A DNA stretch of 64,000 nt from Komagataeibacter melaceti (GTDB lineage Bacteria > Pseudomonadota > Alphaproteobacteria > Acetobacterales > Acetobacteraceae), in contig NZ_QUWV01000041.1 in NCBI RefSeq assembly GCF_003403295.1, positions 1-64,000 of the forward strand. The letters are read 5' to 3'. Numbering within the stretch: the stretch's first letter is position 1; each line of letters opens with the position of its first letter. Both the position numbers and the translations under genes were made by a program. Of this stretch, positions 1 through 64,000 are shown piece by piece. A model generated the notes under the pieces. It worked only from the letters and a program-made list of their open reading frames with translations, was not told the origin of the DNA and made no database searches.

Positions 1-127
1 GTTCTTCCGCAAGCTGCTTCAGCTGCTCAACGGAGAGGTTGCGCAGGTCATGCGGCATGCGGACGCGGTCAAGCTGCGCATAGCGCCCCAGCGTCGGGAT
101 CGCGGAAGGCGTATTGCTGTCGGTCAT
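1..127 (-). CDS. dxs: 1-deoxy-D-xylulose-5-phosphate synthase, N-terminal fragment
   Basis: Only the first 42 codons are in the window; the gene runs off the left edge. The N-terminus contains LDRVRMPHDLRNLSVEQLKQ, the conserved opening of DXS, the thiamine-diphosphate enzyme that condenses pyruvate with glyceraldehyde 3-phosphate in the first step of the MEP isoprenoid pathway. The ATG is preceded by AGGAAC, located inside the end of ispA and 5 bases after the ispA stop codon. The order xseB-ispA-dxs on one strand is the usual alphaproteobacterial arrangement and implies co-transcription. Confidence 0.9.
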   Translation of the reverse strand, partial: MTDSNTPSAIPTLGRYAQLDRVRMPHDLRNLSVEQLKQLAEE

Positions 128-132
128 GTCAA

Positions 133-1080
133 TCAGTTCCTGCGCTCGACCACGTAGCGGATCAGATCGCGCAGGCGATCAGCCTCGGGGCCAAAGATGT
201 CGATATGGGATTCCGCCTGCGCCGCGACGCGCTTCGCCTCGTTCGCGGCCCCTTCCACGCCCAGCAGGGCGACGTAGGTGGACTTGCCCGCAGCTTCGTC
301 CTTGCCTGCGGTCTTGCCCAGTTCCTCGGCGCTGGCGGTGGCGTCCAGCACGTCATCGGCAATCTGGAACGCGGCGCCAAGGTCACGGCCATAGGCGGAG
401 ATGCGCCTGCGCACGTCATCGCTCGCCTGGCCAAGGATGGCCCCGGCCTCGGCCGAGTAGCGGATGAGGCAGCCGGTCTTGAGCGCGTGCAGGCGGGCCA
501 CTTCCTCCAGCGACAGGGCGCGGCCTTCGCCCTCCATGTCGATCATCTGGCCACCCACCATGCCGGCAGCGCCCGAGGCCTCGGCCAGGGCGCGGACCAG
601 GCTCACGCGCACTTCCGCGCTGGCGTGGGTCAGGGGATTGGCGAGAATGTCGAACGCCGAGGTCTGGAGCGCGTCACCCGCCAGGATGGCCGTGGCCTCG
701 TCAAACTTGCGGTGGGTGGAGGGCTGGCCACGGCGCAGGTCGTCGTCATCCATGGCGGGCAGGTCATCATGCACCAGTGAATAGGCATGCAGCATCTCAA
801 CCGAGGCGGCGACACGGTCCGCGCCTTCGGGGCTGACGCCGAACAGGCTGGCGACCTCGGCCACCAGATAGCCGCGCAGGCGCTTGCCTCCGCCCAGCGT
901 TGCATAGCGCATGGCGTCGATCAGGCGGGCCTCGCCCCCTTCGACACGGGGGAGGAGACGGTCGATCATCGCTTCGATCGCCGTGGCGCGCGCGGACATG
1001 GATGCACGCAGACGGACCATGCGATCCGTACCGTCTGTTTGGGACGAGGTTGCTGTTGTTTGGCTCATCTGGCGCATCAA
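133..1080 (-). CDS. ispA: (2E,6E)-farnesyl diphosphate synthase
   Basis: A 315-residue trans-prenyl diphosphate synthase that extends DMAPP/GPP with IPP to farnesyl diphosphate. Visible motifs: GGGKRLRG (63-70), the first aspartate-rich motif DDLPAMDDDD (105-114), GQMID (177-181) and the second aspartate-rich motif DDVLD (242-246), which bind Mg-diphosphate. The short-chain FPP assignment follows from the context between xseB and dxs and the length; a GGPP synthase cannot be excluded. The ATG at 1080 overlaps the xseB stop as ATGA, which favours this start and translational coupling; a second ATG lies four codons in. Confidence 0.92.
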   Translation of the reverse strand: MMRQMSQTTATSSQTDGTDRMVRLRASMSARATAIEAMIDRLLPRVEGGEARLIDAMRYATLGGGKRLRGYLVAEVASLFGVSPEGADRVAASVEMLHAYSLVHDDLPAMDDDDLRRGQPSTHRKFDEATAILAGDALQTSAFDILANPLTHASAEVRVSLVRALAEASGAAGMVGGQMIDMEGEGRALSLEEVARLHALKTGCLIRYSAEAGAILGQASDDVRRRISAYGRDLGAAFQIADDVLDATASAEELGKTAGKDEAAGKSTYVALLGVEGAANEAKRVAAQAESHIDIFGPEADRLRDLIRYVVERRN

Positions 1081-1307
1081 TCCATTGGTTTTGCTTCCAG
1101 CGTGCCATCCGCACGCTGGACAATCGCCTGAACGCGGGCCTCTGCCTCGTCCAGTTTCTTCTGGCAGTACTGCCGCAGGGCCGCGCCGCGTTCGTAGGAC
1201 GTGATGGCGTCCTCCAGCCTGAGCTGGCCCACCTCGAGCTGCCGCACGATGGCCTCAAGTTCGGCCAGTGCGTCCTCGAAGGAAAGGTTGGTCAGGTCAT
1301 CTGTCAT
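1077..1307 (-). CDS. xseB: Exodeoxyribonuclease VII small subunit
   Basis: A 76-residue protein of the length and pattern typical of XseB, with LSFEDALAELEAIVRQLE at the N-terminus followed by LEDAITSYERGAAL. It forms a helical hairpin that binds XseA to make exonuclease VII, which degrades single-stranded DNA. It is first in the xseB-ispA-dxs run and shares four bases with ispA. The large subunit xseA is not in the window. Confidence 0.93.
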   Translation of the reverse strand: MTDDLTNLSFEDALAELEAIVRQLEVGQLRLEDAITSYERGAALRQYCQKKLDEAEARVQAIVQRADGTLEAKPMD

Positions 1308-1390
1308 CGGCGCGCGGTGCTTCCTGCAATAACGTAGCTGGCGGACGCATTACATCCTTGAGGGGCATCCTGCCAAGGGGACAACTGGTT

Positions 1391-1675
1391 TTACGCCTGC
1401 CGGGCATCCGGGGCGGGGGTGTCGCCCGCGGGCTGCGGGGCCTCGGGCTCGGGCCTGCGGCGGATGACGAAGGAGAGCGTGCCGCCTTCCTCCCCGAAGG
1501 CGATGAGCGCGTGGCCGGTCTCGCGGCAGAAAGCCTGGAAATCCGCGACGGAAGCCCGGTCCGTGGCGATGACGCGCAGCCGCTCGCCCGGTGCGAGGGT
1601 GCGCAGCATGCGGTTTGCCCTGAGTACGGGAAGTGGACAGGTCAGCCCGCGTGCGTCTAGCAGGATCTCACTCAT
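1391..1675 (-). CDS. TusA/SirA-family sulfurtransferase-like protein
   Basis: A 94-residue protein with the family signature LLDARGLTCPLPVLRANRML near the N-terminus; the Cys in CPLP is the persulfide-carrying residue of TusA. TusA-family proteins pass sulfur from cysteine desulfurase to acceptors such as the tRNA 2-thiouridine pathway. The C-terminus carries about 15 extra Pro/Ala-rich residues. AAGG lies about 9 bases before the ATG. It is divergent from the fructokinase gene. Whether it is TusA itself or a YedF/YeeD-like paralogue cannot be decided from sequence alone. Confidence 0.85.
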   Translation of the reverse strand: MSEILLDARGLTCPLPVLRANRMLRTLAPGERLRVIATDRASVADFQAFCRETGHALIAFGEEGGTLSFVIRRRPEPEAPQPAGDTPAPDARQA

Positions 1676-1796
1676 GGGGCCTTGTCTCCTCGTGGTGGGC
1701 AGCCATGCCCGGACAACAGGGTTTGATGTTCCGTGTGGGTACGATCATAAAAGAAAACGTGCCATTGATAAGATCATGATGAAAGAAAGACTCCGG

Positions 1797-2708
1797 ATGG
1801 GCTCCTATCGTATCGGAATAGATTTTGGCGGCACCAAGATCGAGATCGCCGCACTGGGCATGGATGGGGCCGAACTGATCCGCCGGCGGATCAGCAATCC
1901 CGGCAATTACACCGCGGCCATTCAGGCCATGTGTGACCTGATCCATGGCGTGGATTCTGAACTGGGTGGAACGGGCACGGTCGGAATCGGGATTCCCGGT
2001 TCCATCAGCCCCGATATCGGCGTGATCAAGAACGCCAATGCCACATGGCTGAACAACCAGCCCCTGAACCGTGACATGTCCGCCGCACTGGGGCGTGAGG
2101 TGCGGATCGAGAACGACGCCAACTGCTTCGCCCTGTCGGAAGCGATTGATGGCGCGGGGGCCGGGTTCCACAGCGTGTTTGGCGTGATCATCGGCACCGG
2201 CATGGGGGCCGGGATCGTGATCGACCGCAAGCTGCTGATCGGGCGCAATCACATTGCGGGGGAATGGGGGCATACACCGCTGCCCTGGCCGCGGATTGAG
2301 GAATTCCCCATGCCCAAATGCTTCTGCGGCAATGAGGGCTGCATGGAGCGTTTCCTGAGCGGTTCCGCGCTGGCGCAGGACTGGAAAGGTCCGGGCCACC
2401 GCAGTGCTGCCCATATCGAGGAGGAAGCGGCTGCCGGGGATATTACGGCAATCGGCGCGCTGGACCGTTACATGGACCGCATGGCGCGGGCCTGCGCCAT
2501 GGCGATCAATTTCATGGACCCCGACGTGATCGTGCTGGGTGGCGGCGTATCCAACCTTGATACGCTGTACGAGCGCGTGCCCCATCTCATGCGCCGCTAC
2601 ATCATTACGCCGGACTGCCGCACGCCCATCGTCCGCAACCGCCATGGCGACAGTTCGGGCGTGCGCGGGGCGGCGTGGCTGTGGGATGACCACCATACGG
2701 ATGCGTAA
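1797..2708 (+). CDS. mak: ROK-family fructokinase (Mak type)
   Basis: A 303-residue sugar kinase. It shows the phosphate-binding motif DFGGTK (9-14), GIPGSISP (66-73), the ENDAN catalytic aspartate region (105-109), the ROK motif GEWGH (155-159) and the zinc site CFCGNEGC (175-182). The body and the C-terminal HGDSSGVRGAAWLW closely follow Escherichia coli Mak, which phosphorylates fructose (and mannose) with ATP. Two in-frame ATGs lie 6-7 codons upstream (1776, 1779) without a ribosome site; ATG 1797 follows AAAGAAAGA and fits the family N-terminus. Fructose and glucose kinases are typical of acetic acid bacteria. Confidence 0.87.
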   Translation: MGSYRIGIDFGGTKIEIAALGMDGAELIRRRISNPGNYTAAIQAMCDLIHGVDSELGGTGTVGIGIPGSISPDIGVIKNANATWLNNQPLNRDMSAALGREVRIENDANCFALSEAIDGAGAGFHSVFGVIIGTGMGAGIVIDRKLLIGRNHIAGEWGHTPLPWPRIEEFPMPKCFCGNEGCMERFLSGSALAQDWKGPGHRSAAHIEEEAAAGDITAIGALDRYMDRMARACAMAINFMDPDVIVLGGGVSNLDTLYERVPHLMRRYIITPDCRTPIVRNRHGDSSGVRGAAWLWDDHHTDA

Positions 2709-2754
2709 AGCCGCCTGAATTAACCTGCCGAGCGGCAAGGAAAATGTCTCCGGT

Positions 2755-2780
2755 CGCCGCCTTTTCCTTTAAAGGCGGCG
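2755..2780. terminator. Hairpin between convergent mak and rlmE
   Basis: A perfect 10-bp stem, CGCCGCCTTT paired with AAAGGCGGCG, with a six-base loop, lies between the ends of two convergent genes. No long T-run follows on either strand, so it may be a bidirectional terminator or a transcript-end stabiliser. Confidence 0.55.
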
Positions 2781-2838
2781 TTACCTGAATCTTCTTTCCG
2801 GGTAGCGGAACATTCCTTGAGGGGGTGCGACGGGGAAG

Positions 2839-3603
2839 TCAGTCTTCCCCTTTGTCCAGGCCGCGAAATCCCGTCGCCACGACATAGAGTTCACTCGATT
2901 CCTTGCGGCTTGCCGGTGGCTTGGCGTGCCGCACCTGCGTGAACAGGGCCTTGAGCGCCGTCAGCATCTGTTTTTCCGACCCGCCCTGAAACACCTTGGC
3001 CACGAACGCGCCACCGGGGGCAAGAATATGCGTGGCGAAATCCAGCGCCAGTTCGGCCAGCCCGATAATGCGCAGGTGGTCGGTCGGGGCATGGCCGGTT
3101 GTGTTGGGCGCCATGTCGGACATGACAATATCCGCCCGCCCGCCCAGCAGTTCGGTCAGGCGGTCCGGCATGTCGGGGTCATTGAAATCCCCTTCGATAA
3201 TGGTAGCGCCGGGAACCGGGTCCACCGGCAGCAGGTCAACGCCGACCACTTCCGCCGCCCCGCGCTTGACGGCAACCTGCGTCCAGCCACCGGGGGCCGC
3301 CCCCAGATCCACCACCCGGGCACCGGGGCGGATGAGGTGGAAACGGTCGTCCAGTTCAATCAGCTTGAAGGCGGCGCGTGAACGCCAGCCCTGCTTCTGC
3401 GCCGCCTGCACATAGGGGTCGTTCAGTTGCCGTTGCAGCCAGCGGTGCTGTGCGGTGGTGCGGCCGCGCGCCTTCTTGACCGTGACGGTCTTGGTCCGGC
3501 TGGCCTGTACGGACCGGCCATCGGCGCTGGTATCGCCATCTCCGGGGGTAAGGCTGCTGGTACGGGCCTTGCCCGGTATGCGGGTGGAGGAACGCTGTTT
3601 CAT
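2839..3603 (-). CDS. rlmE: 23S rRNA (uridine2552-2'-O)-methyltransferase
   Basis: A 254-residue RrmJ/FtsJ-type enzyme that 2'-O-methylates U2552 in the 23S rRNA A-loop using SAM. The core has SRAAFKLIELD with K80, the SAM motif VDLGAAPGGWTQ (98-109), SDMAPN (162-167) with D163, K203 in AFVAKVFQ and E238 in SSELY: the K-D-K-E tetrad is complete. About 50 N-terminal residues rich in Arg, Lys, Ser and Thr precede the core, longer than in the 209-residue E. coli enzyme. The gene follows the Ppx/GppA gene by 12 bases and is probably co-transcribed with it. Confidence 0.93.
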   Translation of the reverse strand: MKQRSSTRIPGKARTSSLTPGDGDTSADGRSVQASRTKTVTVKKARGRTTAQHRWLQRQLNDPYVQAAQKQGWRSRAAFKLIELDDRFHLIRPGARVVDLGAAPGGWTQVAVKRGAAEVVGVDLLPVDPVPGATIIEGDFNDPDMPDRLTELLGGRADIVMSDMAPNTTGHAPTDHLRIIGLAELALDFATHILAPGGAFVAKVFQGGSEKQMLTALKALFTQVRHAKPPASRKESSELYVVATGFRGLDKGED

Positions 3604-3615
3604 AAGGGGACGCGG

Positions 3616-4746
3616 TCAGGAACTGACCCGGTGCTCCATGCGATTATACAGGGGGAAGGAAGACGGTGCGGCGGAAAGACCGCCACGCCGTTTACGGTCC
3701 CCGATCATGCGTAAAAGCAGGCCGTCACGCAATCCCCGGTCGGCCACCGTCACCTCGGCCATGGGCCAGGTGGTGACGATCGCCTCGAATATGGCGCAGC
3801 CGGGCATGATGTAGCGTGCGCGTTCCGGCCCGATGAGGGGATTGGCGACCAGCGCGTCCATGCCTGCACGGCGCAGGCCGTCGATTATGCCCAGCGCGCG
3901 CGGCACCGGCAGGGTGGTGCCATCAATGCGGGTGCGGTCATAGCGTGTCTGGCCCAGTGCGAGGCTGGCCAGTGTCGTGACCGTGCCGCTGGTGCCCAGC
4001 AGCATGACATTCTGGCGCACGATCTCACGGGCGATGCAGTGGACATCATCAAACCCGCGCAGGACGTTGCTGATTTCCGCTACGACAGCGGAATAGCCCT
4101 TGTCTGAAAAGATGTCGGCGCCGTCGCGCTCACCCAGCGTCATGATGCCGACGGGCAGGCTCACGTAGCCCGACAGGTCGTGCCGCCCGGCATGGCGGTC
4201 GATTCGCGCCCATGCGATCTCGGTCGAGCCGCCGCCAATGTCGAACAGCAGGCCACGACCGGTTGTGCCCCGACTGTCCTGCAGCAGCGAGGTGCAGGCG
4301 GCGAGCGCAAGCTCCGCCTCTTCACGTGCCGAGATGATGGAGATGTCCAGTCCCGTCTCGTGCAGGACACGGCTGAGGAAATCCAGCCCGTTCCCCGCGC
4401 GGCGGCAGGCCTCGGTCGCGATGGCGCGGTGGCCGTGCAGGTCATACAGCCCCATGCGTGCGACACAGGCCCGCAGCGCGGCCATCGTGCGCTCCATGGC
4501 CGGGTCGGCCAGTCGTCCTGAATGATGCAGCCCTTCGCCAAGGCGCACCGCGCGGCTGAAACTGTCGATCACGCGCAGGCCGTGCGAACTGGCACGCGCG
4601 ATGAGCAGGCGGCAGTTATGGGTGCCCAGGTCAATGGCTGCGTAAAGTGGTGCCTGCATGCCCCGGCGATGCGCCACGGGGGAGAGAAGGGGCGGGTGCC
4701 CCTGCTGTCGTGTCTTCGCGCTGAGCGTTTGCTGGACCATGTGCAT
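3616..4746 (-). CDS. Ppx/GppA-family phosphatase
   Basis: A 376-residue member of the exopolyphosphatase/guanosine pentaphosphatase family (ASKHA fold). YAAIDLGTHNCRLLIA is the first phosphate loop and LLFDIGGGSTEIAWA the second; LGTSGTVTTLASL follows. The protein is at the short end of the family and lacks the C-terminal HD-like domain of long Ppx, so substrate choice (polyphosphate or pppGpp) is open. ATGs at 4746 and 4740 are both plausible starts; the conserved domain begins about 30 residues later. It lies directly upstream of rlmE. Confidence 0.82.
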   Translation of the reverse strand: MHMVQQTLSAKTRQQGHPPLLSPVAHRRGMQAPLYAAIDLGTHNCRLLIARASSHGLRVIDSFSRAVRLGEGLHHSGRLADPAMERTMAALRACVARMGLYDLHGHRAIATEACRRAGNGLDFLSRVLHETGLDISIISAREEAELALAACTSLLQDSRGTTGRGLLFDIGGGSTEIAWARIDRHAGRHDLSGYVSLPVGIMTLGERDGADIFSDKGYSAVVAEISNVLRGFDDVHCIAREIVRQNVMLLGTSGTVTTLASLALGQTRYDRTRIDGTTLPVPRALGIIDGLRRAGMDALVANPLIGPERARYIMPGCAIFEAIVTTWPMAEVTVADRGLRDGLLLRMIGDRKRRGGLSAAPSSFPLYNRMEHRVSS

Positions 4747-4845
4747 CCAAAACCCGTTGATGGATGAGGTATTACCTATTGTGTTGAGTGTTCTGCATAA
4801 AACGCAAGCCAAAAGAGAAAGTTTGCATAAAAGCAATATGGGGGG

Positions 4846-4874
4846 TTGCGCGGCTCAGTCATGGCGGCTATATG
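4846..4874 (+). promoter_or_regulatory. Candidate sigma-70-type promoter for tRNA-Gln
   Basis: TTGCGC, 17 bases, then TATATG, with the -10 element ending 38 bases before the tRNA. The same -35 hexamer and spacing occur upstream of the tRNA-Val gene in this window. Assigned from consensus only. Confidence 0.4.
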
Positions 4875-4912
4875 CCTGATCACCGCAGCGCACCGCGCCG
4901 CTTTCTCCTTGC

Positions 4913-4986
4913 TGGGGGATAGTTTAGCGGTAGAACTACCGGCTCTGACCCGGTCAGCCCTGGTTCGAATCCAGGTCCCCCAGCCA
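4913..4986 (+). tRNA. tRNA-Gln (anticodon CTG)
   Basis: A full cloverleaf can be drawn by eye: acceptor TGGGGGA/TCCCCCA, D arm with AGCGGTAG, anticodon stem ACCGG/CCGGT closing the loop CTCTGAC (anticodon CTG, reads CAG), and T arm CCTGG-TTCGAAT-CCAGG. The discriminator G is followed by an encoded CCA. The weak U1-A72 acceptor pair fits glutamine tRNAs. Confidence 0.96.
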
Positions 4987-5333
4987 AAACTTCCCTAAAA
5001 TAAAATCTGATACTGCCGCAGCCATCAAGGGCTGATGCGTTTGGTTTGTCCTGATCGTTCGGGTCGATTCAGCGTGGCTGTTATCGGCGGGACGGGATTG
5101 GCCGCGAATCAATATTCTGCCGGTTGCCATTGCGCGTTCGGGATCGTGTTGCGGTAATTCGTGCAGTGCCGTGACCTGTCCGGTTCCTGAATTTGACAGT
5201 AATTGTAACAGGCGGGCAGGGCTTTTGTGTACTTATGAAACATTTCCCGATCTGCCTTGACACAAAAAGACAAGAAGCGTGACATGGCAATGTCCTGAAT
5301 TCATCGGATTAAATTCAAATAGGGGAGTTTCAT
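4987..5333. other. Gene-free region upstream of the Ser-rich ORF
   Basis: No convincing gene in 347 bases that are richer in A+T than the surroundings. Two TTGACA hexamers on the plus strand (5193-5198 and 5257-5262) match the -35 consensus; the second is followed 17 bases later by TGACAT (5280-5285), a poor -10. A small inverted repeat GACAT-GGCA-ATGTC lies at 5281-5294. AGGGGAG stands just before the ORF at 5334. The region probably holds the promoter of that gene. Confidence 0.4.
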
Positions 5334-5633
5334 ATGTCCGTTTCTGTTTCGAATATTGGTAGCGGTTCTCTTGCCAGCCTGCTGGATACATCTTCGTCGG
5401 GCAGCAGTTCATCGTCTTCGTCTTCTTCATCGGGAACAAGCTCGTCCTCAAGCACGACGACGAGTGAAGTTTTCAATAGCGATGGGTCAATTACCACCAT
5501 CGTCAAGGATTCCAGCGGCGACATTATTTCCGAAACCACCAGTGGTGGCACGAATTCCGCCTCCTCGCAGGGTGGAACCGGCGCGCAGTCCGGCACGCAG
5601 GGCGATGCGGACGGCGTTGATCTGTACGCCTGA
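5334..5633 (+). CDS. Small Ser/Thr/Gly-rich low-complexity protein
   Basis: A 99-residue protein I do not recognise. Residues 20-48 are almost all Ser with a few Gly and Thr; the rest is Ser, Gly, Thr, Asp and Gln, with one ordered-looking stretch EVFNSDGSITTIVKD near the middle and a DADGVDLYA tail. It has no Cys and no signal peptide or membrane segment. Reasons to call it real: a strong AGGGGAG ribosome site 6-7 bases before the ATG, an AT-rich upstream region and a hairpin after it. Serine is spelled with TCT, TCG, TCA, AGC and AGT rather than one repeated codon, which argues against a pure microsatellite. It could be a disordered secreted or surface linker protein. Function unknown. Confidence 0.6.
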   Translation: MSVSVSNIGSGSLASLLDTSSSGSSSSSSSSSSGTSSSSSTTTSEVFNSDGSITTIVKDSSGDIISETTSGGTNSASSQGGTGAQSGTQGDADGVDLYA

Positions 5634-5695
5634 TCTGCCGCGTATGGCCTGATAATGTGACTTCGGGACATGATGGCATATTCACGGCCGTCCGG

Positions 5696-5727
5696 TGGGC
5701 GGGGGATGGGAATCCATGCCCCGCCCA
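5696..5727. terminator. Hairpin downstream of the Ser-rich gene
   Basis: TGGGCGGGG and CCCCGCCCA pair, continue through one G-G mismatch into ATGG/CCAT and close on the loop GAAT. The long GC-rich stem lies 63 bases after the stop codon. No T-run follows, so it may act as a transcript-end structure rather than a classical terminator. Confidence 0.45.
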
Positions 5728-5872
5728 TGGTCCTGTCTGCCTCTGGTCCTTGCTAACCATGCATCTGCCGGAATAGGACAGGCGGCATGTTGTCATGTCC
5801 CAACCTGCCGCCTGGTCCCCGATGCTGCCATTCTGTCCGTAGCGTGCCGATGCGCGCGGGTCTGTGCGCCTC

Positions 5873-6367
5873 ATGACGCGGATATTCATTGATGCGGATG
5901 CCTGTCCCGTCCGTGATGAGACCTATCGGGTTGCCCAGCGCCATGGGCTGCATACATTTGTCGTGTCAAACCGCATGATTGCGGTTCCGTCCTCCCCATT
6001 GATCGAACGGATCGTGGTGACGCAGGGGATGGATGTGGCGGATGACTGGATTGCCGAACAGGTGCGGGCGCATGACATTGTCATATCCGCCGATATCCCG
6101 CTGGCCGCGCGATGTGTTGCAAGCGGTGCCTGTGTGCTGGACCCGCGTGGGCGGGTACTGGATGAGGATGCGATCGGGATGGCGCTCGCGATGCGTAACC
6201 TCATGGAGGACCTGCGCTCCACCGGCGCGATCATGCAGGGTGGGCGCGGCTTTACACGCGCGGACCGTTCCACATTTCTCTCATCGCTGGATACAGCCGT
6301 GGTCCGTGCCCGCAAGCAGGCGGCAGGGCATGGCCGACCACTACGTATCGTGCCGCCTCCTGAATGA
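5873..6367 (+). CDS. YaiI/YqxD-family protein (DUF188)
   Basis: A 164-residue protein with the family opening RIFIDADACPVRDE, an Asp-rich PIN-like segment, then IVISADIPLAARCVASGA and the C-terminal GGRGFTRADRSTFLSSLD. These are the conserved blocks of the bacterial DUF188 family, whose members resemble PIN/NYN nucleases but have no settled function. The ATG at 5873 matches the family start; an in-frame GTG lies three codons earlier (5864). There is no strong ribosome site. It stands alone between the Ser-rich ORF and the convergent SDR gene. Confidence 0.85.
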   Translation: MTRIFIDADACPVRDETYRVAQRHGLHTFVVSNRMIAVPSSPLIERIVVTQGMDVADDWIAEQVRAHDIVISADIPLAARCVASGACVLDPRGRVLDEDAIGMALAMRNLMEDLRSTGAIMQGGRGFTRADRSTFLSSLDTAVVRARKQAAGHGRPLRIVPPPE

Positions 6368-6445
6368 TGGCGGCCGTCAGCCTGTTAGGCGTTAGAAATC
6401 GGAAGCGTGCAGGCGGGTCTATCTGCCGCCCGCACGCAATGTAGT

Positions 6446-7174
6446 TCAGGCCGCGAGGCCGCCATCGGTTGTCATCGCCGCACCGGTGATGAAACTGGCT
6501 GCCGGGCTGGCCAGGAACGAAACCAGGGCCGCGACATCGCTGACCTTCCCATATTCCTTGTGGCACATGAAGCTGCGCAGCAGGTCCGCCGCGGCACCTG
6601 TCGCCGGGTTCATGTCGGTGTCGATCGGGCCGGGCTGGACCACGTTGATGGTGATCCCGCGCGGGCCCAGATCGCGCGCGGCGCCACGGGCAAAGCCGTT
6701 CAGCGCCGACTTTGATGCGGAATAAAGCGAAATGCCGGGGAAGGGCGAACGATCGGCAAAGGTCGAACCAATCAGCACGATCCGGCCGCCATGGGTCATG
6801 TGGCGTGCGGCCTCGATGGTTTCGATCATCACGGCGCGGACATTGAGGCCCAGCACGGCGTCAACCTGCTCATCCGTCATCTCGGCCACATCGCCATAGG
6901 GATAGATGCCCGCATTGCACACCAGCGCGTCAATCCGGCCCAGTTCACGCACGACCTGCTGTATGGCGGCGCGGTTGCCATTACCTTCGCCGTCACAGCG
7001 GATGGCAATGGCGCGGCGGCCCAGCGCGCGGATTGATTCCAGCGTTTCCTCGGCTGCCTGGGCGTTGCGGGCATAGGAGATGGCGACATCATAGCCATCC
7101 TTCGCCAGCGCACGGGCAATGCCCGCGCCGATGCCACGGCTGCCGCCGGTTATGTATGCTACGCGGTCTGTCAT
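6446..7174 (-). CDS. Short-chain dehydrogenase/reductase (3-oxoacyl-ACP reductase-like)
   Basis: A 242-residue classical SDR. The NAD(P)-binding TGGSRGIG is at 9-16, NAG at 87-89 and the catalytic S137, Y151 and K155 (YSASK) are intact. The start is set by GAGGAA placed 8 bases before the ATG at 7174; upstream in-frame ATGs lack this. Family members reduce ketone or aldehyde groups of sugars, polyols or acyl chains; the substrate is not visible. It is a single gene, and a TATAAT box on the minus strand at 7284-7289 may belong to its promoter. Confidence 0.85.
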   Translation of the reverse strand: MTDRVAYITGGSRGIGAGIARALAKDGYDVAISYARNAQAAEETLESIRALGRRAIAIRCDGEGNGNRAAIQQVVRELGRIDALVCNAGIYPYGDVAEMTDEQVDAVLGLNVRAVMIETIEAARHMTHGGRIVLIGSTFADRSPFPGISLYSASKSALNGFARGAARDLGPRGITINVVQPGPIDTDMNPATGAAADLLRSFMCHKEYGKVSDVAALVSFLASPAASFITGAAMTTDGGLAA

Positions 7175-7375
7175 TTTGTATTCCTCGACATGATTGTCAG
7201 CCATGGTGCTGATACGGTTCATGATGGATTGCGTGGCATCATGGGCGGAAGTCAATGGTCATGCGGCGTCACGGCGCATCATTATTATATTAACGGGCTG
7301 AAGTTGTTTTCCTGCGTCTTGCCCTTTCGGTGGCGGGCACGGTCCGGGGAAAATGCACACCGGCAGGGAAGGGGC

Positions 7376-7404
7376 TTGATCGCGCCTTCGGGGTTGTCTA
7401 TAGC
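7376..7404 (+). promoter_or_regulatory. Candidate promoter for rpmI-rplT
   Basis: TTGATC, 17 bases, then TATAGC on the plus strand. Transcription would start near 7411 and give a leader of roughly 110 bases before the rpmI ATG. Confidence 0.45.
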
Positions 7405-7455
7405 GGGCGTGTTCGCGCGTCCGGGCCTGTAGGGCATGCCCGGCCGCAATGTAGC

Positions 7456-7492
7456 GTTCCCGCCCTGTCATGTACAATGGCGCGGCAGGAAC
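7456..7492 (+). promoter_or_regulatory. Stem-loop in the rpmI leader
   Basis: GTTCC-C-GCC pairs with GGC-A-GGAAC (one C-A mismatch) around a 19-base loop, 27 bases before the rpmI start. L20 is known to repress its own operon by binding leader RNA in other bacteria; that this stem serves as such a site is inference. Confidence 0.3.
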
Positions 7493-7519
7493 GCAGGCAC
7501 GTAAACCGAGGAGAAGAAA

Positions 7520-7723
7520 ATGCCCAAGATGAAGACCAAGTCATCGGTCAAGAAGCGGTTCAAGATCACCGCGACCGGCAAGGTGCTGGCAGGGCCCGGC
7601 AACAAGCGTCACGGCCTGATCAACCGCTCGCAGAAGATGAAGCGCACGAACCGTGGTTCGCAGGTGCTGACGGAAATGGACGGCCGCACTGTAAAGCAGT
7701 GGGCCCCCTACGGTCTGGCATAA
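7520..7723 (+). CDS. rpmI: 50S ribosomal protein L35
   Basis: A 67-residue basic protein beginning [15 protein letters not shown], with [13 protein letters not shown] in the middle: canonical bL35. GAGGAG precedes the ATG. It is followed 14 bases later by rplT, the universal L35-L20 pair of the large subunit. No infC precedes it here. Confidence 0.97.
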
Positions 7724-7737
7724 GGAGTAGCTGAGAT

Positions 7738-8094
7738 ATGGCACGTGTAAAACGCGGCGTAACCAGCCACGCCCGCCACAAGAAGGTTCTTGAGCTCTCC
7801 AAGGGTTATCGGGGCCGTTCCTCCACCAATTACCGCATCGCGCTGGAACGCCTGGAAAAGGCGCTGCGCTATGCCTATCGCGACCGCCGCAACAAGAAGC
7901 GTGAATTCCGCGCCCTGTGGATCCAGCGCATCAACGCCGCCGTGCGTGAACATGGCCTGACCTACAGCCGTTTCATCAACGGTCTGGACAAGGCTGGCAT
8001 CGAGATCGACCGCAAGGTCCTCGCCGCCATTGCCTTTGACGATGCGGCAACCTTCGCCGAGATCGTGAAGAAGGCCCAGGCCGCTCTGGCCTGA
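7738..8094 (+). CDS. rplT: 50S ribosomal protein L20
   Basis: A 118-residue bL20: [18 protein letters not shown] at the N-terminus, the central [20 protein letters not shown] and the [13 protein letters not shown] block near the C-terminus. L20 binds 23S rRNA early in assembly and in other bacteria represses its own operon. The ribosome site GGAG lies 7 bases upstream. A strong terminator follows before pheS. Confidence 0.97.
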
Positions 8095-8129
8095 TCCCTG
8101 TTCCACGCCCGTGTGGCGACAGGTCCACG

Positions 8130-8167
8130 AAACGGGTCGTCCGAACGGGCGGCCCGTTTTGTTTTTT
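8130..8167 (+). terminator. Rho-independent terminator after rplT
   Basis: AAACGGGTCGTCC pairs with GGGCGGCCCGTTT (13 bp with two G-T wobbles) around the tetraloop GAAC and is followed by TGTTTTTT. This is the clearest intrinsic terminator in the window and separates the ribosomal genes from pheST. Confidence 0.85.
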
Positions 8168-8259
8168 ATGCAATGCCCGTGCCGCTTTTCTGGTTGGCGG
8201 CGGGTACAGTTTCAGGTGTCGGGTCTGGCCCGCGCCGGCAGGTCCCGCCGGCGGGTGGT

Positions 8260-8282
8260 TCCTGCCAGCCCGCCCGGCAGGA
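8260..8282 (+). promoter_or_regulatory. Stem-loop just upstream of pheS
   Basis: TCCTGCC pairs with GGCAGGA around a nine-base loop, ending 8 bases before the GAGGTG ribosome site of pheS. It could affect translation of pheS. I see no leader peptide rich in Phe codons and no T-box. Confidence 0.3.
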
Positions 8283-8298
8283 GCCAGCGCGAGGTGCT

Positions 8299-9369
8299 AT
8301 GAGTGACGATCTCGAAACCCTGAGGGAACAGACAGTTCAGGCACTCGCTGCCGCGACCGACATGCGCGAATGGGACGCGGTGCGCGTTGGCACGCTGGGC
8401 AAGTCGGGGCGGCTGACCGCGCTGCTCAAGGAACTCGGGCGCATGACGCCAGATGCGCGCCGCCAGCGCGGTGGCGCACTCAACCGCCTGCGTGACGAAC
8501 TTTCCCGCCTGATCGAGGCGCGTGGCCAGGAACTCGAAACCGCCGCCCTGAACGCCCGCCTCGCTGCCGAGCGCGTGGACGTGACCCTGCCCTGCGCCCC
8601 GCAGGCGGAGGGGCTGCTGCACCCCATTACCCGCACCATCGAGGAAATGACCGCCATTTTCGGCGCCATGGGGTTCCAGCTTGCCGAAGGCCCGGATATC
8701 GAGAGCGACTGGCACAACTTCTCGGCCCTGAACACGCCCGCGCACCATCCCGCCCGCACGGATCAGGACACGTTCTACCTGCCTGCCGTGGCCGAGGGCC
8801 AGCCCGAGCGCGTGCTGCGCACCCAGACATCGGGCGTGCAGATCCGCACCATGCTGGGCAAGGAGCCGCCCATCCGCATCATCGCGCCGGGCCGCACCTA
8901 CCGCGCCGACCACGATGCTACCCATTCCCCCATGTTCCACCAGTGCGAGGGGCTGGTGATCGAGAAGGGAATTACGCTTGGCCATCTGAAGGGCTGCCTG
9001 TCGGACTTCCTGCGCGCGTTTTTCCAGATGCCGGACCTGCCGGTGCGCTTCCGCGCCTCCTATTTCCCGTTTACCGAACCGTCCATGGAAATTGACATCG
9101 GCTGGTCGCGCAAGACGGGCCAGATCGGCACCGGCGGTGACTGGCTGGAAGTGCTGGGCGCAGGCATGGTTCACCCGCGCGTGCTGGCCAATTGCGGGCT
9201 GGATGCGCGCGAATGGCAGGGCTTTGCCTTTGGCATGGGGATCGAGCGGCTGACCATGCTGCGCCATGGCATTCCGGACCTGCGCTCGTTCTATGAAAGC
9301 GATGTCCGCTGGCTGCGCCATTACGGCACGTCGCCCCTGTCTCCCGCCCTGCTGCATGAAGGCCTGTAA
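8299..9369 (+). CDS. pheS: Phenylalanine--tRNA ligase alpha subunit
   Basis: A 356-residue catalytic subunit of the (alpha-beta)2 PheRS. It has the N-terminal coiled coil (residues 1-100), then class II motif 1 around HPITRTIEEMTAIFGAMGF, motif 2 with RTYRADHDATHSPMFHQCEG, and motif 3 GFAFGMGIERLTMLRHGIPD. The start is set by GAGGTG just before ATG 8299; the reading frame stays open upstream but shows no family similarity. pheT follows after three bases. Confidence 0.96.
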   Translation: MSDDLETLREQTVQALAAATDMREWDAVRVGTLGKSGRLTALLKELGRMTPDARRQRGGALNRLRDELSRLIEARGQELETAALNARLAAERVDVTLPCAPQAEGLLHPITRTIEEMTAIFGAMGFQLAEGPDIESDWHNFSALNTPAHHPARTDQDTFYLPAVAEGQPERVLRTQTSGVQIRTMLGKEPPIRIIAPGRTYRADHDATHSPMFHQCEGLVIEKGITLGHLKGCLSDFLRAFFQMPDLPVRFRASYFPFTEPSMEIDIGWSRKTGQIGTGGDWLEVLGAGMVHPRVLANCGLDAREWQGFAFGMGIERLTMLRHGIPDLRSFYESDVRWLRHYGTSPLSPALLHEGL

Positions 9370-9372
9370 GTA

Positions 9373-11835
9373 ATGAAGTTCTCCCTGTCATGGCTGCGCG
9401 AACACCTTGAGACCCCGGCGACGCTGGAAGAAATCTGTGCCACGCTGAACACCATCGGCCTGGAAGTGGAAGGGGTCGAGGACCGGGGCGCGATCCTTGC
9501 CCCGTTCCGCACCGCCCGCATCATCGAGGCCACCCAGCACCCCAACGCCGACCGCCTGCGCGTCTGCCAGGTCGATGCGGGTGAGGGGTTCGAGCGTGTG
9601 CAGGTTGTCTGCGGCGCACCCAATGCGCGCACCGGGCTGCATGTGATCTTCGCGCCGCCGGGCACCTTCATCCCTGCCAGCGGCATCACCATCAAGGCGG
9701 GCAAGCTGCGGGGCGAGGAAAGCGGCGGCATGCTGTGTTCGCTGCGTGAACTGGGGCTGGGCGCTGAAAGCGACGGCATTGCCGAACTGCCGGATGGCAC
9801 CGTGCCCGGACAGTCCTACGCCCTGTTTGCCGATCTGGATGATCCGGTGATTGATATCGCCATCACCCCCAACCGTGGCGACGCGCTGGCCGTGCGTGGC
9901 GTGGCGCGCGATCTGGCGGCGGCGGGTCTGGGCGAACTCCGCCCGTGGATGACCGAAACGGTCGAGGGGCATTTTGATACCCCCATCAACTGGCGCATCA
10001 CCTATCCCGAGGCCTGCCCGTGGGTGCTGGGGCGCAGCATCCGCAACGTCCGCAACGGGCCAAGCCCCGAATGGCTGCAGCGCAGGCTGGAATCCATCGG
10101 CCTGCGCCCGGTCTCGGCGCTGGTGGACATTACCAATTTCTTCGCCTTTGACCTTGGCCGCCCGCTGCATGTGTTCGATGCGGACAAGCTGATGGGCACT
10201 GAGCTTACCATCTGCCGTGGCGCTGGCGAGAGCTTCGTGGCCCTTGATGGCAGCGAACATGTCATGACACCGGATGACTGCGTCATTGCCGATGGCCGGG
10301 GTGTGCAGTCGCTTGCCGGGATCATGGGCGGGTCGGAAACCGGCGTCAGTGAAACGACCACGAATGTATTCGTGGAATGTGCGCTGTTCGATCCCGTGGC
10401 CATTGCCCTGTCCGGACGGCGGCATAACCTGCATTCCGATGCCCGCCAGCGTTTCGAACGCGGCGTGGATCAGGCCCTGCCGCCTGCGGCGCTGGAAGCC
10501 GCCACGCGCATGATCCTTGAACTGTGCGGTGGTGAGGCGGGCAGTGTCGTCTCCGCCGGGCAGGAGCCTGCGTGGCAGCGGCAGGCGCATCTGGAATTCG
10601 CACGGCTGGAAACGCTGGGTGGCCTTGCCGTGGCGTCGGATCAGGCCGTTCACCTGCTGGAGCGTCTGGGCTTTGGCGTGCGTGAGCGCGACAGCCGCCA
10701 TGTCGTGGTGGATGTGCCCTCATGGCGCAACGACATCGCAACACCTCTGCTGCTGGACCAGGGGGCTAACCTGCCTGCCGCACGCGTGCAGGCGGCAGCA
10801 CAGGGCGCTGCGGCGATCGACCCGGAAGTGGATCTGGTCGAGGAAATCCTGCGCCTGCGCGGGCTGGACAGCGTGCCCGCCGTCTCGCTGCCGGTGCATG
10901 GCGCGGTGCCCACCGCTGCCCTGACCCCGCGGCAGGCCCGTATTTCCGGCCTGCGGCGTGAGCTTGCCGCGCGCGGATTGCTGGAGACGGTAGGCTTTTC
11001 GTTCGTGGCGCTGGATCAGGCTGTCGAGTTCGGCGATGCGCCGCCCGACCTGCACCTGCTCAATCCCATCGCGGCCGATCTGGACCAGATGCGCCCGACA
11101 CCGCTGGTCAACCTGCTGGCGGCGGTCAAAAGCAATGCGGCGCGCGGTTATCCCGACCTTGGCCTGTTCGAGGTCGGACCCGGCTTTGACGCCGATGGCC
11201 AGAAGCTGGTTGCGGCAGGCATCCGCAGCGGTCATTCCGCCCGGCTGCCCGGCCAGCCCGCACAGCCGGTTGACCTGTGGCAGGTCAAGGCCGACGCGCT
11301 TGCCGCGCTGGCGGTCATGGGCGCGGCGATCGAAGGGTGCAGCATCACGGCTGATGCCCCGTCCTATTACCACCCGGGCCGTTCCGGTGTGATCCGGCAG
11401 GGACCGAAGCTGGTGCTGGGGCATTTCGGGCAGTTGCATCCGGCCCTGCTGGCCCGGCGCGGGATTGATGTGCCGGTCTGTGCGTTCACGCTGTATCCGG
11501 ATGCGGTGCCGGAACCCAAGCGCAGGCGCAAGGCTCCCCCCGCGCTGTCGGCTTTCCAGCCACTCAAGCGCGATTTCGCCTTTGTCGTCGCGACCGACGT
11601 GGCGGCGGAAAAGCTGCTCAGGGCCGTGAAGGGGGCCGAGCGTAACCTGATTGTCGCGGTCAGCCTGTTTGATGTTTATGAAGGCGACAAGGTTCCGGTC
11701 GGTCACAAATCACTGGGTGTCGAAATCACCCTCCAGCCGATGGACAGGACCCTGACCGATGCGGAAATCGAAGCTGTCTGTGACCGTGTGGTCGCCGCTG
11801 CGCATAAAAGCTGCAATGCGGCCCTGCGTGGCTGA
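9373..11835 (+). CDS. pheT: Phenylalanine--tRNA ligase beta subunit
   Basis: An 820-residue beta subunit with the N-terminal domain and OB-fold tRNA-binding domain (about 39-150), B3/B4 editing domain (about 210-380), B5 domain (about 405-490), a catalytic-like core and the C-terminal FDX-ACB anticodon-binding domain starting at LSAFQPLKRDFAFVV. Near the end of B5 the usual PSWR-DI-T-E-DL run is interrupted by about 25 Ala/Leu/Gln-rich residues (458-482) before DPEVDLVEEILRL. The reading frame is continuous through the insert, so it is in frame. pheT is coupled to pheS (three-base gap). Confidence 0.95.
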   Translation: MKFSLSWLREHLETPATLEEICATLNTIGLEVEGVEDRGAILAPFRTARIIEATQHPNADRLRVCQVDAGEGFERVQVVCGAPNARTGLHVIFAPPGTFIPASGITIKAGKLRGEESGGMLCSLRELGLGAESDGIAELPDGTVPGQSYALFADLDDPVIDIAITPNRGDALAVRGVARDLAAAGLGELRPWMTETVEGHFDTPINWRITYPEACPWVLGRSIRNVRNGPSPEWLQRRLESIGLRPVSALVDITNFFAFDLGRPLHVFDADKLMGTELTICRGAGESFVALDGSEHVMTPDDCVIADGRGVQSLAGIMGGSETGVSETTTNVFVECALFDPVAIALSGRRHNLHSDARQRFERGVDQALPPAALEAATRMILELCGGEAGSVVSAGQEPAWQRQAHLEFARLETLGGLAVASDQAVHLLERLGFGVRERDSRHVVVDVPSWRNDIATPLLLDQGANLPAARVQAAAQGAAAIDPEVDLVEEILRLRGLDSVPAVSLPVHGAVPTAALTPRQARISGLRRELAARGLLETVGFSFVALDQAVEFGDAPPDLHLLNPIAADLDQMRPTPLVNLLAAVKSNAARGYPDLGLFEVGPGFDADGQKLVAAGIRSGHSARLPGQPAQPVDLWQVKADALAALAVMGAAIEGCSITADAPSYYHPGRSGVIRQGPKLVLGHFGQLHPALLARRGIDVPVCAFTLYPDAVPEPKRRRKAPPALSAFQPLKRDFAFVVATDVAAEKLLRAVKGAERNLIVAVSLFDVYEGDKVPVGHKSLGVEITLQPMDRTLTDAEIEAVCDRVVAAAHKSCNAALRG

Positions 11836-12874
11836 TCGCGGCCCGGTGCGCGCTGGCCGGGCATGGCGCGCCATCCGGCGGGCGGGCCTTGGTCTGGTGG
11901 CGCTGCTGGGCACGTCCTGCCTTTCGGCCCATGCTACCGAGATCATCGGGGCGGGGTCCAGCTTTGGCGCACCGATCTATGGCGCGTGGGGGGAAGGGGT
12001 ATCGCATGCCATGGATATCCGCCTGAACTACCAGACCATCGGCTCCGGCGCGGGGCAGAACCAGGTCCGGGCCCGCACGGTGGATTTTGGTGCGTCTGAT
12101 GCCCCGATGAACGCGGAGCAACTGGCGCAGAACGGCCTGCTCCAGTTTCCCACGGTGCTGGGCGCGATCGTTCTGGTCGTGAACCTGCCCGGTGTTGATA
12201 CCGCGCACCTGCACCTGACGGGGGAACTGCTGGCGCGGCTGTACGCCGGTGACGTCACCATGTGGAACGACCCGCGGATTGTTGCGGAAAACCCGGGCAT
12301 GACCCTGCCTGCCATGCCGGTCGCCCCGGTGCGGCGCGCCGATGGGTCGGGAACGACCTTTGTGTTCACCTCCTACCTCGCACGCGTGTCGCCACGCTGG
12401 GCGGCGGAGGAGGGGCGTGGCACGTCCATTGAATGGCCAGCGGGCGAAGGCGCACGCGGGAACGATGGCGTGGCCGCCGCCGTGCGCAATACCGAAGGCA
12501 GCATCGGTTATCTGGAATATGCCTATGCGGCAGGCAACCACATGCCCATGGTGGAACTGCGCAACCGGCATGGTGATCTGGTCGCGGCTGACCCCGAAAG
12601 CTTCAGCCGCGCCGTAACCTCGGCCCGGTGGGCGCAGGACGCCACCCATTCCGCCGATGTGCTGGATGGGGAAGGTGCGGGCGCATGGCCCATCATGGCG
12701 GCGACCTATGTGCTGGTTCCCCTCGACCGGGCGGCCACGCCGCAGGGCAGGGCAGTGCGGGCCTTCTTTGACTGGGCCATGCAGCATGGCGGTGATGCGG
12801 CGCGCGCGCTGGGTTACGTGCCCCTGCCTGCTGAGATCAGCACCAGCATGCGGGCGGTGCTGGACACGCACTGA
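11816..12874 (+). CDS. pstS: Phosphate ABC transporter substrate-binding protein
   Basis: A 352-residue periplasmic protein close to E. coli PstS: GAGSSFGAPIYGAWGEG, TVDFGASDAPMN, GLLQFPTVLGAIVL, RRADGSGTTFVFTSYLA (the phosphate-binding loop), GNDGVAA, and a C-terminal FFDWAMQHGG. The N-terminus is a signal peptide with RRAGLGLVALLGTSCLSAHA before mature TEIIG. The ATG at 11816 overlaps the pheT end by 20 bases; an in-frame GTG at 11846, ten bases past the pheT stop, gives a more compact signal peptide and may be the true start. No pstC, pstA, pstB, phoU or phoR is nearby, so this is an orphan binding protein. Confidence 0.88.
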   Translation: MRPCVADRGPVRAGRAWRAIRRAGLGLVALLGTSCLSAHATEIIGAGSSFGAPIYGAWGEGVSHAMDIRLNYQTIGSGAGQNQVRARTVDFGASDAPMNAEQLAQNGLLQFPTVLGAIVLVVNLPGVDTAHLHLTGELLARLYAGDVTMWNDPRIVAENPGMTLPAMPVAPVRRADGSGTTFVFTSYLARVSPRWAAEEGRGTSIEWPAGEGARGNDGVAAAVRNTEGSIGYLEYAYAAGNHMPMVELRNRHGDLVAADPESFSRAVTSARWAQDATHSADVLDGEGAGAWPIMAATYVLVPLDRAATPQGRAVRAFFDWAMQHGGDAARALGYVPLPAEISTSMRAVLDTH

Positions 12875-13011
12875 ACGGGACGGACGGCTTTTCGCCAGGC
12901 GGGACATGAAGCGGCGGGAATGGTCTTTCATGCCACATCCCTGCCCATAACGTATCGCTCTGGGCACGCGGCATTTGCGCTGGCCCATATGACGCGATAA
13001 GCCGGTTGGGC

Positions 13012-14211
13012 ATGACAGGATCTTCTTCCCACCCCCCGCCGTCTCCCTCCGGCCCCCTTATCTGGATCGTGGCGGGGGAGGCCAGCGGTGACGTGCTGGG
13101 CGGTCGCCTTATGGCGGCGTTGCGGCATATGCGGCCCGACCTGCGGTTTGCGGGCATTGGCGGTGAACATATGCACGCGCAGGGATTGCACAGCCTGTTC
13201 CCGCTGCGCGACCTTGCGGTGATGGGATTGCTGGAAGTGCTGCCCCGGCTGCGGCATCTCTCGCGCAGGCTGGACCAGGCGGTCAGGAACATTACCCGGC
13301 TGCGGCCTGATCTGGTCATAACCATTGACAGTCCCGGCTTTACCCTGCGCCTGCTGCGCCGGATCGCGCCGCTATCCATTCCACGCCTGCATTATGTGGC
13401 CCCACAGGTCTGGGCTTGGCGCGAACACCGGGTAAAGGAATTTCCGGGGTTGTGGGAGCGGATGTTGTGCCTGCTGCCCTTCGAGCCGGAATTTTTTGCC
13501 CGGCACGGGCTTGAGGCGCGCTTTGTCGGCCATCCGGTCATCCAGTCCGGGGCGGATCAGGGATCAGGGGCGGCGTTCCGCGTCCGCCATGGCATAGCAG
13601 ACGGCGCGCCCGTGCTGGTGCTCATGCCCGGCAGCCGCCGGTCGGAGGCCCCACGCCTGCTGCCGGTCTATGGGCGGATGCTGGCCCACCTGCAACGCAG
13701 CATGCCGGGTATCGTGCCGGTTGTGCCCGTGGCTCCCGTCATTGCCGATATCGTGCGCCGGGGCGTGGCGAAATGGCCGGTCAAGCCGCTTGTCATCACC
13801 GATGTAAATGACAAACATGATGCCTTTGCCGCAGCCGATGCCGCGCTGACCAAATCCGGTACATCCACGCTGGAACTGGCCATGGCGGATGTGCCGATGG
13901 CCGTGACCTACCGTGTCAATCCGGTAACGGCAACCATGGCGCGGCGGCTGATTCGCGTGCCCTACGTCGCTATGGTGAACCTGCTGTCCGGCCACAGGTT
14001 GGTGCCGGAACTGTTGCAGGAATACTGCACGCCCGAACGCCTGGCGGCCACGGTCGAGCGGCTTTTACGTGATGAAACCAGCCGCCGCCTGCAACGCGCT
14101 GGTTTTGCGCATATCCGCGCCAGCCTGCGTGGGCCGGGTCAGGACCCGGCCACCGCGGCGGCGCTTGAGGTCATGGATTTGCTGGCTGTGCGTCCTGCCG
14201 CGGGGGCGTAG
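13012..14211 (+). CDS. lpxB: Lipid-A-disaccharide synthase
   Basis: A 399-residue family 19 glycosyltransferase joining lipid X and UDP-2,3-diacylglucosamine to lipid A disaccharide at the inner membrane. Diagnostic runs: WIVAGEASGDVLGGRLMAAL, FAGIGGEHM, AVMGLLEVLPRL, YVAPQVWAWREHRVKEF, LMPGSRRSEAPRLLPVY and ALTKSGTSTLELAMADVPM. The ATG at 13012 is used; an in-frame TTG lies two codons upstream. The last 41 bases overlap a small gene on the opposite strand. Confidence 0.95.
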   Translation: MTGSSSHPPPSPSGPLIWIVAGEASGDVLGGRLMAALRHMRPDLRFAGIGGEHMHAQGLHSLFPLRDLAVMGLLEVLPRLRHLSRRLDQAVRNITRLRPDLVITIDSPGFTLRLLRRIAPLSIPRLHYVAPQVWAWREHRVKEFPGLWERMLCLLPFEPEFFARHGLEARFVGHPVIQSGADQGSGAAFRVRHGIADGAPVLVLMPGSRRSEAPRLLPVYGRMLAHLQRSMPGIVPVVPVAPVIADIVRRGVAKWPVKPLVITDVNDKHDAFAAADAALTKSGTSTLELAMADVPMAVTYRVNPVTATMARRLIRVPYVAMVNLLSGHRLVPELLQEYCTPERLAATVERLLRDETSRRLQRAGFAHIRASLRGPGQDPATAAALEVMDLLAVRPAAGA

Positions 14212-14392
14212 CCTGCGGGGCGTCCGGCGCGGCGGGGGCAGTGGCGGCGGGGCGCGGCGCCTCGTTTTCCGTGACGAGGGCATGCAGTTCATTGCGCAGC
14301 ATGATGAACCCCATGATCAGCGTGCCCACCACCATGATCCCGATCCAGATGAGCTTGCCGATCTGCTCCCGTCTTTCTTCATCTTGCGCCAT
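14171..14392 (-). CDS. Small single-pass membrane protein, unknown function
   Basis: A 73-residue protein: charged N-terminus MAQDEERREQIGK, one hydrophobic segment (about residues 14-31, LIWIGIMVVGTLIMGFIM), then a Pro/Ala-rich tail. It is not a family I recognise. It lies 8 bases after hisI on the same strand and its end runs antisense into the last 41 bases of lpxB. The clean helix and position make it plausible, but it could be a chance reading frame. Confidence 0.5.
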   Translation of the reverse strand: MAQDEERREQIGKLIWIGIMVVGTLIMGFIMLRNELHALVTENEAPRPAATAPAAPDAPQATPPRQDAQPANP

Positions 14393-14400
14393 TGGATTCC

Positions 14401-14817
14401 CTAGCCTTTGCCATAAAGCGTTTCCGCCGCCACTTCCGGCTGCGTGATTTCCACAATCCCTTCGGGACGTAGCGCATTGTAAAAGCAGCTTCGCCGCCCC
14501 GTGTGGCAGGCAACCCCTGTCTGGTCAACCACAAGCAGGACCGCGTCACGGTCACAGTCCAGGCGGGCATCCACCAGTTTCTGTACCTGGCCAGATGTCT
14601 CGCCCTTGCGCCACAGGCCGCCACGGCTGCGTGAGTAGTAGCATACCCGGCCCGTGCGCAGGGTTTCGTCCAGTGCCTCGGCATTCATCCAGGCGAGCAT
14701 CAGGACCTCGCCGCTGTCATGCTGCTGGGCTACGGCGGTAATTAGCCCGTCGGCATTGAATTTGACCCGATCGATCATGGCGGAACGGGTGGCCGGGTCC
14801 GGCGGCGTGTAGGACAT
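14401..14817 (-). CDS. hisI: Phosphoribosyl-AMP cyclohydrolase
   Basis: A 138-residue HisI (single-domain, without HisE), third step of histidine synthesis. Diagnostic motifs: [34 protein letters not shown], the metal-binding [10 protein letters not shown] with Asp/Cys ligands and [13 protein letters not shown] with two Cys. The ATG at 14817 follows AAGGTAAAATCC. It is downstream of ygfZ on the same strand with a 74-base gap. Other his genes are not in the window. Confidence 0.95.
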
Positions 14818-14891
14818 GGATTTTACCTTGAATATCGGGAGAAAGCCCGACTGGGCACATGCCCGGATGGGCATGGCTGTCCGGCCTTTGG

Positions 14892-15725
14892 TTATTGTGC
14901 CTTTTTGGCGGGCAGGCTGAACCATTCGGGCACATGCACGGCAATGGCGTGCCCCCCGGCGGTCAGGCCGGTATCGTTGATATGGTCCGTACGGATCATC
15001 GCCATGCCCGCCCCATCGCGGGAGGAACGCATTTCCCCCGCAGTGGCCGTGTCGGACATGATGGGCGTGCCCGGTGGCGGGAGTTCACGTTCCGCCGCAA
15101 CTGGCAGCAGGTGGCGGCGTACCAGCCCCCGGTAGCGCGTGCGTGCCGTCAGTTCCTGCCCCATATAGCAGCCCTTGGTCCAGGAAATGCCATTGAGCTG
15201 GTCAAAATTGGCTTCCAGCAGCAGGGTCCTGTCACTTTCGCAGTCACGCGAGCCATCGGGCAGGCCAAGCGCCAGCCGGTGGCGGTCATAATCGACATCA
15301 TCCGCCGTGGCGGACGGGGCGGGATGGCCGAGCAGGAAGCGCCAGCCCGCCTGTGCAAGGCGCGGGTCAGGGGCGGCGGGGTAGCCTTCGGGCGGGGTGA
15401 CGTCCGTGCCCCATGCGGCATGCACCGCGTAACCGGTCTCCCCGATCTCGACCTGCGCGCGCAGGCGGTAGCGTGACAGGCGCTGGCGCAGCATGTCGGC
15501 CTGTCCGGCCTCACAATCCAGCAGCAGGCGCACGCCTTCGGGGTCGGCAAAGACAAAGAAATCGGCCAGCCATTTTCCCTGTGCCGACAGGAATGCCGTC
15601 CACACCGCCTTGCCGGGGGAGACAGTCGTCATGTCGTTGGACACCAGCCCCTGCAGGAAGGACACGCGATCCGCCCCGGAGACACTCAGCACGGCGCGAT
15701 CAGGAAGATGAGCAATTCTGGCCAT
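14892..15725 (-). CDS. ygfZ: YgfZ/CAF17-family folate-binding protein
   Basis: A 277-residue GcvT-like protein with the family signature [17 protein letters not shown]; the Cys in KGCYMGQE is essential in E. coli YgfZ. It uses tetrahydrofolate to support maintenance or repair of certain Fe-S enzymes such as MiaB. The N-terminus [19 protein letters not shown] is typical of the family. It is divergent from the glycosyltransferase gene at 15809. Confidence 0.92.
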
Positions 15726-15808
15726 ATCGGTAATCTGGCCATGTCCGCGCCGCGAGGCAAGGGGTAAGAGGGGGCGCTACATCCGTGAAACCTGACTGGC
15801 GGCGTAAA

Positions 15809-16723
15809 ATGCACATCCTGTTCATTACCTCCACCCGGCTGGGAGATGCCGTCCTGTCCACCGGCGTGCTGGATGAACTGCTGCGGCGCTATCCGCAGGC
15901 CGATTTCACCATTGCGTGCGGGCCGGTGGCCGCCGGGCTGTTCGCGCACATGCCGCGCCGTGTCAGGACCGTGGAAATGGTCAAGCGCCCGCATAACCGG
16001 CACTGGCTGGAGCTGTGGCAGGCATGCCGGGGGCGCAGGTGGGACATCTGCGTTGACCTGCGCGGCTCGGTGGTGAGCTACTTCCTGCGCGTGGGCAGGC
16101 GGTACGTCATGCGCGGGGGGCGCAGGCCGGGGCGGCGGGTGGCCCATATTGGCGGCCTGCTCGGCCTCGATCCGCCGCCGCTGCCGGTCGCATGGACCAG
16201 TGCGGCCGAACGCGCACAGGCCGGGCATATGCTGGCGGCGGGCACGCGCTGGGTCGCGCTGGGGCCGACCGCCAACTGGGATGGCAAGATCTGGCCCGCC
16301 GAACGCTTCGTGGCCGTGTTCGCGGCCCTGCGCGCGGCGGACCCGGGCCTGCGGGCGGTCGTGCTGTACGGGCCGGGGCCTGCGGAACGTGCGCGGGCAG
16401 CACCGGTGCTGGCGGCCCTGCCTAATGCGCTGGATACGGGCGGCGGGCTGTCGGTGTCACAGGTTGCGGCCCTGCTGGCGCGATGCACGCTGTTCATTGG
16501 CAATGATTCAGGGCTCATGCACCTTGCTGGCGCGTGCGGTATTCCCACCCTTGGCCTGTTCGGGCGCAGCCGGGCTGCGGAATATGCGCCCTCCGGCCCA
16601 TGGGCGCGCGCCGTTGTCGCACCCGGCCCGGCGGGTCATGCCCCCATGGAGGGGCTGGGCGTGGACGAGGTGACGCGCGCGGCGTGCGAACTGCTGCGGG
16701 AACGGCAGGACGCGGGCGGGTAA
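15809..16723 (+). CDS. Glycosyltransferase family 9 (ADP-heptose:LPS heptosyltransferase-like)
   Basis: A 304-residue GT-B enzyme. HILFITSTRLGDAVLSTGVL at the N-terminus is the RLGD acceptor motif, and IGNDSGLMHLAGACGIPTLGLFG is the C-terminal nucleotide-sugar site seen in WaaC/WaaF/WaaQ enzymes. It probably adds a heptose-like sugar to the LPS core on the cytoplasmic face. The ATG at 15809 starts the conserved domain; an in-frame GTG at 15785 is possible. No other core genes are adjacent, so the exact acceptor is open. Confidence 0.85.
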   Translation: MHILFITSTRLGDAVLSTGVLDELLRRYPQADFTIACGPVAAGLFAHMPRRVRTVEMVKRPHNRHWLELWQACRGRRWDICVDLRGSVVSYFLRVGRRYVMRGGRRPGRRVAHIGGLLGLDPPPLPVAWTSAAERAQAGHMLAAGTRWVALGPTANWDGKIWPAERFVAVFAALRAADPGLRAVVLYGPGPAERARAAPVLAALPNALDTGGGLSVSQVAALLARCTLFIGNDSGLMHLAGACGIPTLGLFGRSRAAEYAPSGPWARAVVAPGPAGHAPMEGLGVDEVTRAACELLRERQDAGG

Positions 16724-16837
16724 AACCCCATCTTTTTGCATTTCCCGCCCGCTTACCGCTGGCGGTGGCAAACGGGCCGGTCTATGTGATCGGACGGACG
16801 CAATGACGGCAAAACCCCGGTAATGGGGCAGGGCGGT

Positions 16838-16866
16838 TTGCCGTGCCGTTTCAGGCCCGGTATGCT
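16838..16866 (+). promoter_or_regulatory. Candidate promoter for yfgM-bamB-der
   Basis: TTGCCG (4 of 6 to consensus), 17 bases, then TATGCT (4 of 6), 66 bases before the yfgM start and after the end of the glycosyltransferase gene. Confidence 0.4.
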
Positions 16867-16931
16867 GGGGCCGACAATCTTTATGCGCGATGCATCACGC
16901 ACCGCGCCAGCGAGCAGGGAACGACAGGAAC

Positions 16932-17630
16932 GTGGCTGACGACATCTTCACGGAAGTCGATGAGGAAATCCGTGCCGAGCGTATCCGGGCACTGGCCCGG
17001 CGTTATCTGGTGGTTGCGGGTGTTGCGGTGGCGGCAATCTGTATCGGGGCCGGTGGGTGGCAGTACTCCCTTTCGCGGGCGCACAAGGCGGATGCGGCGG
17101 TTTCGGCATCCTATTTCGCCGCGATGCGTGACGCCGCCCGCGCGCCCGACATGCCCGCCGGCACCGTCACACCGCTGAGCACACGGCAGAAAGGTGCTCT
17201 GGCGGCCCTCGAGGCGCTTGACGGCAAGGCCCGGCCTCCGCTGCGCATGCTCGCGCGGATGGAGCGCGCCGCCCTGCTGGCCGGTAGCGGTGATACGCCC
17301 GGCGCCCTGGCGCTGTGGGATGAGGTATCGCGCGATCAGGCAACCGACCGGGTCATCGCCTCACTGGCCAGCCTGTTATGGGTCCAGCACCAGATTGACA
17401 GTGGCGACCCTGCCACCCTCCGCTCCCGCCTTGCGGTGCTGGACGCGGCGGACCAGCCATGGCGTGGCCAGGCGATCGAGGCCGAGGCCCTGCTTGACCT
17501 GCGCGCGGGCAAGGAAACGGATGCCCGCGCCCGCTATGAGCGCCTGAGCATGGATATGGGCGTGGCCGACGGTGTGCGCAGCCGCGCCGAGGCCATGCTG
17601 CAGATGCTGGGAGGCGGCACGGATGGCTAG
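16932..17630 (+). CDS. YfgM-like tetratricopeptide membrane protein
   Basis: A 232-residue protein with a charged cytoplasmic N-terminus (DIFTEVDEEIRAERIRALAR), one membrane segment (YLVVAGVAVAAICIGAGGW, about 27-45) and a periplasmic helical part. This matches the YfgM-like family, which binds the SecYEG translocon and periplasmic chaperones. GTG at 16932 is chosen because AGGAA precedes it and the conserved part begins right after. It overlaps bamB by 8 bases (ATGGCTAG), as expected for the conserved yfgM-bamB-der operon. Confidence 0.82.
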   Translation: MADDIFTEVDEEIRAERIRALARRYLVVAGVAVAAICIGAGGWQYSLSRAHKADAAVSASYFAAMRDAARAPDMPAGTVTPLSTRQKGALAALEALDGKARPPLRMLARMERAALLAGSGDTPGALALWDEVSRDQATDRVIASLASLLWVQHQIDSGDPATLRSRLAVLDAADQPWRGQAIEAEALLDLRAGKETDARARYERLSMDMGVADGVRSRAEAMLQMLGGGTDG

Positions 17631-19029
17631 TGTGAAGCGGATGGACGAAAAGACCATGAAACCATGCCTGAGCCGCCGCCATGCGCTGCTGGGCGCGGGG
17701 GCGGCGCTGCTTCCCGCGCTGGCTGCGTGCAGTGGCGGCAAGAAGAAGACGCAGCTGCTCATTGGCCAGCGTTCGGACGTGCTGCACACGGTGGCGGGGC
17801 TGACGGTTGATCCGGATGAGACGCAGGCCGTCACCATCCCCGCGCAGGTGACTGTGAACGCATGGCCGCAATCGGGCCTCAGTCCCGACCATGCAGGCGT
17901 GAACATCGCCTGGGGCGGCCAGATGCGGCACCAGTGGAGCCACGACATCGGGGCCGGTAATTCCGAGCCGGAAATCCTGTCCTATGTCGCGCTGGGCGAT
18001 AGCGGGCGCGGCATCATACAGGCCACGCCGGTGGTGCAGAACGGCCGGATTTTCGTGGCTGACGCACAGGGCGTGGTCCGTGCCTTCCGCTGGCCGGGCA
18101 TGCACAAGCTGTGGGAATACAACCCCAAGCCGCGCAAGATGATGTCCAACAACCTTGGCGGCGGCATTACGGTCGATGGCGATACGCTGTACATCGTCGA
18201 TGGCGTTGGCCAGGCGCTGGCGGTGGATGTGGAACATGGCAAGTTGAAATGGCGCGTCAATATCCAGACCCCGGGCCGCTCGGCACCCACCATCGTCAAC
18301 GGGCGGCTGTTCTTCGGCACCATTGATGAACACCTGTTCAGCCTCGATGCCGAGAACGGCAATATCCTGTGGACCTATGCCGCCACCTCGGCCGATACGG
18401 TCATCTATGGCCAGCCCGCCCCGGCCGTGGCGGACGGGGTCGTGCTGGCGGGCTTCGGCTCGGGCGACCTTGTGGCCCTGCGCGCCGAGGGTGGTGAGGT
18501 CGTGTGGGCCGACACGCTGGGCAGCACCAACGGGCAGCAGGCGCTGATTGATTTTTCATGTGTCCATGGCATGCCGGTCATTACCGATGGCACCGCCTAC
18601 GCCATCAGCACCGGCGCGGTTCTGGTCGCGATCGACATGCGCTCGGGCCGCAGGCTGTGGGAGCGCGGCATTTCCGGCCAGAACACGCCAGTGGTGATCG
18701 GGGACTGGATATTCCTCATTTCCATGGATGAGCAGGTGGCCTGCCTTGACCGGCTTTCGGGGCATGTGCGCTGGATCACCCAGTTGCGCCGCTACGAAAA
18801 TGCCGACAAGCAGAAGCGCGGCGTGGTATGGAATGGTCCCATCCTGGCGGGCGGCAAGCTGGTGCTTGTCTCGAGCATGCCCGCGAATGGTGTTGCGATC
18901 CTTGACCCGGCGCAGGGGCATATCGAATCCCTCCATACCCTGCCGACACAGGTTACGACGGCGCCCATCGTGGTCGATAATCTGCTGTTGCTGATGGACA
19001 ATAACGGCTACCTTAGAGCCTACAGTTAA
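17623..19029 (+). CDS. bamB: Outer membrane assembly lipoprotein BamB (PQQ-like beta-propeller)
   Basis: A 468-residue protein with a twin-Arg-like n-region (SRRHALLGAGAALLP) and a lipobox LAAC with Cys at residue 36, followed by a beta-propeller of repeated PQQ-type blades (for example KLWEYNPKPR, LKWRVNIQTPGRSAPTIVNG, ILWTYAATSADTVIYGQPAP, RRLWERGISGQNTPVVIGDW). BamB is the scaffold lipoprotein of the beta-barrel assembly machine. The position between yfgM and der supports BamB over a PQQ dehydrogenase, and the quinoprotein catalytic residues and size are absent. ATG 17623 overlaps the yfgM stop; ATGs at 17641 and 17656 are alternatives. Confidence 0.9.
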   Translation: MASVKRMDEKTMKPCLSRRHALLGAGAALLPALAACSGGKKKTQLLIGQRSDVLHTVAGLTVDPDETQAVTIPAQVTVNAWPQSGLSPDHAGVNIAWGGQMRHQWSHDIGAGNSEPEILSYVALGDSGRGIIQATPVVQNGRIFVADAQGVVRAFRWPGMHKLWEYNPKPRKMMSNNLGGGITVDGDTLYIVDGVGQALAVDVEHGKLKWRVNIQTPGRSAPTIVNGRLFFGTIDEHLFSLDAENGNILWTYAATSADTVIYGQPAPAVADGVVLAGFGSGDLVALRAEGGEVVWADTLGSTNGQQALIDFSCVHGMPVITDGTAYAISTGAVLVAIDMRSGRRLWERGISGQNTPVVIGDWIFLISMDEQVACLDRLSGHVRWITQLRRYENADKQKRGVVWNGPILAGGKLVLVSSMPANGVAILDPAQGHIESLHTLPTQVTTAPIVVDNLLLLMDNNGYLRAYS

Positions 19030-19043
19030 AGAGAGTTGCCGCA

Positions 19044-20474
19044 GTGAGTTCATCTTTTCCATCCGCGCCAGTGGATGCGCTGCCGGTTGTCGTGATCGCC
19101 GGTAGGCCGAATGTCGGCAAATCGACCATTTTCAACCGGCTTGTCGGGCGCAGGCAGGCGCTTGTGGCGGATACGCCCGGTGTCACCCGCGACCGCAAGG
19201 AAGGGCAGGCGACCGTGCGCGGTCGCGCCATCCGCATCATTGACACCGCCGGGCTGGAAGAGGCCGCGCCCGATACGCTGTACGGGCGTATGCGGGCTTC
19301 GTCCGAATCCGCGGTGGCCACGGCCGATCTGGTCCTGTTCTGCATTGACGCGCGCAGCGGCATTACGCCGGCTGATGAACATTTCGCCAACTGGCTGCGC
19401 CGTCAGGGCCGCCCGGTGCTGCTGATCGCCAACAAGGCGGAAGGCAGGCAGGGAGCCGCCGCCGCCATGGAGGCGTTCTCGCTGGGGCTGGGCGCGCCGC
19501 TGGCCATCTCCGCCGAACATGGCGAGGGGGTCGCGGACCTCATGGCCGAAATCGTGGACCGCCTGCCGCCCACCGACCTGCCGCCGGTACACAAGCTGAC
19601 CCGCCGCGACCGCCGCGTGCTGGCCGAAAGCGCGGAGGAGGAAGAAGATGTCCGCCCGCCCGGCCCGCTGCGCCTAGCCATCGTGGGGCGGCCCAACGCG
19701 GGCAAGTCCACGCTGCTCAACCGCCTGCTGGGCGAGGAGCGGATGATTACCGGCCCCGAGCCGGGGCTGACGCGTGATTCCATCGCCGTCATGCTCAATG
19801 ACGATGAAGGGCCGATCCAGCTTGTCGATACGGCGGGGCTGCGCCGCAAGGCCCGCATTGACGAAACACTGGAGAAAATGTCCGTCTCCGCCTCGATCGA
19901 GGCGCTGAAGATGGCCGAGGTCGTCATCCTCGTGCTGGATGCGACGCTGGGCGTGCATGAGCAGGATCTCCAGATCGCCCGCCTGATCGAGCGTGAGGGA
20001 CGGTGCTGCGTTCTCGCGCTGAACAAGTGGGACGCGGTGGAGGACCGGGCCGAGACCCGGCAGGCCATCCGTGACCGGATCGAGACCTCGCTGGCGCAGA
20101 TGCGCGGTATCCCGGTCGTCTCCTTCTCCGCCATGACCGGAGCGGGCATCAACAAGCTGCTGCCCACCGTGCGCCGCGCATATGAGGTCTGGAACCGCCG
20201 CGTGCCGACCGGCGCGCTCAACCGCTGGTTCGAGATGATGGTCTCGCGCCATCCGCCGCCGCTGGTGGACGGGCGCAGGCTCAAGCTGCGCTACATCACG
20301 CAGGCCAAGGCCCGGCCGCCGACCTTCATCGTGTTCGGCACGCGCACGGACCAGTTGCCTGAGGATTACCAGCGTTATCTGGTCAACGGGCTGCGTGAGA
20401 CATTCGACCTGCCCGGCACGCCCATCCGGCTGCTGCTGCGTGCGTCCAGCAATCCGTACGCGAAAGAACGCTAA
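19044..20474 (+). CDS. der: Ribosome biogenesis GTPase Der (EngA)
   Basis: A 476-residue protein with two tandem GTPase domains: first P-loop GRPNVGKSTIF with DTAGLEEA, second P-loop GRPNAGKSTLL with DTAGLRRKARIDE and NKWD, then a C-terminal KH-like domain (LKLRYITQAKARPPTFIVF). Der acts in 50S subunit assembly. The start is a GTG at 19044 after AGAGAG; no suitable ATG exists. It is the last gene of the yfgM-bamB-der run, and a hairpin begins at its stop codon. Confidence 0.96.
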   Translation: MSSSFPSAPVDALPVVVIAGRPNVGKSTIFNRLVGRRQALVADTPGVTRDRKEGQATVRGRAIRIIDTAGLEEAAPDTLYGRMRASSESAVATADLVLFCIDARSGITPADEHFANWLRRQGRPVLLIANKAEGRQGAAAAMEAFSLGLGAPLAISAEHGEGVADLMAEIVDRLPPTDLPPVHKLTRRDRRVLAESAEEEEDVRPPGPLRLAIVGRPNAGKSTLLNRLLGEERMITGPEPGLTRDSIAVMLNDDEGPIQLVDTAGLRRKARIDETLEKMSVSASIEALKMAEVVILVLDATLGVHEQDLQIARLIEREGRCCVLALNKWDAVEDRAETRQAIRDRIETSLAQMRGIPVVSFSAMTGAGINKLLPTVRRAYEVWNRRVPTGALNRWFEMMVSRHPPPLVDGRRLKLRYITQAKARPPTFIVFGTRTDQLPEDYQRYLVNGLRETFDLPGTPIRLLLRASSNPYAKER

Positions 20475-20497
20475 GGCCGCCCGTATGGGGCGGCCTT
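20473..20497 (+). terminator. Hairpin at the der stop codon
   Basis: AAGGCCGCCC pairs perfectly with GGGCGGCCTT around GTATG. It starts inside the der stop codon. Only two T follow, so termination may be partial and pncA may be read through. Confidence 0.5.
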
Positions 20498-20518
20498 GTC
20501 CGCCCCGGAGGATGATCC

Positions 20519-21112
20519 ATGCCCGCCATCGGCCCGACCGACGCCCTGCTGATTATTGACATGCAGACCGATTTCCTGCCCGGCGGCGCGCTGGCCGTGG
20601 ACGGGGCGGACGGGCTTGTGCCGCTGATCAACGATCTCTCCCGCCTGCCATTCGGTCTGGTCGTGGCCAGTCAGGACTGGCACCCGGCGGGGCATGTCTC
20701 GTTTGGTGAGGGGCCGGGCACGTGGCCGGTCCATTGCGTGGCGGGCACGGCCGGGGCAGAACTTTCGCCCGCGCTGGATCAGGCCCCTATCGGGCTTGTG
20801 CTGCGTAAGGGCATGAATCCCGATATCGACAGCTATTCAGCCTTTGAGGACAATGACCACCAGCACCGGACCGGGCTGGCGGGGCTGCTGCGGGAGCGGG
20901 GGATCGCCCGCGTGTTCATCGTGGGTGTGGCGCTGGATTACTGCGTGGCCCACACCGCGCGTGATGCGCGGCGGGCAGGCTTTGACACGGTTGTGCTGCA
21001 TGATGCCTGCCGCAGCGCACTGGCGGCGCCCGACACGGTCCTTGCTGGCCTGACGGCGGACGGGGTCACGTGCATGGCCAGCACCGAACTCGGGACAGCG
21101 CCGCGTAGGTAA
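20519..21112 (+). CDS. pncA: Nicotinamidase
   Basis: A 197-residue isochorismatase-fold hydrolase converting nicotinamide to nicotinate in NAD salvage. The triad is visible as D14 (LIIDMQTDF), K97 (VLRKGMNP) and C142 (VALDYCVAHTA), and the metal ligands as D53, H55 and H72 (SQDWHPAGH, PVHCVAGT). YSAFEDND is also typical of PncA. GGAGGATGATCC precedes the ATG. It is convergent with the permease gene. Confidence 0.93.
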   Translation: MPAIGPTDALLIIDMQTDFLPGGALAVDGADGLVPLINDLSRLPFGLVVASQDWHPAGHVSFGEGPGTWPVHCVAGTAGAELSPALDQAPIGLVLRKGMNPDIDSYSAFEDNDHQHRTGLAGLLRERGIARVFIVGVALDYCVAHTARDARRAGFDTVVLHDACRSALAAPDTVLAGLTADGVTCMASTELGTAPRR

Positions 21113-21133
21113 GTCTTGCCGGGGCGGGGGAAG

Positions 21134-22477
21134 CTACCCCACCACCAGCGACAGCAGCAGCGCGAAGACCAGCCCGAGCACCGCAATCAGTGTCTCGATC
21201 ACCGACCATGTCTTGATGGTCTGGCCCACGGACAGGCCCAGATATTCCTTGATCTGCCAGAACCCGGCGTCATTCAGCGGGCCAAGGGCGACCGAACCTG
21301 CGCCGGTCACGATCACCATCAGCTCTGGCGAGGCCGAATGTGTGCGCAGCAGGATCGGGCCGACAATCCCCGCTGCCGTGCTCATGGCCACCGTGGCCGA
21401 CCCGGTCGCCACGCGCACCACGACGGCCAGCAGCCACGCCAGCACCAGCAGCGGCACATGCGCCCCCACGGCCAGGCTGGTAATGGCGGAAGACACGCCG
21501 CTATCCACCAGTTCCTGACCGAAGCCACCACCCGCGCCCACCAGCAGCATGATCAGCGCGGTGGGGGCGAGGCAGTCATTGGTGAATTTCAGGATCGTCT
21601 CGCGGTTGAAGCCACGGGCCGTGCCAAATACCTGAAAGGACAGCAGGGTCGCCACCGCAAGGGCAATGTCCGTATTGCCGATGAAATGCAGCGAGGTGTT
21701 CAGCGCCGAATGGGCCGGGGCCATGAAATCGGCCATCGAGCCGACCAGCATCATGATGACGGGCGACATGATGGTCAGCACCGTAATGCCGAATCCGGGC
21801 ATGCTTTCAGGCAGCTCGTGGTTGACGAACTGCGCTTCCAGCGCACTGGCCTGCACCGGGCCGATCCGGCTGGAAATGAAGCGGGCGTATATCGGCCCCG
21901 CAATCGCCGCCGCCGGTGTGCCGATGATGATGCCCCACAGGATCGTCCGCCCGATATCGGCATGATAGGCCGACAGCGCCAGCAGCGTGGCCGGGTGCGG
22001 CGGGATCATGGCGTGCGTGACCGACAGCGCGGCCCCCAGTGGCAGGGCGAGCATCAGCAATGGCACGTTGTTACGTCGCGCCAGGGTGAAGGCCAGTGGG
22101 ATCAGCAGCACGAAGCCGACCTCAAAGAACACCGGCAGCCCCACCAGCAGGCCAATGACCATCATGGCCCAGCTAATGCGTTTCTTGCCCGCCATATGGG
22201 TGATCGTGACGGCAATCCTGTCCGCCCCACCCGATTCCGCCAGCATCTTGCCCAGCATCGTGCCCAGCGCGATGACGGTGGCCACATGGCCCAGAACGCG
22301 GCCAGCCCCACTCTCGAACGAGGCTATGGCCTTCTGTGGCGGCATGCCCGCGCACAGGGCCAGACCCAGCGATACCGAGAACAGCACGATGAACGGATTG
22401 ATCTTGAACCGGGCGATCAGCACGATGACGGAGATGATCGCCAGCGTGGCGAGGGAGAATGCAAATAGCGATGACAT
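21134..22477 (-). CDS. gntT: GntP-family gluconate:H+ symporter
   Basis: A 447-residue, roughly 12-14 TM protein of the GntP family. Family blocks include IARFKINPFIVLFSVSLGLA, GFGQELVDSG, RVATGSATVAMSTAAGI and SVALGPLNDAGFWQIKEYLG. GntP members import gluconate or related sugar acids; gluconate fits an acetic acid bacterium that oxidises glucose in the periplasm, but the substrate is inferred. ATG 22477 matches the family N-terminus; an ATG ten codons upstream (22507) is possible. It is a single gene convergent with pncA. Confidence 0.88.
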   Translation of the reverse strand: MSSLFAFSLATLAIISVIVLIARFKINPFIVLFSVSLGLALCAGMPPQKAIASFESGAGRVLGHVATVIALGTMLGKMLAESGGADRIAVTITHMAGKKRISWAMMVIGLLVGLPVFFEVGFVLLIPLAFTLARRNNVPLLMLALPLGAALSVTHAMIPPHPATLLALSAYHADIGRTILWGIIIGTPAAAIAGPIYARFISSRIGPVQASALEAQFVNHELPESMPGFGITVLTIMSPVIMMLVGSMADFMAPAHSALNTSLHFIGNTDIALAVATLLSFQVFGTARGFNRETILKFTNDCLAPTALIMLLVGAGGGFGQELVDSGVSSAITSLAVGAHVPLLVLAWLLAVVVRVATGSATVAMSTAAGIVGPILLRTHSASPELMVIVTGAGSVALGPLNDAGFWQIKEYLGLSVGQTIKTWSVIETLIAVLGLVFALLLSLVVG

Positions 22478-22683
22478 TATGGTTTCTGTAACAAATTCAT
22501 GCCCCATACAGGACGTTGATGAAGGGATATGTCAACGCATGAACCTCTTTTTTGCGCAATAATTGAACAAAAACGGCCCGTATTTAGGACCTGAAATTAC
22601 ACATTTTCCCTGTCAATCCCTATCGGTAAGCCGCGTGCGGGCTGTTATCGTGCGCCTTTGCGGCAGGAAACAGGATCACCGTC

Positions 22684-23355
22684 ATGATTATCCATTCCGA
22701 TGAAACGGCTGATATTCCCACCCCCTCGGGCCTGATGCGGTTACACATCTTCCGGCCCGCCACCGAAGGGCGTTTTCCCGGAATTGTACTTTTTTCCGAG
22801 ATCTATCAGGTCACCGCGCCCATCCGCAGGCTTGCGGTGATGATGGCGGGACAGGGTTATGTCGTGTGCGTACCTGAGGTCTATCATGAATATGAAGCCG
22901 CCGGAACCGTGCTGGCCTATGACAGGCCCGGAACCGATCGCGGCAATTTCCTGAAATATGAAAAACCGCTTGCGTCCTATGACCATGATGCCCGGGCCGC
23001 GCTGGACTGGCTGGCGGCAAGCCCCCACTGCACCGGTGCGCTGGCCACAATGGGGGTCTGTCTGGGCGGGCATCTGGCCTTTCGCGCGGCGTTTGATGCC
23101 CGCGTGCGGGCAGGTGTGTGCTTCTACGCCACCGATATCCATTCCCGCACGCTTGGCCATGGGCAACAGGTCGCAGGGCGGCAGATGATCCGTGAGGCGC
23201 TGGAAAACGCGGGCAGCCGTTATGAATGGCATGAGTTCAATGCCCAGCATGCCTTCCTGCGTGATGAGGGGCACCGCTTTGACCCGGACCTTTTCGTACT
23301 GGGCATGGAAATGACCCGCCGGTTCCTGGAGCGCGCCCTGCATATCAGCGCGTAA
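22684..23355 (+). CDS. Dienelactone hydrolase-family protein, apparently shortened
   Basis: A 223-residue alpha/beta hydrolase. It begins like bacterial dienelactone hydrolases (PSGLMRLHIFRPATEGRFPG), has the nucleophile motif GVCLGG with C126 and the C-terminal FNAQHAFLRDEG with H189. Between FYATDIHSRTLGHG (148-160) and IREALENAG the family normally has a strand and a loop (of the kind GEKDPHVP) carrying the catalytic Asp; here only about nine residues (GQQVAGRQM) fill this space, so roughly 25-30 residues seem to be missing in frame. It may be inactive or use another acid. The tail overlaps the end of ubiA by 11 bases. Confidence 0.8.
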   Translation: MIIHSDETADIPTPSGLMRLHIFRPATEGRFPGIVLFSEIYQVTAPIRRLAVMMAGQGYVVCVPEVYHEYEAAGTVLAYDRPGTDRGNFLKYEKPLASYDHDARAALDWLAASPHCTGALATMGVCLGGHLAFRAAFDARVRAGVCFYATDIHSRTLGHGQQVAGRQMIREALENAGSRYEWHEFNAQHAFLRDEGHRFDPDLFVLGMEMTRRFLERALHISA

Positions 23356-24262
23356 GGCCACCCACCAGCAGGGCAAGGGCGATCGCCAGTCCCGTTTCAC
23401 GGTTGAAGCGGAACAGGCGCAGGCAGGTGGCGGGATCGTTCTCGCGTAGCGCACGCACCTGCCAGCCCAGCAGCGCGGCGGGCAGCAGCAGCGCGGGCCA
23501 GAAGCCATACCCCACATGGGCAAGCGCGCCTGCTGCCGCCAGCCCCGCAAGCGTGAGCACGTAGCACGTACCCACGAACAACCGGGCATGACCGGCCATG
23601 AGGCGGGAGGTGGAGCGTACGCCGATGCGGGCGTCATCCTCCATGTCCTGAAAGCCGTATATGGTGTCGAAACCAAGCTGCCAGACAATGGTCGCGGCAT
23701 AGAGCGCGCACAGCGCCGCATCGACCCGGTCCGCCGCCGCCGCGTATCCCAGCGGCGCGCCAAAGCCGAAGGTGAAGCCCATGACAAGCTGCGGCCACCA
23801 TGTCACCCGCTTGGCCAGCGGGTAAAGTGCGACCAGAATGAGCGAGGACGCCCCCAATATCTGTGAAAGGGTGTTGAGGTTCATCAGGATGTTGAACCCG
23901 ATCAGCAGCAGCGCGGCCAGGAACAGCGCCGCCTCGCGCATGGACAGCGCGCCCGAGGCCAGCGGCCGGCCCGCCGTGCGCGCCACCTGCCGGTCAATGT
24001 CACGGTCCCACATGTCATTGACCACGCAGCCCGCCGCCCGCATGACCACGCTGCCGATGCCGAACAGCACGATCAGGAAAATCCGCTGCGACACGGGCAC
24101 GCCCGCAGGCAGTATGATGCCCCACACCCCGGGCAGGAACAGCAGCCACGTGCCAATGGGCCGGTCCAGCCGCGCCAGCAGCGCATAGGGCCGCAGGCGT
24201 GCGGGCAGGCGGCCAATCCAGCCATCCACCCGGATATCGGTATGGGGAACAGTCTGGTTCAC
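23345..24262 (-). CDS. ubiA: 4-hydroxybenzoate polyprenyltransferase
   Basis: A 305-residue membrane prenyltransferase of ubiquinone synthesis. The first Asp motif NDMWDRDIDRQVARTAGRP and the second, YGFQDMEDDARIGVRST, are both present, along with about eight hydrophobic segments. The start is a GTG at 24262, because AAGGAG lies 7 bases before it; the open frame upstream shows no family similarity. It is convergent with the preceding hydrolase and divergent from rsmE. Ubiquinone is the electron acceptor of membrane dehydrogenases in acetic acid bacteria. Confidence 0.92.
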   Translation of the reverse strand: MNQTVPHTDIRVDGWIGRLPARLRPYALLARLDRPIGTWLLFLPGVWGIILPAGVPVSQRIFLIVLFGIGSVVMRAAGCVVNDMWDRDIDRQVARTAGRPLASGALSMREAALFLAALLLIGFNILMNLNTLSQILGASSLILVALYPLAKRVTWWPQLVMGFTFGFGAPLGYAAAADRVDAALCALYAATIVWQLGFDTIYGFQDMEDDARIGVRSTSRLMAGHARLFVGTCYVLTLAGLAAAGALAHVGYGFWPALLLPAALLGWQVRALRENDPATCLRLFRFNRETGLAIALALLVGGLTR

Positions 24263-24435
24263 GAGGCAACTCCTTGGCTGCGGAATAGTAATGGTGGGGC
24301 AGGGTTTGCCGATGACGCAACGCCCCATGGCTGCTAATGGCGAAACAGATGGGCCGGAACTCCCCGCCGGGTCAAGGCTGGCCGGGGACAGATGGCCAGA
24401 TGTACATGACAAACCGCGAAAGGTTGCTGCCCGGC

Positions 24436-25176
24436 ATGAGAGACTGCCCGCGACTGTTCATATCCCCCGCGCATACCGACCCCATGGAGGCGGAGGGCCA
24501 GATTGACCTCGCGCCGGGGCAGGCCCATTACCTGGGCACGGTGATGCGCCAGCAGGCCGGGGCGGAGGTGGAGGTTTTCAACGCGCGTGACGGGGCGTGG
24601 CGGGGCGAGATCGCGCACCTGCGCCGTGACCGGTGCAGCATCCGGCTGGTGGAACAGAGTCGCCCGCCCGCGCCGACCGCAGGCCTGCGCCTGCTGTTCG
24701 CCCCCCTCAAGCGCGATGCGACGGAAACGGTGATCCGCATGGGCACCGAACTGGGGGTGACGCGTTTCTGTCCTGTCGTGACCGAACGGACCAACACCCA
24801 CCGGCTCAATGCCGCCCGGCTGGAAAGTATCGCCTGTGAAGCCGCCGAACAGTGCGAACGGCTGGACGTGCCGGGTATCGACCCGCTTCTTCCGCTGCCG
24901 GAAGTGCTTTCACAATGGCCTGCGGATGTGGCCCTGTTCGCAGCCCTTGAACGCACCGGGCGGCAGGCTACCCCGCCTGCGCCACGGGTGGGGGACGGCG
25001 TGCTGATCGGCCCGGAAGGGGGATTTTCACCGCGTGAACACGACATGCTGCGCAGGCTTGCATTCGTGCGCCCGCTGTCGCTCGGGCCGCTCGTGCTGCG
25101 GGCCGATACGGCGGCGGCAGCGGCGCTGGCTCTTGTCGGGGCTGGTCTCGACGCCGTATGTGGTACAGGCTTGTAA
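24436..25176 (+). CDS. rsmE: 16S rRNA (uracil1498-N3)-methyltransferase
   Basis: A 246-residue SPOUT methyltransferase: N-terminal PUA-like domain (QAHYLGTVMRQQAGAEVEVF) and a trefoil-knot domain with VIRMGTELGVTRFCPV, IACEAAEQCERLDVP, LIGPEGGFSPREHD and LGPLVLRADTAAAAAL. It methylates U1498 of 16S rRNA in the 30S subunit. ATG 24436 is preferred (AAAGG upstream); an in-frame ATG at 24406 is possible. gshA follows 81 bases later on the same strand. Confidence 0.93.
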   Translation: MRDCPRLFISPAHTDPMEAEGQIDLAPGQAHYLGTVMRQQAGAEVEVFNARDGAWRGEIAHLRRDRCSIRLVEQSRPPAPTAGLRLLFAPLKRDATETVIRMGTELGVTRFCPVVTERTNTHRLNAARLESIACEAAEQCERLDVPGIDPLLPLPEVLSQWPADVALFAALERTGRQATPPAPRVGDGVLIGPEGGFSPREHDMLRRLAFVRPLSLGPLVLRADTAAAAALALVGAGLDAVCGTGL

Positions 25177-25257
25177 GTATCCAGTCCCTTATCCGGCACG
25201 CATTCCGGCCTGCCGCCAGCCCTAATCTGACTGTTATTTGAGGATATTGCCCCCGCC

Positions 25258-26670
25258 ATGTCGAATCCCGGCGCGCACAATTCAGACGTAATCGAATCAT
25301 TTGAGCAGATGGTCGGCGTACTCGCGGCAGGTGCGCGCGCCCGGTCGGAATGGCGGATCGGCACGGAACATGAAAAATTCGGCTTCGTGCTGCCTGCCGC
25401 CGCCAGCCCGCAGCGCAGGGCGTGGTCATCACCGCCTTACGCCCCGCAGGGGATCGAGGCCCTGCTGCAGGCCCTGGCGGGGGAAAAAAGTGGCAGGCGG
25501 TGGGAAGAAATCATCGACCGCGATGCGCTGATCGGCCTCAAGGGCATGGCGGATGCGAAGGGGGCTTCCATATCGCTGGAACCCGGCGGGCAGTTCGAGC
25601 TTTCTGGCGCGCCGCTGGGCACGCTGCATGAAACGGCGGCGGAAATGGCGCAGCATTTTGCCGCCATCCGCCCGGTCTGCGCCGCGCTGGGCATCGGTTT
25701 CGCGCCGCTGGGCTTCCACCCCACCGCGCGCCGCGCCGACATTCCGTGGATGCCCAAGAGCCGCTACGCCATCATGCGCGACTACATGCCGCGCGTGGGC
25801 ACGCTGGGGCTGGACATGATGCTGCGCACCTGCACCGTACAGGTCAATCTCGATTTCGGGTCAGAGGCGGACATGGCGCGCAAGATGCGTGTCTCGCTGG
25901 CCCTGCAGCCGGTGGCGACGGCGCTGTTCGCCAGTTCCCCGTTCTATGAGGGACGCCCCAATGGCTTCATGTCCAACCGCGCGCGGGTGTGGACGGATAC
26001 CGACAATGCACGTGCGGGCATGCCGCGCCAGTTCCTGCGCGACGGGTTCAGCTTTGCCGCCTATGTGGAATGGCTGCTGGATGTGCCGATGTATTTCGTC
26101 ACCCGTGGGGGGCGGATGATTGATGTGGCGGGCAGTTCCTTCCGCGCATGGCTGGACGGGCATTGCCCGCCGGGACTGGAAGGCCAGCGCCCGACGATCG
26201 GGGATTTCGAGGACCACCTGACAACCGCGTTCCCTGATGTGCGGCTCAAGCAGTTCCTTGAAATGCGCGGCGCGGATGCCGGATCGCCGGCCATGATGCT
26301 GGCGCAGTCGGCATTGTGGACCGGGCTCCTGTATGATGAGGCCACCCTGCACGCAGCCGAGGAACTGGTGCTGGAGCACGATCTGGACGACTACATCGCG
26401 CTGCGGGCCGAAGTGCCGCGCGCCGGGCTGGATGCGCCATGGGGACAGGGGAACCTACGCCCGCTGGCGGCGCGCATGATCGCACTGGCAACCGATGGCC
26501 TGCGCGCCCGCGCCCGGCGCGATGCGCAGGGACGTGACGAGACGCATCATCTCGCCCCCCTGCATGAAATCGCGGCCGGTGGCCCCACGCAGGCAGAAAG
26601 CTGGCTTGCCGCCTATCATGGCCGCTGGCAGGGCGATGTGACCCATATCTTTACCGAAGCGGCGGTGTGA
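25258..26670 (+). CDS. gshA: Glutamate--cysteine ligase (plant/alphaproteobacterial type)
   Basis: A 470-residue enzyme for the first step of glutathione synthesis. Diagnostic runs: RIGTEHEKFGFVLP, SISLEPGGQFELSGAPL, MPKSRYAIMRDYMPRVG, LRTCTVQVNLDFGSEADM and LPRHFL-like PRQFLRDGFSF. The length and these motifs fit the plant-type family common in alphaproteobacteria rather than E. coli GshA. It is downstream of rsmE, the common alphaproteobacterial arrangement. gshB is not in the window. Confidence 0.93.
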   Translation: MSNPGAHNSDVIESFEQMVGVLAAGARARSEWRIGTEHEKFGFVLPAAASPQRRAWSSPPYAPQGIEALLQALAGEKSGRRWEEIIDRDALIGLKGMADAKGASISLEPGGQFELSGAPLGTLHETAAEMAQHFAAIRPVCAALGIGFAPLGFHPTARRADIPWMPKSRYAIMRDYMPRVGTLGLDMMLRTCTVQVNLDFGSEADMARKMRVSLALQPVATALFASSPFYEGRPNGFMSNRARVWTDTDNARAGMPRQFLRDGFSFAAYVEWLLDVPMYFVTRGGRMIDVAGSSFRAWLDGHCPPGLEGQRPTIGDFEDHLTTAFPDVRLKQFLEMRGADAGSPAMMLAQSALWTGLLYDEATLHAAEELVLEHDLDDYIALRAEVPRAGLDAPWGQGNLRPLAARMIALATDGLRARARRDAQGRDETHHLAPLHEIAAGGPTQAESWLAAYHGRWQGDVTHIFTEAAV

Positions 26671-26786
26671 TCCCTGCGTTTCAAGTAGAGTAGGGGGTTA
26701 GAAGCCGGTTTTTTCCGGCATATTCCTGCATTGCCCGGTAATGTGATCGAGAAGCATAATCAATTCCGGTCTATTTACTTGATTGT

Positions 26787-26807
26787 TACAACTGATAGTC
26801 AGTTGTA
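26787..26807. promoter_or_regulatory. Palindromic operator-like site upstream of mbfA
   Basis: Perfect 9-bp inverted repeat, TACAACTGA and TCAGTTGTA, separated by TAG. Its right half ends 5 bases before the TATAAT box, so it covers the -35 region. This is the position expected for a repressor or activator of mbfA. The regulator is unknown; Irr- or Fur-type control is known for mbfA in other alphaproteobacteria, but the half-site does not obviously match their boxes. Confidence 0.6.
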
Positions 26808-26812
26808 TTCAG

Positions 26813-26818
26813 TATAAT
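26813..26818 (+). promoter_or_regulatory. -10 element (TATAAT) of the mbfA promoter
   Basis: Exact TATAAT in a locally AT-rich stretch, 40 bases before the mbfA ATG. No good -35 hexamer stands at 16-18 bases upstream; the inverted repeat occupies that position, consistent with an activator-dependent or regulated promoter. Confidence 0.55.
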
Positions 26819-26842
26819 GTTGTTGAGATGGCAGGGGAATTT

Positions 26843-26866
26843 ATGCATAGACTGAAATATGCGTAA
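26843..26866 (+). CDS. Seven-codon leader ORF overlapping the mbfA start
   Basis: ATG-CAT-AGA-CTG-AAA-TAT-GCG-TAA, with AGGGGA four bases before its ATG (26833-26838). The mbfA ATG (26859) lies inside its last codons in another frame and has no ribosome site of its own nearer than this one, 20 bases away. The arrangement would suit re-initiation from the leader stop codon onto mbfA. It may instead be accidental. Confidence 0.35.
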
Positions 26867-27815
26867 ATTCTCGTCCCTGTCAGATCAGGAAATCCTCGCG
26901 CTCGCCATCTCCAATGAGGAGGAGGACGCACGCATCTACGCGGATTTCGCCTACGCCATCAGGGAAAACTATCCCGATACCTCCCGCATATTTACCGATA
27001 TGACGGTGGAGGAGAACGAACACCGCCGGACGCTGATTGACCTGTATGTCCGGCGTTTCGGCCCCCATATCCCGCTGATCCGCAGGCAGGACATTTCCGG
27101 TTTCATGGTGCGCAAGCCCGCGTGGCAGGTGCAGGCGCTGGGTATCGAGGCCGTGCGCCGCCACGCCCGGCAGATGGAGATGGATGCCGCGCGTTTCTAC
27201 CGCCAGGCCGCCCGCCGCACGGTGGATGCGGCAACGCGCAAGCTGCTGGGTGACCTTGCCCATGCGGAGGACCAGCACGGCGAGACCGCCAGCGCCATCG
27301 AGCGTGACCGCCTGCCTGATGACCGGCGCGATACCGAGGATGAAGGTGCCCGCCGCCGTTTCGTGCTCCAGATTGTCCAGCCCGGCCTTGTGGGGCTGAT
27401 GGATGGCTCGGTCTCCACGCTGGCGCCCGTTTTTGCTGCCGCATTCGCGACCCACCTGCCATGGAACGCCTTTCTGGTGGGCATGGCGGCATCGGTCGGG
27501 GCCGGGATTTCCATGGGCTTTGCCGAAGCACTGTCCGATGATGGCAAGCTGTCGGGCCGGGGCGCGCCGGTGCTGCGTGGTCTGATCTGTGGCCTTATGA
27601 CCACGGCGGGCGGGATCGGGCATACGCTGCCGTTCCTGATCAATGACTTCTCGGCCGCGATGATCGCCGCGGTGATCGTGGTGGTGATCGAACTTTTTGC
27701 GATTTCGTGGATACGCTGGCGTTATCAGGAAACGCCATTCGGCTCGGCCGTGGTGCAGATCGTGATCGGTGGCCTGCTGGTCTTTGTCGCGGGTGTGCTG
27801 ATCGGCAGTTCCTGA
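26859..27815 (+). CDS. mbfA: Membrane-bound ferritin MbfA (erythrin-VIT1 fusion)
   Basis: A 318-residue fusion. Residues 1-150 form a ferritin-like di-iron domain with Glu/His ligands in [30 protein letters not shown] and HAEDQHGE. Residues 170-318 form a CCC1/VIT1-type iron transporter domain starting [20 protein letters not shown], with [20 protein letters not shown] and more hydrophobic helices. In Agrobacterium and Bradyrhizobium MbfA exports iron and protects against iron and peroxide stress, under Irr control. The ATG follows a UGA six bases upstream in the same frame, so no earlier start exists. It is preceded by a palindrome, a TATAAT box and a leader ORF. Confidence 0.92.
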
Positions 27816-27890
27816 CCCGGCTGCCTTGATCTTGCTTGCATGTTGGGGCACGACTGGGCAGGTACCATTCTGTATGGATTGCCTCCCGCC

Positions 27891-28535
27891 ATGATGAAAT
27901 TCCTCCGCCCCGCCGCCGCCTGTGCGCTGGCCTGCCTGCCCATTGGCGTCATGCACGCATCTCCCGCCGGGGCGCAGGAGCAGATGGCGGTTGGTGCGTC
28001 CGATCAGGACCATGCCCTGCTGGAACGCGTGGAACACCATCTGGACGCGATCAGCCTGCTCAAGGCCCGTTTCCGCCAGACCGCACCCGATGGCAAGCAG
28101 ACAACCGGCACCGCATGGATAGACCGGGCGAATCGCCGCATGCGGTTCGAGTATGATCCGCCCAGCCCCCTGCTGCTGGTGGCCAATCATGATCAGGTCG
28201 TGTTCAATGACAGCCAGTTGGACCAGACCACCACCATGCCCATGGACAAGACGCCGCTGGGGCTGCTGCTGCGCCCGCATCTCCAGCTTTCGGGCGATGT
28301 GACCGTGACCGGCCTGTCGCGTGATGGCAATGCGCTGAACATCACGGTGGTCCGCACCGATTCCCCCGGTGATGGCAGCCTGACCCTGCTGTTCCATGAC
28401 AGCCCGCTGCTGCTGCGCGGCTGGATCATTCAGGATGCCCAGCAGGAAACCACGCGCGTTGACCTGCTCGATATCCATACCGGCGGGGCCATGCCGCCGG
28501 ATTCGCTGTTCAACACCGACCTGCCCGAACACTGA
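27891..28535 (+). CDS. lolA: Outer membrane lipoprotein carrier LolA
   Basis: A 214-residue periplasmic protein with a signal peptide (MMKFLRPAAACALACLPIG to about A29), then the LolA pattern: LDAISLLKARFRQTAPDG, TGTAWIDRANRRMRFEYDPP, SPLLLVANHDQVVFND and PMDKTPLGLLLRP. LolA carries lipoproteins from LolCDE to the outer membrane. ATGs at 27891 and 27894 are adjacent; the frame upstream is open without similarity. It is convergent with rsmI across a hairpin. Confidence 0.87.
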   Translation: MMKFLRPAAACALACLPIGVMHASPAGAQEQMAVGASDQDHALLERVEHHLDAISLLKARFRQTAPDGKQTTGTAWIDRANRRMRFEYDPPSPLLLVANHDQVVFNDSQLDQTTTMPMDKTPLGLLLRPHLQLSGDVTVTGLSRDGNALNITVVRTDSPGDGSLTLLFHDSPLLLRGWIIQDAQQETTRVDLLDIHTGGAMPPDSLFNTDLPEH

Positions 28536-28558
28536 CGGATAATAATCAGGACTCCTGG

Positions 28559-28586
28559 ATGCCGCCCGTTTTCAAAAAGGCGGCAT
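28559..28586. terminator. Convergent terminator between lolA and rsmI
   Basis: ATGCCGCC and GGCGGCAT form a perfect 8-bp stem around CGTTTTCAAAAA, inside which TTTT and AAAA can pair. It lies in the short gap between convergent genes and probably serves both strands. Confidence 0.6.
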
Positions 28587-28611
28587 TGGGGAGGGCAGGG
28601 CAGGCGGCGGA

Positions 28612-29571
28612 TCAGTCCATTCCGCGCGCCAGTTCCAACGCGCGGGCATAGACCGTGCGGCGCGGCAGGCTGGTTATGCCCGCCACCAGTGCCGCCGCAT
28701 CCTTGACCGACAGGGTCTGCAATGCCGCGCGCAACTGGGTGTCCAGGTCACTGGCCGTGCTGTCATCGCGCAGCGGGGGGCCGAGCACCACGGTAATCTC
28801 GCCCCGGGCCGGGTTTTCGGCATAATGGGCGGCAAGCTCCGCCACGGTGCCGCGCCGTACCTCCTCAAAGCGTTTGGTCAGTTCACGCGCCACGGCGGCG
28901 GGACGTGCGCCGCCCATGACGGCGGCAAGGCTCGCCAGCATTTCCGCCAGTCTGTGTGGGGCTTCATGCCAGATCAGGGTGGCGGACAGGCCCGCACATT
29001 CCGCCGCGTGCAGTTGTGAGAGCACCTCGCGCCGCGCCGCCTCACGCGGGGGTAGGAAGCCCGAGAACATGAAGGGATGCGGCGGCAGGCCGGACAGGGT
29101 CAGCGCCATGACTGCCGCGTTGGGCCCCGGCACGGCGCTGACCCGCCCCCCGGCGGCAATGATGGCGCGCACCAGCCGGTAGCCGGGGTCGGACATGAGC
29201 GGCGTGCCCGCATCCGAAATCACGGCAATGCGCCGACCTGCGGCAAGTTCGTCCAGCAGGAAGGGAATCTGCTGTTCTTCATTATGGTCGTGCAGGGGAC
29301 GGGTGCGGGTACGGATGCCATATTCACGCAGCAGGCGCGCGCTGGTGCGCGTGTCCTCGCACAGGATCAGGTCGGCGGCGGCCAGCGTCTCGATTGCGCG
29401 GCGGCTGATATCGCCCAGATTACCGATTGGTGTGGCAACAAGGACCAGTTCCCCATCCTGAAGCTGAACCGAAACGGTTTCATCCGCGTTCCCGGCATGA
29501 CGGGCGGTGCATTCTCCGCTATGTACGATGTGGTCAGATTTTGAAGGCGAGGAAGATGAGGCGTCAGACAT
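28612..29571 (-). CDS. rsmI: 16S rRNA (cytidine1402-2'-O)-methyltransferase
   Basis: A 319-residue tetrapyrrole-methylase-fold enzyme: LVLVATPIGNLGDISRRA, LILCEDTRTSARLLREYGI, LHDHNEEQQIPFLL, AVISDAGTPLMSDPGYRLVR and SGFLPP, with a C-terminal helical extension. It 2'-O-methylates C1402 in 16S rRNA (with RsmH). About 45 residues before the domain are unlike the E. coli N-terminus. ATG 29571 overlaps the start of the divergent LpoA-like gene by 16 bases. E. coli also has rsmI next to lpoA, divergently. Confidence 0.92.
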   Translation of the reverse strand: MSDASSSSPSKSDHIVHSGECTARHAGNADETVSVQLQDGELVLVATPIGNLGDISRRAIETLAAADLILCEDTRTSARLLREYGIRTRTRPLHDHNEEQQIPFLLDELAAGRRIAVISDAGTPLMSDPGYRLVRAIIAAGGRVSAVPGPNAAVMALTLSGLPPHPFMFSGFLPPREAARREVLSQLHAAECAGLSATLIWHEAPHRLAEMLASLAAVMGGARPAAVARELTKRFEEVRRGTVAELAAHYAENPARGEITVVLGPPLRDDSTASDLDTQLRAALQTLSVKDAAALVAGITSLPRRTVYARALELARGMD

Positions 29572-30932
29572 TCGGAACCCGGATACAAGGACAGGATGTT
29601 GATTCTGCCTCTCCACGTCGTGCATGCAAGCGCTTATTGCTGGCGGGGCTGGCCATGGCCACGCTGAGCGCGTGCGAATCCACGCCGCACCGGCCCACCC
29701 ATGTCGCGGCCCCCACGGCGGGGCGCAATGTGGGCGTGCTCCTGCCGCTGAGCGGCCCCAACGCCGGGCTGGGGCAGGAAATGCTTGTCGCCGCCCGCAT
29801 GGCCATGAACACACCCACCGCCCCGACACTGGATGTGCATGACACCGCCGCCGTGGGCGGGGGGGCAGCTGTTGCGGCAAAGGCCGCCATCGCTGCGGGT
29901 GATGGCCTGATCCTGGGGCCGCTTACCGCCAATGAGACAACGCAGGCCGCCGCCGTCACCGCGCCCGTCAGCATCCCCATGCTGGCCTTTACCAGTGACA
30001 TGTCTGTGGCGCAGCCCGATGTGTGGACGCTGGGCATTGCGCCAGAGCAACAGGTGCGCCGCATGGTCGCGCTCGCCATGCAGAAGGGCAGGCAGCATTT
30101 TGCGGCCTTCCTGCCCGATAACCGGCTCGGCCATGCGCTGGGGCAGGCGCTGGCGCAGGTCTGTGAGGAAAATGGCCTTCAGGCACCCCAGATCATGTTC
30201 CATGACGGCACGCAGAACACGATCACCGCCAACCTGAACACGCTATCTGCCTATGACAGCCGCATCGCGACCGTGCCGCAGCCCGATCCGGCGGAAAAGG
30301 CTGCCAACAAGGCCATCGAATCGCTGCCTGCGTCCGAGGCGCTGGACCCCATCAACCCCGATGGCGCGCAACTGCCGCAATCCACGCAGGACAGCACCAC
30401 GCTGCCGCCCGCGCTCAACATTGCCAAGGATATTCCGCCCGCGCCCTTCGATGCCCTGCTTCTGGGCGATACCGGGCTGCAACTGGGCATGATCATCAAT
30501 GCGCTGGGGCAGATGCATGTGGACAGCGCCCATGTACAGATCATGGGGCCGGGGCTGTGGGGTGCGTTCGCCAGCAAGCTGTCCGCGCTGCAGGGGGCCT
30601 GGTACGCCGCGCCTGATCCGGCCAGCCGACAGGCCTTCATCCAGCAGTTCATGGCCACCTATCACCACATGCCCACGCCACTGGCGGACCTGACCTATGA
30701 CGCGGCAGCGCTGGTGAAAACGCTGGACCAGAATCGTCCCGCTGGCAGCACCAATGGCTATTCTGTGCAGGCGCTGACACGGCCCGATGGTTTTGGTGGT
30801 GTGGATGGTGTGTTCGGCTTCACGGCCGATGGAAAGACCCGGCGTGACCTTGCCGTGTTCCAGATCCTGCCCAGTGGTGGCAGCGTCATGGTCGCGCCCC
30901 CCGCTGGCAAGCTGGGCCGCGACACCAATTAG
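29556..30932 (+). CDS. LpoA-like penicillin-binding protein activator lipoprotein
   Basis: A 458-residue protein with a signal peptide and lipobox LSAC (LLLAGLAMATLSACEST). The mature part is a type I periplasmic-binding fold: RNVGVLLPLSGPNAGLGQEM, AAGDGLILGPLTANETTQAA, PMLAFTSDMSVAQPDVWTLG, and YHHMPTPLADLTYDAAALVK. This is the penicillin-binding protein activator family related to the C-terminal domain of LpoA, which stimulates PBP1A from the outer membrane. The TPR-like N-terminal domain of gammaproteobacterial LpoA is absent. Its position divergent from rsmI matches E. coli. ATG 29556 follows GAGGAAG. Confidence 0.82.
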   Translation: MRRQTFGTRIQGQDVDSASPRRACKRLLLAGLAMATLSACESTPHRPTHVAAPTAGRNVGVLLPLSGPNAGLGQEMLVAARMAMNTPTAPTLDVHDTAAVGGGAAVAAKAAIAAGDGLILGPLTANETTQAAAVTAPVSIPMLAFTSDMSVAQPDVWTLGIAPEQQVRRMVALAMQKGRQHFAAFLPDNRLGHALGQALAQVCEENGLQAPQIMFHDGTQNTITANLNTLSAYDSRIATVPQPDPAEKAANKAIESLPASEALDPINPDGAQLPQSTQDSTTLPPALNIAKDIPPAPFDALLLGDTGLQLGMIINALGQMHVDSAHVQIMGPGLWGAFASKLSALQGAWYAAPDPASRQAFIQQFMATYHHMPTPLADLTYDAAALVKTLDQNRPAGSTNGYSVQALTRPDGFGGVDGVFGFTADGKTRRDLAVFQILPSGGSVMVAPPAGKLGRDTN

Positions 30933-30942
30933 GCAGGGAGCC

Positions 30943-30965
30943 GGGCGGAAAGCATCATTCCGCCC
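30943..30965. terminator. Convergent terminator after the LpoA-like gene
   Basis: GGGCGGAA and TTCCGCCC pair perfectly around AGCATCA, between two convergent genes only 45 bases apart. Confidence 0.6.
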
Positions 30966-30977
30966 ATGGCTTTCGCT

Positions 30978-31328
30978 TCAGGCTGCGGCGGTCGCGCCGC
31001 AGGACAGGACAGGGCGGATGGCGTGGAGCGCGGCTTCAAAGCTGCGATAGGTTGCCAGCGGGTGGTTGCGGATCTGGTCGATCAGAACCCACCCCATCCC
31101 CTCGGGCCGGATCATGTAGGCCGGGTTGGCGTTTTCACGCACCCAGACCAGCACATGCTCGATGTCCGGTTCATCATGTTCGTTATGGCTGGTGATGTCG
31201 GCATCACAGAGGCCCATGCACGCGCCGGCCTGTAGCCAGCGCATCAGGTATTCGCGGTGACGAGGGAGAAAACCCTGCCGCAGGGACACAACTTTGTTCG
31301 TGAAATCCCGTTGATCCATCATGCTCAT
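30978..31328 (-). CDS. Conserved-looking hypothetical protein, 116 aa
   Basis: I do not recognise this protein. It begins MSMMDQRDFTNKVVSLRQGF and has a mixed alpha/beta pattern with LMRWLQAGACMGLCDADITS, VLVWVRENANPAYMIRPEG and RSFEAALHAIRPV. It has two Cys near residue 40, no signal peptide and no membrane segment. A longer frame extends upstream, but a well-spaced promoter (31372-31400) lies between, and the body looks like a coding protein only from about this Met. It stands alone between a terminator and lpxL. Confidence 0.6.
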   Translation of the reverse strand: MSMMDQRDFTNKVVSLRQGFLPRHREYLMRWLQAGACMGLCDADITSHNEHDEPDIEHVLVWVRENANPAYMIRPEGMGWVLIDQIRNHPLATYRSFEAALHAIRPVLSCGATAAA

Positions 31329-31371
31329 TTTTCTGGCTCTCTGACCTGTCGTGGCGTGACAATGTAAGAAC

Positions 31372-31400
31372 ATGCTATTGGCGCATGGCTGGCTTGCCAA
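31372..31400 (-). promoter_or_regulatory. Candidate promoter for the 116-aa hypothetical
   Basis: On the minus strand TTGGCA (5 of 6), 17 bases, then TAGCAT (4 of 6), 44 bases before the ATG at 31328. One of the best consensus matches in the window. Confidence 0.5.
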
Positions 31401-31482
31401 ACTAAATCTGACAGGAAAAGCCGAAGAAAGAGGCAGAAATGGGCGGCTGTGACAAAAAAACAATAAATCCTGATTTAAATGG

Positions 31483-32415
31483 TTAATTATTGGGCACTTT
31501 ATTGGTCACTTGCTCATTCCATCGGCGATGAAGCCACAGCCAACTGCCCGGATATTGGCGTATCGTGCTTTCAAGCCAGTCATTGACCATCTGGGTCAGG
31601 TTCATCTGGTCCTGTGCGCGGTTGCCACTGGCGGGCAGGTCGAGGGGCGGGTGAACATGAATACGCAGCCGTGCCGGTCCCAGCCGCTCCACATAACCGG
31701 GAATGACCGGACAGCGCAGCTTGATCGCCATGGCCGCCATGGCACCTGCCGTCATGGCGGGCAGGCCGAAGAACCGGGCGGCCACGCCGTCATTCATCTT
31801 CTGGTCCACCAGCATGCCCAGGTGTCCGCCCCTGAGAATATGCGCAAGCGCCCCCCGTGCTCCATGCGCCCCCTTGGCAAACAGGGGCACCGGCTGGCCC
31901 ATGGCCTGATCCCGCAGGTCGCGCAGGATCGTATCGACCAGCGGATTGTTGGGCGCACGGTAGAACGAGGAGAACGGCAGCCCGTAACGCGCCACGGCGG
32001 GGGGCAGCATCTCCCAGTTGCCGATATGGCCTGATACGAAAATGGTCGGTCCGCCCCGCGCCGCCTGTGCGCGGAGGTGTTCTTCCCCCACCACATCCCA
32101 TCCCGGCCCGCTGGCCGGATTGTGTGGCAGGGTGGACAGGTGCGGGAATTCACCGGCATTGCGGCCGATATTGTCCCACATGTCGCGGATGATGCGCTGG
32201 CGCGCCCCGGCATCAAGTTCCGGCATGACCATGCGCAGGTTGGCATCCGCGATGCGGGATACGGGCAGCCGTGGTCCCACCGTGCGGCACAGCCATCCGC
32301 CAAGGTTGGAAGCCCGGACCGGGCCGATGCGGCGGAAAAGGGCTACAAGCCAGCGCACCAGCAATGCTTCCAGTCGCATCTGCCGGGTTGGGGGTAGGGA
32401 AGGTTTGTCCGTCAT
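31483..32415 (-). CDS. lpxL: Lipid A late acyltransferase (LpxL/HtrB family)
   Basis: A 310-residue inner membrane acyltransferase that adds a secondary acyl chain to Kdo-lipid A. It shows the H-x4-E motif in SGHIGNWEM, then FSSFYRAPNNPLVDTIL, LRGGHLGMLVDQKMNDGVAARFFG-type sequence and PVIPGYVERL. The ATG overlaps the lpxK stop as ATGA, indicating coupling. It is last in waaA-lpxK-lpxL. Acyl-chain length is not predictable. A T-run (TTTTTTT on the minus strand) lies about 25 bases after the stop and may help terminate. Confidence 0.88.
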   Translation of the reverse strand: MTDKPSLPPTRQMRLEALLVRWLVALFRRIGPVRASNLGGWLCRTVGPRLPVSRIADANLRMVMPELDAGARQRIIRDMWDNIGRNAGEFPHLSTLPHNPASGPGWDVVGEEHLRAQAARGGPTIFVSGHIGNWEMLPPAVARYGLPFSSFYRAPNNPLVDTILRDLRDQAMGQPVPLFAKGAHGARGALAHILRGGHLGMLVDQKMNDGVAARFFGLPAMTAGAMAAMAIKLRCPVIPGYVERLGPARLRIHVHPPLDLPASGNRAQDQMNLTQMVNDWLESTIRQYPGSWLWLHRRWNEQVTNKVPNN

Positions 32416-33401
32416 CCGTTTTCCGTCCTGCCCAGCCATTGCTCCAGTATGTGTTCCGGCATGGCCGGAGTGGCCCATGCCAGTTGAAGACCGACCGTGT
32501 GCACCTGCGCGCGAAAGGGCGGGGGCAGGCGTACGGCGTCCTTCTCGGTCGTGACGAGGCTGGCGTTCCATTTCGCCGCCAGCGCCAGCAGTCGCCCGCG
32601 CTCGGCTGCGGTATAGACATGATGGTCGGCAAAGGCGAGACAGCGGAGCGGCTCGATGCCACAGCGGGCCAGCCCGTCAAAAAACTTGGCGGGCCGCCCG
32701 ATTCCGGCAAAGGCGATGACCGGCATGTCACGCGGCACATTGTCCGTCGTCTCGCGCAGCGTGGCGGCCAGGCAGGGCAGGGCGAAAGGCGCGGAAGCCC
32801 CGATACCCAGCCGGTCGGGACCGATCACGACCAGCGCGCTGGCCCGCGCCAGCCCCACCATGGCGGGTTCACGCAAGGGGCCTGCGGGCAGGACGCGCCC
32901 GTTGCCAAAGCCCGTCTGGCCATCCACCACCACAAGGCTCATGTCCTGCTGGAGTGTGGGGTTCTGGAACCCGTCATCCATAAGCAGGCAGTCTGCGCCA
33001 TCCCTTATGGCCATGCGTGCCGTAACCGCACGGTCCGCGCCCACGTAGCATGGCGCGATGCGGACCAGCAGCAGCGGTTCATCACCCACGTCGGCTGCGC
33101 AGTGGCGTGTGGGATCGACCCGTGTTCCGGCCGCGACGCGTCCCCCATGGCCACGGGACAGGATGGCGGGCCTGCGCCCGCGTGCAATGGCGCGCCGGGC
33201 CAGATCCAGCACCAGCGGTGTCTTGCCGGTTCCGCCCACGCTGATATTGCCGCAGCACAGTACGGGGACCGGCGCTTTCCATCCCGCTTGTCGCAGGCGG
33301 CGGGCCGTACCCTGCGCATACAGGTAAGCAAATGGCGAAAGCAGGCGCGCAGCCAGTCCGGCATGTTCAGGTGCCTGCCACCAGAATGAAGGCGCGCGCA
33401 T
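32412..33401 (-). CDS. lpxK: Tetraacyldisaccharide 4'-kinase
   Basis: A 329-residue membrane-associated P-loop kinase that phosphorylates the 4' position of lipid A disaccharide. Seen: PVLCCGNISVGGTGKTPLVL (Walker A), RPAILSRGHGG, VGDEPLLLVRIAPCYVGADR, CLLMDDGFQNPTLQQDMSLV (Walker B) and VIAFAGIGRPAKFFDGL. ATG 33401 shares one base with the waaA stop (TGATG). Confidence 0.94.
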   Translation of the reverse strand: MRAPSFWWQAPEHAGLAARLLSPFAYLYAQGTARRLRQAGWKAPVPVLCCGNISVGGTGKTPLVLDLARRAIARGRRPAILSRGHGGRVAAGTRVDPTRHCAADVGDEPLLLVRIAPCYVGADRAVTARMAIRDGADCLLMDDGFQNPTLQQDMSLVVVDGQTGFGNGRVLPAGPLREPAMVGLARASALVVIGPDRLGIGASAPFALPCLAATLRETTDNVPRDMPVIAFAGIGRPAKFFDGLARCGIEPLRCLAFADHHVYTAAERGRLLALAAKWNASLVTTEKDAVRLPPPFRAQVHTVGLQLAWATPAMPEHILEQWLGRTENG

Positions 33402-34711
33402 CAGGTGCGGCCCAGTGCAATCAGGGCCTGCGCCACCTGCCGGGCAATATCGGGGTCGGGCAGCACATGGCGGCGGGCAGCAGCACCTGCGGCTTCGGGC
33501 GCATCTTCCTGCCTGAGCAGCGAGAGAACCCATGCCGCAATGTCCTGTGCGGTCGTGACATGGCGCACGCTGTCGCCCAGCCGGGCATAGGCCTGACGGA
33601 AATTATCCGTCTTCGGCCCACTGGCCAGCGCGCAGCCCGCACGTGCGGGTTCCACAGGGTTGTGGCCACCACCGGCACAGCCGGGCAGGCTGTTGCCCAG
33701 CAGTACCGGGGCGGTTAGGGCGTAGAACAGGCCGGTCTCGCCCAGCGTGTCGCATATCCATACTGCGTCCCGTGGCGTGGGAGCCTGCCCTAGCGAGCGG
33801 CGGGGTATGGGGTTGTCGGACAGGGCGGCGACTTCCGCGCCCCGCTGGGGGTGACGGGGGATGATGATGGTCAGCACATCGGGCATGGCCTGCCGGATCA
33901 GGTCGGCGGTGTGGAGGATTTCCGCCTCCTCGCCCGGATGGGTCGAAGCCGCGATCCAGACCGGTCGCCCGGCAAGGGTGCGGCGCAGTTCGTCCAGCGC
34001 CGCTGCGTCATAGGGCAGGGGGCCGGTTGCATCCTTCAGGTCCGCGATCAGGTCGATCCTGTTCGCGCCGCCTTGCAGCAGGCGGCGGGCGTCTTCCGTG
34101 CTGCGGGCCATGACCCATGCGAGGCTGGACAGCATCCGGTGCAGCAGGCATGCCGCCCTGCGCCATCCCGCCAGTGAGCGATCCGACATCCGCCCGCTGA
34201 GCAGGGCGACCGGAATGCGCCGCGCAACACAGGCCGCGATCAGGTTGGGCCAGAGTTCGCTTTCCACCAGTGCGGCCACATCAGGCCGCCAGAAATCCAC
34301 GAACCGCGCAACCCAGCGCGGCACGTCCAGCGGGGCGAACTGATGGTGGACCCGTTCATGACCCGGCAGGTCACGCAGGCGGGCATGCAGGATTTCCGCA
34401 CCCGAGATGGTGCCGGTCGTGATCAGGACATGCTGTGACGGGCGGGTAAGGAGAACCTGCGCGATAACGGGCACGACCGCCACCGTCTCGCCCACGCTTG
34501 CGGCATGCAGCCAGACCAGCGGGCCGGATGGCCGTGGGCATTGGGCAAAACCGCGGCGCTGCGGCAGGCAGGCAGCGATTTCCTTGCCGCGCCGTACCCG
34601 CAGCCGCAGGTTAAGGCGCAGCGCCGGGGCCAGTAGCATGGCCAGACCGCGCCACCCGGCCCCAAGAATGGCACCGCACGCGCGCTGCCGCAGTCGGGCG
34701 GAACGGGTCAT
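33401..34711 (-). CDS. waaA: 3-deoxy-D-manno-octulosonic acid transferase
   Basis: A 436-residue family 30 glycosyltransferase adding Kdo to lipid IVA. Evidence: PLVWLHAASVGETVAVVPVI, LITTGTISGAEILHARL, HQFAPLDVPRWVARFVDFWRP-type region, ALVESELWPNLIAACVARRI, STHPGEEAEIL, IIPRHPQRGAEV and GGHNPVEPARAG. ATG 34711 is the first in-frame ATG; a GTG at 34759 gives a 16-residue extension. It is the first gene of the lpx group on this strand. Whether it adds one or two Kdo units cannot be read from the sequence. Confidence 0.93.
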   Translation of the reverse strand: MTRSARLRQRACGAILGAGWRGLAMLLAPALRLNLRLRVRRGKEIAACLPQRRGFAQCPRPSGPLVWLHAASVGETVAVVPVIAQVLLTRPSQHVLITTGTISGAEILHARLRDLPGHERVHHQFAPLDVPRWVARFVDFWRPDVAALVESELWPNLIAACVARRIPVALLSGRMSDRSLAGWRRAACLLHRMLSSLAWVMARSTEDARRLLQGGANRIDLIADLKDATGPLPYDAAALDELRRTLAGRPVWIAASTHPGEEAEILHTADLIRQAMPDVLTIIIPRHPQRGAEVAALSDNPIPRRSLGQAPTPRDAVWICDTLGETGLFYALTAPVLLGNSLPGCAGGGHNPVEPARAGCALASGPKTDNFRQAYARLGDSVRHVTTAQDIAAWVLSLLRQEDAPEAAGAAARRHVLPDPDIARQVAQALIALGRT

Positions 34712-34862
34712 GCCTGTATCAGGGAAAAGACAGGAAGGCGCATAACCCTGCGGTAACACGCCTCATGATGCCGGAAAAGGATATGTATTCCGTCTTCCGG
34801 CACGGGCGGGAAGGAAACCGGCGCATGCACGCGGCATGTCCGGTCTGGCCTTCCTGCGGGTT

Positions 34863-35351
34863 TCAGCCCAGGAAGCGGCGCAGGCCCGGGCCTTCCCTGC
34901 GTTCATGCAGGGTGGAGGGCTGGTAGGCGATGGAAATGATTTCATGCGCCTGCTGCCACACCGACACATCTTCCGCCCGCTCGGTTTTTACGGTGGTGAT
35001 GCCACAGCGCAGCATGAACTCGTACTGGTCGGGCAGCGGCTTGCCGATTGCGCGGATCTCGCCAGTGAAGGACAGGTGTTCACGCAGCGCACGTGCCTGC
35101 GTAAAGGCCCGGCCATCGCGGAACGTGGCGAACGTGACCGCCACCAGTTCCAGCCGGGGCAGGACATGATGGAGTTCGCGCACATCCACATCCGGCCCGA
35201 TGGCGACGCCCAGCGGGGCCTGACCCGCGCGGGCCAGCCCTTCCTCAAGCCGGTCGAGGGGTACGATCACCGCGCCATCAGGCAGAGGCGCACCCTCAAC
35301 CGCTTCTGTCCACCTGTCTTCCGTAATGCGGCCATTTTCAAGCAGGGGCAT
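34863..35351 (-). CDS. DUF934 protein linked to sulfite reductase
   Basis: A 162-residue protein of the DUF934 family, usually found next to cysI in alpha- and betaproteobacteria. Pattern: RWTEAVEGAPLPDGAVIVPL, FATFRDGRAFTQARALREHL, GEIRAIGKPLPDQYEFMLRC, then a C-terminal SVWQQAHEIISIAYQPS. Its start overlaps the end of cysI by 14 bases, so it is translated with it. A role as partner or electron-transfer accessory of the siroheme reductase has been suggested from context only. Confidence 0.85.
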   Translation of the reverse strand: MPLLENGRITEDRWTEAVEGAPLPDGAVIVPLDRLEEGLARAGQAPLGVAIGPDVDVRELHHVLPRLELVAVTFATFRDGRAFTQARALREHLSFTGEIRAIGKPLPDQYEFMLRCGITTVKTERAEDVSVWQQAHEIISIAYQPSTLHERREGPGLRRFLG

Positions 35352-37026
35352 AAACGGCGTCCTTGAAGCTGGCGGCGCCAAGGCGCCGGTATGTGTCGAT
35401 AAACTGCTCGCCTTCGGTCCGCAGCACCAGATAGGCGTCAATCAGGCGGGCAATGGCGTCAACCGTTTCATCTTCCGGCAGGGCCGGGCCGATGATCTGA
35501 CCGATGGCCACGTCATTGCTAGCCGAGCCGCCCAGCGTGAGCTGGAAGAATTCCTCGCCGCGCTTGTCCACGCCCAGAATACCGATATGCCCCGCATGAT
35601 GATGCCCGCAGGCATTGATGCAGCCCGAGATGTTGATGTGCAGCTTGCCAATACGCTCCTGCAGTTCGGCATTGGCAAAGCGTGCGCTCAGTTTCTGCGC
35701 AATGGGGATGGACCGCGCATTGGCCAGTGAGCAGTAATCCAGCCCGGGGCAGGCGATGATATCGCCCACCAGCCCGATATTGGGCGTGCCCAGACCGGCG
35801 GCGACCAGCTTGAGCCACAGTTCACGCAGCCGGTCCTTGCGCACATGGCCCAGCACCACGTTCTGCATGTGGGTGACGCGTATTTCGCCAAACGACCAGC
35901 CATCGGCCAGATCCGCGATCACGTCCATCTGGTCCGCCGTGACATCACCGGGGATGCCGCCATCGGGCTTGATGGAAATCACCACGCTGGTGAAGCCGGG
36001 GTGGCGGTGGGGGTGGGTGTTGGTCCGCACCCAGCGGTCAAATGCCGCATCCGCCTTGCGGTCGGCGGCAAGCCTGTCCGCCGCATCCGCCGGGGCCTCA
36101 AGTGCCGGGATTCCGAACCTGGCCCTGATTCCATCAACAATGGCGGGGTCCAGACGGTAATCGGCCCGGTTCATGAGCGCGAATTCGGCATCCACCTTCT
36201 CACGGAATGCCTCGACCCCCAGTGCCTGCACGAGGATCTTGATACGCGCCTTGTACATGTTGTCGCGTCGGCCATAGGCGTTATAGACGCGCACGATGGC
36301 CTCGAGATACGCCACGAGGTCTTCCTCGGGCAGGTTGTCGCGCAGCAGCACGCCGATGATGGGCGTACGGCCCAGCCCGCCGCCAACGAACACGTCAAAT
36401 ACCGGCCGCCCCTGCGGGCCGGGACGGGCGACAAGCCCGATGTCATGAAAACGCGCGGCCACGCGGTCATGCGGGCTGCCGCTGATCGCGATCTTGAACT
36501 TGCGCGGCAGGAAGGTGAATTCAGGGTGCAGCGTGGACCACTGGCGCAGGATCTCGGCATGGATGCGCGGGTCCAGCAGTTCATCGGCGGCGGCACCGGC
36601 AAACTCATCGCACGTTACGTTGCGGATGCAGTTGCCGCTGGTCTGGATGGCGTGCATGTCCACGTCGGCCAGCCGTTCGAGGATGTCCGGCGTGTCCTCC
36701 AGCCTGATCCAGTTGAACTGCATGTTCTGCCGGGTGGTGAAGTGGCCGTAATCACGGTCATAGGTGCGTGCGATCTGCGCCAGCGCGCGCATCTGGTCCG
36801 CGCCAAGCATGCCATAGGGAATGGCCACGCGCAGCATGTAGGCATGGAGCTGGAGGTACAGCCCGTTCATCAGGCGCAGCGGCTTGAATTCATCCTCGGT
36901 CAGGTGGCCCGCGATGCGGCGGTTCACCTGCTCGCGGAACTGGGCCACGCGCTGGGACAGGAAGGTGCGGTCCACCTGGTCATAGGCATACCGCCCGACC
37001 GGCAGGGACGCTGTGTTAGCGGACAT
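35338..37026 (-). CDS. cysI: Sulfite reductase hemoprotein (siroheme, [4Fe-4S])
   Basis: A 562-residue nitrite/sulfite reductase with the two-repeat fold. FTTRQNMQFNWIRLED and NCIRNVTCDEFAG are in the first half; the cluster/siroheme Cys are in CPGLDYCSLA (about 420) and GCINACGHHH (about 465). It reduces sulfite to sulfide. No cysJ flavoprotein is present, so electrons probably come from ferredoxin or another donor. It sits between DUF2849 (11-base overlap) and DUF934 (14-base overlap). Assignment to sulfite rather than nitrite rests on the cys neighbours. Confidence 0.92.
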   Translation of the reverse strand: MSANTASLPVGRYAYDQVDRTFLSQRVAQFREQVNRRIAGHLTEDEFKPLRLMNGLYLQLHAYMLRVAIPYGMLGADQMRALAQIARTYDRDYGHFTTRQNMQFNWIRLEDTPDILERLADVDMHAIQTSGNCIRNVTCDEFAGAAADELLDPRIHAEILRQWSTLHPEFTFLPRKFKIAISGSPHDRVAARFHDIGLVARPGPQGRPVFDVFVGGGLGRTPIIGVLLRDNLPEEDLVAYLEAIVRVYNAYGRRDNMYKARIKILVQALGVEAFREKVDAEFALMNRADYRLDPAIVDGIRARFGIPALEAPADAADRLAADRKADAAFDRWVRTNTHPHRHPGFTSVVISIKPDGGIPGDVTADQMDVIADLADGWSFGEIRVTHMQNVVLGHVRKDRLRELWLKLVAAGLGTPNIGLVGDIIACPGLDYCSLANARSIPIAQKLSARFANAELQERIGKLHINISGCINACGHHHAGHIGILGVDKRGEEFFQLTLGGSASNDVAIGQIIGPALPEDETVDAIARLIDAYLVLRTEGEQFIDTYRRLGAASFKDAVYAPA

Positions 37027-37345
37027 GGGATGTCTCCACGGGAGCGAATTCAGGGTGGACGCTCGGCCCGAAGGCGCGGATGCGCTCGCGCACCGTCAGG
37101 GGGGTGATGCCCGCCGCCGCCGGGTCAAGCTGCACGCCGTAAATGCCGACAACCTGCCGGGCATCGGGTGCGGCGCGGCACTGCTTTATGGTTGCTTCCA
37201 CATCCGCGTTGTCAATGATGCGGGCATGACTGATCGCCTCCGACCACCCGGTTGCGGTCAGCCAGACGATACGGCCATCAAGCAGCCGGTTGGCCGTAAT
37301 GACGCTTGTACCGGTCAAATCCCGGCGGTTGTTCCTGACATCCAC
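37016..37345 (-). CDS. DUF2849 protein
   Basis: A 109-residue protein of DUF2849, found in front of cysI in alphaproteobacteria. Recognisable: TANRLLDGRIVWLTATGWSE and PLTVRERIRAFGPSV near the C-terminus. It overlaps the cysI start by 11 bases, so it is the first gene of the DUF2849-cysI-DUF934 unit. Function unknown; it presumably assists sulfite reduction. Confidence 0.85.
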   Translation of the reverse strand: MDVRNNRRDLTGTSVITANRLLDGRIVWLTATGWSEAISHARIIDNADVEATIKQCRAAPDARQVVGIYGVQLDPAAAGITPLTVRERIRAFGPSVHPEFAPVETSHVR

Positions 37346-37433
37346 TTCTGAACCGTTTCCTATTCAGGCGGCAGGCTTGGTCTGCCGCGACTGGTTCCTA
37401 TAACGCCCGCACCCGTGCGGTCCTGTCCTGCTG

Positions 37434-37461
37434 GGGCCTGCCCGCTTGCGTGGGCAGGCCC
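37434..37461. terminator. Hairpin between cysNC and DUF2849-cysI
   Basis: GGGCCTGCCC pairs perfectly with GGGCAGGCCC around an eight-base loop, 7 bases after the cysNC stop. There is no T-run. It may end or attenuate the cysH-cysD-cysNC transcript before the cysI unit. Confidence 0.5.
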
Positions 37462-37467
37462 TTATGT

Positions 37468-39351
37468 TCAGGAGCGCTGGCGTCCCGCCGCATTGTCAAT
37501 GCGGATCGCATCCCCGATGAAGGATGCAAGCCGGGCCGCGGTTTCATCGCTGCCCTGCTGTGTTGTCTCCAGCCGCAGGGCCGGGTCCACGGGGGCCTCG
37601 TACGGGGCGTCGATGCCGGTGAACCCGGCAATCTTGCCAGCGCGGGCCGCCGCGTACAGACCCTTGGGGTCACGCTGTTCGCATGTCGCCTGCGGGGTGT
37701 CGATGAAGATTTCATGGAAACCTTCGCCCACGATCTGGCGTGCCAGTTCACGGTCCGCAATGGTGGGGGAGATCAGCGCCACGATCACGACCTGACCGCT
37801 TTCCGCCAGTATCCGTGCCACCGCCGCCGCACGGCGGACGTTCTCGCGCCGGTCAGCCTCGGAAAAGCCAAGGTCCGAGCACAGGCCCGCACGCAGCGTA
37901 TCCCCATCCAGCACCGACACATCAACGCCACGGGCAAACAGGCGGTTTTCAGCCGCGCGCGCCAGCGTGCTCTTGCCGGCACCCGGCAGGCCCGTCATCC
38001 AGAACACACCGCCACGGTGGCCCTTGGCCTGCGCGCGGTCCCACAGCGAAACACCGCTGCCGGTCGGGTGGATGGCGTTGCGGCCCGCGACACTTTCGGC
38101 CACGCCCACCAGCGGCGCACCGCCCACGATCTGCTGGTTGCGGTCAACCAGCACGCCGCGACCATCCGCCGTGCCCGGCAGGAAGGGGTCGAACAGCATG
38201 GTTTCGGAAACCGCGAGCGTGATCTCGGCAAAGCCCTCGGGCGGCACTTCCTCGGCGGGGTGCTCGGTCAGGTCTTCCAGTCGTACAACGGAATCGATGG
38301 CGGCGACGGTGACCTGATGCTCCGCCGTGGCGAGGCGCAGCTTGAAGCTCTCACCCACGCGCAGCGGTTCCTGGCGCAGCCAGAACAGGCGCGTGCGGAT
38401 ACGCGCGGCCCGCAGCGGCGCATCGGATGCCGGGAACAGGAAATCCCCACGGTCGGGAATCACGTCCGGCTCCAGCGTTACGGCCACGGACTGCCCGGCA
38501 ACGGCCGCGACCTGCGGGGCGGTGTGCCAGCTTTCGATCGTGGCGATGCGCGCACGTGCGCCGTGGGTGCCCACCACAACCTCGTCACCCACGCGGATGC
38601 GGCCACGCTCGATGCGTCCCACCACCACGCGCTTGCTGTCGAAGCGATAGACATCCTGCACCGGCAGGCGCAGCGGCAGGTCGGCGCGTGAAGACGGCGC
38701 GGGCACCTGGGCCAGCGCCTCGGTCAGGGTGGGCCCCTTGTACCATGCCATCCTGTCCGAACGGCTGGCGATGTTGTCGCCCTCACGCGCGGAAGCGGGA
38801 ACGAACACGGTCGGCTCGATCTCGAGCTGGCGCAGCAGTTCGGTGACCTCGCGCTCGGCCTTCTCGATCTTGTGCTGGTCGTAGTCGAGGATATCGACCT
38901 TGTTCATCAGCACGATCACGTGGCGGATGCCGATCAGGCGCAGCAGCATCGCGTGGCGGCGGGTCTGTTCCTGCGCGCCTTCGTTGGCATCAATGACCAG
39001 CACGGCGGCTTCGGCATCGGCCGCGCCGGTGATCATGTTGCGCAGGAACTGCCGGTGGCCCGGCGCGTCCACGATCACGAACTGACGCTCACCCAGACGG
39101 AAGGGGATGCGGGTGGAATCAACCGTAACGCCCTGGTCACGCTCGATCTGGAGGCTGTCGAGCAGGAAGCTCCATTCAATCGTGAGGCCGCGCTTCTTGC
39201 TGGATTCGATGATCTGCGCCACGCGCCCCTCGGGCAGGCTGTCCGTATCATACAGCAGGCGGCCGATCAGCGTGGACTTGCCGTGATCGACATGGCCTAC
39301 GATCACGATGGGGGTGGCGGCTTCCTGCGGGGCAGGGATCGATGTACTCAT
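37468..39351 (-). CDS. cysNC: Sulfate adenylyltransferase subunit 1 fused to APS kinase
   Basis: A 627-residue fusion. Residues 1-430 are CysN, an EF-Tu-like GTPase (GHVDHGKST at 19-27, [27 protein letters not shown]) that drives sulfate adenylylation by CysD. Residues from about 445 are Cys[53 protein letters not shown] and [12 protein letters not shown]. CysC phosphorylates APS to PAPS. The cysH product here looks like an APS reductase, so the kinase domain may serve other PAPS users. ATG 39351 lies 25 bases after cysD. Confidence 0.94.
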
Positions 39352-39376
39352 TATCTTGTAACTCCGTCCTGTCCGC

Positions 39377-40171
39377 TCAGAGATAGCCAGCCACGCGCAG
39401 GCGCTCGAAAGCATCCTCGGATTCATGGTCCATGGCGCGACCGGCGCGCTCGGACGTGCGGGATGTTTCCAGCTCCGCGATCACTTCCGCCACCGTTACG
39501 GCGTTGCTCTCGACCGGGCTGGTGATGTCCTGATCGCCCAGCGAGCGGTAACGCTTGCCGTCTTTCGCGAAATACAGGTCAACCAGCGGGATGTTCTCGC
39601 GCTCGATATAACGCCAGATGTCGATCTCGCGCCATGACAGCAGGGGGTGGACACGCACGTGCATGCCGGGTTCATGCGGGGTGGCGTACTGGTCCCAGAA
39701 CTCGGGGGGCTGGTTGCGCACGTCCCATTTGTGGCCCGAGCCACGGGGGCTGAACACGCGTTCCTTGGCGCGGGTGGCCTGTTCGTCACGGCGGATGCCC
39801 GCGATCACGCCCGCCAGCTTGTATTTGTCGATCATCGCGGCAAGGCCTGCCGTCTTGCGCGCGGCGGAACGTGCTGCGGGCGGCAGGGTGGGGTCGATGT
39901 CCTCAACCGGCGGGCAGTCGCCCAGCAGCAGCTCGAGATCCCATTTCTTGGTGTATTCATCGCGGAACTTGTACATTTCCGGGAATTTCTTGCCGGTATC
40001 CACATGCATGACCGGGAAGGGGACGCGGCCAAGGAAGGCCTTGCGCGCCAGCCAGATCATGACGTTGGAATCCTTGCCCAGCGACCACAGCATCGCCAGC
40101 GGCTTCAGCTTCCGGTAGGCCTCACGCAGGATGAAGATACTCTGGGCCTCAAGTTGGTCGAGATCGTCCAT
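39377..40171 (-). CDS. cysD: Sulfate adenylyltransferase subunit 2
   Basis: A 264-residue ATP-pyrophosphatase-type subunit that adenylates sulfate to APS with CysN. Seen: [60 protein letters not shown] and [21 protein letters not shown] 40171 is preferred; an in-frame GTG lies four codons upstream. It is between cysH and cysNC, same strand. Confidence 0.95.
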
Positions 40172-40255
40172 GGAATTACACACCTTCCATAACAGGAAAG
40201 AAAACAGGAAAAGCAGGCGGCCCGGCCCGGGCCGATGAAAATGGTGAACCCGGTA

Positions 40256-40948
40256 TCAGCCAATCTCCCGGACGTGGATACCACATTCCGTCTTGGATTG
40301 TCCGGCCCATCGTCCCTGGCGCGGGTCCTCGCCTTCGCCCACGGGGCGCGTGCACGGCGCACACCCGATGGAGGGGTAGCCCCGCAGCGTAAGCGGGTGG
40401 CGCGGCAGGTTGCGGCGCGTCATTTCCGCATCGAGTTCGCGCGGGGTCCAGGTGATGAGGGGGTTGATCTTGATCTTGCCGTTCCCCCCGTCCTCGACCA
40501 CCGGCAGGTTCTGCCGTGTTGCGGCCTGTGAACGCTTGCGCCCGGTAATCCATGCGTCAAAGGGAATGATCGCCTCATCCAGCGGTTCGACCTTGCGCAG
40601 CATGCAGCAGGCATCGGGGTCGAAGGCCCAGAGCTGGCCCTCGGGGTCGCGGTTTTCGACCTGCTTTTTCGCGGGGTGCAGGTCGCGCACATCGCTCAGG
40701 CCCAGCACGCGGGCCAGTTCCTGCCGGTAGGCCAGCGTCTCGGGGAAATGCTGTCCGGTTTCGAGGAACAGGACCGGCACGGCGGGGTCGATTTCCGCCG
40801 CCAGCGCCAGCATGACGGCGGATTCCGCACCAAAGGAGGAAACCAGCGCGATGCGCCCGCGCAGCCGTGTCAGGGCGACACGCAGCACGTCGGATGCGTT
40901 CTCGCCTGCCTGCTTCAGTTCGGCCACAATATCCGCGTTAATGCGCAT
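40256..40948 (-). CDS. cysH: Adenylyl-sulfate (APS) reductase, CysH family
   Basis: A 230-residue thioredoxin-dependent reductase producing sulfite. It has SSFGAESAVMLALA, ETGQHFPETLAYR and the C-terminal catalytic ECGIH with C222. It also has C114-C115 (CCMLRKVEPL) and C196/C199 (GCAPCT), the four-cysteine set that binds a [4Fe-4S] cluster in assimilatory APS reductases; enterobacterial PAPS reductases lack it. By family knowledge the substrate is therefore probably APS. First gene of the cysH-cysD-cysNC run. Confidence 0.93.
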   Translation of the reverse strand: MRINADIVAELKQAGENASDVLRVALTRLRGRIALVSSFGAESAVMLALAAEIDPAVPVLFLETGQHFPETLAYRQELARVLGLSDVRDLHPAKKQVENRDPEGQLWAFDPDACCMLRKVEPLDEAIIPFDAWITGRKRSQAATRQNLPVVEDGGNGKIKINPLITWTPRELDAEMTRRNLPRHPLTLRGYPSIGCAPCTRPVGEGEDPRQGRWAGQSKTECGIHVREIG

Positions 40949-41114
40949 AATCTTCCCTATGTCGGGTTTTACACTAGGTTACGGCGTTCTTTCCCCGCAC
41001 ACCTAATCCCCGCCGGTCGTAAAATCAAGGGACCGCGCCACATTCATACACTTTTATGCGCATATTGCAGGCATGTCCCCCACGGCCTGCGCGCAATGGG
41101 GGAACAACGCGGGT

Positions 41115-42002
41115 TCAGCGGCTCATGAGGGCCGCAATAGTGCTGTTTTCCAGCACATGCCGGGTCACGCCCCCCAGTATCATCTGCCGCAGGCGGGAGT
41201 GGGAGTAAGCGCCCATCACCACCATATCCGCCCCGAAGGCATGGGCCGCGGCCATCATGTCCTCACCCACCGGGCGATAATCACTCCCAAATTTGTGAAT
41301 AGTGGCGTTTACGCCGTGCAGGGCCAGATAGGCCGCCACATCCCGGGCTTCCGGACCGGGGCGTTGGTAGGCGGGGCTGAACAGGATCTGGACGGCTTCG
41401 GCCCGGCGGAGCAGCGGCATGGCGTGATGCACGGCGGATGCCGCCTCGCACGTGCCGTTCCAGCCGATGCAGATGCGCTGCCCGATGCTGGCGGGCGCGT
41501 CGGGCGGCACGATGATGACGCCACGGCCACTTTCAAACAGGACCGCGTGCAATGTGTCGGACGAGGCGACATCACCTTCCGGGTCCGGCTGGCGCACGAC
41601 CACTATGTCCGACATGCGGGCCTGAAAGGCGACTACGCTGCGTGTGTGTCCCTTGTGCGTGATGAAACTGGCGGTCGGGCCGCGTGGCGCGTCGGGCAGC
41701 ACGGACGGGGCGTTGCCCGACAGGACGGGAATATGCGCGCGGCGGGTGAAATCATGGAACATCCTGCGCACGGCCTTCAGGTGGGTGGCGCTTTCCTTCA
41801 GCGCCGCGCTGATCATGTCCTCCATCATCGCGCCCGACAGGCCCTCGCCCATCAGGGGGCCGATTTCCTGCATGTCGGTGCCGACATGCAGCACGGCAAG
41901 ATGCGCGTCGAACATGCGTGCGATCTGGCCACCCACTTCCAGCGCGCTTTCTGCGTGGTTCGTACTGCCAAGTGGCAGCAATATACTCCGCACGCACATC
42001 AA
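41115..42002 (-). CDS. Universal stress protein (tandem UspA)
   Basis: A 295-residue protein with two Usp-like halves. The C-terminal half carries MGAYSHSRLRQMILGGVTRHVL, the ATP-binding G-x2-G-x9-G-(S/T)-like region in modified form; the N-terminal half starts SILLPLGSTNHAESALEVGG. Such tandem Usps are common in alphaproteobacteria, and their exact role is unknown. It is upstream of cysH on the same strand across a 166-base gap. Confidence 0.85.
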   Translation of the reverse strand: MMCVRSILLPLGSTNHAESALEVGGQIARMFDAHLAVLHVGTDMQEIGPLMGEGLSGAMMEDMISAALKESATHLKAVRRMFHDFTRRAHIPVLSGNAPSVLPDAPRGPTASFITHKGHTRSVVAFQARMSDIVVVRQPDPEGDVASSDTLHAVLFESGRGVIIVPPDAPASIGQRICIGWNGTCEAASAVHHAMPLLRRAEAVQILFSPAYQRPGPEARDVAAYLALHGVNATIHKFGSDYRPVGEDMMAAAHAFGADMVVMGAYSHSRLRQMILGGVTRHVLENSTIAALMSR

Positions 42003-42089
42003 AACACCTCCTGCCTGTATCCAGCAGGGGCAGGCGGACAGCCCGCCCCTGAAATATGAAAACGGATCAGGCGGCGTTAAGTTCTGGGT

Positions 42090-42695
42090 TTACGGATAAA
42101 GCCGCTGCGCGTCCCAGCCTTCGCCGTCGCGGTCCCAGACCACCCGGTCATGCAGGCGGTAGGGGCGGTCCTGCCAGAATTCGAAATGCCGGGGCACGAC
42201 ACGGAAGCCGGTCCAGTTGGCGGGGCGCGGAATGACCGCGTCGGGTTCGGGGTAGCGGGCTTCCAGATCCGCGATGGCCTTTTCAAACACGGCACGGTCC
42301 GGCATCGGGTGGGACTGGTTGGAAGCGATGGCGCCCAGGCGCGAGATGCGGCTGCGGCTGGCGAAATAGGCATCGGCCTCCGCCGCGCTGACGGGCTCGA
42401 CCGGGCCTTCTATGCGGATCTGGCGGCGGATGCTCTTCCAGTGGAACAGGAGTGCCGCATGCGGGTTGGCCATCAGGTCATCGGCCTTGCGGCTGTTGAG
42501 GTTGGTGTAGAACACGAAGCCCCGCCGGTCCGCGCCCTTGAGCAGGATCATGCGCACCGATGGCCTGCCATCCGCCGTGGCCGTGGCCAGCGCCATGGCG
42601 TTCGGGTCGTTGGGTTCATGCGCGACCGCATCGCGCATCCACGCATCGAACAGGTCAAACGGGTCCGCATCCGGGTTGATAAGGGGAAGGGTCAT
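42090..42695 (-). CDS. pdxH: Pyridoxine/pyridoxamine 5'-phosphate oxidase
   Basis: A 201-residue FMN enzyme making pyridoxal phosphate. Seen: [75 protein letters not shown] and the C-terminal RLYP. ATG 42695 gives the usual length; an ATG six codons earlier (42713) is possible. It is divergent from fabI. Confidence 0.93.
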
Positions 42696-42789
42696 GAACT
42701 TCAGGTTCCGCATGGCTGTCTGTCTCGTAACCGGCGGCGCGCAAGCCCGTCGTGGCCGCCATACGAAACATATGGAAACATAAGGTAAG

Positions 42790-42817
42790 TTACCGCGTGA
42801 CGAATATTCGCTACAAT
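42790..42817 (+). promoter_or_regulatory. Candidate promoter for fabI-aroC
   Basis: TTACCG, 16 bases, then TACAAT (5 of 6 to consensus), giving a leader of about 80 bases before fabI. Confidence 0.35.
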
Positions 42818-42905
42818 TACGGCATTCGGCATCTTGTCCGAAACGACGGCTTGTGCAACCACGAGGCCAAAATTTCATCCGTCATTTATCATTAAGGAAA
42901 CCAGC

Positions 42906-43745
42906 ATGTCAGACGGCGCGCCCAGAATCTCCGTCAAGGGAACACTGATGAAAGGGAAGCGGGGACTTGTGATGGGGGTTGCGAATGACCGCTCGATTGC
43001 ATGGGGCATCGCGCGCGCCGTGGCCGAGCAGGGGGGTGAACTCGCCTTCACTTACCAGGGCGAGGCGCTGGGCAAGCGCGTGCGCCCGCTGGCCGAGACC
43101 GTGGGGTCAACGCTGGTCCTGCCGTGCGACGTGACCGATGACGCCGCGATGGACGCAACCTTCGCCGCCATTGAAAAGGAATGGGGCAAGATCGACTTCC
43201 TCGTTCACGCCATCGGCTGGGCGGACAAGCAGTTCCTGCGCGGGCGCTATGTCGATACCCCGCGTGAGGCGTTCCTCAAGGCGCTGGACATCTCCTGCTA
43301 TTCCTTCACCGCCGTCGCCCGTCGTGCTGCCGCCATCATGAACCCCGGCGGCTCGCTGCTCACGCTGACCTATCTGGGCGCCGAGCGGGTCATGCCGCAC
43401 TATAATGTAATGGGCGTGGCCAAGGCGGCGCTGGAGGCATCGGTGCGCTACATGGCGGTGGACCTTGGTGGCGAGGGCATCCGTGTCAACGGCATCTCGG
43501 CTGGTCCGGTCATGACGCTGGCGGCCAACGGGATCGGGGATTTCCGCTATATCCTGAAGTGGAACCAGTACAATTCCCCGCTGGAACGCAATGTGTCGCT
43601 GGAAGAAGTGGGCGGGGCGGGGCTGTACATGCTGTCCGACCTGTCGGGCGGGGTGACGGGCGAAATCCACCACGTCGATTCCGGCTACCACATTGTCGGC
43701 ATGAAAAACCCCACCGCACCGGACATTACGGTCGCGGGTAACTGA
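42906..43745 (+). CDS. fabI: Enoyl-[acyl-carrier-protein] reductase (NADH)
   Basis: A 279-residue FabI that completes each fatty-acid elongation cycle. It has [15 protein letters not shown], the FabI-type nucleotide site, [35 protein letters not shown] with the Tyr-x6-Lys pair (YNVMGVAK) and [20 protein letters not shown] lies 7 bases before ATG 42906. aroC follows 19 bases later. The fabI-aroC pair recurs in alphaproteobacteria. Confidence 0.94.
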
Positions 43746-43764
43746 GCGCGGGAAACCTGCCGTC

Positions 43765-44841
43765 ATGTCGTACAATACCTTCGGCCATCTGTTCCGCGTC
43801 ACCACGTGGGGCGAAAGCCACGGCCCGGCCATTGGCTGCGTGATTGACGGCTGCCCGCCGCGCATCGCGCTGGACGCGGCGGACATCCAGCCCTGGCTGG
43901 ACCGCCGCAGGCCCGGCCAGTCGCAGTTCACCACCCAGCGGCAGGAGGCCGACCAAGTCGAGATCCTGTCCGGTGTGTTCGAGGGGCAGACGACCGGCAC
44001 CCCCATTTCCCTGCTCATTCACAATACCGACCAGCGTTCGCGTGATTATGGCGATATCGCCACCCGCTACCGGCCCGGTCATGCCGATGTCGCCTATGAC
44101 ATGAAATACGGCATACGTGACTATCGGGGTGGCGGGCGCTCATCGGCGCGTGAGACGGCCATGCGCGTGGCGGCCGGTGCCGTGGCGCGCCGGGTGCTGG
44201 GTGATGGCGTGCGTATTCGCGGTGCACTGGTGCAGGTTGGTCCCCATGCCATCAACCGCGACCGGCTAGACTGGGATCTGGCCGCCACCAACGCGCTGTT
44301 CTGCCCCGATGCCGAAATGCTGCCGGTATGGGAAGAATATCTGGCCGGTATCCGTAAAAAGGGATCGTCCATCGGTGCGGTGATCGAGGTCGTGGCCGAA
44401 GGCGTGCCCGCGGGCCTTGGCGCGCCGGTTTATGGCAAGCTCGATTCCGATCTTGCCATGGCAATGATGAGCATCAACGCCGTCAAGGGCGTGGAAATAG
44501 GGGAAGGTTTTGCCGCCGCCAGCCTGACGGGTGAGGAAAATGCCGACCCGATGCGCATGGAAGACGGTAGCCTGCGCTTTGGCTCGAACCATGCCGGTGG
44601 CGTGCTGGGGGGTATCTCGACCGGACAGCCTGTTGTCGTCCGTTTTGCGGTCAAGCCGACCAGTTCGATCCTGACACCCGTTCCCTCCGTCACGCGGGAG
44701 GGAGAGAATGTGGACGTGATGACCAAGGGGCGGCATGACCCGTGCGTGGGCATCCGGGCCGTGCCGGTGGGCGAGGCGATGATGGCCTGCGTGCTGGCTG
44801 ACCACCTGCTGCGCCACCGGGGGCAGGTGGGGAGCCTGTAG
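43765..44841 (+). CDS. aroC: Chorismate synthase
   Basis: A 358-residue enzyme of the last common step of aromatic amino acid synthesis, needing reduced FMN. Signatures: [19 protein letters not shown], the [20 protein letters not shown] region, [20 protein letters not shown] and [13 protein letters not shown]. The length is normal. A short stem-loop overlaps its stop codon. Confidence 0.96.
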
Positions 44842-44849
44842 CGGCTCCC
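44830..44849. terminator. Stem-loop at the aroC end, convergent with OsmC gene
   Basis: GGGAGCC and GGCTCCC pair around TGTAGC and include the aroC stop codon. It lies 15 bases before the convergent gene end and probably serves both. Confidence 0.5.
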
Positions 44850-44863
44850 GTTGCGCCCGTTCC

Positions 44864-45295
44864 TCAGGTCTTGAGCCGGGCTTCCAGCGTGATCGTGGCG
44901 TTGAACAGTTTGGAGACGGGGCAGCCGGCCTTCGCCTTCTGCGCCAGTTCATTGAACTGTTCTTCCGTCGCATTCGGGATTTCGGCCTCCAGCGTCAGGT
45001 GCGCGCTGGTGATGGCGAATCCCTCGCCCTGCTTTTCCAGCACGATGGCCGATTTTGCTTCCAGTGATGTGGCGGTCAGCCCCGCGCCCCCCAGGATACC
45101 CGACAGCGCCATGGCGAAACAGGCGGCATGGGCAGCGCCCAGCAGTTCCTCGGGGTTGGTGCCGGGGCGGCCTTCAAAACGGGTGTTGAAGCCATAGGGC
45201 TGCTGTTCGAGCACGCCGCTCTGTGTCGAGACCTCGCCCTTGCCGTCTTTCAGTCCACCAGACCAGTGTGCCGTGCCGAATTTCGTAATTGTCAT
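44864..45295 (-). CDS. osmC: OsmC-family peroxiredoxin
   Basis: A 143-residue OsmC: NTRFEGRPGTNPEELLGAAH, AACFAMALSGILGGAG with the first redox Cys and KAGCPVSKLFNATITLEARL with the second. OsmC enzymes reduce organic hydroperoxides as dimers. OsmC is preferred over Ohr because of the N-terminus and GCPVSK spacing. It is divergent from rpsB. Confidence 0.88.
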   Translation of the reverse strand: MTITKFGTAHWSGGLKDGKGEVSTQSGVLEQQPYGFNTRFEGRPGTNPEELLGAAHAACFAMALSGILGGAGLTATSLEAKSAIVLEKQGEGFAITSAHLTLEAEIPNATEEQFNELAQKAKAGCPVSKLFNATITLEARLKT

Positions 45296-45419
45296 TGCGA
45301 ATCAGTCCTTTGCTCGTGAAGGCACATAATGCGCGCTGTGCGGGAAAGTTGCATCACGATACCTGCCACCTGCATTACGGTGCTTGCAATCCGCGCCAAA
45401 ACCGGCCATATCCCGCCAC

Positions 45420-45492
45420 GGCCCCGCGCGTGGGGCCAATTCGCACGTGAAGCCAATACCTCTGGTGTCCGTAAAAACGGGCGTGCTTCACG
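45420..45492 (+). promoter_or_regulatory. Structured 5' leader of rpsB
   Basis: Two stem-loops: GGCCCC/GGGGCC (45420-45437) and CGTGAAGC/GCTTCACG (45446-45453 with 45485-45492), the latter enclosing a small CCGT-AAAA-ACGG hairpin. They precede GGAGGATGAA and the rpsB start at 45525. S2 represses its own leader in E. coli; a similar role here is inferred. Confidence 0.45.
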
Positions 45493-45524
45493 GAGGATGA
45501 ACCAGACAAAGGATTGAATCCGAC

Positions 45525-46310
45525 ATGGCAATGCCAGAATTCACCATGCGCCAGCTCCTCGAAGCCGGCGTGCATTTCGGTCACCACACCCGTCGCTGGA
45601 ACCCGCGCATGGCGCCGTTCCTGTTCGGCGTGCGCAACCAGGTCCACATCATCGACCTGCAGCAGACCGTTCCCATGCTGGACCGTGCGCTCAAGGCGAT
45701 CCGTGACACAGTGGCCGGTGGTGGCCGCGTGCTGTTCGTCGGCACCAAGCGCGCGGCTGCCGATCAGGTGGCCGAAGCCGCCAAGCGTTGCGGCCAGTAT
45801 TACGTCAACCACCGCTGGCTGGGCGGCATGCTGACGAACTGGAAGACCATCACCGGTTCGATCAAGCGCCTGCGCGGCATTGACGAAATGCTGGAAAACG
45901 GCACCCAGGGCCTGACCAAGAAGGAAGTCCTGGACATCACCCGTGACCGTGAGAAGCTGGAGCGTTCGCTCGGCGGCATCAAGGAAATGGGCGGCCTGCC
46001 GGACATCCTGTTCGTGATCGACACGAACAAGGAAAAGCTGGCGGTTGAAGAAGCCAACAAGCTGGGTATCCCGGTCGTGGCGGTGCTGGACAGCAACTCC
46101 GACCCGCGTGGCGTGACCTATCCGATCCCGGGCAATGATGACGCGATCCGCGCCATTGCCATGTATTGCGAGCTGGTTTCGTCCGCTGTTCTGGACGGTA
46201 TCTCCGCCGAGCTGGGTGCGTCGGGCGAGGACTTCGGTGCGTCCGAGGAACTGCCGATCGACCCCGCCGTGGAAACGGCCGTGACGGAAGCTGCCGCAAG
46301 CGCGGAATGA
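45525..46310 (+). CDS. rpsB: 30S ribosomal protein S2
   Basis: A 261-residue uS2: [73 protein letters not shown] and [20 protein letters not shown]-type C-terminal block. An acidic Ala/Glu tail ends the protein. It is followed by tsf after two hairpins. Confidence 0.97.
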
Positions 46311-46316
46311 AAATGA

Positions 46317-46348
46317 ACGCCGGCATGGGCTGAACACGCCCCCGGCGT
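46317..46348 (+). promoter_or_regulatory. First intergenic hairpin rpsB-tsf
   Basis: ACGCCGG/CCGGCGT outer stem, a CAT bulge and a GGGC/GCCC inner stem. It starts six bases after the rpsB stop and has no T-run. Confidence 0.45.
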
Positions 46349-46365
46349 AACTGACACAGCAAGGA

Positions 46366-46391
46366 CACGCCCTGCAGTCATGCGGGGCGTG
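46366..46391 (+). promoter_or_regulatory. Second intergenic hairpin rpsB-tsf
   Basis: CACGCCCTGCA pairs with TGCGGGGCGTG (11 bp, one G-T) around GTCA, 10 bases before the GAGGAG of tsf. Without a T-run it is more likely a processing, attenuation or mRNA-stability element than a full terminator. Confidence 0.5.
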
Positions 46392-46417
46392 CGCCTGTCG
46401 TGAGGAGTATCAGGATA

Positions 46418-47323
46418 ATGGCGCAAATTACCGCAGCCCTCGTCAAGGAACTTCGTGAGAAGACCGGCGCAGGCATGATGGATTGCAAGAAGGCCCTTAA
46501 CGAGGCCGAAGGCGACATCGAAGGCGCGATCGACTGGCTGCGCAAGAAGGGCCTTTCGGCCGCCGCCAAGAAGTCCGGCCGCGTTACGGCGGAAGGTCTG
46601 GTTGGCGTGGCGCAGGCTGACAAGAAGGCCGCCATGGTCGAAGTCAATGCCGAGACCGACTTCGTGGCCCGTAACGAGCATTTCCAGAACTTCGTCTCCG
46701 AAGTGGCCAATGCGGCCCTGAGCGTTGGCGACGATCTGGAAAAGCTGAAGGCCGCCGTGCTGAAAAGCGGTCGCACCGTTGCCGATGAACTGACGCACCT
46801 GATCGCTACCATTGGCGAGAACATGTCCATCCGCCGTGCGCACGTGCTGAGCGTGCCCTCGGGTGTGGTCGCGACCTACGTGCATTCCGCCGTCAGCCCC
46901 GGTCTGGGCAAGATTGGCGTGCTGGCCGCTGTTGAGGCCCCGACCGCCAGCGAGGCGATGGAAGACCTCGGCCGTCGCATCGGCATGCATGTTGCCGCAA
47001 CCCGCCCGGCTGCGCTGGATGTGGACAGCGTTGACCCGCAGGCGCTTGAGCGTGAGCGCGCGGTGCTGGTGGAGCAGGCCAAGGCTTCGGGCAAGCCCGA
47101 TGCGATCATCGAAAAGATGGTCGATGGCCGTATCCGCAAGTTCTACGAGGAAGTGGTGCTGCTGGAGCAGGTCTGGGTGCATGATGGTGAAAGCCGCGTG
47201 CGCAAGATCGTGGAAAAGGCAGGCGCGAAGCTGACCGGCTTTGACCGCTTCCAGCTTGGTGAAGGCATCGAGAAGGAAGAAAACGACTTTGCTGCCGAGG
47301 TGGCAAAGGCGGCCGGCAACTGA
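46418..47323 (+). CDS. tsf: Elongation factor Ts
   Basis: A 301-residue EF-Ts, the nucleotide exchange factor of EF-Tu: [58 protein letters not shown] (EF-Tu contact) and a coiled-coil region. ATG 46418 follows GAGGAGTATCAGGATA. Usual partner of rpsB. Confidence 0.97.
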
Positions 47324-47372
47324 TCCTGTTGCCGGTTTCCGGGTTTATCGCTGCAAGGGCGGGTGCTTCCTG

Positions 47373-48164
47373 ATGGAATGGGAGGCACCCGCCCTTGTGC
47401 TTTCAGCCACCCCGTATGGGGAAGGCAGCGCGATCGTGCATGTGCTCACGGGGGAATATGGGCTGTATCACGGCCTGGCCCGTGGGGGCTCATCCAGCCG
47501 GGGCCGCGCTGTATGGCAGACGGGAAACCTTGTGCGTGCGCGCTGGACCGTGCGCCTGCCCGAACAGCTTGGCAACATGACGGCCGAGACGGTCCATGCC
47601 TCGGGCGCGCGGCTGCTCGATCATCCGCTGCCGCTGGCCATGCTGGCCTCGTTATGCGCGCTGGCCGATGGCTGCCTGCCCGAGCGCGAGCCGCATCCTG
47701 CCATATTCCAGGGACTGACCAGCCTGCTGGCGCGGATCAGCCTTGACCCGCAATGGGCGGCGGAGGCCGCCATGCCTGAAATCGTGCAGTGGGAACTCCT
47801 GCTGCTGTCCGAGCTTGGTTTCGGGCTGGATCTGAGTCGGTGCGCCCTGGGGGGCGGGCAGGATGATCTGGCATGGGTCTCGCCACGTACGGGGCGCGCG
47901 GTATCGGATGCGCGGGTCGGGGAGTGGCGTTCACGCCTGCTCCCGCTGCCCGCCTTCGTGCGCCATCCCGAGCAGACCGGCACGCCACGGGACTGGTACG
48001 ATGGCTTATGCCTGTCCGGTCATTTCCTGCGGCGTGATGCCTTCGGGCAGCGCCACCGCCCGGTGCCGGAAGCACGCGGCAGGCTGGCGGACATGATTGC
48101 GCGCCTGGCCGACATAGACCCGCCGGATGGGGATGCGGCTGCGCAGCCCCCCGTGGTGGAGTGA
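47373..48164 (+). CDS. recO: DNA repair protein RecO
   Basis: A 263-residue RecO: N-terminal OB-fold with WEAPALVLSATPYGEGSAIV and TGEYGLYHGLARGG, then a helical part with LPLAMLASLCALADGCLPE and WELLLLSELGFGLDLSRCAL. RecO loads RecA with RecR on SSB-coated DNA. ATG 47373 is 49 bases after tsf; MEWEAPALVL is the typical start. Confidence 0.9.
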   Translation: MEWEAPALVLSATPYGEGSAIVHVLTGEYGLYHGLARGGSSSRGRAVWQTGNLVRARWTVRLPEQLGNMTAETVHASGARLLDHPLPLAMLASLCALADGCLPEREPHPAIFQGLTSLLARISLDPQWAAEAAMPEIVQWELLLLSELGFGLDLSRCALGGGQDDLAWVSPRTGRAVSDARVGEWRSRLLPLPAFVRHPEQTGTPRDWYDGLCLSGHFLRRDAFGQRHRPVPEARGRLADMIARLADIDPPDGDAAAQPPVVE

Positions 48165-48260
48165 ACAATCCGGCCCTGGCGCTTTTGTGCCACTGCGCAA
48201 GACAACCATTGGACAAACCCCAAAGTTTCGCTATCTGTTCACCTGCGGGAGGAAGATCGC

Positions 48261-50477
48261 ATGCCTGTGGATACATCAGCCGGACATATTGAAGACACCA
48301 AGCTGGCCGACGCGCTGAGCGAGCGCTATCTGGCCTATGCCATGTCAACCATCATGTCGCGTTCGCTGCCCGATGTGCGTGACGGGCTGAAACCCGTGCA
48401 CCGGCGCATGATATACGCGATGCAGCAGCTCAAGCTTGACCCTTCCGCCGGGTTCAAGAAATGCGCCCGCGTGGTGGGCGATGTGATCGGTAAGTACCAT
48501 CCCCATGGCGATGCCTCCGTGTACGAGGCGCTGGTGCGTCTGGCGCAGGATTTTGCCGTGCGTTACCCGCTGGTCGAGGGGCAGGGCAATTTCGGCTCGA
48601 TCGATGGTGATAACGCGGCGGCCATGCGTTACACCGAATCCCGCCTGACCGCCGTTGCCAAGGCCCTGCTTGAAGGGATTGACGAGGACAGCGTTGACTT
48701 CCGCCCCACCTATGATGGGGAGGAGCAGGAGCCTGTCGTGCTGCCTGCCGCTTTCCCCAACCTGCTGGCAAACGGGGCGGCGGGCATTGCCGTGGGCATG
48801 GCCACAAGCATCCCGCCCCATAACGTGGGCGAAATCTGTGCTGCTGCGCTGGCGCTGATCCGCAAGCCGTCCACCACCACGGCGGAACTGCTCCAGCACA
48901 TGCCGGGCCCGGATTTTCCCACTGGTGGCAGTATTGTGGAGGATAGTGACGCCATAGCCCGCGCCTATGAAACGGGGCGTGGTTCCTTCCGCATTCGTTC
49001 GAAGTGGGAAGTCGAGCAGGGCCGCTTTGGCACATGGCAGATCGTGGTGACCGAGATCCCGTATCAGGTGCAGAAATCCCGCCTGATCGAGCAGGTGGCC
49101 GATCTCATGGAACAGAAGAAACTGCCGCTTCTGGCCGATATCCGTGATGAAAGCACCACCGACATCCGGCTGGTGCTTGAGCCCAAGTCCCGTGGGATCG
49201 AACCCGCGGTGCTGATGGAGACCCTGTTCCGCGCCACGCAGTTTGAAAGCCGCTTCGGCCTGAACATGAACGTGCTAGGCGCCGATCAGGTGCCCGGCGT
49301 GCGTGGCCTGAAGGATGTGCTGCAGGCGTGGCTCGATCACCGGCACGAGGTTCTGGTCCGCCGCAGCGCCAACCGTCTGGTGGCGGTGAACCGGCGGCTG
49401 GAAATTCTTGATGGCTTCCTGGCCGTGTATCTCAACCTTGACGAGGTGATCCGCATTGTCCGCGAGGAGGATGATGCGAAGGCCGCCCTCATGGCCGCGT
49501 TCAGCCTGACGGAACTGCAGGCGGATTCCGTGCTGAACATGCGCCTTCGCAGCCTGCGCAGGCTTGAGGAAATGGAGATCCGCAAGGAACACGCCGCACT
49601 GAGTGCCGAACGCGATGCGCTGCAGGGGTTGCTGGACCAGGAAGGGCTGCGCTGGAAACGCATCGCCGCCGAGATCAGGGATATCCAGAAAACCTTTGGC
49701 GGTGGTGCACTGGGCAAGCGCCGCAGCATGCTGGCGGATGCGCCGGTCGAAATTGATGTGGAAGCGGCGCTGCCTGTCGAGCGTGATCCCGTGACGGTCA
49801 TCCTGTCGGAAAAGGGCTGGGTCCGTACCGTGCGTGGGCACGGGCAGGATCTGCAGGCCATGAAGTTCAAGGAAGGGGACGCGCACGGCCTGTCGGTCGA
49901 ATGTTACAGCAATGACCGCCTGTGCGTGTTCGCGACCGATGGCCGGGCCTTTACGCTGCGCGTAGGGGACCTGCCACGCGGCCGGGGTGACGGGCAGCCG
50001 TTGCGCCTCATGATCGACCTGTCGAATGACGAGGACATCATCACGATGTTCCCGGTCGATGACAGTCGCAAGCGCCTGCTGGCCTCAAGCAGTGGTCGGG
50101 GCATGATCGTGGCGGAAACGGCCATGACGGCGGAAAAGCGCACCGGCAAGCAGGTACTGAACCTGAAGGAAGCGGAAAGTGCCCTGATCTGCACACCTGC
50201 CGTGGGCGACCATGTGCTTGTCCTTGGCCAGAACCGCCGCATGCTTGTCTTCCCGCTCGACCAGTTGCCCGAAATGGGGCGTGGCCTTGGCGTGATCTTG
50301 CAGAAATACAAGGAAGGCGGCCTGCGTGACGCGGTGGTCTTCACGGCGGCGGATGGCCTGTCCTGGCCCGACCCGGCGCGCCGCCGCACCTTTGCCGACC
50401 TGCGCGACTACATGGGCAAACGCGCGGATGTAGGCCGGAACGCCCCGGCATGGGCAACCCGCAAGCCGCGCGGCTAG
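48261..50477 (+). CDS. parC: DNA topoisomerase IV subunit A
   Basis: A 738-residue type IIA topoisomerase subunit. The catalytic Tyr is Y124 ([11 protein letters not shown]); the quinolone region reads [19 protein letters not shown]. The length and weak C-terminal repeats fit ParC rather than GyrA, which is longer and has GyrA boxes. The position equivalent to E. coli ParC Ser80 is Ala85 (see findings). GAGGAAG precedes ATG 48261. It follows recO and is convergent with bpt. Confidence 0.93.
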
Positions 50478-50480
50478 GGG

Positions 50481-51272
50481 TTACTGCGGCGCGGGGAACA
50501 GCCCATCGGGCAGGAAGGCGCTCTGGTGTGCCTGCTGTCTGGCATATTCCGTCAGGTCCAGGTCATGCCACACGCCGCGTGTCATGATCTGGGCGGGACG
50601 GAAACGTGCCTTGTAGGCCATTTTCCGGCTCTCACTGATCCAGTAGCCCAGATACAGGTAGGGCAGACCCAGCGAGCGCGTATATTCGACCAGACGCATC
50701 ACGGCGAACGTGCCAAGCGACTGGCGCTGCAATGTCGGGTCATAGAAATCGTAAACGGCGGAAAGCCCGTCATCAAGCTGGTCCACCAGCGCCACGCAGG
50801 CGAGGGCGCCTTCGGGATCACGGAACTCGATCATGAAGGTCTCGACCGGCGTGTCCTCTATCATGGCCCGGTAGTCGGGAAAGGTCATGGAGGCCATGTC
50901 CCCGCCATCATGACGGACATGCTGGTAGGCGCTGAACAGCCTGAACTGCTCAGGTGTGGCGCGTGGCGGGACGGGAAAGCCGTGCAGCCCGGCATTGCGG
51001 CGCATGACGCGAAGCTGCGTGCGGCTGGGGCTGAAACGCTCCACCGGCACGCGGATGGGCGTGCAGGCGGTGCAGTTGGCGCAGACCGGGGCGTAGGCGA
51101 TGGTGTGGCTGCGGCGGAAACCCGCACGGGAGAGGCGGTTGTGGAACGGCACGGCTTCCGCCCCACCGATTTCGGTCACCACCTTGCGCTCCAGATGCCC
51201 CGGCAGGTAGGGGCAGGGCATGGGCGCCGTGGTGTAGAATAGCTGCGGATGCCGTGGCGATGTGTATGTCAT
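50481..51272 (-). CDS. bpt: Aspartate/glutamate leucyltransferase (Bpt)
   Basis: A 263-residue N-end-rule enzyme transferring Leu from Leu-tRNA to proteins starting with Asp or Glu, marking them for ClpS/ClpAP. Motifs: CPYLPGHLERKVVTE, GFRRSHTIAYAPVCANCTAC, SYRxxY-like LFSAYQHVRHDGGDM, SAVYDFYDPTLQRQSLGTFA and YLYLGYWISESRKMAYKARF. It is convergent with parC with three bases between. Confidence 0.92.
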   Translation of the reverse strand: MTYTSPRHPQLFYTTAPMPCPYLPGHLERKVVTEIGGAEAVPFHNRLSRAGFRRSHTIAYAPVCANCTACTPIRVPVERFSPSRTQLRVMRRNAGLHGFPVPPRATPEQFRLFSAYQHVRHDGGDMASMTFPDYRAMIEDTPVETFMIEFRDPEGALACVALVDQLDDGLSAVYDFYDPTLQRQSLGTFAVMRLVEYTRSLGLPYLYLGYWISESRKMAYKARFRPAQIMTRGVWHDLDLTEYARQQAHQSAFLPDGLFPAPQ

Positions 51273-51419
51273 GCGCTCTCACCAGCCGGAAACGTGAAAC
51301 GGCAGTCCTGCAAACAGGAAAAACGGACGGCCGTTCCCAAAGGATACCATATTCTTCCTGTTGCAGGCATCAACTATCCGGCCATGAACGCATGCTTTCG
51401 CGTGGTTTTCAGGCCCGGA

Positions 51420-52472
<1,053 letters not shown>

Positions 52473-52496
52473 TTATGATGCCGTAATGCGGCGCGG

Positions 52497-53978
52497 TCAG
52501 CGCTCGTGCCGCATGGCAGGTATGACCCGCCCCAGCCGGCTGTGCCGCAGGCCATAGGCGGCATAGACCACCATGCCCACCGCAAGCCACCCCACCAGCC
52601 GCAGCCAGGTCAGCCCGTCGAGCGAGACCATCATGACAAGGCAGCACACTATGCCCGCAATGGGGATGACCCTGCCGCCCGGCACGCGGAAGGCGCGCGG
52701 GCGCTCGGGTTCACGCACGCGCAGCACCATCACGCCCACGCACACGATGACAAAGGCGAGCAGCGTGCCGATGGATGTCATGTGCGCAAGCTGTTCGATG
52801 GGCAGGAAGGCGGCCAGCGCCCCGGTCAGCGCCATGAAGAACAGGTGGCAGGCAACCGGCGTGCCCCAGCCCGCATGGACCCGGCCGAACAGGGGCGGCA
52901 GCAGCCCGTCGCGCGCCATGGCGAAGAAAATCCGGCTCTGCCCCAGCAGCAAGACAAGGATGACCGACAGGAACCCGCAGACGACACCCAGCTTGACCAG
53001 GGGCTTCAGCCAGTCAAAGGGCGTGTGGTCAATGGCGGTGGCCACGGGGGCGGCATCGCCAATCATGTCGTGATAGTTGACCAGCCCGGTCAGCACGAAG
53101 GAAAAGGTGATATAGACCCCCGTGCAGATCACGAGGCTGCCCATGAGGCCGATGGGCATGTCACGGCCCGGATTGCGCGTTTCCTGCGCCACGGTCGAGA
53201 CCGCGTCAAACCCCAGATAGGCAAAGAACACCGTCCCCGCCGCGCGCAGGATGCCCGATAGCCCGTACTGCCCGAACGTGCCCGTATTGGGCGGGATGAA
53301 GGGGGTATAGTTCTCCACCCGGATATAGGGCAGGCCGCACCCGATGACGGCGGCGATGACCGCAAGCTTGATCACGACCACCACGGTGTTCATCCGCGCG
53401 GATTCAGAAATCCCGCGCATGAGCAGCACAGAGAGCGCCATGATGATGAACACGGCGGGCAGGTTGGCCAGTCCATGCACGGGCTGGCCGTTACGCATGC
53501 CCACAACCTCGAACGGGGAGGCCATGAGCCGTGGCGCGAGATGGATGCCCCACCCGTCCAGCAGGGAACGCATGTACCGCGCCCAGCTTACGGACACCGC
53601 CGATGCGCCCACCGTGTATTCCAGCACCAGGTCCCAGCCGATGATCCAGCCTGCCAGTTCCCCCAGCGTGGCATAGGCATAGACATAGGCGCTGCCCGCC
53701 GATGGCAGCATCCCCGCAAGCTCGCCATAGCACAGCCCCGCGAACGCACAGGCCACGGCGGCCAGCGCAAAGGATATGACCACCGCCGGCCCCGCATTGC
53801 TGCCCGCCGCAATGCCGGTAAGCGAGAACAGTCCCGCCCCGATCGTAGCCCCCACGCCCAGCGCCATGAGGCTGCCCGCGCCGAGCACGCGCTTCAGTCC
53901 GGTATTGTCCGCCGGGGGAGAGATGGGCAGCCTGCGCAGCAATGCGTGCGCAAGGCTGGTGGTTCCGTTTGCACTCAT
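52497..53978 (-). CDS. APC-family amino acid permease
   Basis: A 493-residue, about 12-14 TM transporter of the cationic amino acid/YhdG group: GVGATIGAGLFSLTGIAAG, LPSAGSAYVYAYATLGELAG, IIGWDLVLEYTVGASAVSVS and FFAYLGFDAVSTVAQETRNP. Substrate is unknown; relatives carry amino acids or polyamines. It is divergent from glyA, 78 bases upstream of hemB. Confidence 0.88.
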   Translation of the reverse strand: MSANGTTSLAHALLRRLPISPPADNTGLKRVLGAGSLMALGVGATIGAGLFSLTGIAAGSNAGPAVVISFALAAVACAFAGLCYGELAGMLPSAGSAYVYAYATLGELAGWIIGWDLVLEYTVGASAVSVSWARYMRSLLDGWGIHLAPRLMASPFEVVGMRNGQPVHGLANLPAVFIIMALSVLLMRGISESARMNTVVVVIKLAVIAAVIGCGLPYIRVENYTPFIPPNTGTFGQYGLSGILRAAGTVFFAYLGFDAVSTVAQETRNPGRDMPIGLMGSLVICTGVYITFSFVLTGLVNYHDMIGDAAPVATAIDHTPFDWLKPLVKLGVVCGFLSVILVLLLGQSRIFFAMARDGLLPPLFGRVHAGWGTPVACHLFFMALTGALAAFLPIEQLAHMTSIGTLLAFVIVCVGVMVLRVREPERPRAFRVPGGRVIPIAGIVCCLVMMVSLDGLTWLRLVGWLAVGMVVYAAYGLRHSRLGRVIPAMRHER

Positions 53979-54155
53979 ATGCCGCTCCGCATGGGGGCGG
54001 GAAAAGGAACTGCAGTCAAATCAGCCGGTCTCCGTCATTTTGGCGTTGTCTAACCACCACGATATGGCGCACATAGCAGGCCTGTTTCCATACGTGTCAT
54101 CTCCGCATGCCAAGCCGGATATGGCAGCTGATCCAATGAATGGAGAATCATAACG

Positions 54156-55457
54156 GTGCCGGACCACATGAGCCAGACTGACCTGAAGCAGTTTTTCCGC
54201 GCCCCCCTGACTGAAGCCGACCCCGATGTCGCCGCGATCATCGGCGCGGAACTGGAGCGTCAGCGTGACGGGATTGAACTGATCGCCAGCGAGAACATGG
54301 TCTCGGCCGCCGTCATGGCAGCGCAGGGCAGCGTTCTGACCAACAAATACGCCGAAGGCTATCCCGGCCGCCGCTACTATGGCGGCTGTGTGGAAGTGGA
54401 CAAGGTCGAGACCCTCGCCATCGAGCGCGTCAAGAAGATGTTTGGCGCCGAGTTCGCCAACGTGCAGCCCCATTCCGGCGCCAACGCCAACCAGGCGGCC
54501 TTCATGGCCATGGTCAGCCCGGGTGATACGGTCATGGGCATGAGCCTTGCCGCAGGTGGCCACCTGACCCATGGTGCGGCCCCCAACTATTCCGGCAAGT
54601 GGTTCAAGGCGGTTCAGTACGGCGTGCGCAAGGAAGACGGCCTGCTGGATTATGAGGAAATGGAGCGCCTTGCCCGCGCCGAGAAGCCGAAGCTGATCGT
54701 TGCAGGTGGTTCGGCCTATCCCCGCATCATCGACTTCGCCCGCTTCCGCGCCATTGCCGATGAGGTCGGCGCTTACCTCATGGTGGACATGGCCCATTTC
54801 GCGGGGCTGGTCGCCGCCGGGCTGTATCCGTCGCCCGTGGGGCATGCCCATGTCGTGACCTCCACCACGCACAAGACCCTGCGCGGGCCGCGTGGCGGAC
54901 TGATCCTGACCAATGACGCTGCTCTGGCCAAGAAGATCAATTCCGCCGTGTTCCCCGGCCTGCAGGGCGGTCCGCTCATGCATGTGATCGCCGCCAAGGC
55001 CGTCGCGTTTGGCGAGGCCCTGCGCCCCGACTTCCGCGCCTATCAGGAAGCCGTGGCCAGCAACGCCCGCATCCTGGCCGAGACGCTGGTCAGCAGCGGC
55101 TTTGACATCGTGACCGGGGGCACGGACTGCCACCTGCTGCTGGTTGACCTGCGGCCCAAGGGCGTGACCGGCCGTGCGGCCGAGCGCAGCCTTGAGCGTG
55201 CGGGCATTACCGCCAACAAGAACGCCATTCCCTTCGACCCCGAAAAGCCGGCCATTACCTCGGGCATCCGCCTGGGCAGCCCGGCGGCGACGGCGCGCGG
55301 CTTTGGCGCGGCGGAGTTCAGGGAAGTCGGCCTCATGATCGACGAGGTGCTGACCGCGCTTGCCAAGTCCGGCGAGGAAGAAGGCTGCACCGCCACCGAG
55401 CAGGCCGTCCACCAGCGCGTCAAGGCGCTGTGCGCGCGCTTCCCCATCTACGCCTGA
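54156..55457 (+). CDS. glyA: Serine hydroxymethyltransferase
   Basis: A 433-residue PLP enzyme (429 from ATG 54168) converting serine and tetrahydrofolate to glycine and methylene-THF. Seen: [54 protein letters not shown] and the PLP lysine in [16 protein letters not shown]. The GTG at 54156 is used because GGAG stands 10 bases before it; the ATG at 54168 lacks a ribosome site but is possible. A strong hairpin follows. Confidence 0.95.
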
Positions 55458-55469
55458 TATGGACGGATG

Positions 55470-55501
55470 GTCCGGCCCCGGTTACTGACCGGTGGCCGGA
55501 C
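55470..55501. terminator. Strong hairpin between convergent glyA and deacylase gene
   Basis: GTCCGGCC/GGCCGGAC outer 8-bp stem and CCGGT/ACCGG inner stem around TACTG. It overlaps the 3' end of the opposite gene by 20 bases. It probably serves both strands; no T-run. Confidence 0.55.
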
Positions 55502-56516
55502 TGTCGCTTTCAGCGGGAACGGCGCGGGCGAACCTGACCGCCGTGTGCCCGCGCGCGGGGCGGAGGTTGGGCATGACCAGCATGCACCTGTCATAGGGCG
55601 TGCGGATTTCATCGCTACCGTCATGCGCCACCAGTGTTCCCCCCGTGGGCAGTACCATCCCGCTGGGAAAAGGGGTGACGAACCGGAACATGCCCGTGCG
55701 GGCGGTAACCACATCCGTCACCACCATATGCCGCCGCGGGAGCGTGCCACCCGTGGCCTTGACCGGCAACCTGCAGCATGGCCCGATCAGGGACAGGACC
55801 GCCTGCATGGCGCGGGTGACGGTATCCCCATGCCAGTGCTGGCCAGCTTCAAGCAGGCAGGCTGCCGCAGGGTGCGGCCCCCCGTTGAAGCGGGGGTGAT
55901 CAATCAGTCTGCATCCGTTGCGGTGCCCGTTATCGGCCACGCTGAGCGGAACCCCCTTTATCTGCCGCGCCATTTTCCGCCCCGGGCCGGACATGCCGGA
56001 CAGTAACAGCGGCTCACCCGGCCACAGCATGGAATGCAGGTCCAGCAGCCTGTCCGCCGTCAGGATGACCGGCAGCAGGGCACGCGCACGGTCGAGCTCG
56101 TGCGATGTCCGTTCACTTTCCAGCATGGCGGGGGACCAGACACGGTTCATGTCCTCATCCACGCAGCGTGCGCGCGTGGGGTCATCGGGATTGAACTGGT
56201 GCATGGCCTCCGGATTGGCGAAAATGAACGAAAGCCGCCCGCTGCGGGGCCGGATGCGCTCACGCAGCAGCCGGTCCAGCACGATCGCGCCCGCAAATTC
56301 ATTCCCATGGATCAGGCTGACACAGACGGTATGCGGGCCGGGGCTGCGGCCCTCGTAATGCATGACGCCGGGAATGCCACAGTTGCCCCGTATCCATGGG
56401 GAAAGGTCCGGCGGGGTGATGCCGATCTTCCAGCGCGGCAGGGCCGTGGGCGGAGGGGGCAGGCGCTCAAGGAAACGGGTCGGGCGCGCCACACGCACCG
56501 GCAGGCGTTTATCCAT
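55482..56516 (-). CDS. Succinylglutamate desuccinylase/aspartoacylase-family zinc hydrolase
   Basis: A 344-residue M14-like zinc deacylase. Zinc ligands are visible in SLIHGNEFAGAIVLDRLL (His and Glu) and LLDLHSMLWPGEPLL (His); RCVDEDMNRVWS matches the Arg/Asn substrate region of the AstE/AspA family. The substrate is not predictable; no arginine succinyltransferase genes lie near. ATG 56516 follows a small upstream ORF with an ATGGATAA overlap. Confidence 0.8.
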   Translation of the reverse strand: MDKRLPVRVARPTRFLERLPPPPTALPRWKIGITPPDLSPWIRGNCGIPGVMHYEGRSPGPHTVCVSLIHGNEFAGAIVLDRLLRERIRPRSGRLSFIFANPEAMHQFNPDDPTRARCVDEDMNRVWSPAMLESERTSHELDRARALLPVILTADRLLDLHSMLWPGEPLLLSGMSGPGRKMARQIKGVPLSVADNGHRNGCRLIDHPRFNGGPHPAAACLLEAGQHWHGDTVTRAMQAVLSLIGPCCRLPVKATGGTLPRRHMVVTDVVTARTGMFRFVTPFPSGMVLPTGGTLVAHDGSDEIRTPYDRCMLVMPNLRPARGHTAVRFARAVPAESDSPATGQ

Positions 56517-56664
56517 CTGCCCGCATGCCATGCCACGGGCAGTCCGGCCTGCTGGGCCAGCGGTTACATGCGGGCAGGGCATCCACGGTCATCATGGACA
56601 GCAGTTTATCCGGCCAGTCCCCCACGGCAAGGGCACGAACGGGGCCGGGCAGGGCAAAGCGCAT
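56509..56664 (-). CDS. Possible 51-aa ORF overlapping the deacylase start
   Basis: A 51-codon frame starting MRFALPGPVRALAVGDWPDK and ending HGMRADG. Its TAA overlaps the ATG of the next gene (ATGGATAA). It has two Cys near the C-terminus and no visible ribosome site. I do not recognise it; in GC-rich DNA such a frame may be chance. Confidence 0.2.
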   Translation of the reverse strand: MRFALPGPVRALAVGDWPDKLLSMMTVDALPACNRWPSRPDCPWHGMRADG

Positions 56665-56739
56665 GCATGACGCAGATATGACCGGGGGACCGTGGCTAAA
56701 GCCTGTTACCGGTTGCGCCTTATGACGCTAAAGCCCCCT

Positions 56740-57882
56740 TTATTCGGGCAGGGGCGCGATGCGGATGCGCTGGCCCGTCAGGCGTTCGATTTCCTTGAGC
56801 GCATGACGTTCCTCCGGCGCGCACAGGGCTACGGCCATGCCGCGCCGTCCCGCCCGCGCGGTGCGGCCGATCCGGTGCACGTAGGATTCGGGCTGGGGGG
56901 GAATGTCATGGTTGATGACCAGGGCGATGTCATCAATATCAATGCCGCGCGCCATCACGTCGGTCGCTACCAGAACCCCCACGCGGCCCTGACGGAAATC
57001 ACGCAGCATGCGTTCGCGCCGTGCCTGTGAATGCTCACCATGAATGGCTACGGCCGGGGTCAGGGCGGAAATGGCGCGCGCGATGCCATCGGCTTCCTGC
57101 CGCGTGCGGACAAACACCATTACCCGCTGCATGCCGTAATGGCGCAGGCAGGCAAGCGTGGCCTCCGTCTTGTGCCGCATGGGCACGAAAATGGCATATT
57201 GCGCGATACGGGGCGTAGGTGCGTGTTCCACCTCCATGCTGATACGCACGGGACGGTGCAGCAACTTTGCCGCCAGTTCGCTCATGGCCGGGGGGATCGT
57301 GGCGGAAAACAGCAATGTCTGGTGCCGTGGCGGCAGGACGGCGGCGAGGGCGAGCATCTCCTCCGCAAAGCCGGGTTCGAGCATGCGGTCGGCTTCATCC
57401 AGCACGAAGGTACTGGCGGCGGACAGGTCCATCTCGCCCCCGCGCACAAGGTCGGTCACACGCCCAGGCGTGCCCACCACAATGGCGATTCCATCCGCAA
57501 GCGTCCTGACCTGCGCCATGCGCGGCGCACCACCCGTAGCCTGAAGCACGCGCAGGCCGCTCCCGCGCGCCAGCCCGCGCAGTACGCCCGCGATCTGACC
57601 GGCCAGTTCGCGCGTGGGCGACAGGACAAGGCAGCGGATGCGCGTATTGTCCGCCGTGTCACTCCCGTCACCGTGCATGAGCATGGACACGATCGGTGCG
57701 GCGAAGGCGATGGTCTTGCCGCTGCCGGTGCCTGCACGGGCCTCCACATCACGCCCGGACAGGACAGGGGGGATGACCGCCTGCTGGATCTGCGACGGGC
57801 TGGACAGGCCCATGCGCGTCAGGGCGGCGGCCACGCGGCTGTCCAGCCCCATGGCGGAAAATGTCGGTTCTGTCTCGCTCAT
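56740..57882 (-). CDS. DEAD-box RNA helicase
   Basis: A 380-residue DEAD-box protein with only the two RecA-like domains and almost no C-terminal extension. Motifs: FSAMGLDSRVAAALTRMG, ARAGTGSGKTIAF (motif I), LVLSPTRELAGQI (Ia), GTPGRVTDL, LDEADRML (DEAD, motif II), FSATIP (SAT, III), VLVATDVMARGIDI (V) and YVHRIGRTARAGRRG (VI). RhlE-like. Role in rRNA maturation or mRNA decay is inferred. ATG 57882 is set by the family N-terminus. Confidence 0.9.
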   Translation of the reverse strand: MSETEPTFSAMGLDSRVAAALTRMGLSSPSQIQQAVIPPVLSGRDVEARAGTGSGKTIAFAAPIVSMLMHGDGSDTADNTRIRCLVLSPTRELAGQIAGVLRGLARGSGLRVLQATGGAPRMAQVRTLADGIAIVVGTPGRVTDLVRGGEMDLSAASTFVLDEADRMLEPGFAEEMLALAAVLPPRHQTLLFSATIPPAMSELAAKLLHRPVRISMEVEHAPTPRIAQYAIFVPMRHKTEATLACLRHYGMQRVMVFVRTRQEADGIARAISALTPAVAIHGEHSQARRERMLRDFRQGRVGVLVATDVMARGIDIDDIALVINHDIPPQPESYVHRIGRTARAGRRGMAVALCAPEERHALKEIERLTGQRIRIAPLPE

Positions 57883-57964
57883 TGCTGCCCCATAGCGCGG
57901 CTGGCCCGTGGACAAAAGGGGCGAGGGCATTGACGCATGCCTTATCCCCCCGCCAGATGGGCGG

Positions 57965-58915
57965 ATGACCCATTCCCCGGCCCCCGCGACCGTGATCGCC
58001 GCAGACCTTGCCGGCATGCGTTCCCAGACCTTCGGGCTGGCGCGCCGTGCCGGGCTGGAACCCCACCTGCACGCGCTGGTTCCCCGTGGGCTGTGGCGAC
58101 GCATGCCCGCCGCATGGTGGCCTGCGCCGCTTCGCGCGGTGGAACCACTGGATCTGCCCGCTGATTACCGGGACCATCCCGTCATCAGCATCGGTGGGAG
58201 CGGGGGCGCGGTGGGGGCGGCGCTGCGGCGGCAGGGCGCGCGTGTCATACAGGTGCAGAACCCCCGCCTGTCGCCCGCGCGGTTCGATCTGGTCATTGCC
58301 AACCGCCATGACCAGATTTCCGGCCCCAATGTGGTGCTGACCCGCACCGCACTGCATGGCGTGACAGCGCATGTGCTTGAACAGGCGCGGCAGGAATGGG
58401 CGCCCCGGCTTGCCCATCTGCCCCGGCCGCTGGTGGCGGTGCTGGTGGGGGGCGGTAATGGCCGCTTCCGGCTGGGACAGGCGGAGGGGGCGACCCTTGC
58501 AGGGCAACTGGCCACCATGATGCGCCGTGACCGCGTGGGGCTGGCGCTGACGCCATCCCGCCGGACTGACCCGGCGGTCTGTGCGGAACTGCACCACGCG
58601 CTGGACGGGGCGGGGGCGTGGATATGGGACCAGACCGGCCCCAACCCCTATCTCGGCCTGCTGGCCTGCGCGGATGCCATTGTGGTGACGATGGATAGCG
58701 TGTCCATGGTGTCGGAAGCGGTGGCGACGGCCGCGCCGGTCATGGTGGCGGCCCTGCCGGGCAGGTCGCGGCGTATCGGGCATTTCCTGCATGACCTGAC
58801 GCAGGCGGGCCGTATCCGCCCCTTTGCCGGGCGGCTGGAAACATGGCCCGTCACCCCGCTGGATGATACCGAAATCGCGGCCGAGGCGGTGCGGCAGTGC
58901 CTTGGGGCCGGGTAA
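57965..58915 (+). CDS. Elm1-family protein (mitochondrial-fission-ELM1-like, GT-B fold)
   Basis: A 316-residue protein of the ELM1 family seen in plants and alphaproteobacteria. Diagnostic stretches: ISIGGSGGAVGAALRR, QVQNPRLSPARFDLVIANRH, NVVLTRTALHGVT, VAVLVGGGNGRF and VTMDSVSMVSEAVATAAPVM. The C-terminal half resembles nucleotide-sugar-binding GT-B domains. In bacteria the function is unknown. ATG 57965. It is divergent from the helicase gene and followed by the 629-aa protein. Confidence 0.82.
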   Translation: MTHSPAPATVIAADLAGMRSQTFGLARRAGLEPHLHALVPRGLWRRMPAAWWPAPLRAVEPLDLPADYRDHPVISIGGSGGAVGAALRRQGARVIQVQNPRLSPARFDLVIANRHDQISGPNVVLTRTALHGVTAHVLEQARQEWAPRLAHLPRPLVAVLVGGGNGRFRLGQAEGATLAGQLATMMRRDRVGLALTPSRRTDPAVCAELHHALDGAGAWIWDQTGPNPYLGLLACADAIVVTMDSVSMVSEAVATAAPVMVAALPGRSRRIGHFLHDLTQAGRIRPFAGRLETWPVTPLDDTEIAAEAVRQCLGAG

Positions 58916-58965
58916 TGATACAATAACGCTCCCCCTTGGGCGGAGAGTGGAATAGAACTGGCCTC

Positions 58966-60855
58966 ATGCTCGGTATTCGAACCTTTGATCCGCAGGCTGG
59001 CGGCAATATGGCCTACAAGGCCCTGACCCACCCATGGGCAGCGGAAAAACTTGCCCTTCTGGCAGCCGATCTTGCGCAGGGTGGTCCGGTTGCGATCTAT
59101 GACCCGCACGGGATCGCGCAGACCGCACTGGCGCTGCTGCCTGCCCGCATTGCGGTGGCTGGCGTGTACACCCATGATTCGCTTCGGGTCGGGCAACCAT
59201 GTGGCGACATGACCCTGCTGGCGCTGGCCGATCTGCCGCGTACCCCGGCAAAAACCGTATGGGCGCTGGATTTCCGCCACGGGGTTATGGAAAACCGGCT
59301 GTCGGACCTGTTACCCGCGGGCGGCAGGCTGCGCACGCTGGCGGAGGTGCGCCTGCCCGGGAACATGCTGTCGGTCGCGCATGACTATCTCGACGGGCTG
59401 AATTTCGCCACCAACCTCGCTTTTTTCCGTGATACGGCGGAATTTTCCACCCGGCTGGTCTCGGCCAATTACTGGTCACGTTACGGCGCGGACAACGTGC
59501 GCTTCTGGCTGCGGCTGTACGATCAGGCCGGGCAGGTGCTGCATACGTGGGAGGAGGCGGTTCCGCGCGCGGGGCAGGCCATCATCCTTGACAGCGCGGA
59601 GATACGCCAGCGCTTCGGCCTGCCTGAATTCACGGGGCAACTGTTCATCCATGCGATGGGAATCGCCGGGCACGACGTGGTCAAATACGCGCTGGAAACG
59701 CGCGGGCGGGGGGATAACCCCAGCCTGTCGGTCACGCATGACGCCAATGCCTGGCCTGCCGCGCGTTACGCCAACCTGCCTGCGCCCGGCCTGGGGGAGG
59801 ACGTGGTGCTCTGGCTCCAGAACAGTCACGCCCTGCCCGTGGCGTCCGGTGACATGAGCCTCAACCGCATGGGAAGCGAGCGGCACATCCCCATTGCCCG
59901 CGCCCTTGCGCCCTACGAGACCGTGGCCGTGCATATGGGCGACATCATGCCCGATCTGGCATGGCCCGAGCAGATTGAACTGCGTGCCGGTGGCCATGTC
60001 GTGCGCCCGCGCTACGAAATTACGCAGCGCCACCGCACCCGTATCGCGCACCTGAACGTGGAGCGTGCCGACCTGCGGCCTGACCCCGGCATTGAAAAGC
60101 TGGATTCGCGGTTTTTCGGGCGGGGTTACCTGCTGCCATTTCCGGTGCCGGACCCCGCGCGCTACCGCACGCTCGTCCTGCCAGCCCCCATGGCTGAAAA
60201 CCTTGATGACCTGCCGGTGCGGATAGACTGCTTCGATGCGGAGGGGAAAGGGGCCGGATTGCACTTCATGGGCCGCCTGCCGCGCGACCACGCCACGGTG
60301 TGCGATGTCAGTGAACTCATGGCGGCGGAGGGGCATGGGGAACTGGTCTATGACTTCCGCGATGGCGGGCAGGCCGATGGCTGGCTGCATGCCCTGATCC
60401 GGTATGAGGACCGCAGGACCGGGCACGTGGCCGAAACCAGCTTCGGTGCGCATATATTCAATACCGTCATGACCTATCGTGGTGAGCCGCAATCCTATGT
60501 CGGCCCGCCACCGGGGCTGTCCACCCGGCTGTTCCTGACGGCGGCGATTGCCGAACCGTTCAGCTTCTGCACCCTTATCTACCCGTCCTCCGCATCATGG
60601 CGGCCATGTTCGGATACGTCGCTCTACCTGCATGCGGCCGATGGCACGGTGGTTGCACAGGAAAAGGTCACCGTGCCCCAGTCAGGCTCCCGTGCGATCT
60701 GGCCCCACAGGATATTCGGGGAGGCAGCCTTGCTGCGCGCGGGTGAGGGTGCCTATGTCATCATCCGTGACACGACATGCCGCCTGTTTGGCTACCACGG
60801 CCGCATGATGGGGCAGGATGGCCGTTTTTCGGTCGATCACATGTTCGGATTCTGA
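58966..60855 (+). CDS. Unrecognised 629-aa protein with Rossmann-like N-terminus and repeated beta domains
   Basis: I cannot assign a known family. Residues about 38-105 (GGPVAIYDPHGIAQTALALL, then VAGVYTHDSLRVG and VWALDF) look like a Rossmann-type alpha/beta domain without a Gly-rich loop. The rest appears to be four related beta-rich units (about 160-255, 275-360, 410-520, 530-629), each with a strand of the L-L-D--G type followed by a VP/LPRD turn (WLRLYDQAGQVLHTWEEAVP; VRIDCFDAEGKGAG; LYLHAADGTVVAQEKVTVP). It ends FSVDHMFGF. No signal peptide, no TM segment. ATG 58966 is the first reasonable start; ATG at 59008 is an alternative. It lies between the Elm1 gene (50 bases) and a 127-aa protein (88 bases), possibly one operon. 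Confidence 0.8.
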   Translation: MLGIRTFDPQAGGNMAYKALTHPWAAEKLALLAADLAQGGPVAIYDPHGIAQTALALLPARIAVAGVYTHDSLRVGQPCGDMTLLALADLPRTPAKTVWALDFRHGVMENRLSDLLPAGGRLRTLAEVRLPGNMLSVAHDYLDGLNFATNLAFFRDTAEFSTRLVSANYWSRYGADNVRFWLRLYDQAGQVLHTWEEAVPRAGQAIILDSAEIRQRFGLPEFTGQLFIHAMGIAGHDVVKYALETRGRGDNPSLSVTHDANAWPAARYANLPAPGLGEDVVLWLQNSHALPVASGDMSLNRMGSERHIPIARALAPYETVAVHMGDIMPDLAWPEQIELRAGGHVVRPRYEITQRHRTRIAHLNVERADLRPDPGIEKLDSRFFGRGYLLPFPVPDPARYRTLVLPAPMAENLDDLPVRIDCFDAEGKGAGLHFMGRLPRDHATVCDVSELMAAEGHGELVYDFRDGGQADGWLHALIRYEDRRTGHVAETSFGAHIFNTVMTYRGEPQSYVGPPPGLSTRLFLTAAIAEPFSFCTLIYPSSASWRPCSDTSLYLHAADGTVVAQEKVTVPQSGSRAIWPHRIFGEAALLRAGEGAYVIIRDTTCRLFGYHGRMMGQDGRFSVDHMFGF

Positions 60856-60943
60856 TCATGCGTGCTGACATGCCGAACGGGACATATATGCCAGCCCCCG
60901 CGGGCACCATCGCCCCGCCAGTCAAACGGAGCCCGGATGCGCC

Positions 60944-61327
60944 ATGATCGTACAGGACACCAATTTTTTCTGTGACATGCCCGAGGACATGAAATACCTG
61001 CGCGACCGTAATCCGCCGGGCAATTTCATCGAGCAGAACATGATTTTCGTTCTGCCTGACCGGCTGCGCAAATTCCGCCGGAACCTCTTTCACGTGCGGC
61101 GCACGGATTCGGATGCCACGGTCTATGCGCCGCTGTTCCGTATCCGCTGCATAAGCGCGTCAGACCCGGTGCCGGAGGGGTATGACGGCCCGTTCGACGT
61201 ATTTCCGTTCTACACCAATCCCACCCGCAAGCGGCGGCGGACGCTGGATTACTATGTGCTGTTCCTGTTTCAGGACAAGCTGTCCTATGTCCGGTGCCGC
61301 GATGCGCTCGGGCAGGTCCCGGCGTAA
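60944..61327 (+). CDS. Unrecognised 127-aa protein downstream of the repeat protein
   Basis: A basic, aromatic-rich protein: MIVQDTNFFCDMPEDMKYLR, then FHVRRTDSDATVYAPLFRI, PFDVFPFYTNPTRKRRRTLD and a hydrophobic YYVLFLFQDKLSYVRC. It has no signal peptide and no full TM helix. I do not recognise the family. Same strand as, and 88 bases after, the 629-aa protein; the composition (many Phe, Tyr, Arg) is unlike a random frame in GC-rich DNA. Confidence 0.65.
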   Translation: MIVQDTNFFCDMPEDMKYLRDRNPPGNFIEQNMIFVLPDRLRKFRRNLFHVRRTDSDATVYAPLFRIRCISASDPVPEGYDGPFDVFPFYTNPTRKRRRTLDYYVLFLFQDKLSYVRCRDALGQVPA

Positions 61328-61387
61328 AAGCGGGACAGCAGGCGCGGGCTTTGGCGCAAACAGATTTTTATAAAGGGGGAGGCCGGA

Positions 61388-61462
61388 TGGTGGGTGCGAC
61401 AGGGATTGAACCTGTGACCCCCGCCGTGTGAAGGCGATGCTCTACCGCTGAGCTACGCACCC
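61388..61462 (-). tRNA. tRNA-Val (anticodon CAC)
   Basis: Read on the minus strand: acceptor GGGTGCG/CGCACCC, D arm AGCTCAGCGGTAGAGC, anticodon stem TCGCC/GGCGG around TTCACAC (anticodon CAC, reads GTG), T arm ACAGG-TTCAATC-CCTGT, discriminator A and encoded CCA. All arms pair. Confidence 0.96.
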
Positions 61463-61480
61463 ATCCGCTTCGGTGGGGTC

Positions 61481-61509
61481 TTATTAGTCCAGCAGCGCGG
61501 GGGGCGCAA
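61481..61509 (-). promoter_or_regulatory. Candidate promoter for tRNA-Val
   Basis: On the minus strand TTGCGC, 17 bases, TAATAA, ending 18 bases before the tRNA. The -10 is weak; the -35 and spacing equal those in front of tRNA-Gln. Confidence 0.35.
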
Positions 61510-61532
61510 GGGGGAAAAATTCGTCTTTCACG

Positions 61533-63044
61533 CTATTTTCCACCCGGGCGGCGCAGGCGGTAGGCCAGGGCCTCGGCAATATGGCCCCGTTCCACGTCCT
61601 GTGCGGCGGACAGGTCGGCTATGGTGCGGGCCACGCGCAGCAGGCGGGTGAAGCCACGGGCGGAAAGGCGCAGTTTTTCAGCAGCCTGCACGGCAAAGTC
61701 ACGGGCCTGATCAGTTATGCGGAAGGCATCGATCGGGGCTTCCGCATTGCGCAGCGCACCCTGTCGCGCACGCTGCCGCTCCACCGCCGCCATGACCCGC
61801 TGCGCCACGATGGCACTCGATTCACCACCCTGAAGTTCGGCAATACGGGCCAGGGGCATGGGTTCAACGTGCACCGCCATATCCAGCCGGTCCAGCAGCG
61901 GACCGGACAGGCGGGCCTGATAATCCTCCCCACAGCGCGGAGCCTTGCGACATTCCTGCGCCGCATCACCCAGATAACCGCATTTGCACGGGTTCATCGC
62001 GGCAACAAGCTGGAAGCGGGCAGGGTAGGTGACATGGGCGGCGGCGCGGGCGATGGATATGGTGCCGGTTTCCATTGGCTGGCGCAGGATCTCCAGCGCG
62101 GAGCGGGCGAATTCAGGCAGTTCATCCAGAAACAGCACGCCACGGTGCGCAAGGCTGACCTCGCCGGGCCGCGCGCGGGCACCGCCACCGCTCAGGGCTG
62201 CCGGACTGCTGGAATGGTGCGGATCACGGAAAGGGGGACGATGGACGGGCTGTCCATTTTCCAGCAATCCGCCAATGCTGTGAATCCGGCTTATTTCCAG
62301 CATTTCCGCCGTGGTCAGGTCAGGCAATATGCCCGGCAGGCGTGCGGCCAGCATGGATTTTCCTGCGCCGGGCGGGCCAACCATCAGGAGCGAGTGGCGT
62401 CCGGCGGCGGCAATTTCCAGCGCGCGGCGGCCGGTTTCCATGCCACGAATATCCGCCAGGTCGGGCAGGGCGGTCAGGTCGGGTATGATGTGGGGCGGCA
62501 GTTCAACCGGCTCGATGATCTGCTGGCCACGGAAATGGTTGAGGAGTGCGGGCAGGGAGGGAACGGCAAGGATATCCATCTCGTCACTGGCCCAGCGGGC
62601 CTCGACACCCTGAGTTGCCGGGCAGATCAGCCCCAGTGACTGCGCCGCCGCCGTCATGGCCGCGGGCAGCACGCCACGGACCGGATTAACGCCGCCATCA
62701 AGCGAGAGTTCGCCCAGCGCCGCGTAACGCTGCGTCAGGTCACCCGGAAGCAGCCCCATGACCATGAGCAGCGCCAGGGCGATGGGCAGATCGAAATGCG
62801 AGCCTTCCTTCATCAGGTCGGCGGGCACCAGATTGACCACGATGCGCTTGGCGGGCAGTGCCAGACCCATGGCGGACAGGGCCGCGCGCACGCGCTCACG
62901 CGATTCATTGACGGCCTTGTCCGGCAGGCCGACGATCAGGAATGACGGCAGGCCCACGGCAAGCTGGACCTCGACTTTGACAGGAACGGCTTCGATACCG
63001 GAAAAGGCAAAACCGGAGATGGATGCGAGCGCCGTATCAGTCAT
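61533..63044 (-). CDS. comM: YifB-family AAA+ ATPase (ComM)
   Basis: A 503-residue Mg-chelatase-like AAA+ protein: the N-terminal Lon-protease-like domain (FSGIEAVPVKVEVQLAVGLP, VGLPDKAVNESRERVRAAL), Walker A GPPGAGKSMLAARLPGILP, RPPFRDPHHSSSPAAL, Walker B GVLFLDELPEF, and the zinc-like CKCGYLGD...CRKAPRC pattern. ComM is a hexameric helicase that aids branch migration in natural transformation. ATG 63044 gives the family N-terminus; the frame is open 12 codons upstream. Confidence 0.92.
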   Translation of the reverse strand: MTDTALASISGFAFSGIEAVPVKVEVQLAVGLPSFLIVGLPDKAVNESRERVRAALSAMGLALPAKRIVVNLVPADLMKEGSHFDLPIALALLMVMGLLPGDLTQRYAALGELSLDGGVNPVRGVLPAAMTAAAQSLGLICPATQGVEARWASDEMDILAVPSLPALLNHFRGQQIIEPVELPPHIIPDLTALPDLADIRGMETGRRALEIAAAGRHSLLMVGPPGAGKSMLAARLPGILPDLTTAEMLEISRIHSIGGLLENGQPVHRPPFRDPHHSSSPAALSGGGARARPGEVSLAHRGVLFLDELPEFARSALEILRQPMETGTISIARAAAHVTYPARFQLVAAMNPCKCGYLGDAAQECRKAPRCGEDYQARLSGPLLDRLDMAVHVEPMPLARIAELQGGESSAIVAQRVMAAVERQRARQGALRNAEAPIDAFRITDQARDFAVQAAEKLRLSARGFTRLLRVARTIADLSAAQDVERGHIAEALAYRLRRPGGK

Positions 63045-63379
63045 GACGTGATGATGCCGGATACCGGCGAGTTTGGCCATGATGGTGCGTGGAAATGATA
63101 TGCGGGCCAGATATCGGGTTTAACAGCGGCCAGACATGCCCGGCTCCATATTTGTTGGCATAATATTTCTTATAAAACTTTTGGATGTGCGTGAGAGGGG
63201 ACGCCTGACCCGCTTTCCCGCTCCCGCTTTTTCCCACATCGCTGTGCAGGTTCCTGCACAATACCATGGGCCAGAAAACGGGTTTCAGGCACCGTGGCCA
63301 TTGCGCCACGGGCCTGATCCCCTGCCACATGTAACTTACAGGTTTTGTGTAACCGCCCCGTCAGGCCCGGATCGTGCAA
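63045..63379. other. Gene-free region between dnaB and comM
   Basis: No gene supported in 335 bases. It holds a perfect 18-bp palindrome (63243-63260), a GC-rich stem CCGTGGC/GCCACGG near 63293-63312, which might end the dnaB transcript, and an AT-rich segment (about 63150-63185) that could hold the comM promoter. Confidence 0.5.
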
Positions 63380-64000
63380 TCAGACGTCATGCACCATGTC
63401 GAGATCGGCAAAGCGCGTGAACTCGCCTTCGAAGAACAGATGCACCGTCCCTGTCGGTCCGTGGCGCTGCTTTTCCAGAATCAGTTCCGCGCGGTTATGG
63501 GCAAGATCCATCTTGCGTTGCCATTCCTCCATCGCGGTCTGGTACTTGTCCGTTGAATCGTACGAGGTTTCCTTGGGCTGGCGCTGCTGGAGGTAATACT
63601 GGTCACGATAGACGAACATGACCGCATCCGCGTCCTGCTCGATCGAGCCGGATTCACGCAGGTCCGACAGCATGGGGCGCTTGTCTTCCCTGCTCTCCAC
63701 CTGGCGCGAAAGCTGTGACAGCGCGATGACCGGGACCGACAGTTCCTTGGCCAGCGCCTTGAGGCCCTGCGTGATCATGGAAATTTCCAGCACGCGGTTT
63801 TCCGCCCGGCTTCCCACCGATGGCCGCATGAGCTGGAGGTAATCGACCACCACCAGGCTCAGCCCCTTCGTGCGCGCCAGCCTGCGGCAGCGCGTACGCA
63901 TGGCCGAGAGCGAGATGGCTGGCGTATCGTCAATATGCAGCGGCAGTTGCGCCAGTTCCCGGCTGACCTGCACAAAGCGGTCGAATTCCTTCTGCCCCAG
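63380..64000 (-). CDS. dnaB: Replicative DNA helicase, C-terminal part
   Basis: The last 206 residues of DnaB; the gene continues past the right edge. Seen: MRTRCRRLARTKGLSLVVVD, then VVVDYLQLMRP (Walker B, H3), PVIALSQLSRQVESREDKRP (H4), MLSDLRESGSIEQDADAVMF and the final KQRHGPTGTVHLFFEGEFTR. It unwinds DNA ahead of the replication fork as a hexamer. Walker A lies outside the window. Confidence 0.94.
   Translation of the reverse strand: MGQKEFDRFVQVSRELAQLPLHIDDTPAISLSAMRTRCRRLARTKGLSLVVVDYLQLMRPSVGSRAENRVLEISMITQGLKALAKELSVPVIALSQLSRQVESREDKRPMLSDLRESGSIEQDADAVMFVYRDQYYLQQRQPKETSYDSTDKYQTAMEEWQRKMDLAHNRAELILEKQRHGPTGTVHLFFEGEFTRFADLDMVHDV

Follow-up and report, generated by a model that had tools for sequence, protein, structure and literature searches.

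What an Elm1-family gene does beside a large protein of no evident family is the question raised by a locus in the window, the 64,000-nucleotide stretch of Komagataeibacter melaceti DNA analyzed here. A preliminary description had placed three reading frames at this locus and suggested that they might act together in glycan or envelope biology. All three frames are indeed open:

57965-58915, plus strand: gene 1, Elm1, a probable KdoT-like glycosyltransferase of 316 residues (PF06258), with SRRT at residues 198-201.
58966-60855, plus strand: gene 2, encoding Q629, a probably cytosolic protein of 629 residues with a Rossmann-like N-domain and four beta-sandwich domains predicted by AlphaFold2.
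60944-61327, plus strand: gene 3, an open reading frame of 127 residues.

Genes 1 and 2, separated by a gap of 50 bases, form a conserved unit, and the 127-residue gene lies outside it. Elm1 is located directly upstream of Q629 in 43 of 47 Acetobacteraceae genomes, a set combining the 30 best matches with 20 loci picked for diversity (three genomes appear twice) out of 162 genomes of the family with Q629, as well as in 76 of 80 genome-collection loci, which partly come from the same genomes as the 47. Beyond the family, in 40 genomes from 36 other families, chosen from 83 in the class sample and mostly one per family, Elm1 lies at most 3 kb upstream of Q629 in 31; in the remaining nine, no Elm1 is found on the same strand within that upstream distance. 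By contrast with this pair, which bears out part of the neighborhood first proposed, the third gene adjoins Q629 only in the seven genomes of Komagataeibacter. It occurs in 21 of 299 Acetobacteraceae genomes, across eight genera, and five genomes of one other genus carry it in the absence of Q629, a patchy presence that rules it out as a third member of the unit.

In agreement with the view that Q629 belongs to no well-studied family, neither it nor the 127-residue protein gave any Pfam or NCBIfam match up to E 1. A search of 33 Q629 members against Pfam to E 10 returned no credible family, the RskA_C matches in 15 of the 33 (best E 0.0022) being judged chance. A profile search of PDB sequences with Q629 produced nothing convincing (best E 2.4), and plasmid records searched for it yielded nothing. 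Conservation of Q629 is far above chance: the protein of the window shares 39-62% identity with each of the 60 other rows of a 61-row alignment, and 102 of its 629 positions are near-invariant, that is, identical in at least 59 of the 61 rows, with many of these being His, Asp, Arg, Asn, Tyr or Trp. Hydropathy analysis indicates no signal and no membrane segment, and the protein is probably cytosolic.

In the AlphaFold2 model, which has a mean pLDDT of 88.5 and a pTM of 0.89, four beta domains come after a Rossmann-like part. Three regions of the gene can be described individually:

58966-59355, plus strand: residues 1-130, comprising a conserved GGN..YK..HP segment (alignment) and the Rossmann-like domain (AlphaFold2).
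59749-60069, plus strand: second beta domain, residues 262-368, of TM1070/ASRT fold (VIA-align, 1nc7_B).
60517-60801, plus strand: domain 4 region, from a separate AlphaFold2 model, matching the ASRT chains 2ii9_C and 2ii8_F.

Structure comparison with VIA-align aligned domain 2 with TM1070 (1nc7_B; Z 10.4, rmsd 2.6, 101 residues aligned, target length 116) and domain 4 with ASRT (2ii9_C, Z 8.3, rmsd 2.9, 87 of 93 residues; 2ii8_F, Z 8.3, rmsd 2.6, 84 of 91), the next match for the latter standing at Z 5.3. Domain 3 gave weak lectin matches only (6kc2; Z 4.5, rmsd 3.6, 99 aligned), and the alignment of residues 39-138 with the NAD domain of Rex (Z 7.0, rmsd 4.1, 98 aligned) falls under the trust level of the tool. 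With Foldseek, the whole chain retrieved tandem Ig-like proteins at TM-scores of at most 0.15 among the 50 matches listed; domains 3-4 alone retrieved GH2 beta domains, lectins and RbmA, which were set aside (query-normalized TM at most 0.24). The domains noticed in the preliminary description are thus predicted by the model, but their description as repeats is not recovered by sequence, hhalign between the beta-domain slices giving no convincing repeat; the best real score joins domains 1 and 4 (probability 33%, 27 columns), and the score between domains 2 and 3 comes from overlapping slices.

The likeness to ASRT/TM1070 (ASRAH, PF07100) concerns the predicted beta-sandwich fold of domains 2 and 4. 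In the ASRAH/ASRT superfamily, a Trp opens strand 1 and an Asn closes strand 2 (PMC2739507); the 61-row alignment of Q629 has W263 and N286 among its near-invariant positions, both of them in domain 2 and at most candidates for these two places. The presence of four beta domains also recalls the amidase-linked ASRAH tetrads (PMC2739507), and a probable location in the cytosol would be shared with ASRT. Unlike ASRT/TM1070, however, Q629 has a Rossmann-like N-domain and a link to Elm1. Its beta-domain slices each showed a probability below 1% in hhalign against three alphaproteobacterial ASRT proteins, none of the 33 members matched PF07100, and the SHExxCxxN signature was found in 0 of 61 sequences, although this signature belongs to the ASRT-like branch and other ASRAH branches lack it as well (PMC2739507). 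Because profile similarity and the family match are both missing, the models make Q629 ASRT-like in fold and not a filed ASRAH/ASRT member. Sugar binding has been proposed for the ASRT fold, which in actinobacteria is linked, and once fused, to a glycosyltransferase (PMC2739507).

Q629 might itself be an enzyme that alters the sugar added by Elm1, for example by hydrolysis, epimerization or group transfer; its active site would then be formed by the beta array, and a nucleotide or cofactor would sit in the Rossmann-like domain. The four beta domains contain 96 of the 102 near-invariant positions, more than a plain lectin might need, and a Rossmann-like domain is present in the model; yet that domain is the least conserved part of the protein, D46 being its single near-invariant residue, and none of the Pfam, NCBIfam or PDB sequence searches offered a convincing enzyme family, so that we regard an enzymatic role as doubtful.

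The assignment of gene 1 to the Elm1 family is secure, its match to PF06258 (Mito_fiss_Elm1) covering residues 16-311 with an E of 3.9e-90 and a bit score of 302.5 (cut-off 27), and the protein is presumably of GT-B fold. The view that no function is defined for bacterial Elm1 proteins is now outdated for the family. According to a December 2025 report (PMC12856342), KdoT of A. baumannii, labeled “ELM1-like,” has been proven to be a CMP-Kdo transferase acting in the LOS inner core, which favors the glycan or envelope direction suggested earlier. In KdoT, the same report states, the second Arg of the SRRT motif matters and the first is dispensable; among 51 Elm1 ORFs of Q629 loci, in which residues were numbered from an upstream start, the Ser, the second Arg and the Thr are invariant (51/51), and the first Arg is found in 48. 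The window Elm1 thus resembles KdoT as an ELM1/PF06258-type protein with SRRT, a likeness of family and motif only. KdoT works with GnaT, a GT-4 enzyme that its activity in the cell needs for reasons left unexplained, whereas the window Elm1 adjoins Q629; the accessible part of PMC12856342 does not mention a Q629-like protein, nor does a term search of the main text of two Gluconobacter mutant-collection papers find ELM1. Genes for Kdo transfer and lipid A assembly are also present in the window:

33401-34759, minus strand: waaA, Kdo transferase (PF04413, E 1.2e-53), given as context, about 23 kb from the gene pair.
32412-33533: lpxK, after waaA (PF02606, E 5.5e-85).
31483-32571: lipid A acyltransferase, after waaA and lpxK (PF03279, E 1.2e-39).

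Kdo as the donor of Elm1 is only a guess, since PF06258 also includes the predicted A. baumannii outer-core transferases GtrOC1, GtrOC14, GtrOC19 and GtrOC22 (PMC4172580). The same membership would suit a pair whose target is a surface glycan different from the LPS inner core (outer core, capsule or exopolysaccharide), in which case Elm1 would draw on a different donor sugar. In line with this, a Gluconacetobacter locus has genes resembling surface-sugar genes between Elm1 and Q629, among them a DegT aminotransferase, an ATP-grasp protein, a GFO/IDH/MocA oxidoreductase and a glycosyltransferase-like protein, the last under its cut-off; this locus also counts in favor of the envelope unit proposed below. 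Such a target is nevertheless unlikely, as Q629 is found class-wide at 39% identity or more and is kept in genomes of 1.9-2.0 Mb, unlike variable outer glycans, and Elm1 retains the KdoT signature.

Across 385 alphaproteobacterial genomes, Q629 is present in 86, and Elm1 accompanies it in 85 of these versus 229 of the 299 others (Fisher p 6.8e-8, ignoring phylogeny), while within Acetobacteraceae, where Q629 occurs in 162 of 299 genomes, co-occurrence is not significant (p 0.25 by the same test, which again ignores phylogeny). Many genomes carry Elm1 alone (132 of 292 Elm1-positive genomes of the family), so Elm1 as such needs no Q629. There is a weak indication that Q629 is restricted to Alphaproteobacteria: in a phylum sample whose alphaproteobacterial share is unknown, it was found in one of 185 genomes, the window's own, and the list of its 80 best relatives is ranked by similarity, such that the outer range cannot be read from it. 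Part of the adjacency signal reflects conserved order, as homologues of trxB, greA and carB occur together at 17 of the 40 outside loci and only five of the nine loci with one of them keep the pair, but adjacency as inherited gene order with an unrelated role for Q629 is very improbable, given that the pair is kept in eight of the 13 outside loci free of these three genes and lies within four ORFs in 19 of 21 Acetobacteraceae loci, none of which shows them in the fetched stretch, and that a single Q629 genome in 86 is without Elm1.

At 15 of the 40 loci outside Acetobacteraceae, the gene for a small 2OG-Fe(II) oxygenase separates Elm1 from Q629. The five of these 15 proteins that were scanned match PF13640/PF13661 only and not PF11004 (Kdo_hydroxy), which we take to comprise the KdoO-type Kdo hydroxylases; they share the 2OG-Fe(II) chemistry with that type, but the PF13640 assignment led us to reject a KdoO-type Kdo 3-hydroxylase. 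One of the inserted oxygenases, compared with PDB sequences, best matched 9blq, a “putative hydroxylase” (E 1e-7). Ko-lipid A has been reported for Granulibacter and A. pasteurianus, and the accessible part of that report does not tie it to Elm1 (PMC8036547).

Our preferred reading, held tentatively and with belief and doubt close to balance, is a two-gene envelope unit, with Elm1 as a KdoT-like LPS-core glycosyltransferase and Q629 as its dedicated partner in the cytosol, binding sugars or acting on them. As a KdoT-type GT-B enzyme, Elm1 would work on the cytoplasmic side of the inner membrane, attaching to the LPS inner core a sugar that is probably Kdo or a related ulosonic acid. Its physical partner would be Q629, with a Rossmann-like domain and then a single-chain array of four beta-sandwiches, at least two of predicted ASRT/TM1070 fold. 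The very conserved residues of this array may contact the sugar donor or the core as it grows, and Q629 would in this way position the Elm1 step, license it or limit it. The 2OG-Fe(II) oxygenase of some other Alphaproteobacteria may hydroxylate the same product. A bolder version, which we consider a long shot in its entirety, would make Q629 an unrecognized, class-wide alphaproteobacterial LPS-core assembly factor, a cytosolic single-chain pseudo-tetramer of ASRT-type sugar-binding domains that would grip CMP-ulosonic acid or the Kdo core as it forms and let the Elm1/KdoT step proceed productively in vivo, with the oxygenase hydroxylating further in some lineages. Such a factor would parallel the unexplained in vivo need of KdoT for GnaT.

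If the preferred reading is true, the “Elm1” of most sampled Alphaproteobacteria, present in 314 of 385 genomes, would act as a glycosyltransferase of the LPS core, partnered by a very conserved protein of 629 residues for which there is no family model. The question left by PMC12856342, namely what makes an ELM1-type Kdo transferase dependent on a partner in vivo, would become testable in a second group, and LPS assembly would gain an intracellular sugar-binding array. Highly conserved and paired with Elm1 in many relatives, Q629 is a good candidate for a helper protein that has been overlooked in the assembly of the outer surface.

The Elm1-family gene and the two genes that follow it lie in the window as the preliminary description had given them, in the same orientation:

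57965-58915, plus strand, Elm1 (316 aa), PF06258 match (E 3.9e-90)
58966-60855, plus strand, Q629 (629 aa), no model in Pfam or NCBIfam searches
60944-61327, plus strand, 127-aa protein, no model in Pfam or NCBIfam searches

Despite its strong PF06258 match, Elm1 has no match in NCBIfam. The closest titled relatives of Q629 among the best 80 matches listed are those of K. saccharivorans (78%) and K. diospyri (76%). Elm1 and Q629 are separated by 50 bases, in which a terminator scan, whose site numbers were at chance level, found no plus-strand terminator-like site and one on the minus strand.

Within Acetobacteraceae, 43 of 47 distinct genomes, the window's included (50 loci, three genomes being counted twice), have Elm1 immediately 5' of Q629 in the same orientation, with 10-123 bases from match end to match end. 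All four exceptions belong to Gluconacetobacter (genus label g43); two of these have Elm1 farther upstream in the same orientation, at 8.6 and 10.4 kb, and in the other two the genes are on different contigs. In one of the exceptions (locus L070 of genome G215, 1-8590), the approximately 8.6 kb separating the pair holds partly sugar-related genes, including a DegT aminotransferase, an ATP-grasp protein, a GFO/IDH/MocA oxidoreductase, and a glycosyltransferase-like protein scoring under its cut-off. Loci from the genome collection, whose genomes overlap partly with the 47, gave adjacency in 76 of 80, the remainder being three non-adjacent Gluconacetobacter loci (one with just 658 bases upstream) and one incomplete locus.

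Beyond this family, a tblastn search of 40 genomes picked from 36 other families placed Elm1 no more than 3 kb upstream of Q629, in the same orientation, in 31; by gene order, it lies at most four ORFs from Q629 in 30 of the 40 and is its immediate neighbour in 13. A frequent outer block reads carB-greA-Lrp-Elm1-(oxygenase)-Q629-trxB-LysR, the carB, greA, and trxB clusters being named from the NCBIfam match of one member each. Among non-Acetobacteraceae loci, Elm1 and Q629 are at most four ORFs apart in 16/17 with all three of these genes, 1/1 with two, 5/9 with one, and 8/13 with none, while none of 21 Acetobacteraceae loci showed any of the three and 19 kept the pair. Thus, the Elm1-Q629 pair often outlasts its surroundings. 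The gene between Elm1 and Q629 in 15 of the 40 non-Acetobacteraceae loci encodes a small protein family of about 210 aa, a 2OG-Fe(II) oxygenase (PF13640; five of the 15 members scanned), which, speculatively, would hydroxylate the same product as that of Elm1/Q629. One locus (L201:11886-12680, minus strand) has an additional 265-aa ORF adjoining the oxygenase that by eye resembles a second one and has no Pfam match.

Q629 was found in 162 of 299 Acetobacteraceae genomes, including genomes as small as 1.9-2.0 Mb, with one match in 153 and two in nine, several of the latter partial. Across a class sample of 385 alphaproteobacterial genomes, it occurs in 86 (61 of 277 genera), with one match in 82 and two in four. 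A metagenome-assembled genome titled Nitrosovibrio carries Q629 at 55% identity to the window copy and is perhaps mislabelled or a mixed bin. In the class sample, Elm1 is present in 85/86 genomes with Q629 vs 229/299 without it (Fisher p 6.8e-8, phylogeny ignored), and the sole genome with Q629 and no Elm1 is 70% complete; in the family sample, the figures are 160/162 vs 132/137 (p 0.25, phylogeny ignored). Q629 without Elm1 is rare, and Elm1 without Q629 frequent. Genome G629, counted among the 86, has Elm1 followed directly by a Q629 remnant of 85 positions (profile 543-627) with one TAG (C18:28137-29385), which indicates that Q629 can decay with Elm1 retained.

The 127-aa gene had been grouped with the other two, a grouping that its distribution does not bear out: it occurs in 21 of the 299 Acetobacteraceae genomes, from eight genera, at scattered locations and with no family match, and adjoins Q629 only in seven genomes of genus g1. 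It is a separate, narrow gene. Directly beyond it in the window lies a tRNA-Val (CAC; 61388-61462, minus strand).

Bacterial Elm1 proteins had been described as lacking a defined function, which is contradicted by KdoT of A. baumannii, annotated as an "ELM1-like mitochondrial fission protein". According to a 2025 report, KdoT, modelled as GT-B, moves the third Kdo from CMP-Kdo onto Kdo2-lipid IVA and needs a conserved SRRT motif, of which the second arginine is sensitive (R180 to Ala impairs function) and the first tolerates replacement (R179 to Ala) without functional damage (PMC12856342). A Rickettsia homologue restored synthesis of the core and rescued the membrane barrier only in part (PMC12856342). 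SRRT is found in the window Elm1, and among 51 Elm1 ORFs from 61 Q629 loci the S, second R, and T are kept in 51/51 and the first R in 48/51, a ranking of the two arginines that agrees with the KdoT mutants as described there (PMC12856342). Family and motif suggest that Elm1 is a KdoT-type transferase. Further PF06258 proteins are predicted outer-core transferases (PMC4172580), so the donor sugar of the window Elm1 need not be Kdo. One Elm1 ORF (L053:6630-8558, plus strand) carries about 265 additional N-terminal residues, with no Pfam match there, and runs 8 bases into the Q629 start. The window also holds one run of lipid A and Kdo genes, about 23 kb from Elm1-Q629, its waaA being the sole PF04413 match of the genome:

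31483-34759, minus strand, lipid A acyltransferase, lpxK, and waaA

The AlphaFold2 model of full-length Q629 (33-row alignment; pLDDT 88.5, pTM 0.89) has a Rossmann-like N-terminal domain followed by four beta-sandwich domains. As a whole chain, it retrieved tandem Ig-like proteins in Foldseek at low TM-scores. In VIA-align, the second beta domain (residues 262-368) matched TM1070 (1nc7, 116 residues long) with a Z of 10.4 over 101 aligned positions (rmsd 2.6), the runner-up beta-sandwich being at Z 5.7. When residues 366-629 were modelled on their own (pLDDT 85.2), residues 518-612 (full-length numbering) matched the Anabaena sensory rhodopsin transducer (ASRT) structures 2ii9 (rmsd 2.9, 87/93 aligned) and 2ii8 (rmsd 2.6, 84/91 aligned), both at Z 8.3, a level that possibly reflects no more than a common arrangement, with the following row at 5.3. 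Two predicted domains thus indicate one small family, TM1070/ASRT. Sequence comparison gives this relationship no support: hhalign against three ASRT proteins returned probabilities below 1%, and the ASRT signature is present in 0/61 Q629 sequences. The match of the N-terminal domain to the Rex NAD domain (Z 7.0, rmsd 4.1, 98 aligned) is too weak for ligand assignment.

Of the 629 Q629 positions in a 61-row alignment, 102 carry the same residue in 59 or more rows: residues 1-40 contribute five of these, the Rossmann-like part contributes one, and beta domains 1, 2, 3, and 4 contribute 18, 24, 20, and 34. Q629 is probably cytosolic, because it has neither an evident signal peptide nor an evident membrane segment (19-residue hydropathy peaks at 1.5). 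Sugar binding has been proposed for ASRAH domains, which outside the single-domain branch come as dyads or tetrads, and one branch is linked to a glycosyltransferase (PMC2739507); the main text of that paper makes no mention of a four-domain protein from Alphaproteobacteria that includes a Rossmann-like part. Judging from the predicted fold similarity, Q629 may bind or act on sugar, and adjacency and co-occurrence point to its acting with Elm1. The Q629 genes form a genuine, conserved family that no Pfam or NCBIfam model covers, adjoining a transferase family with one recently found function.
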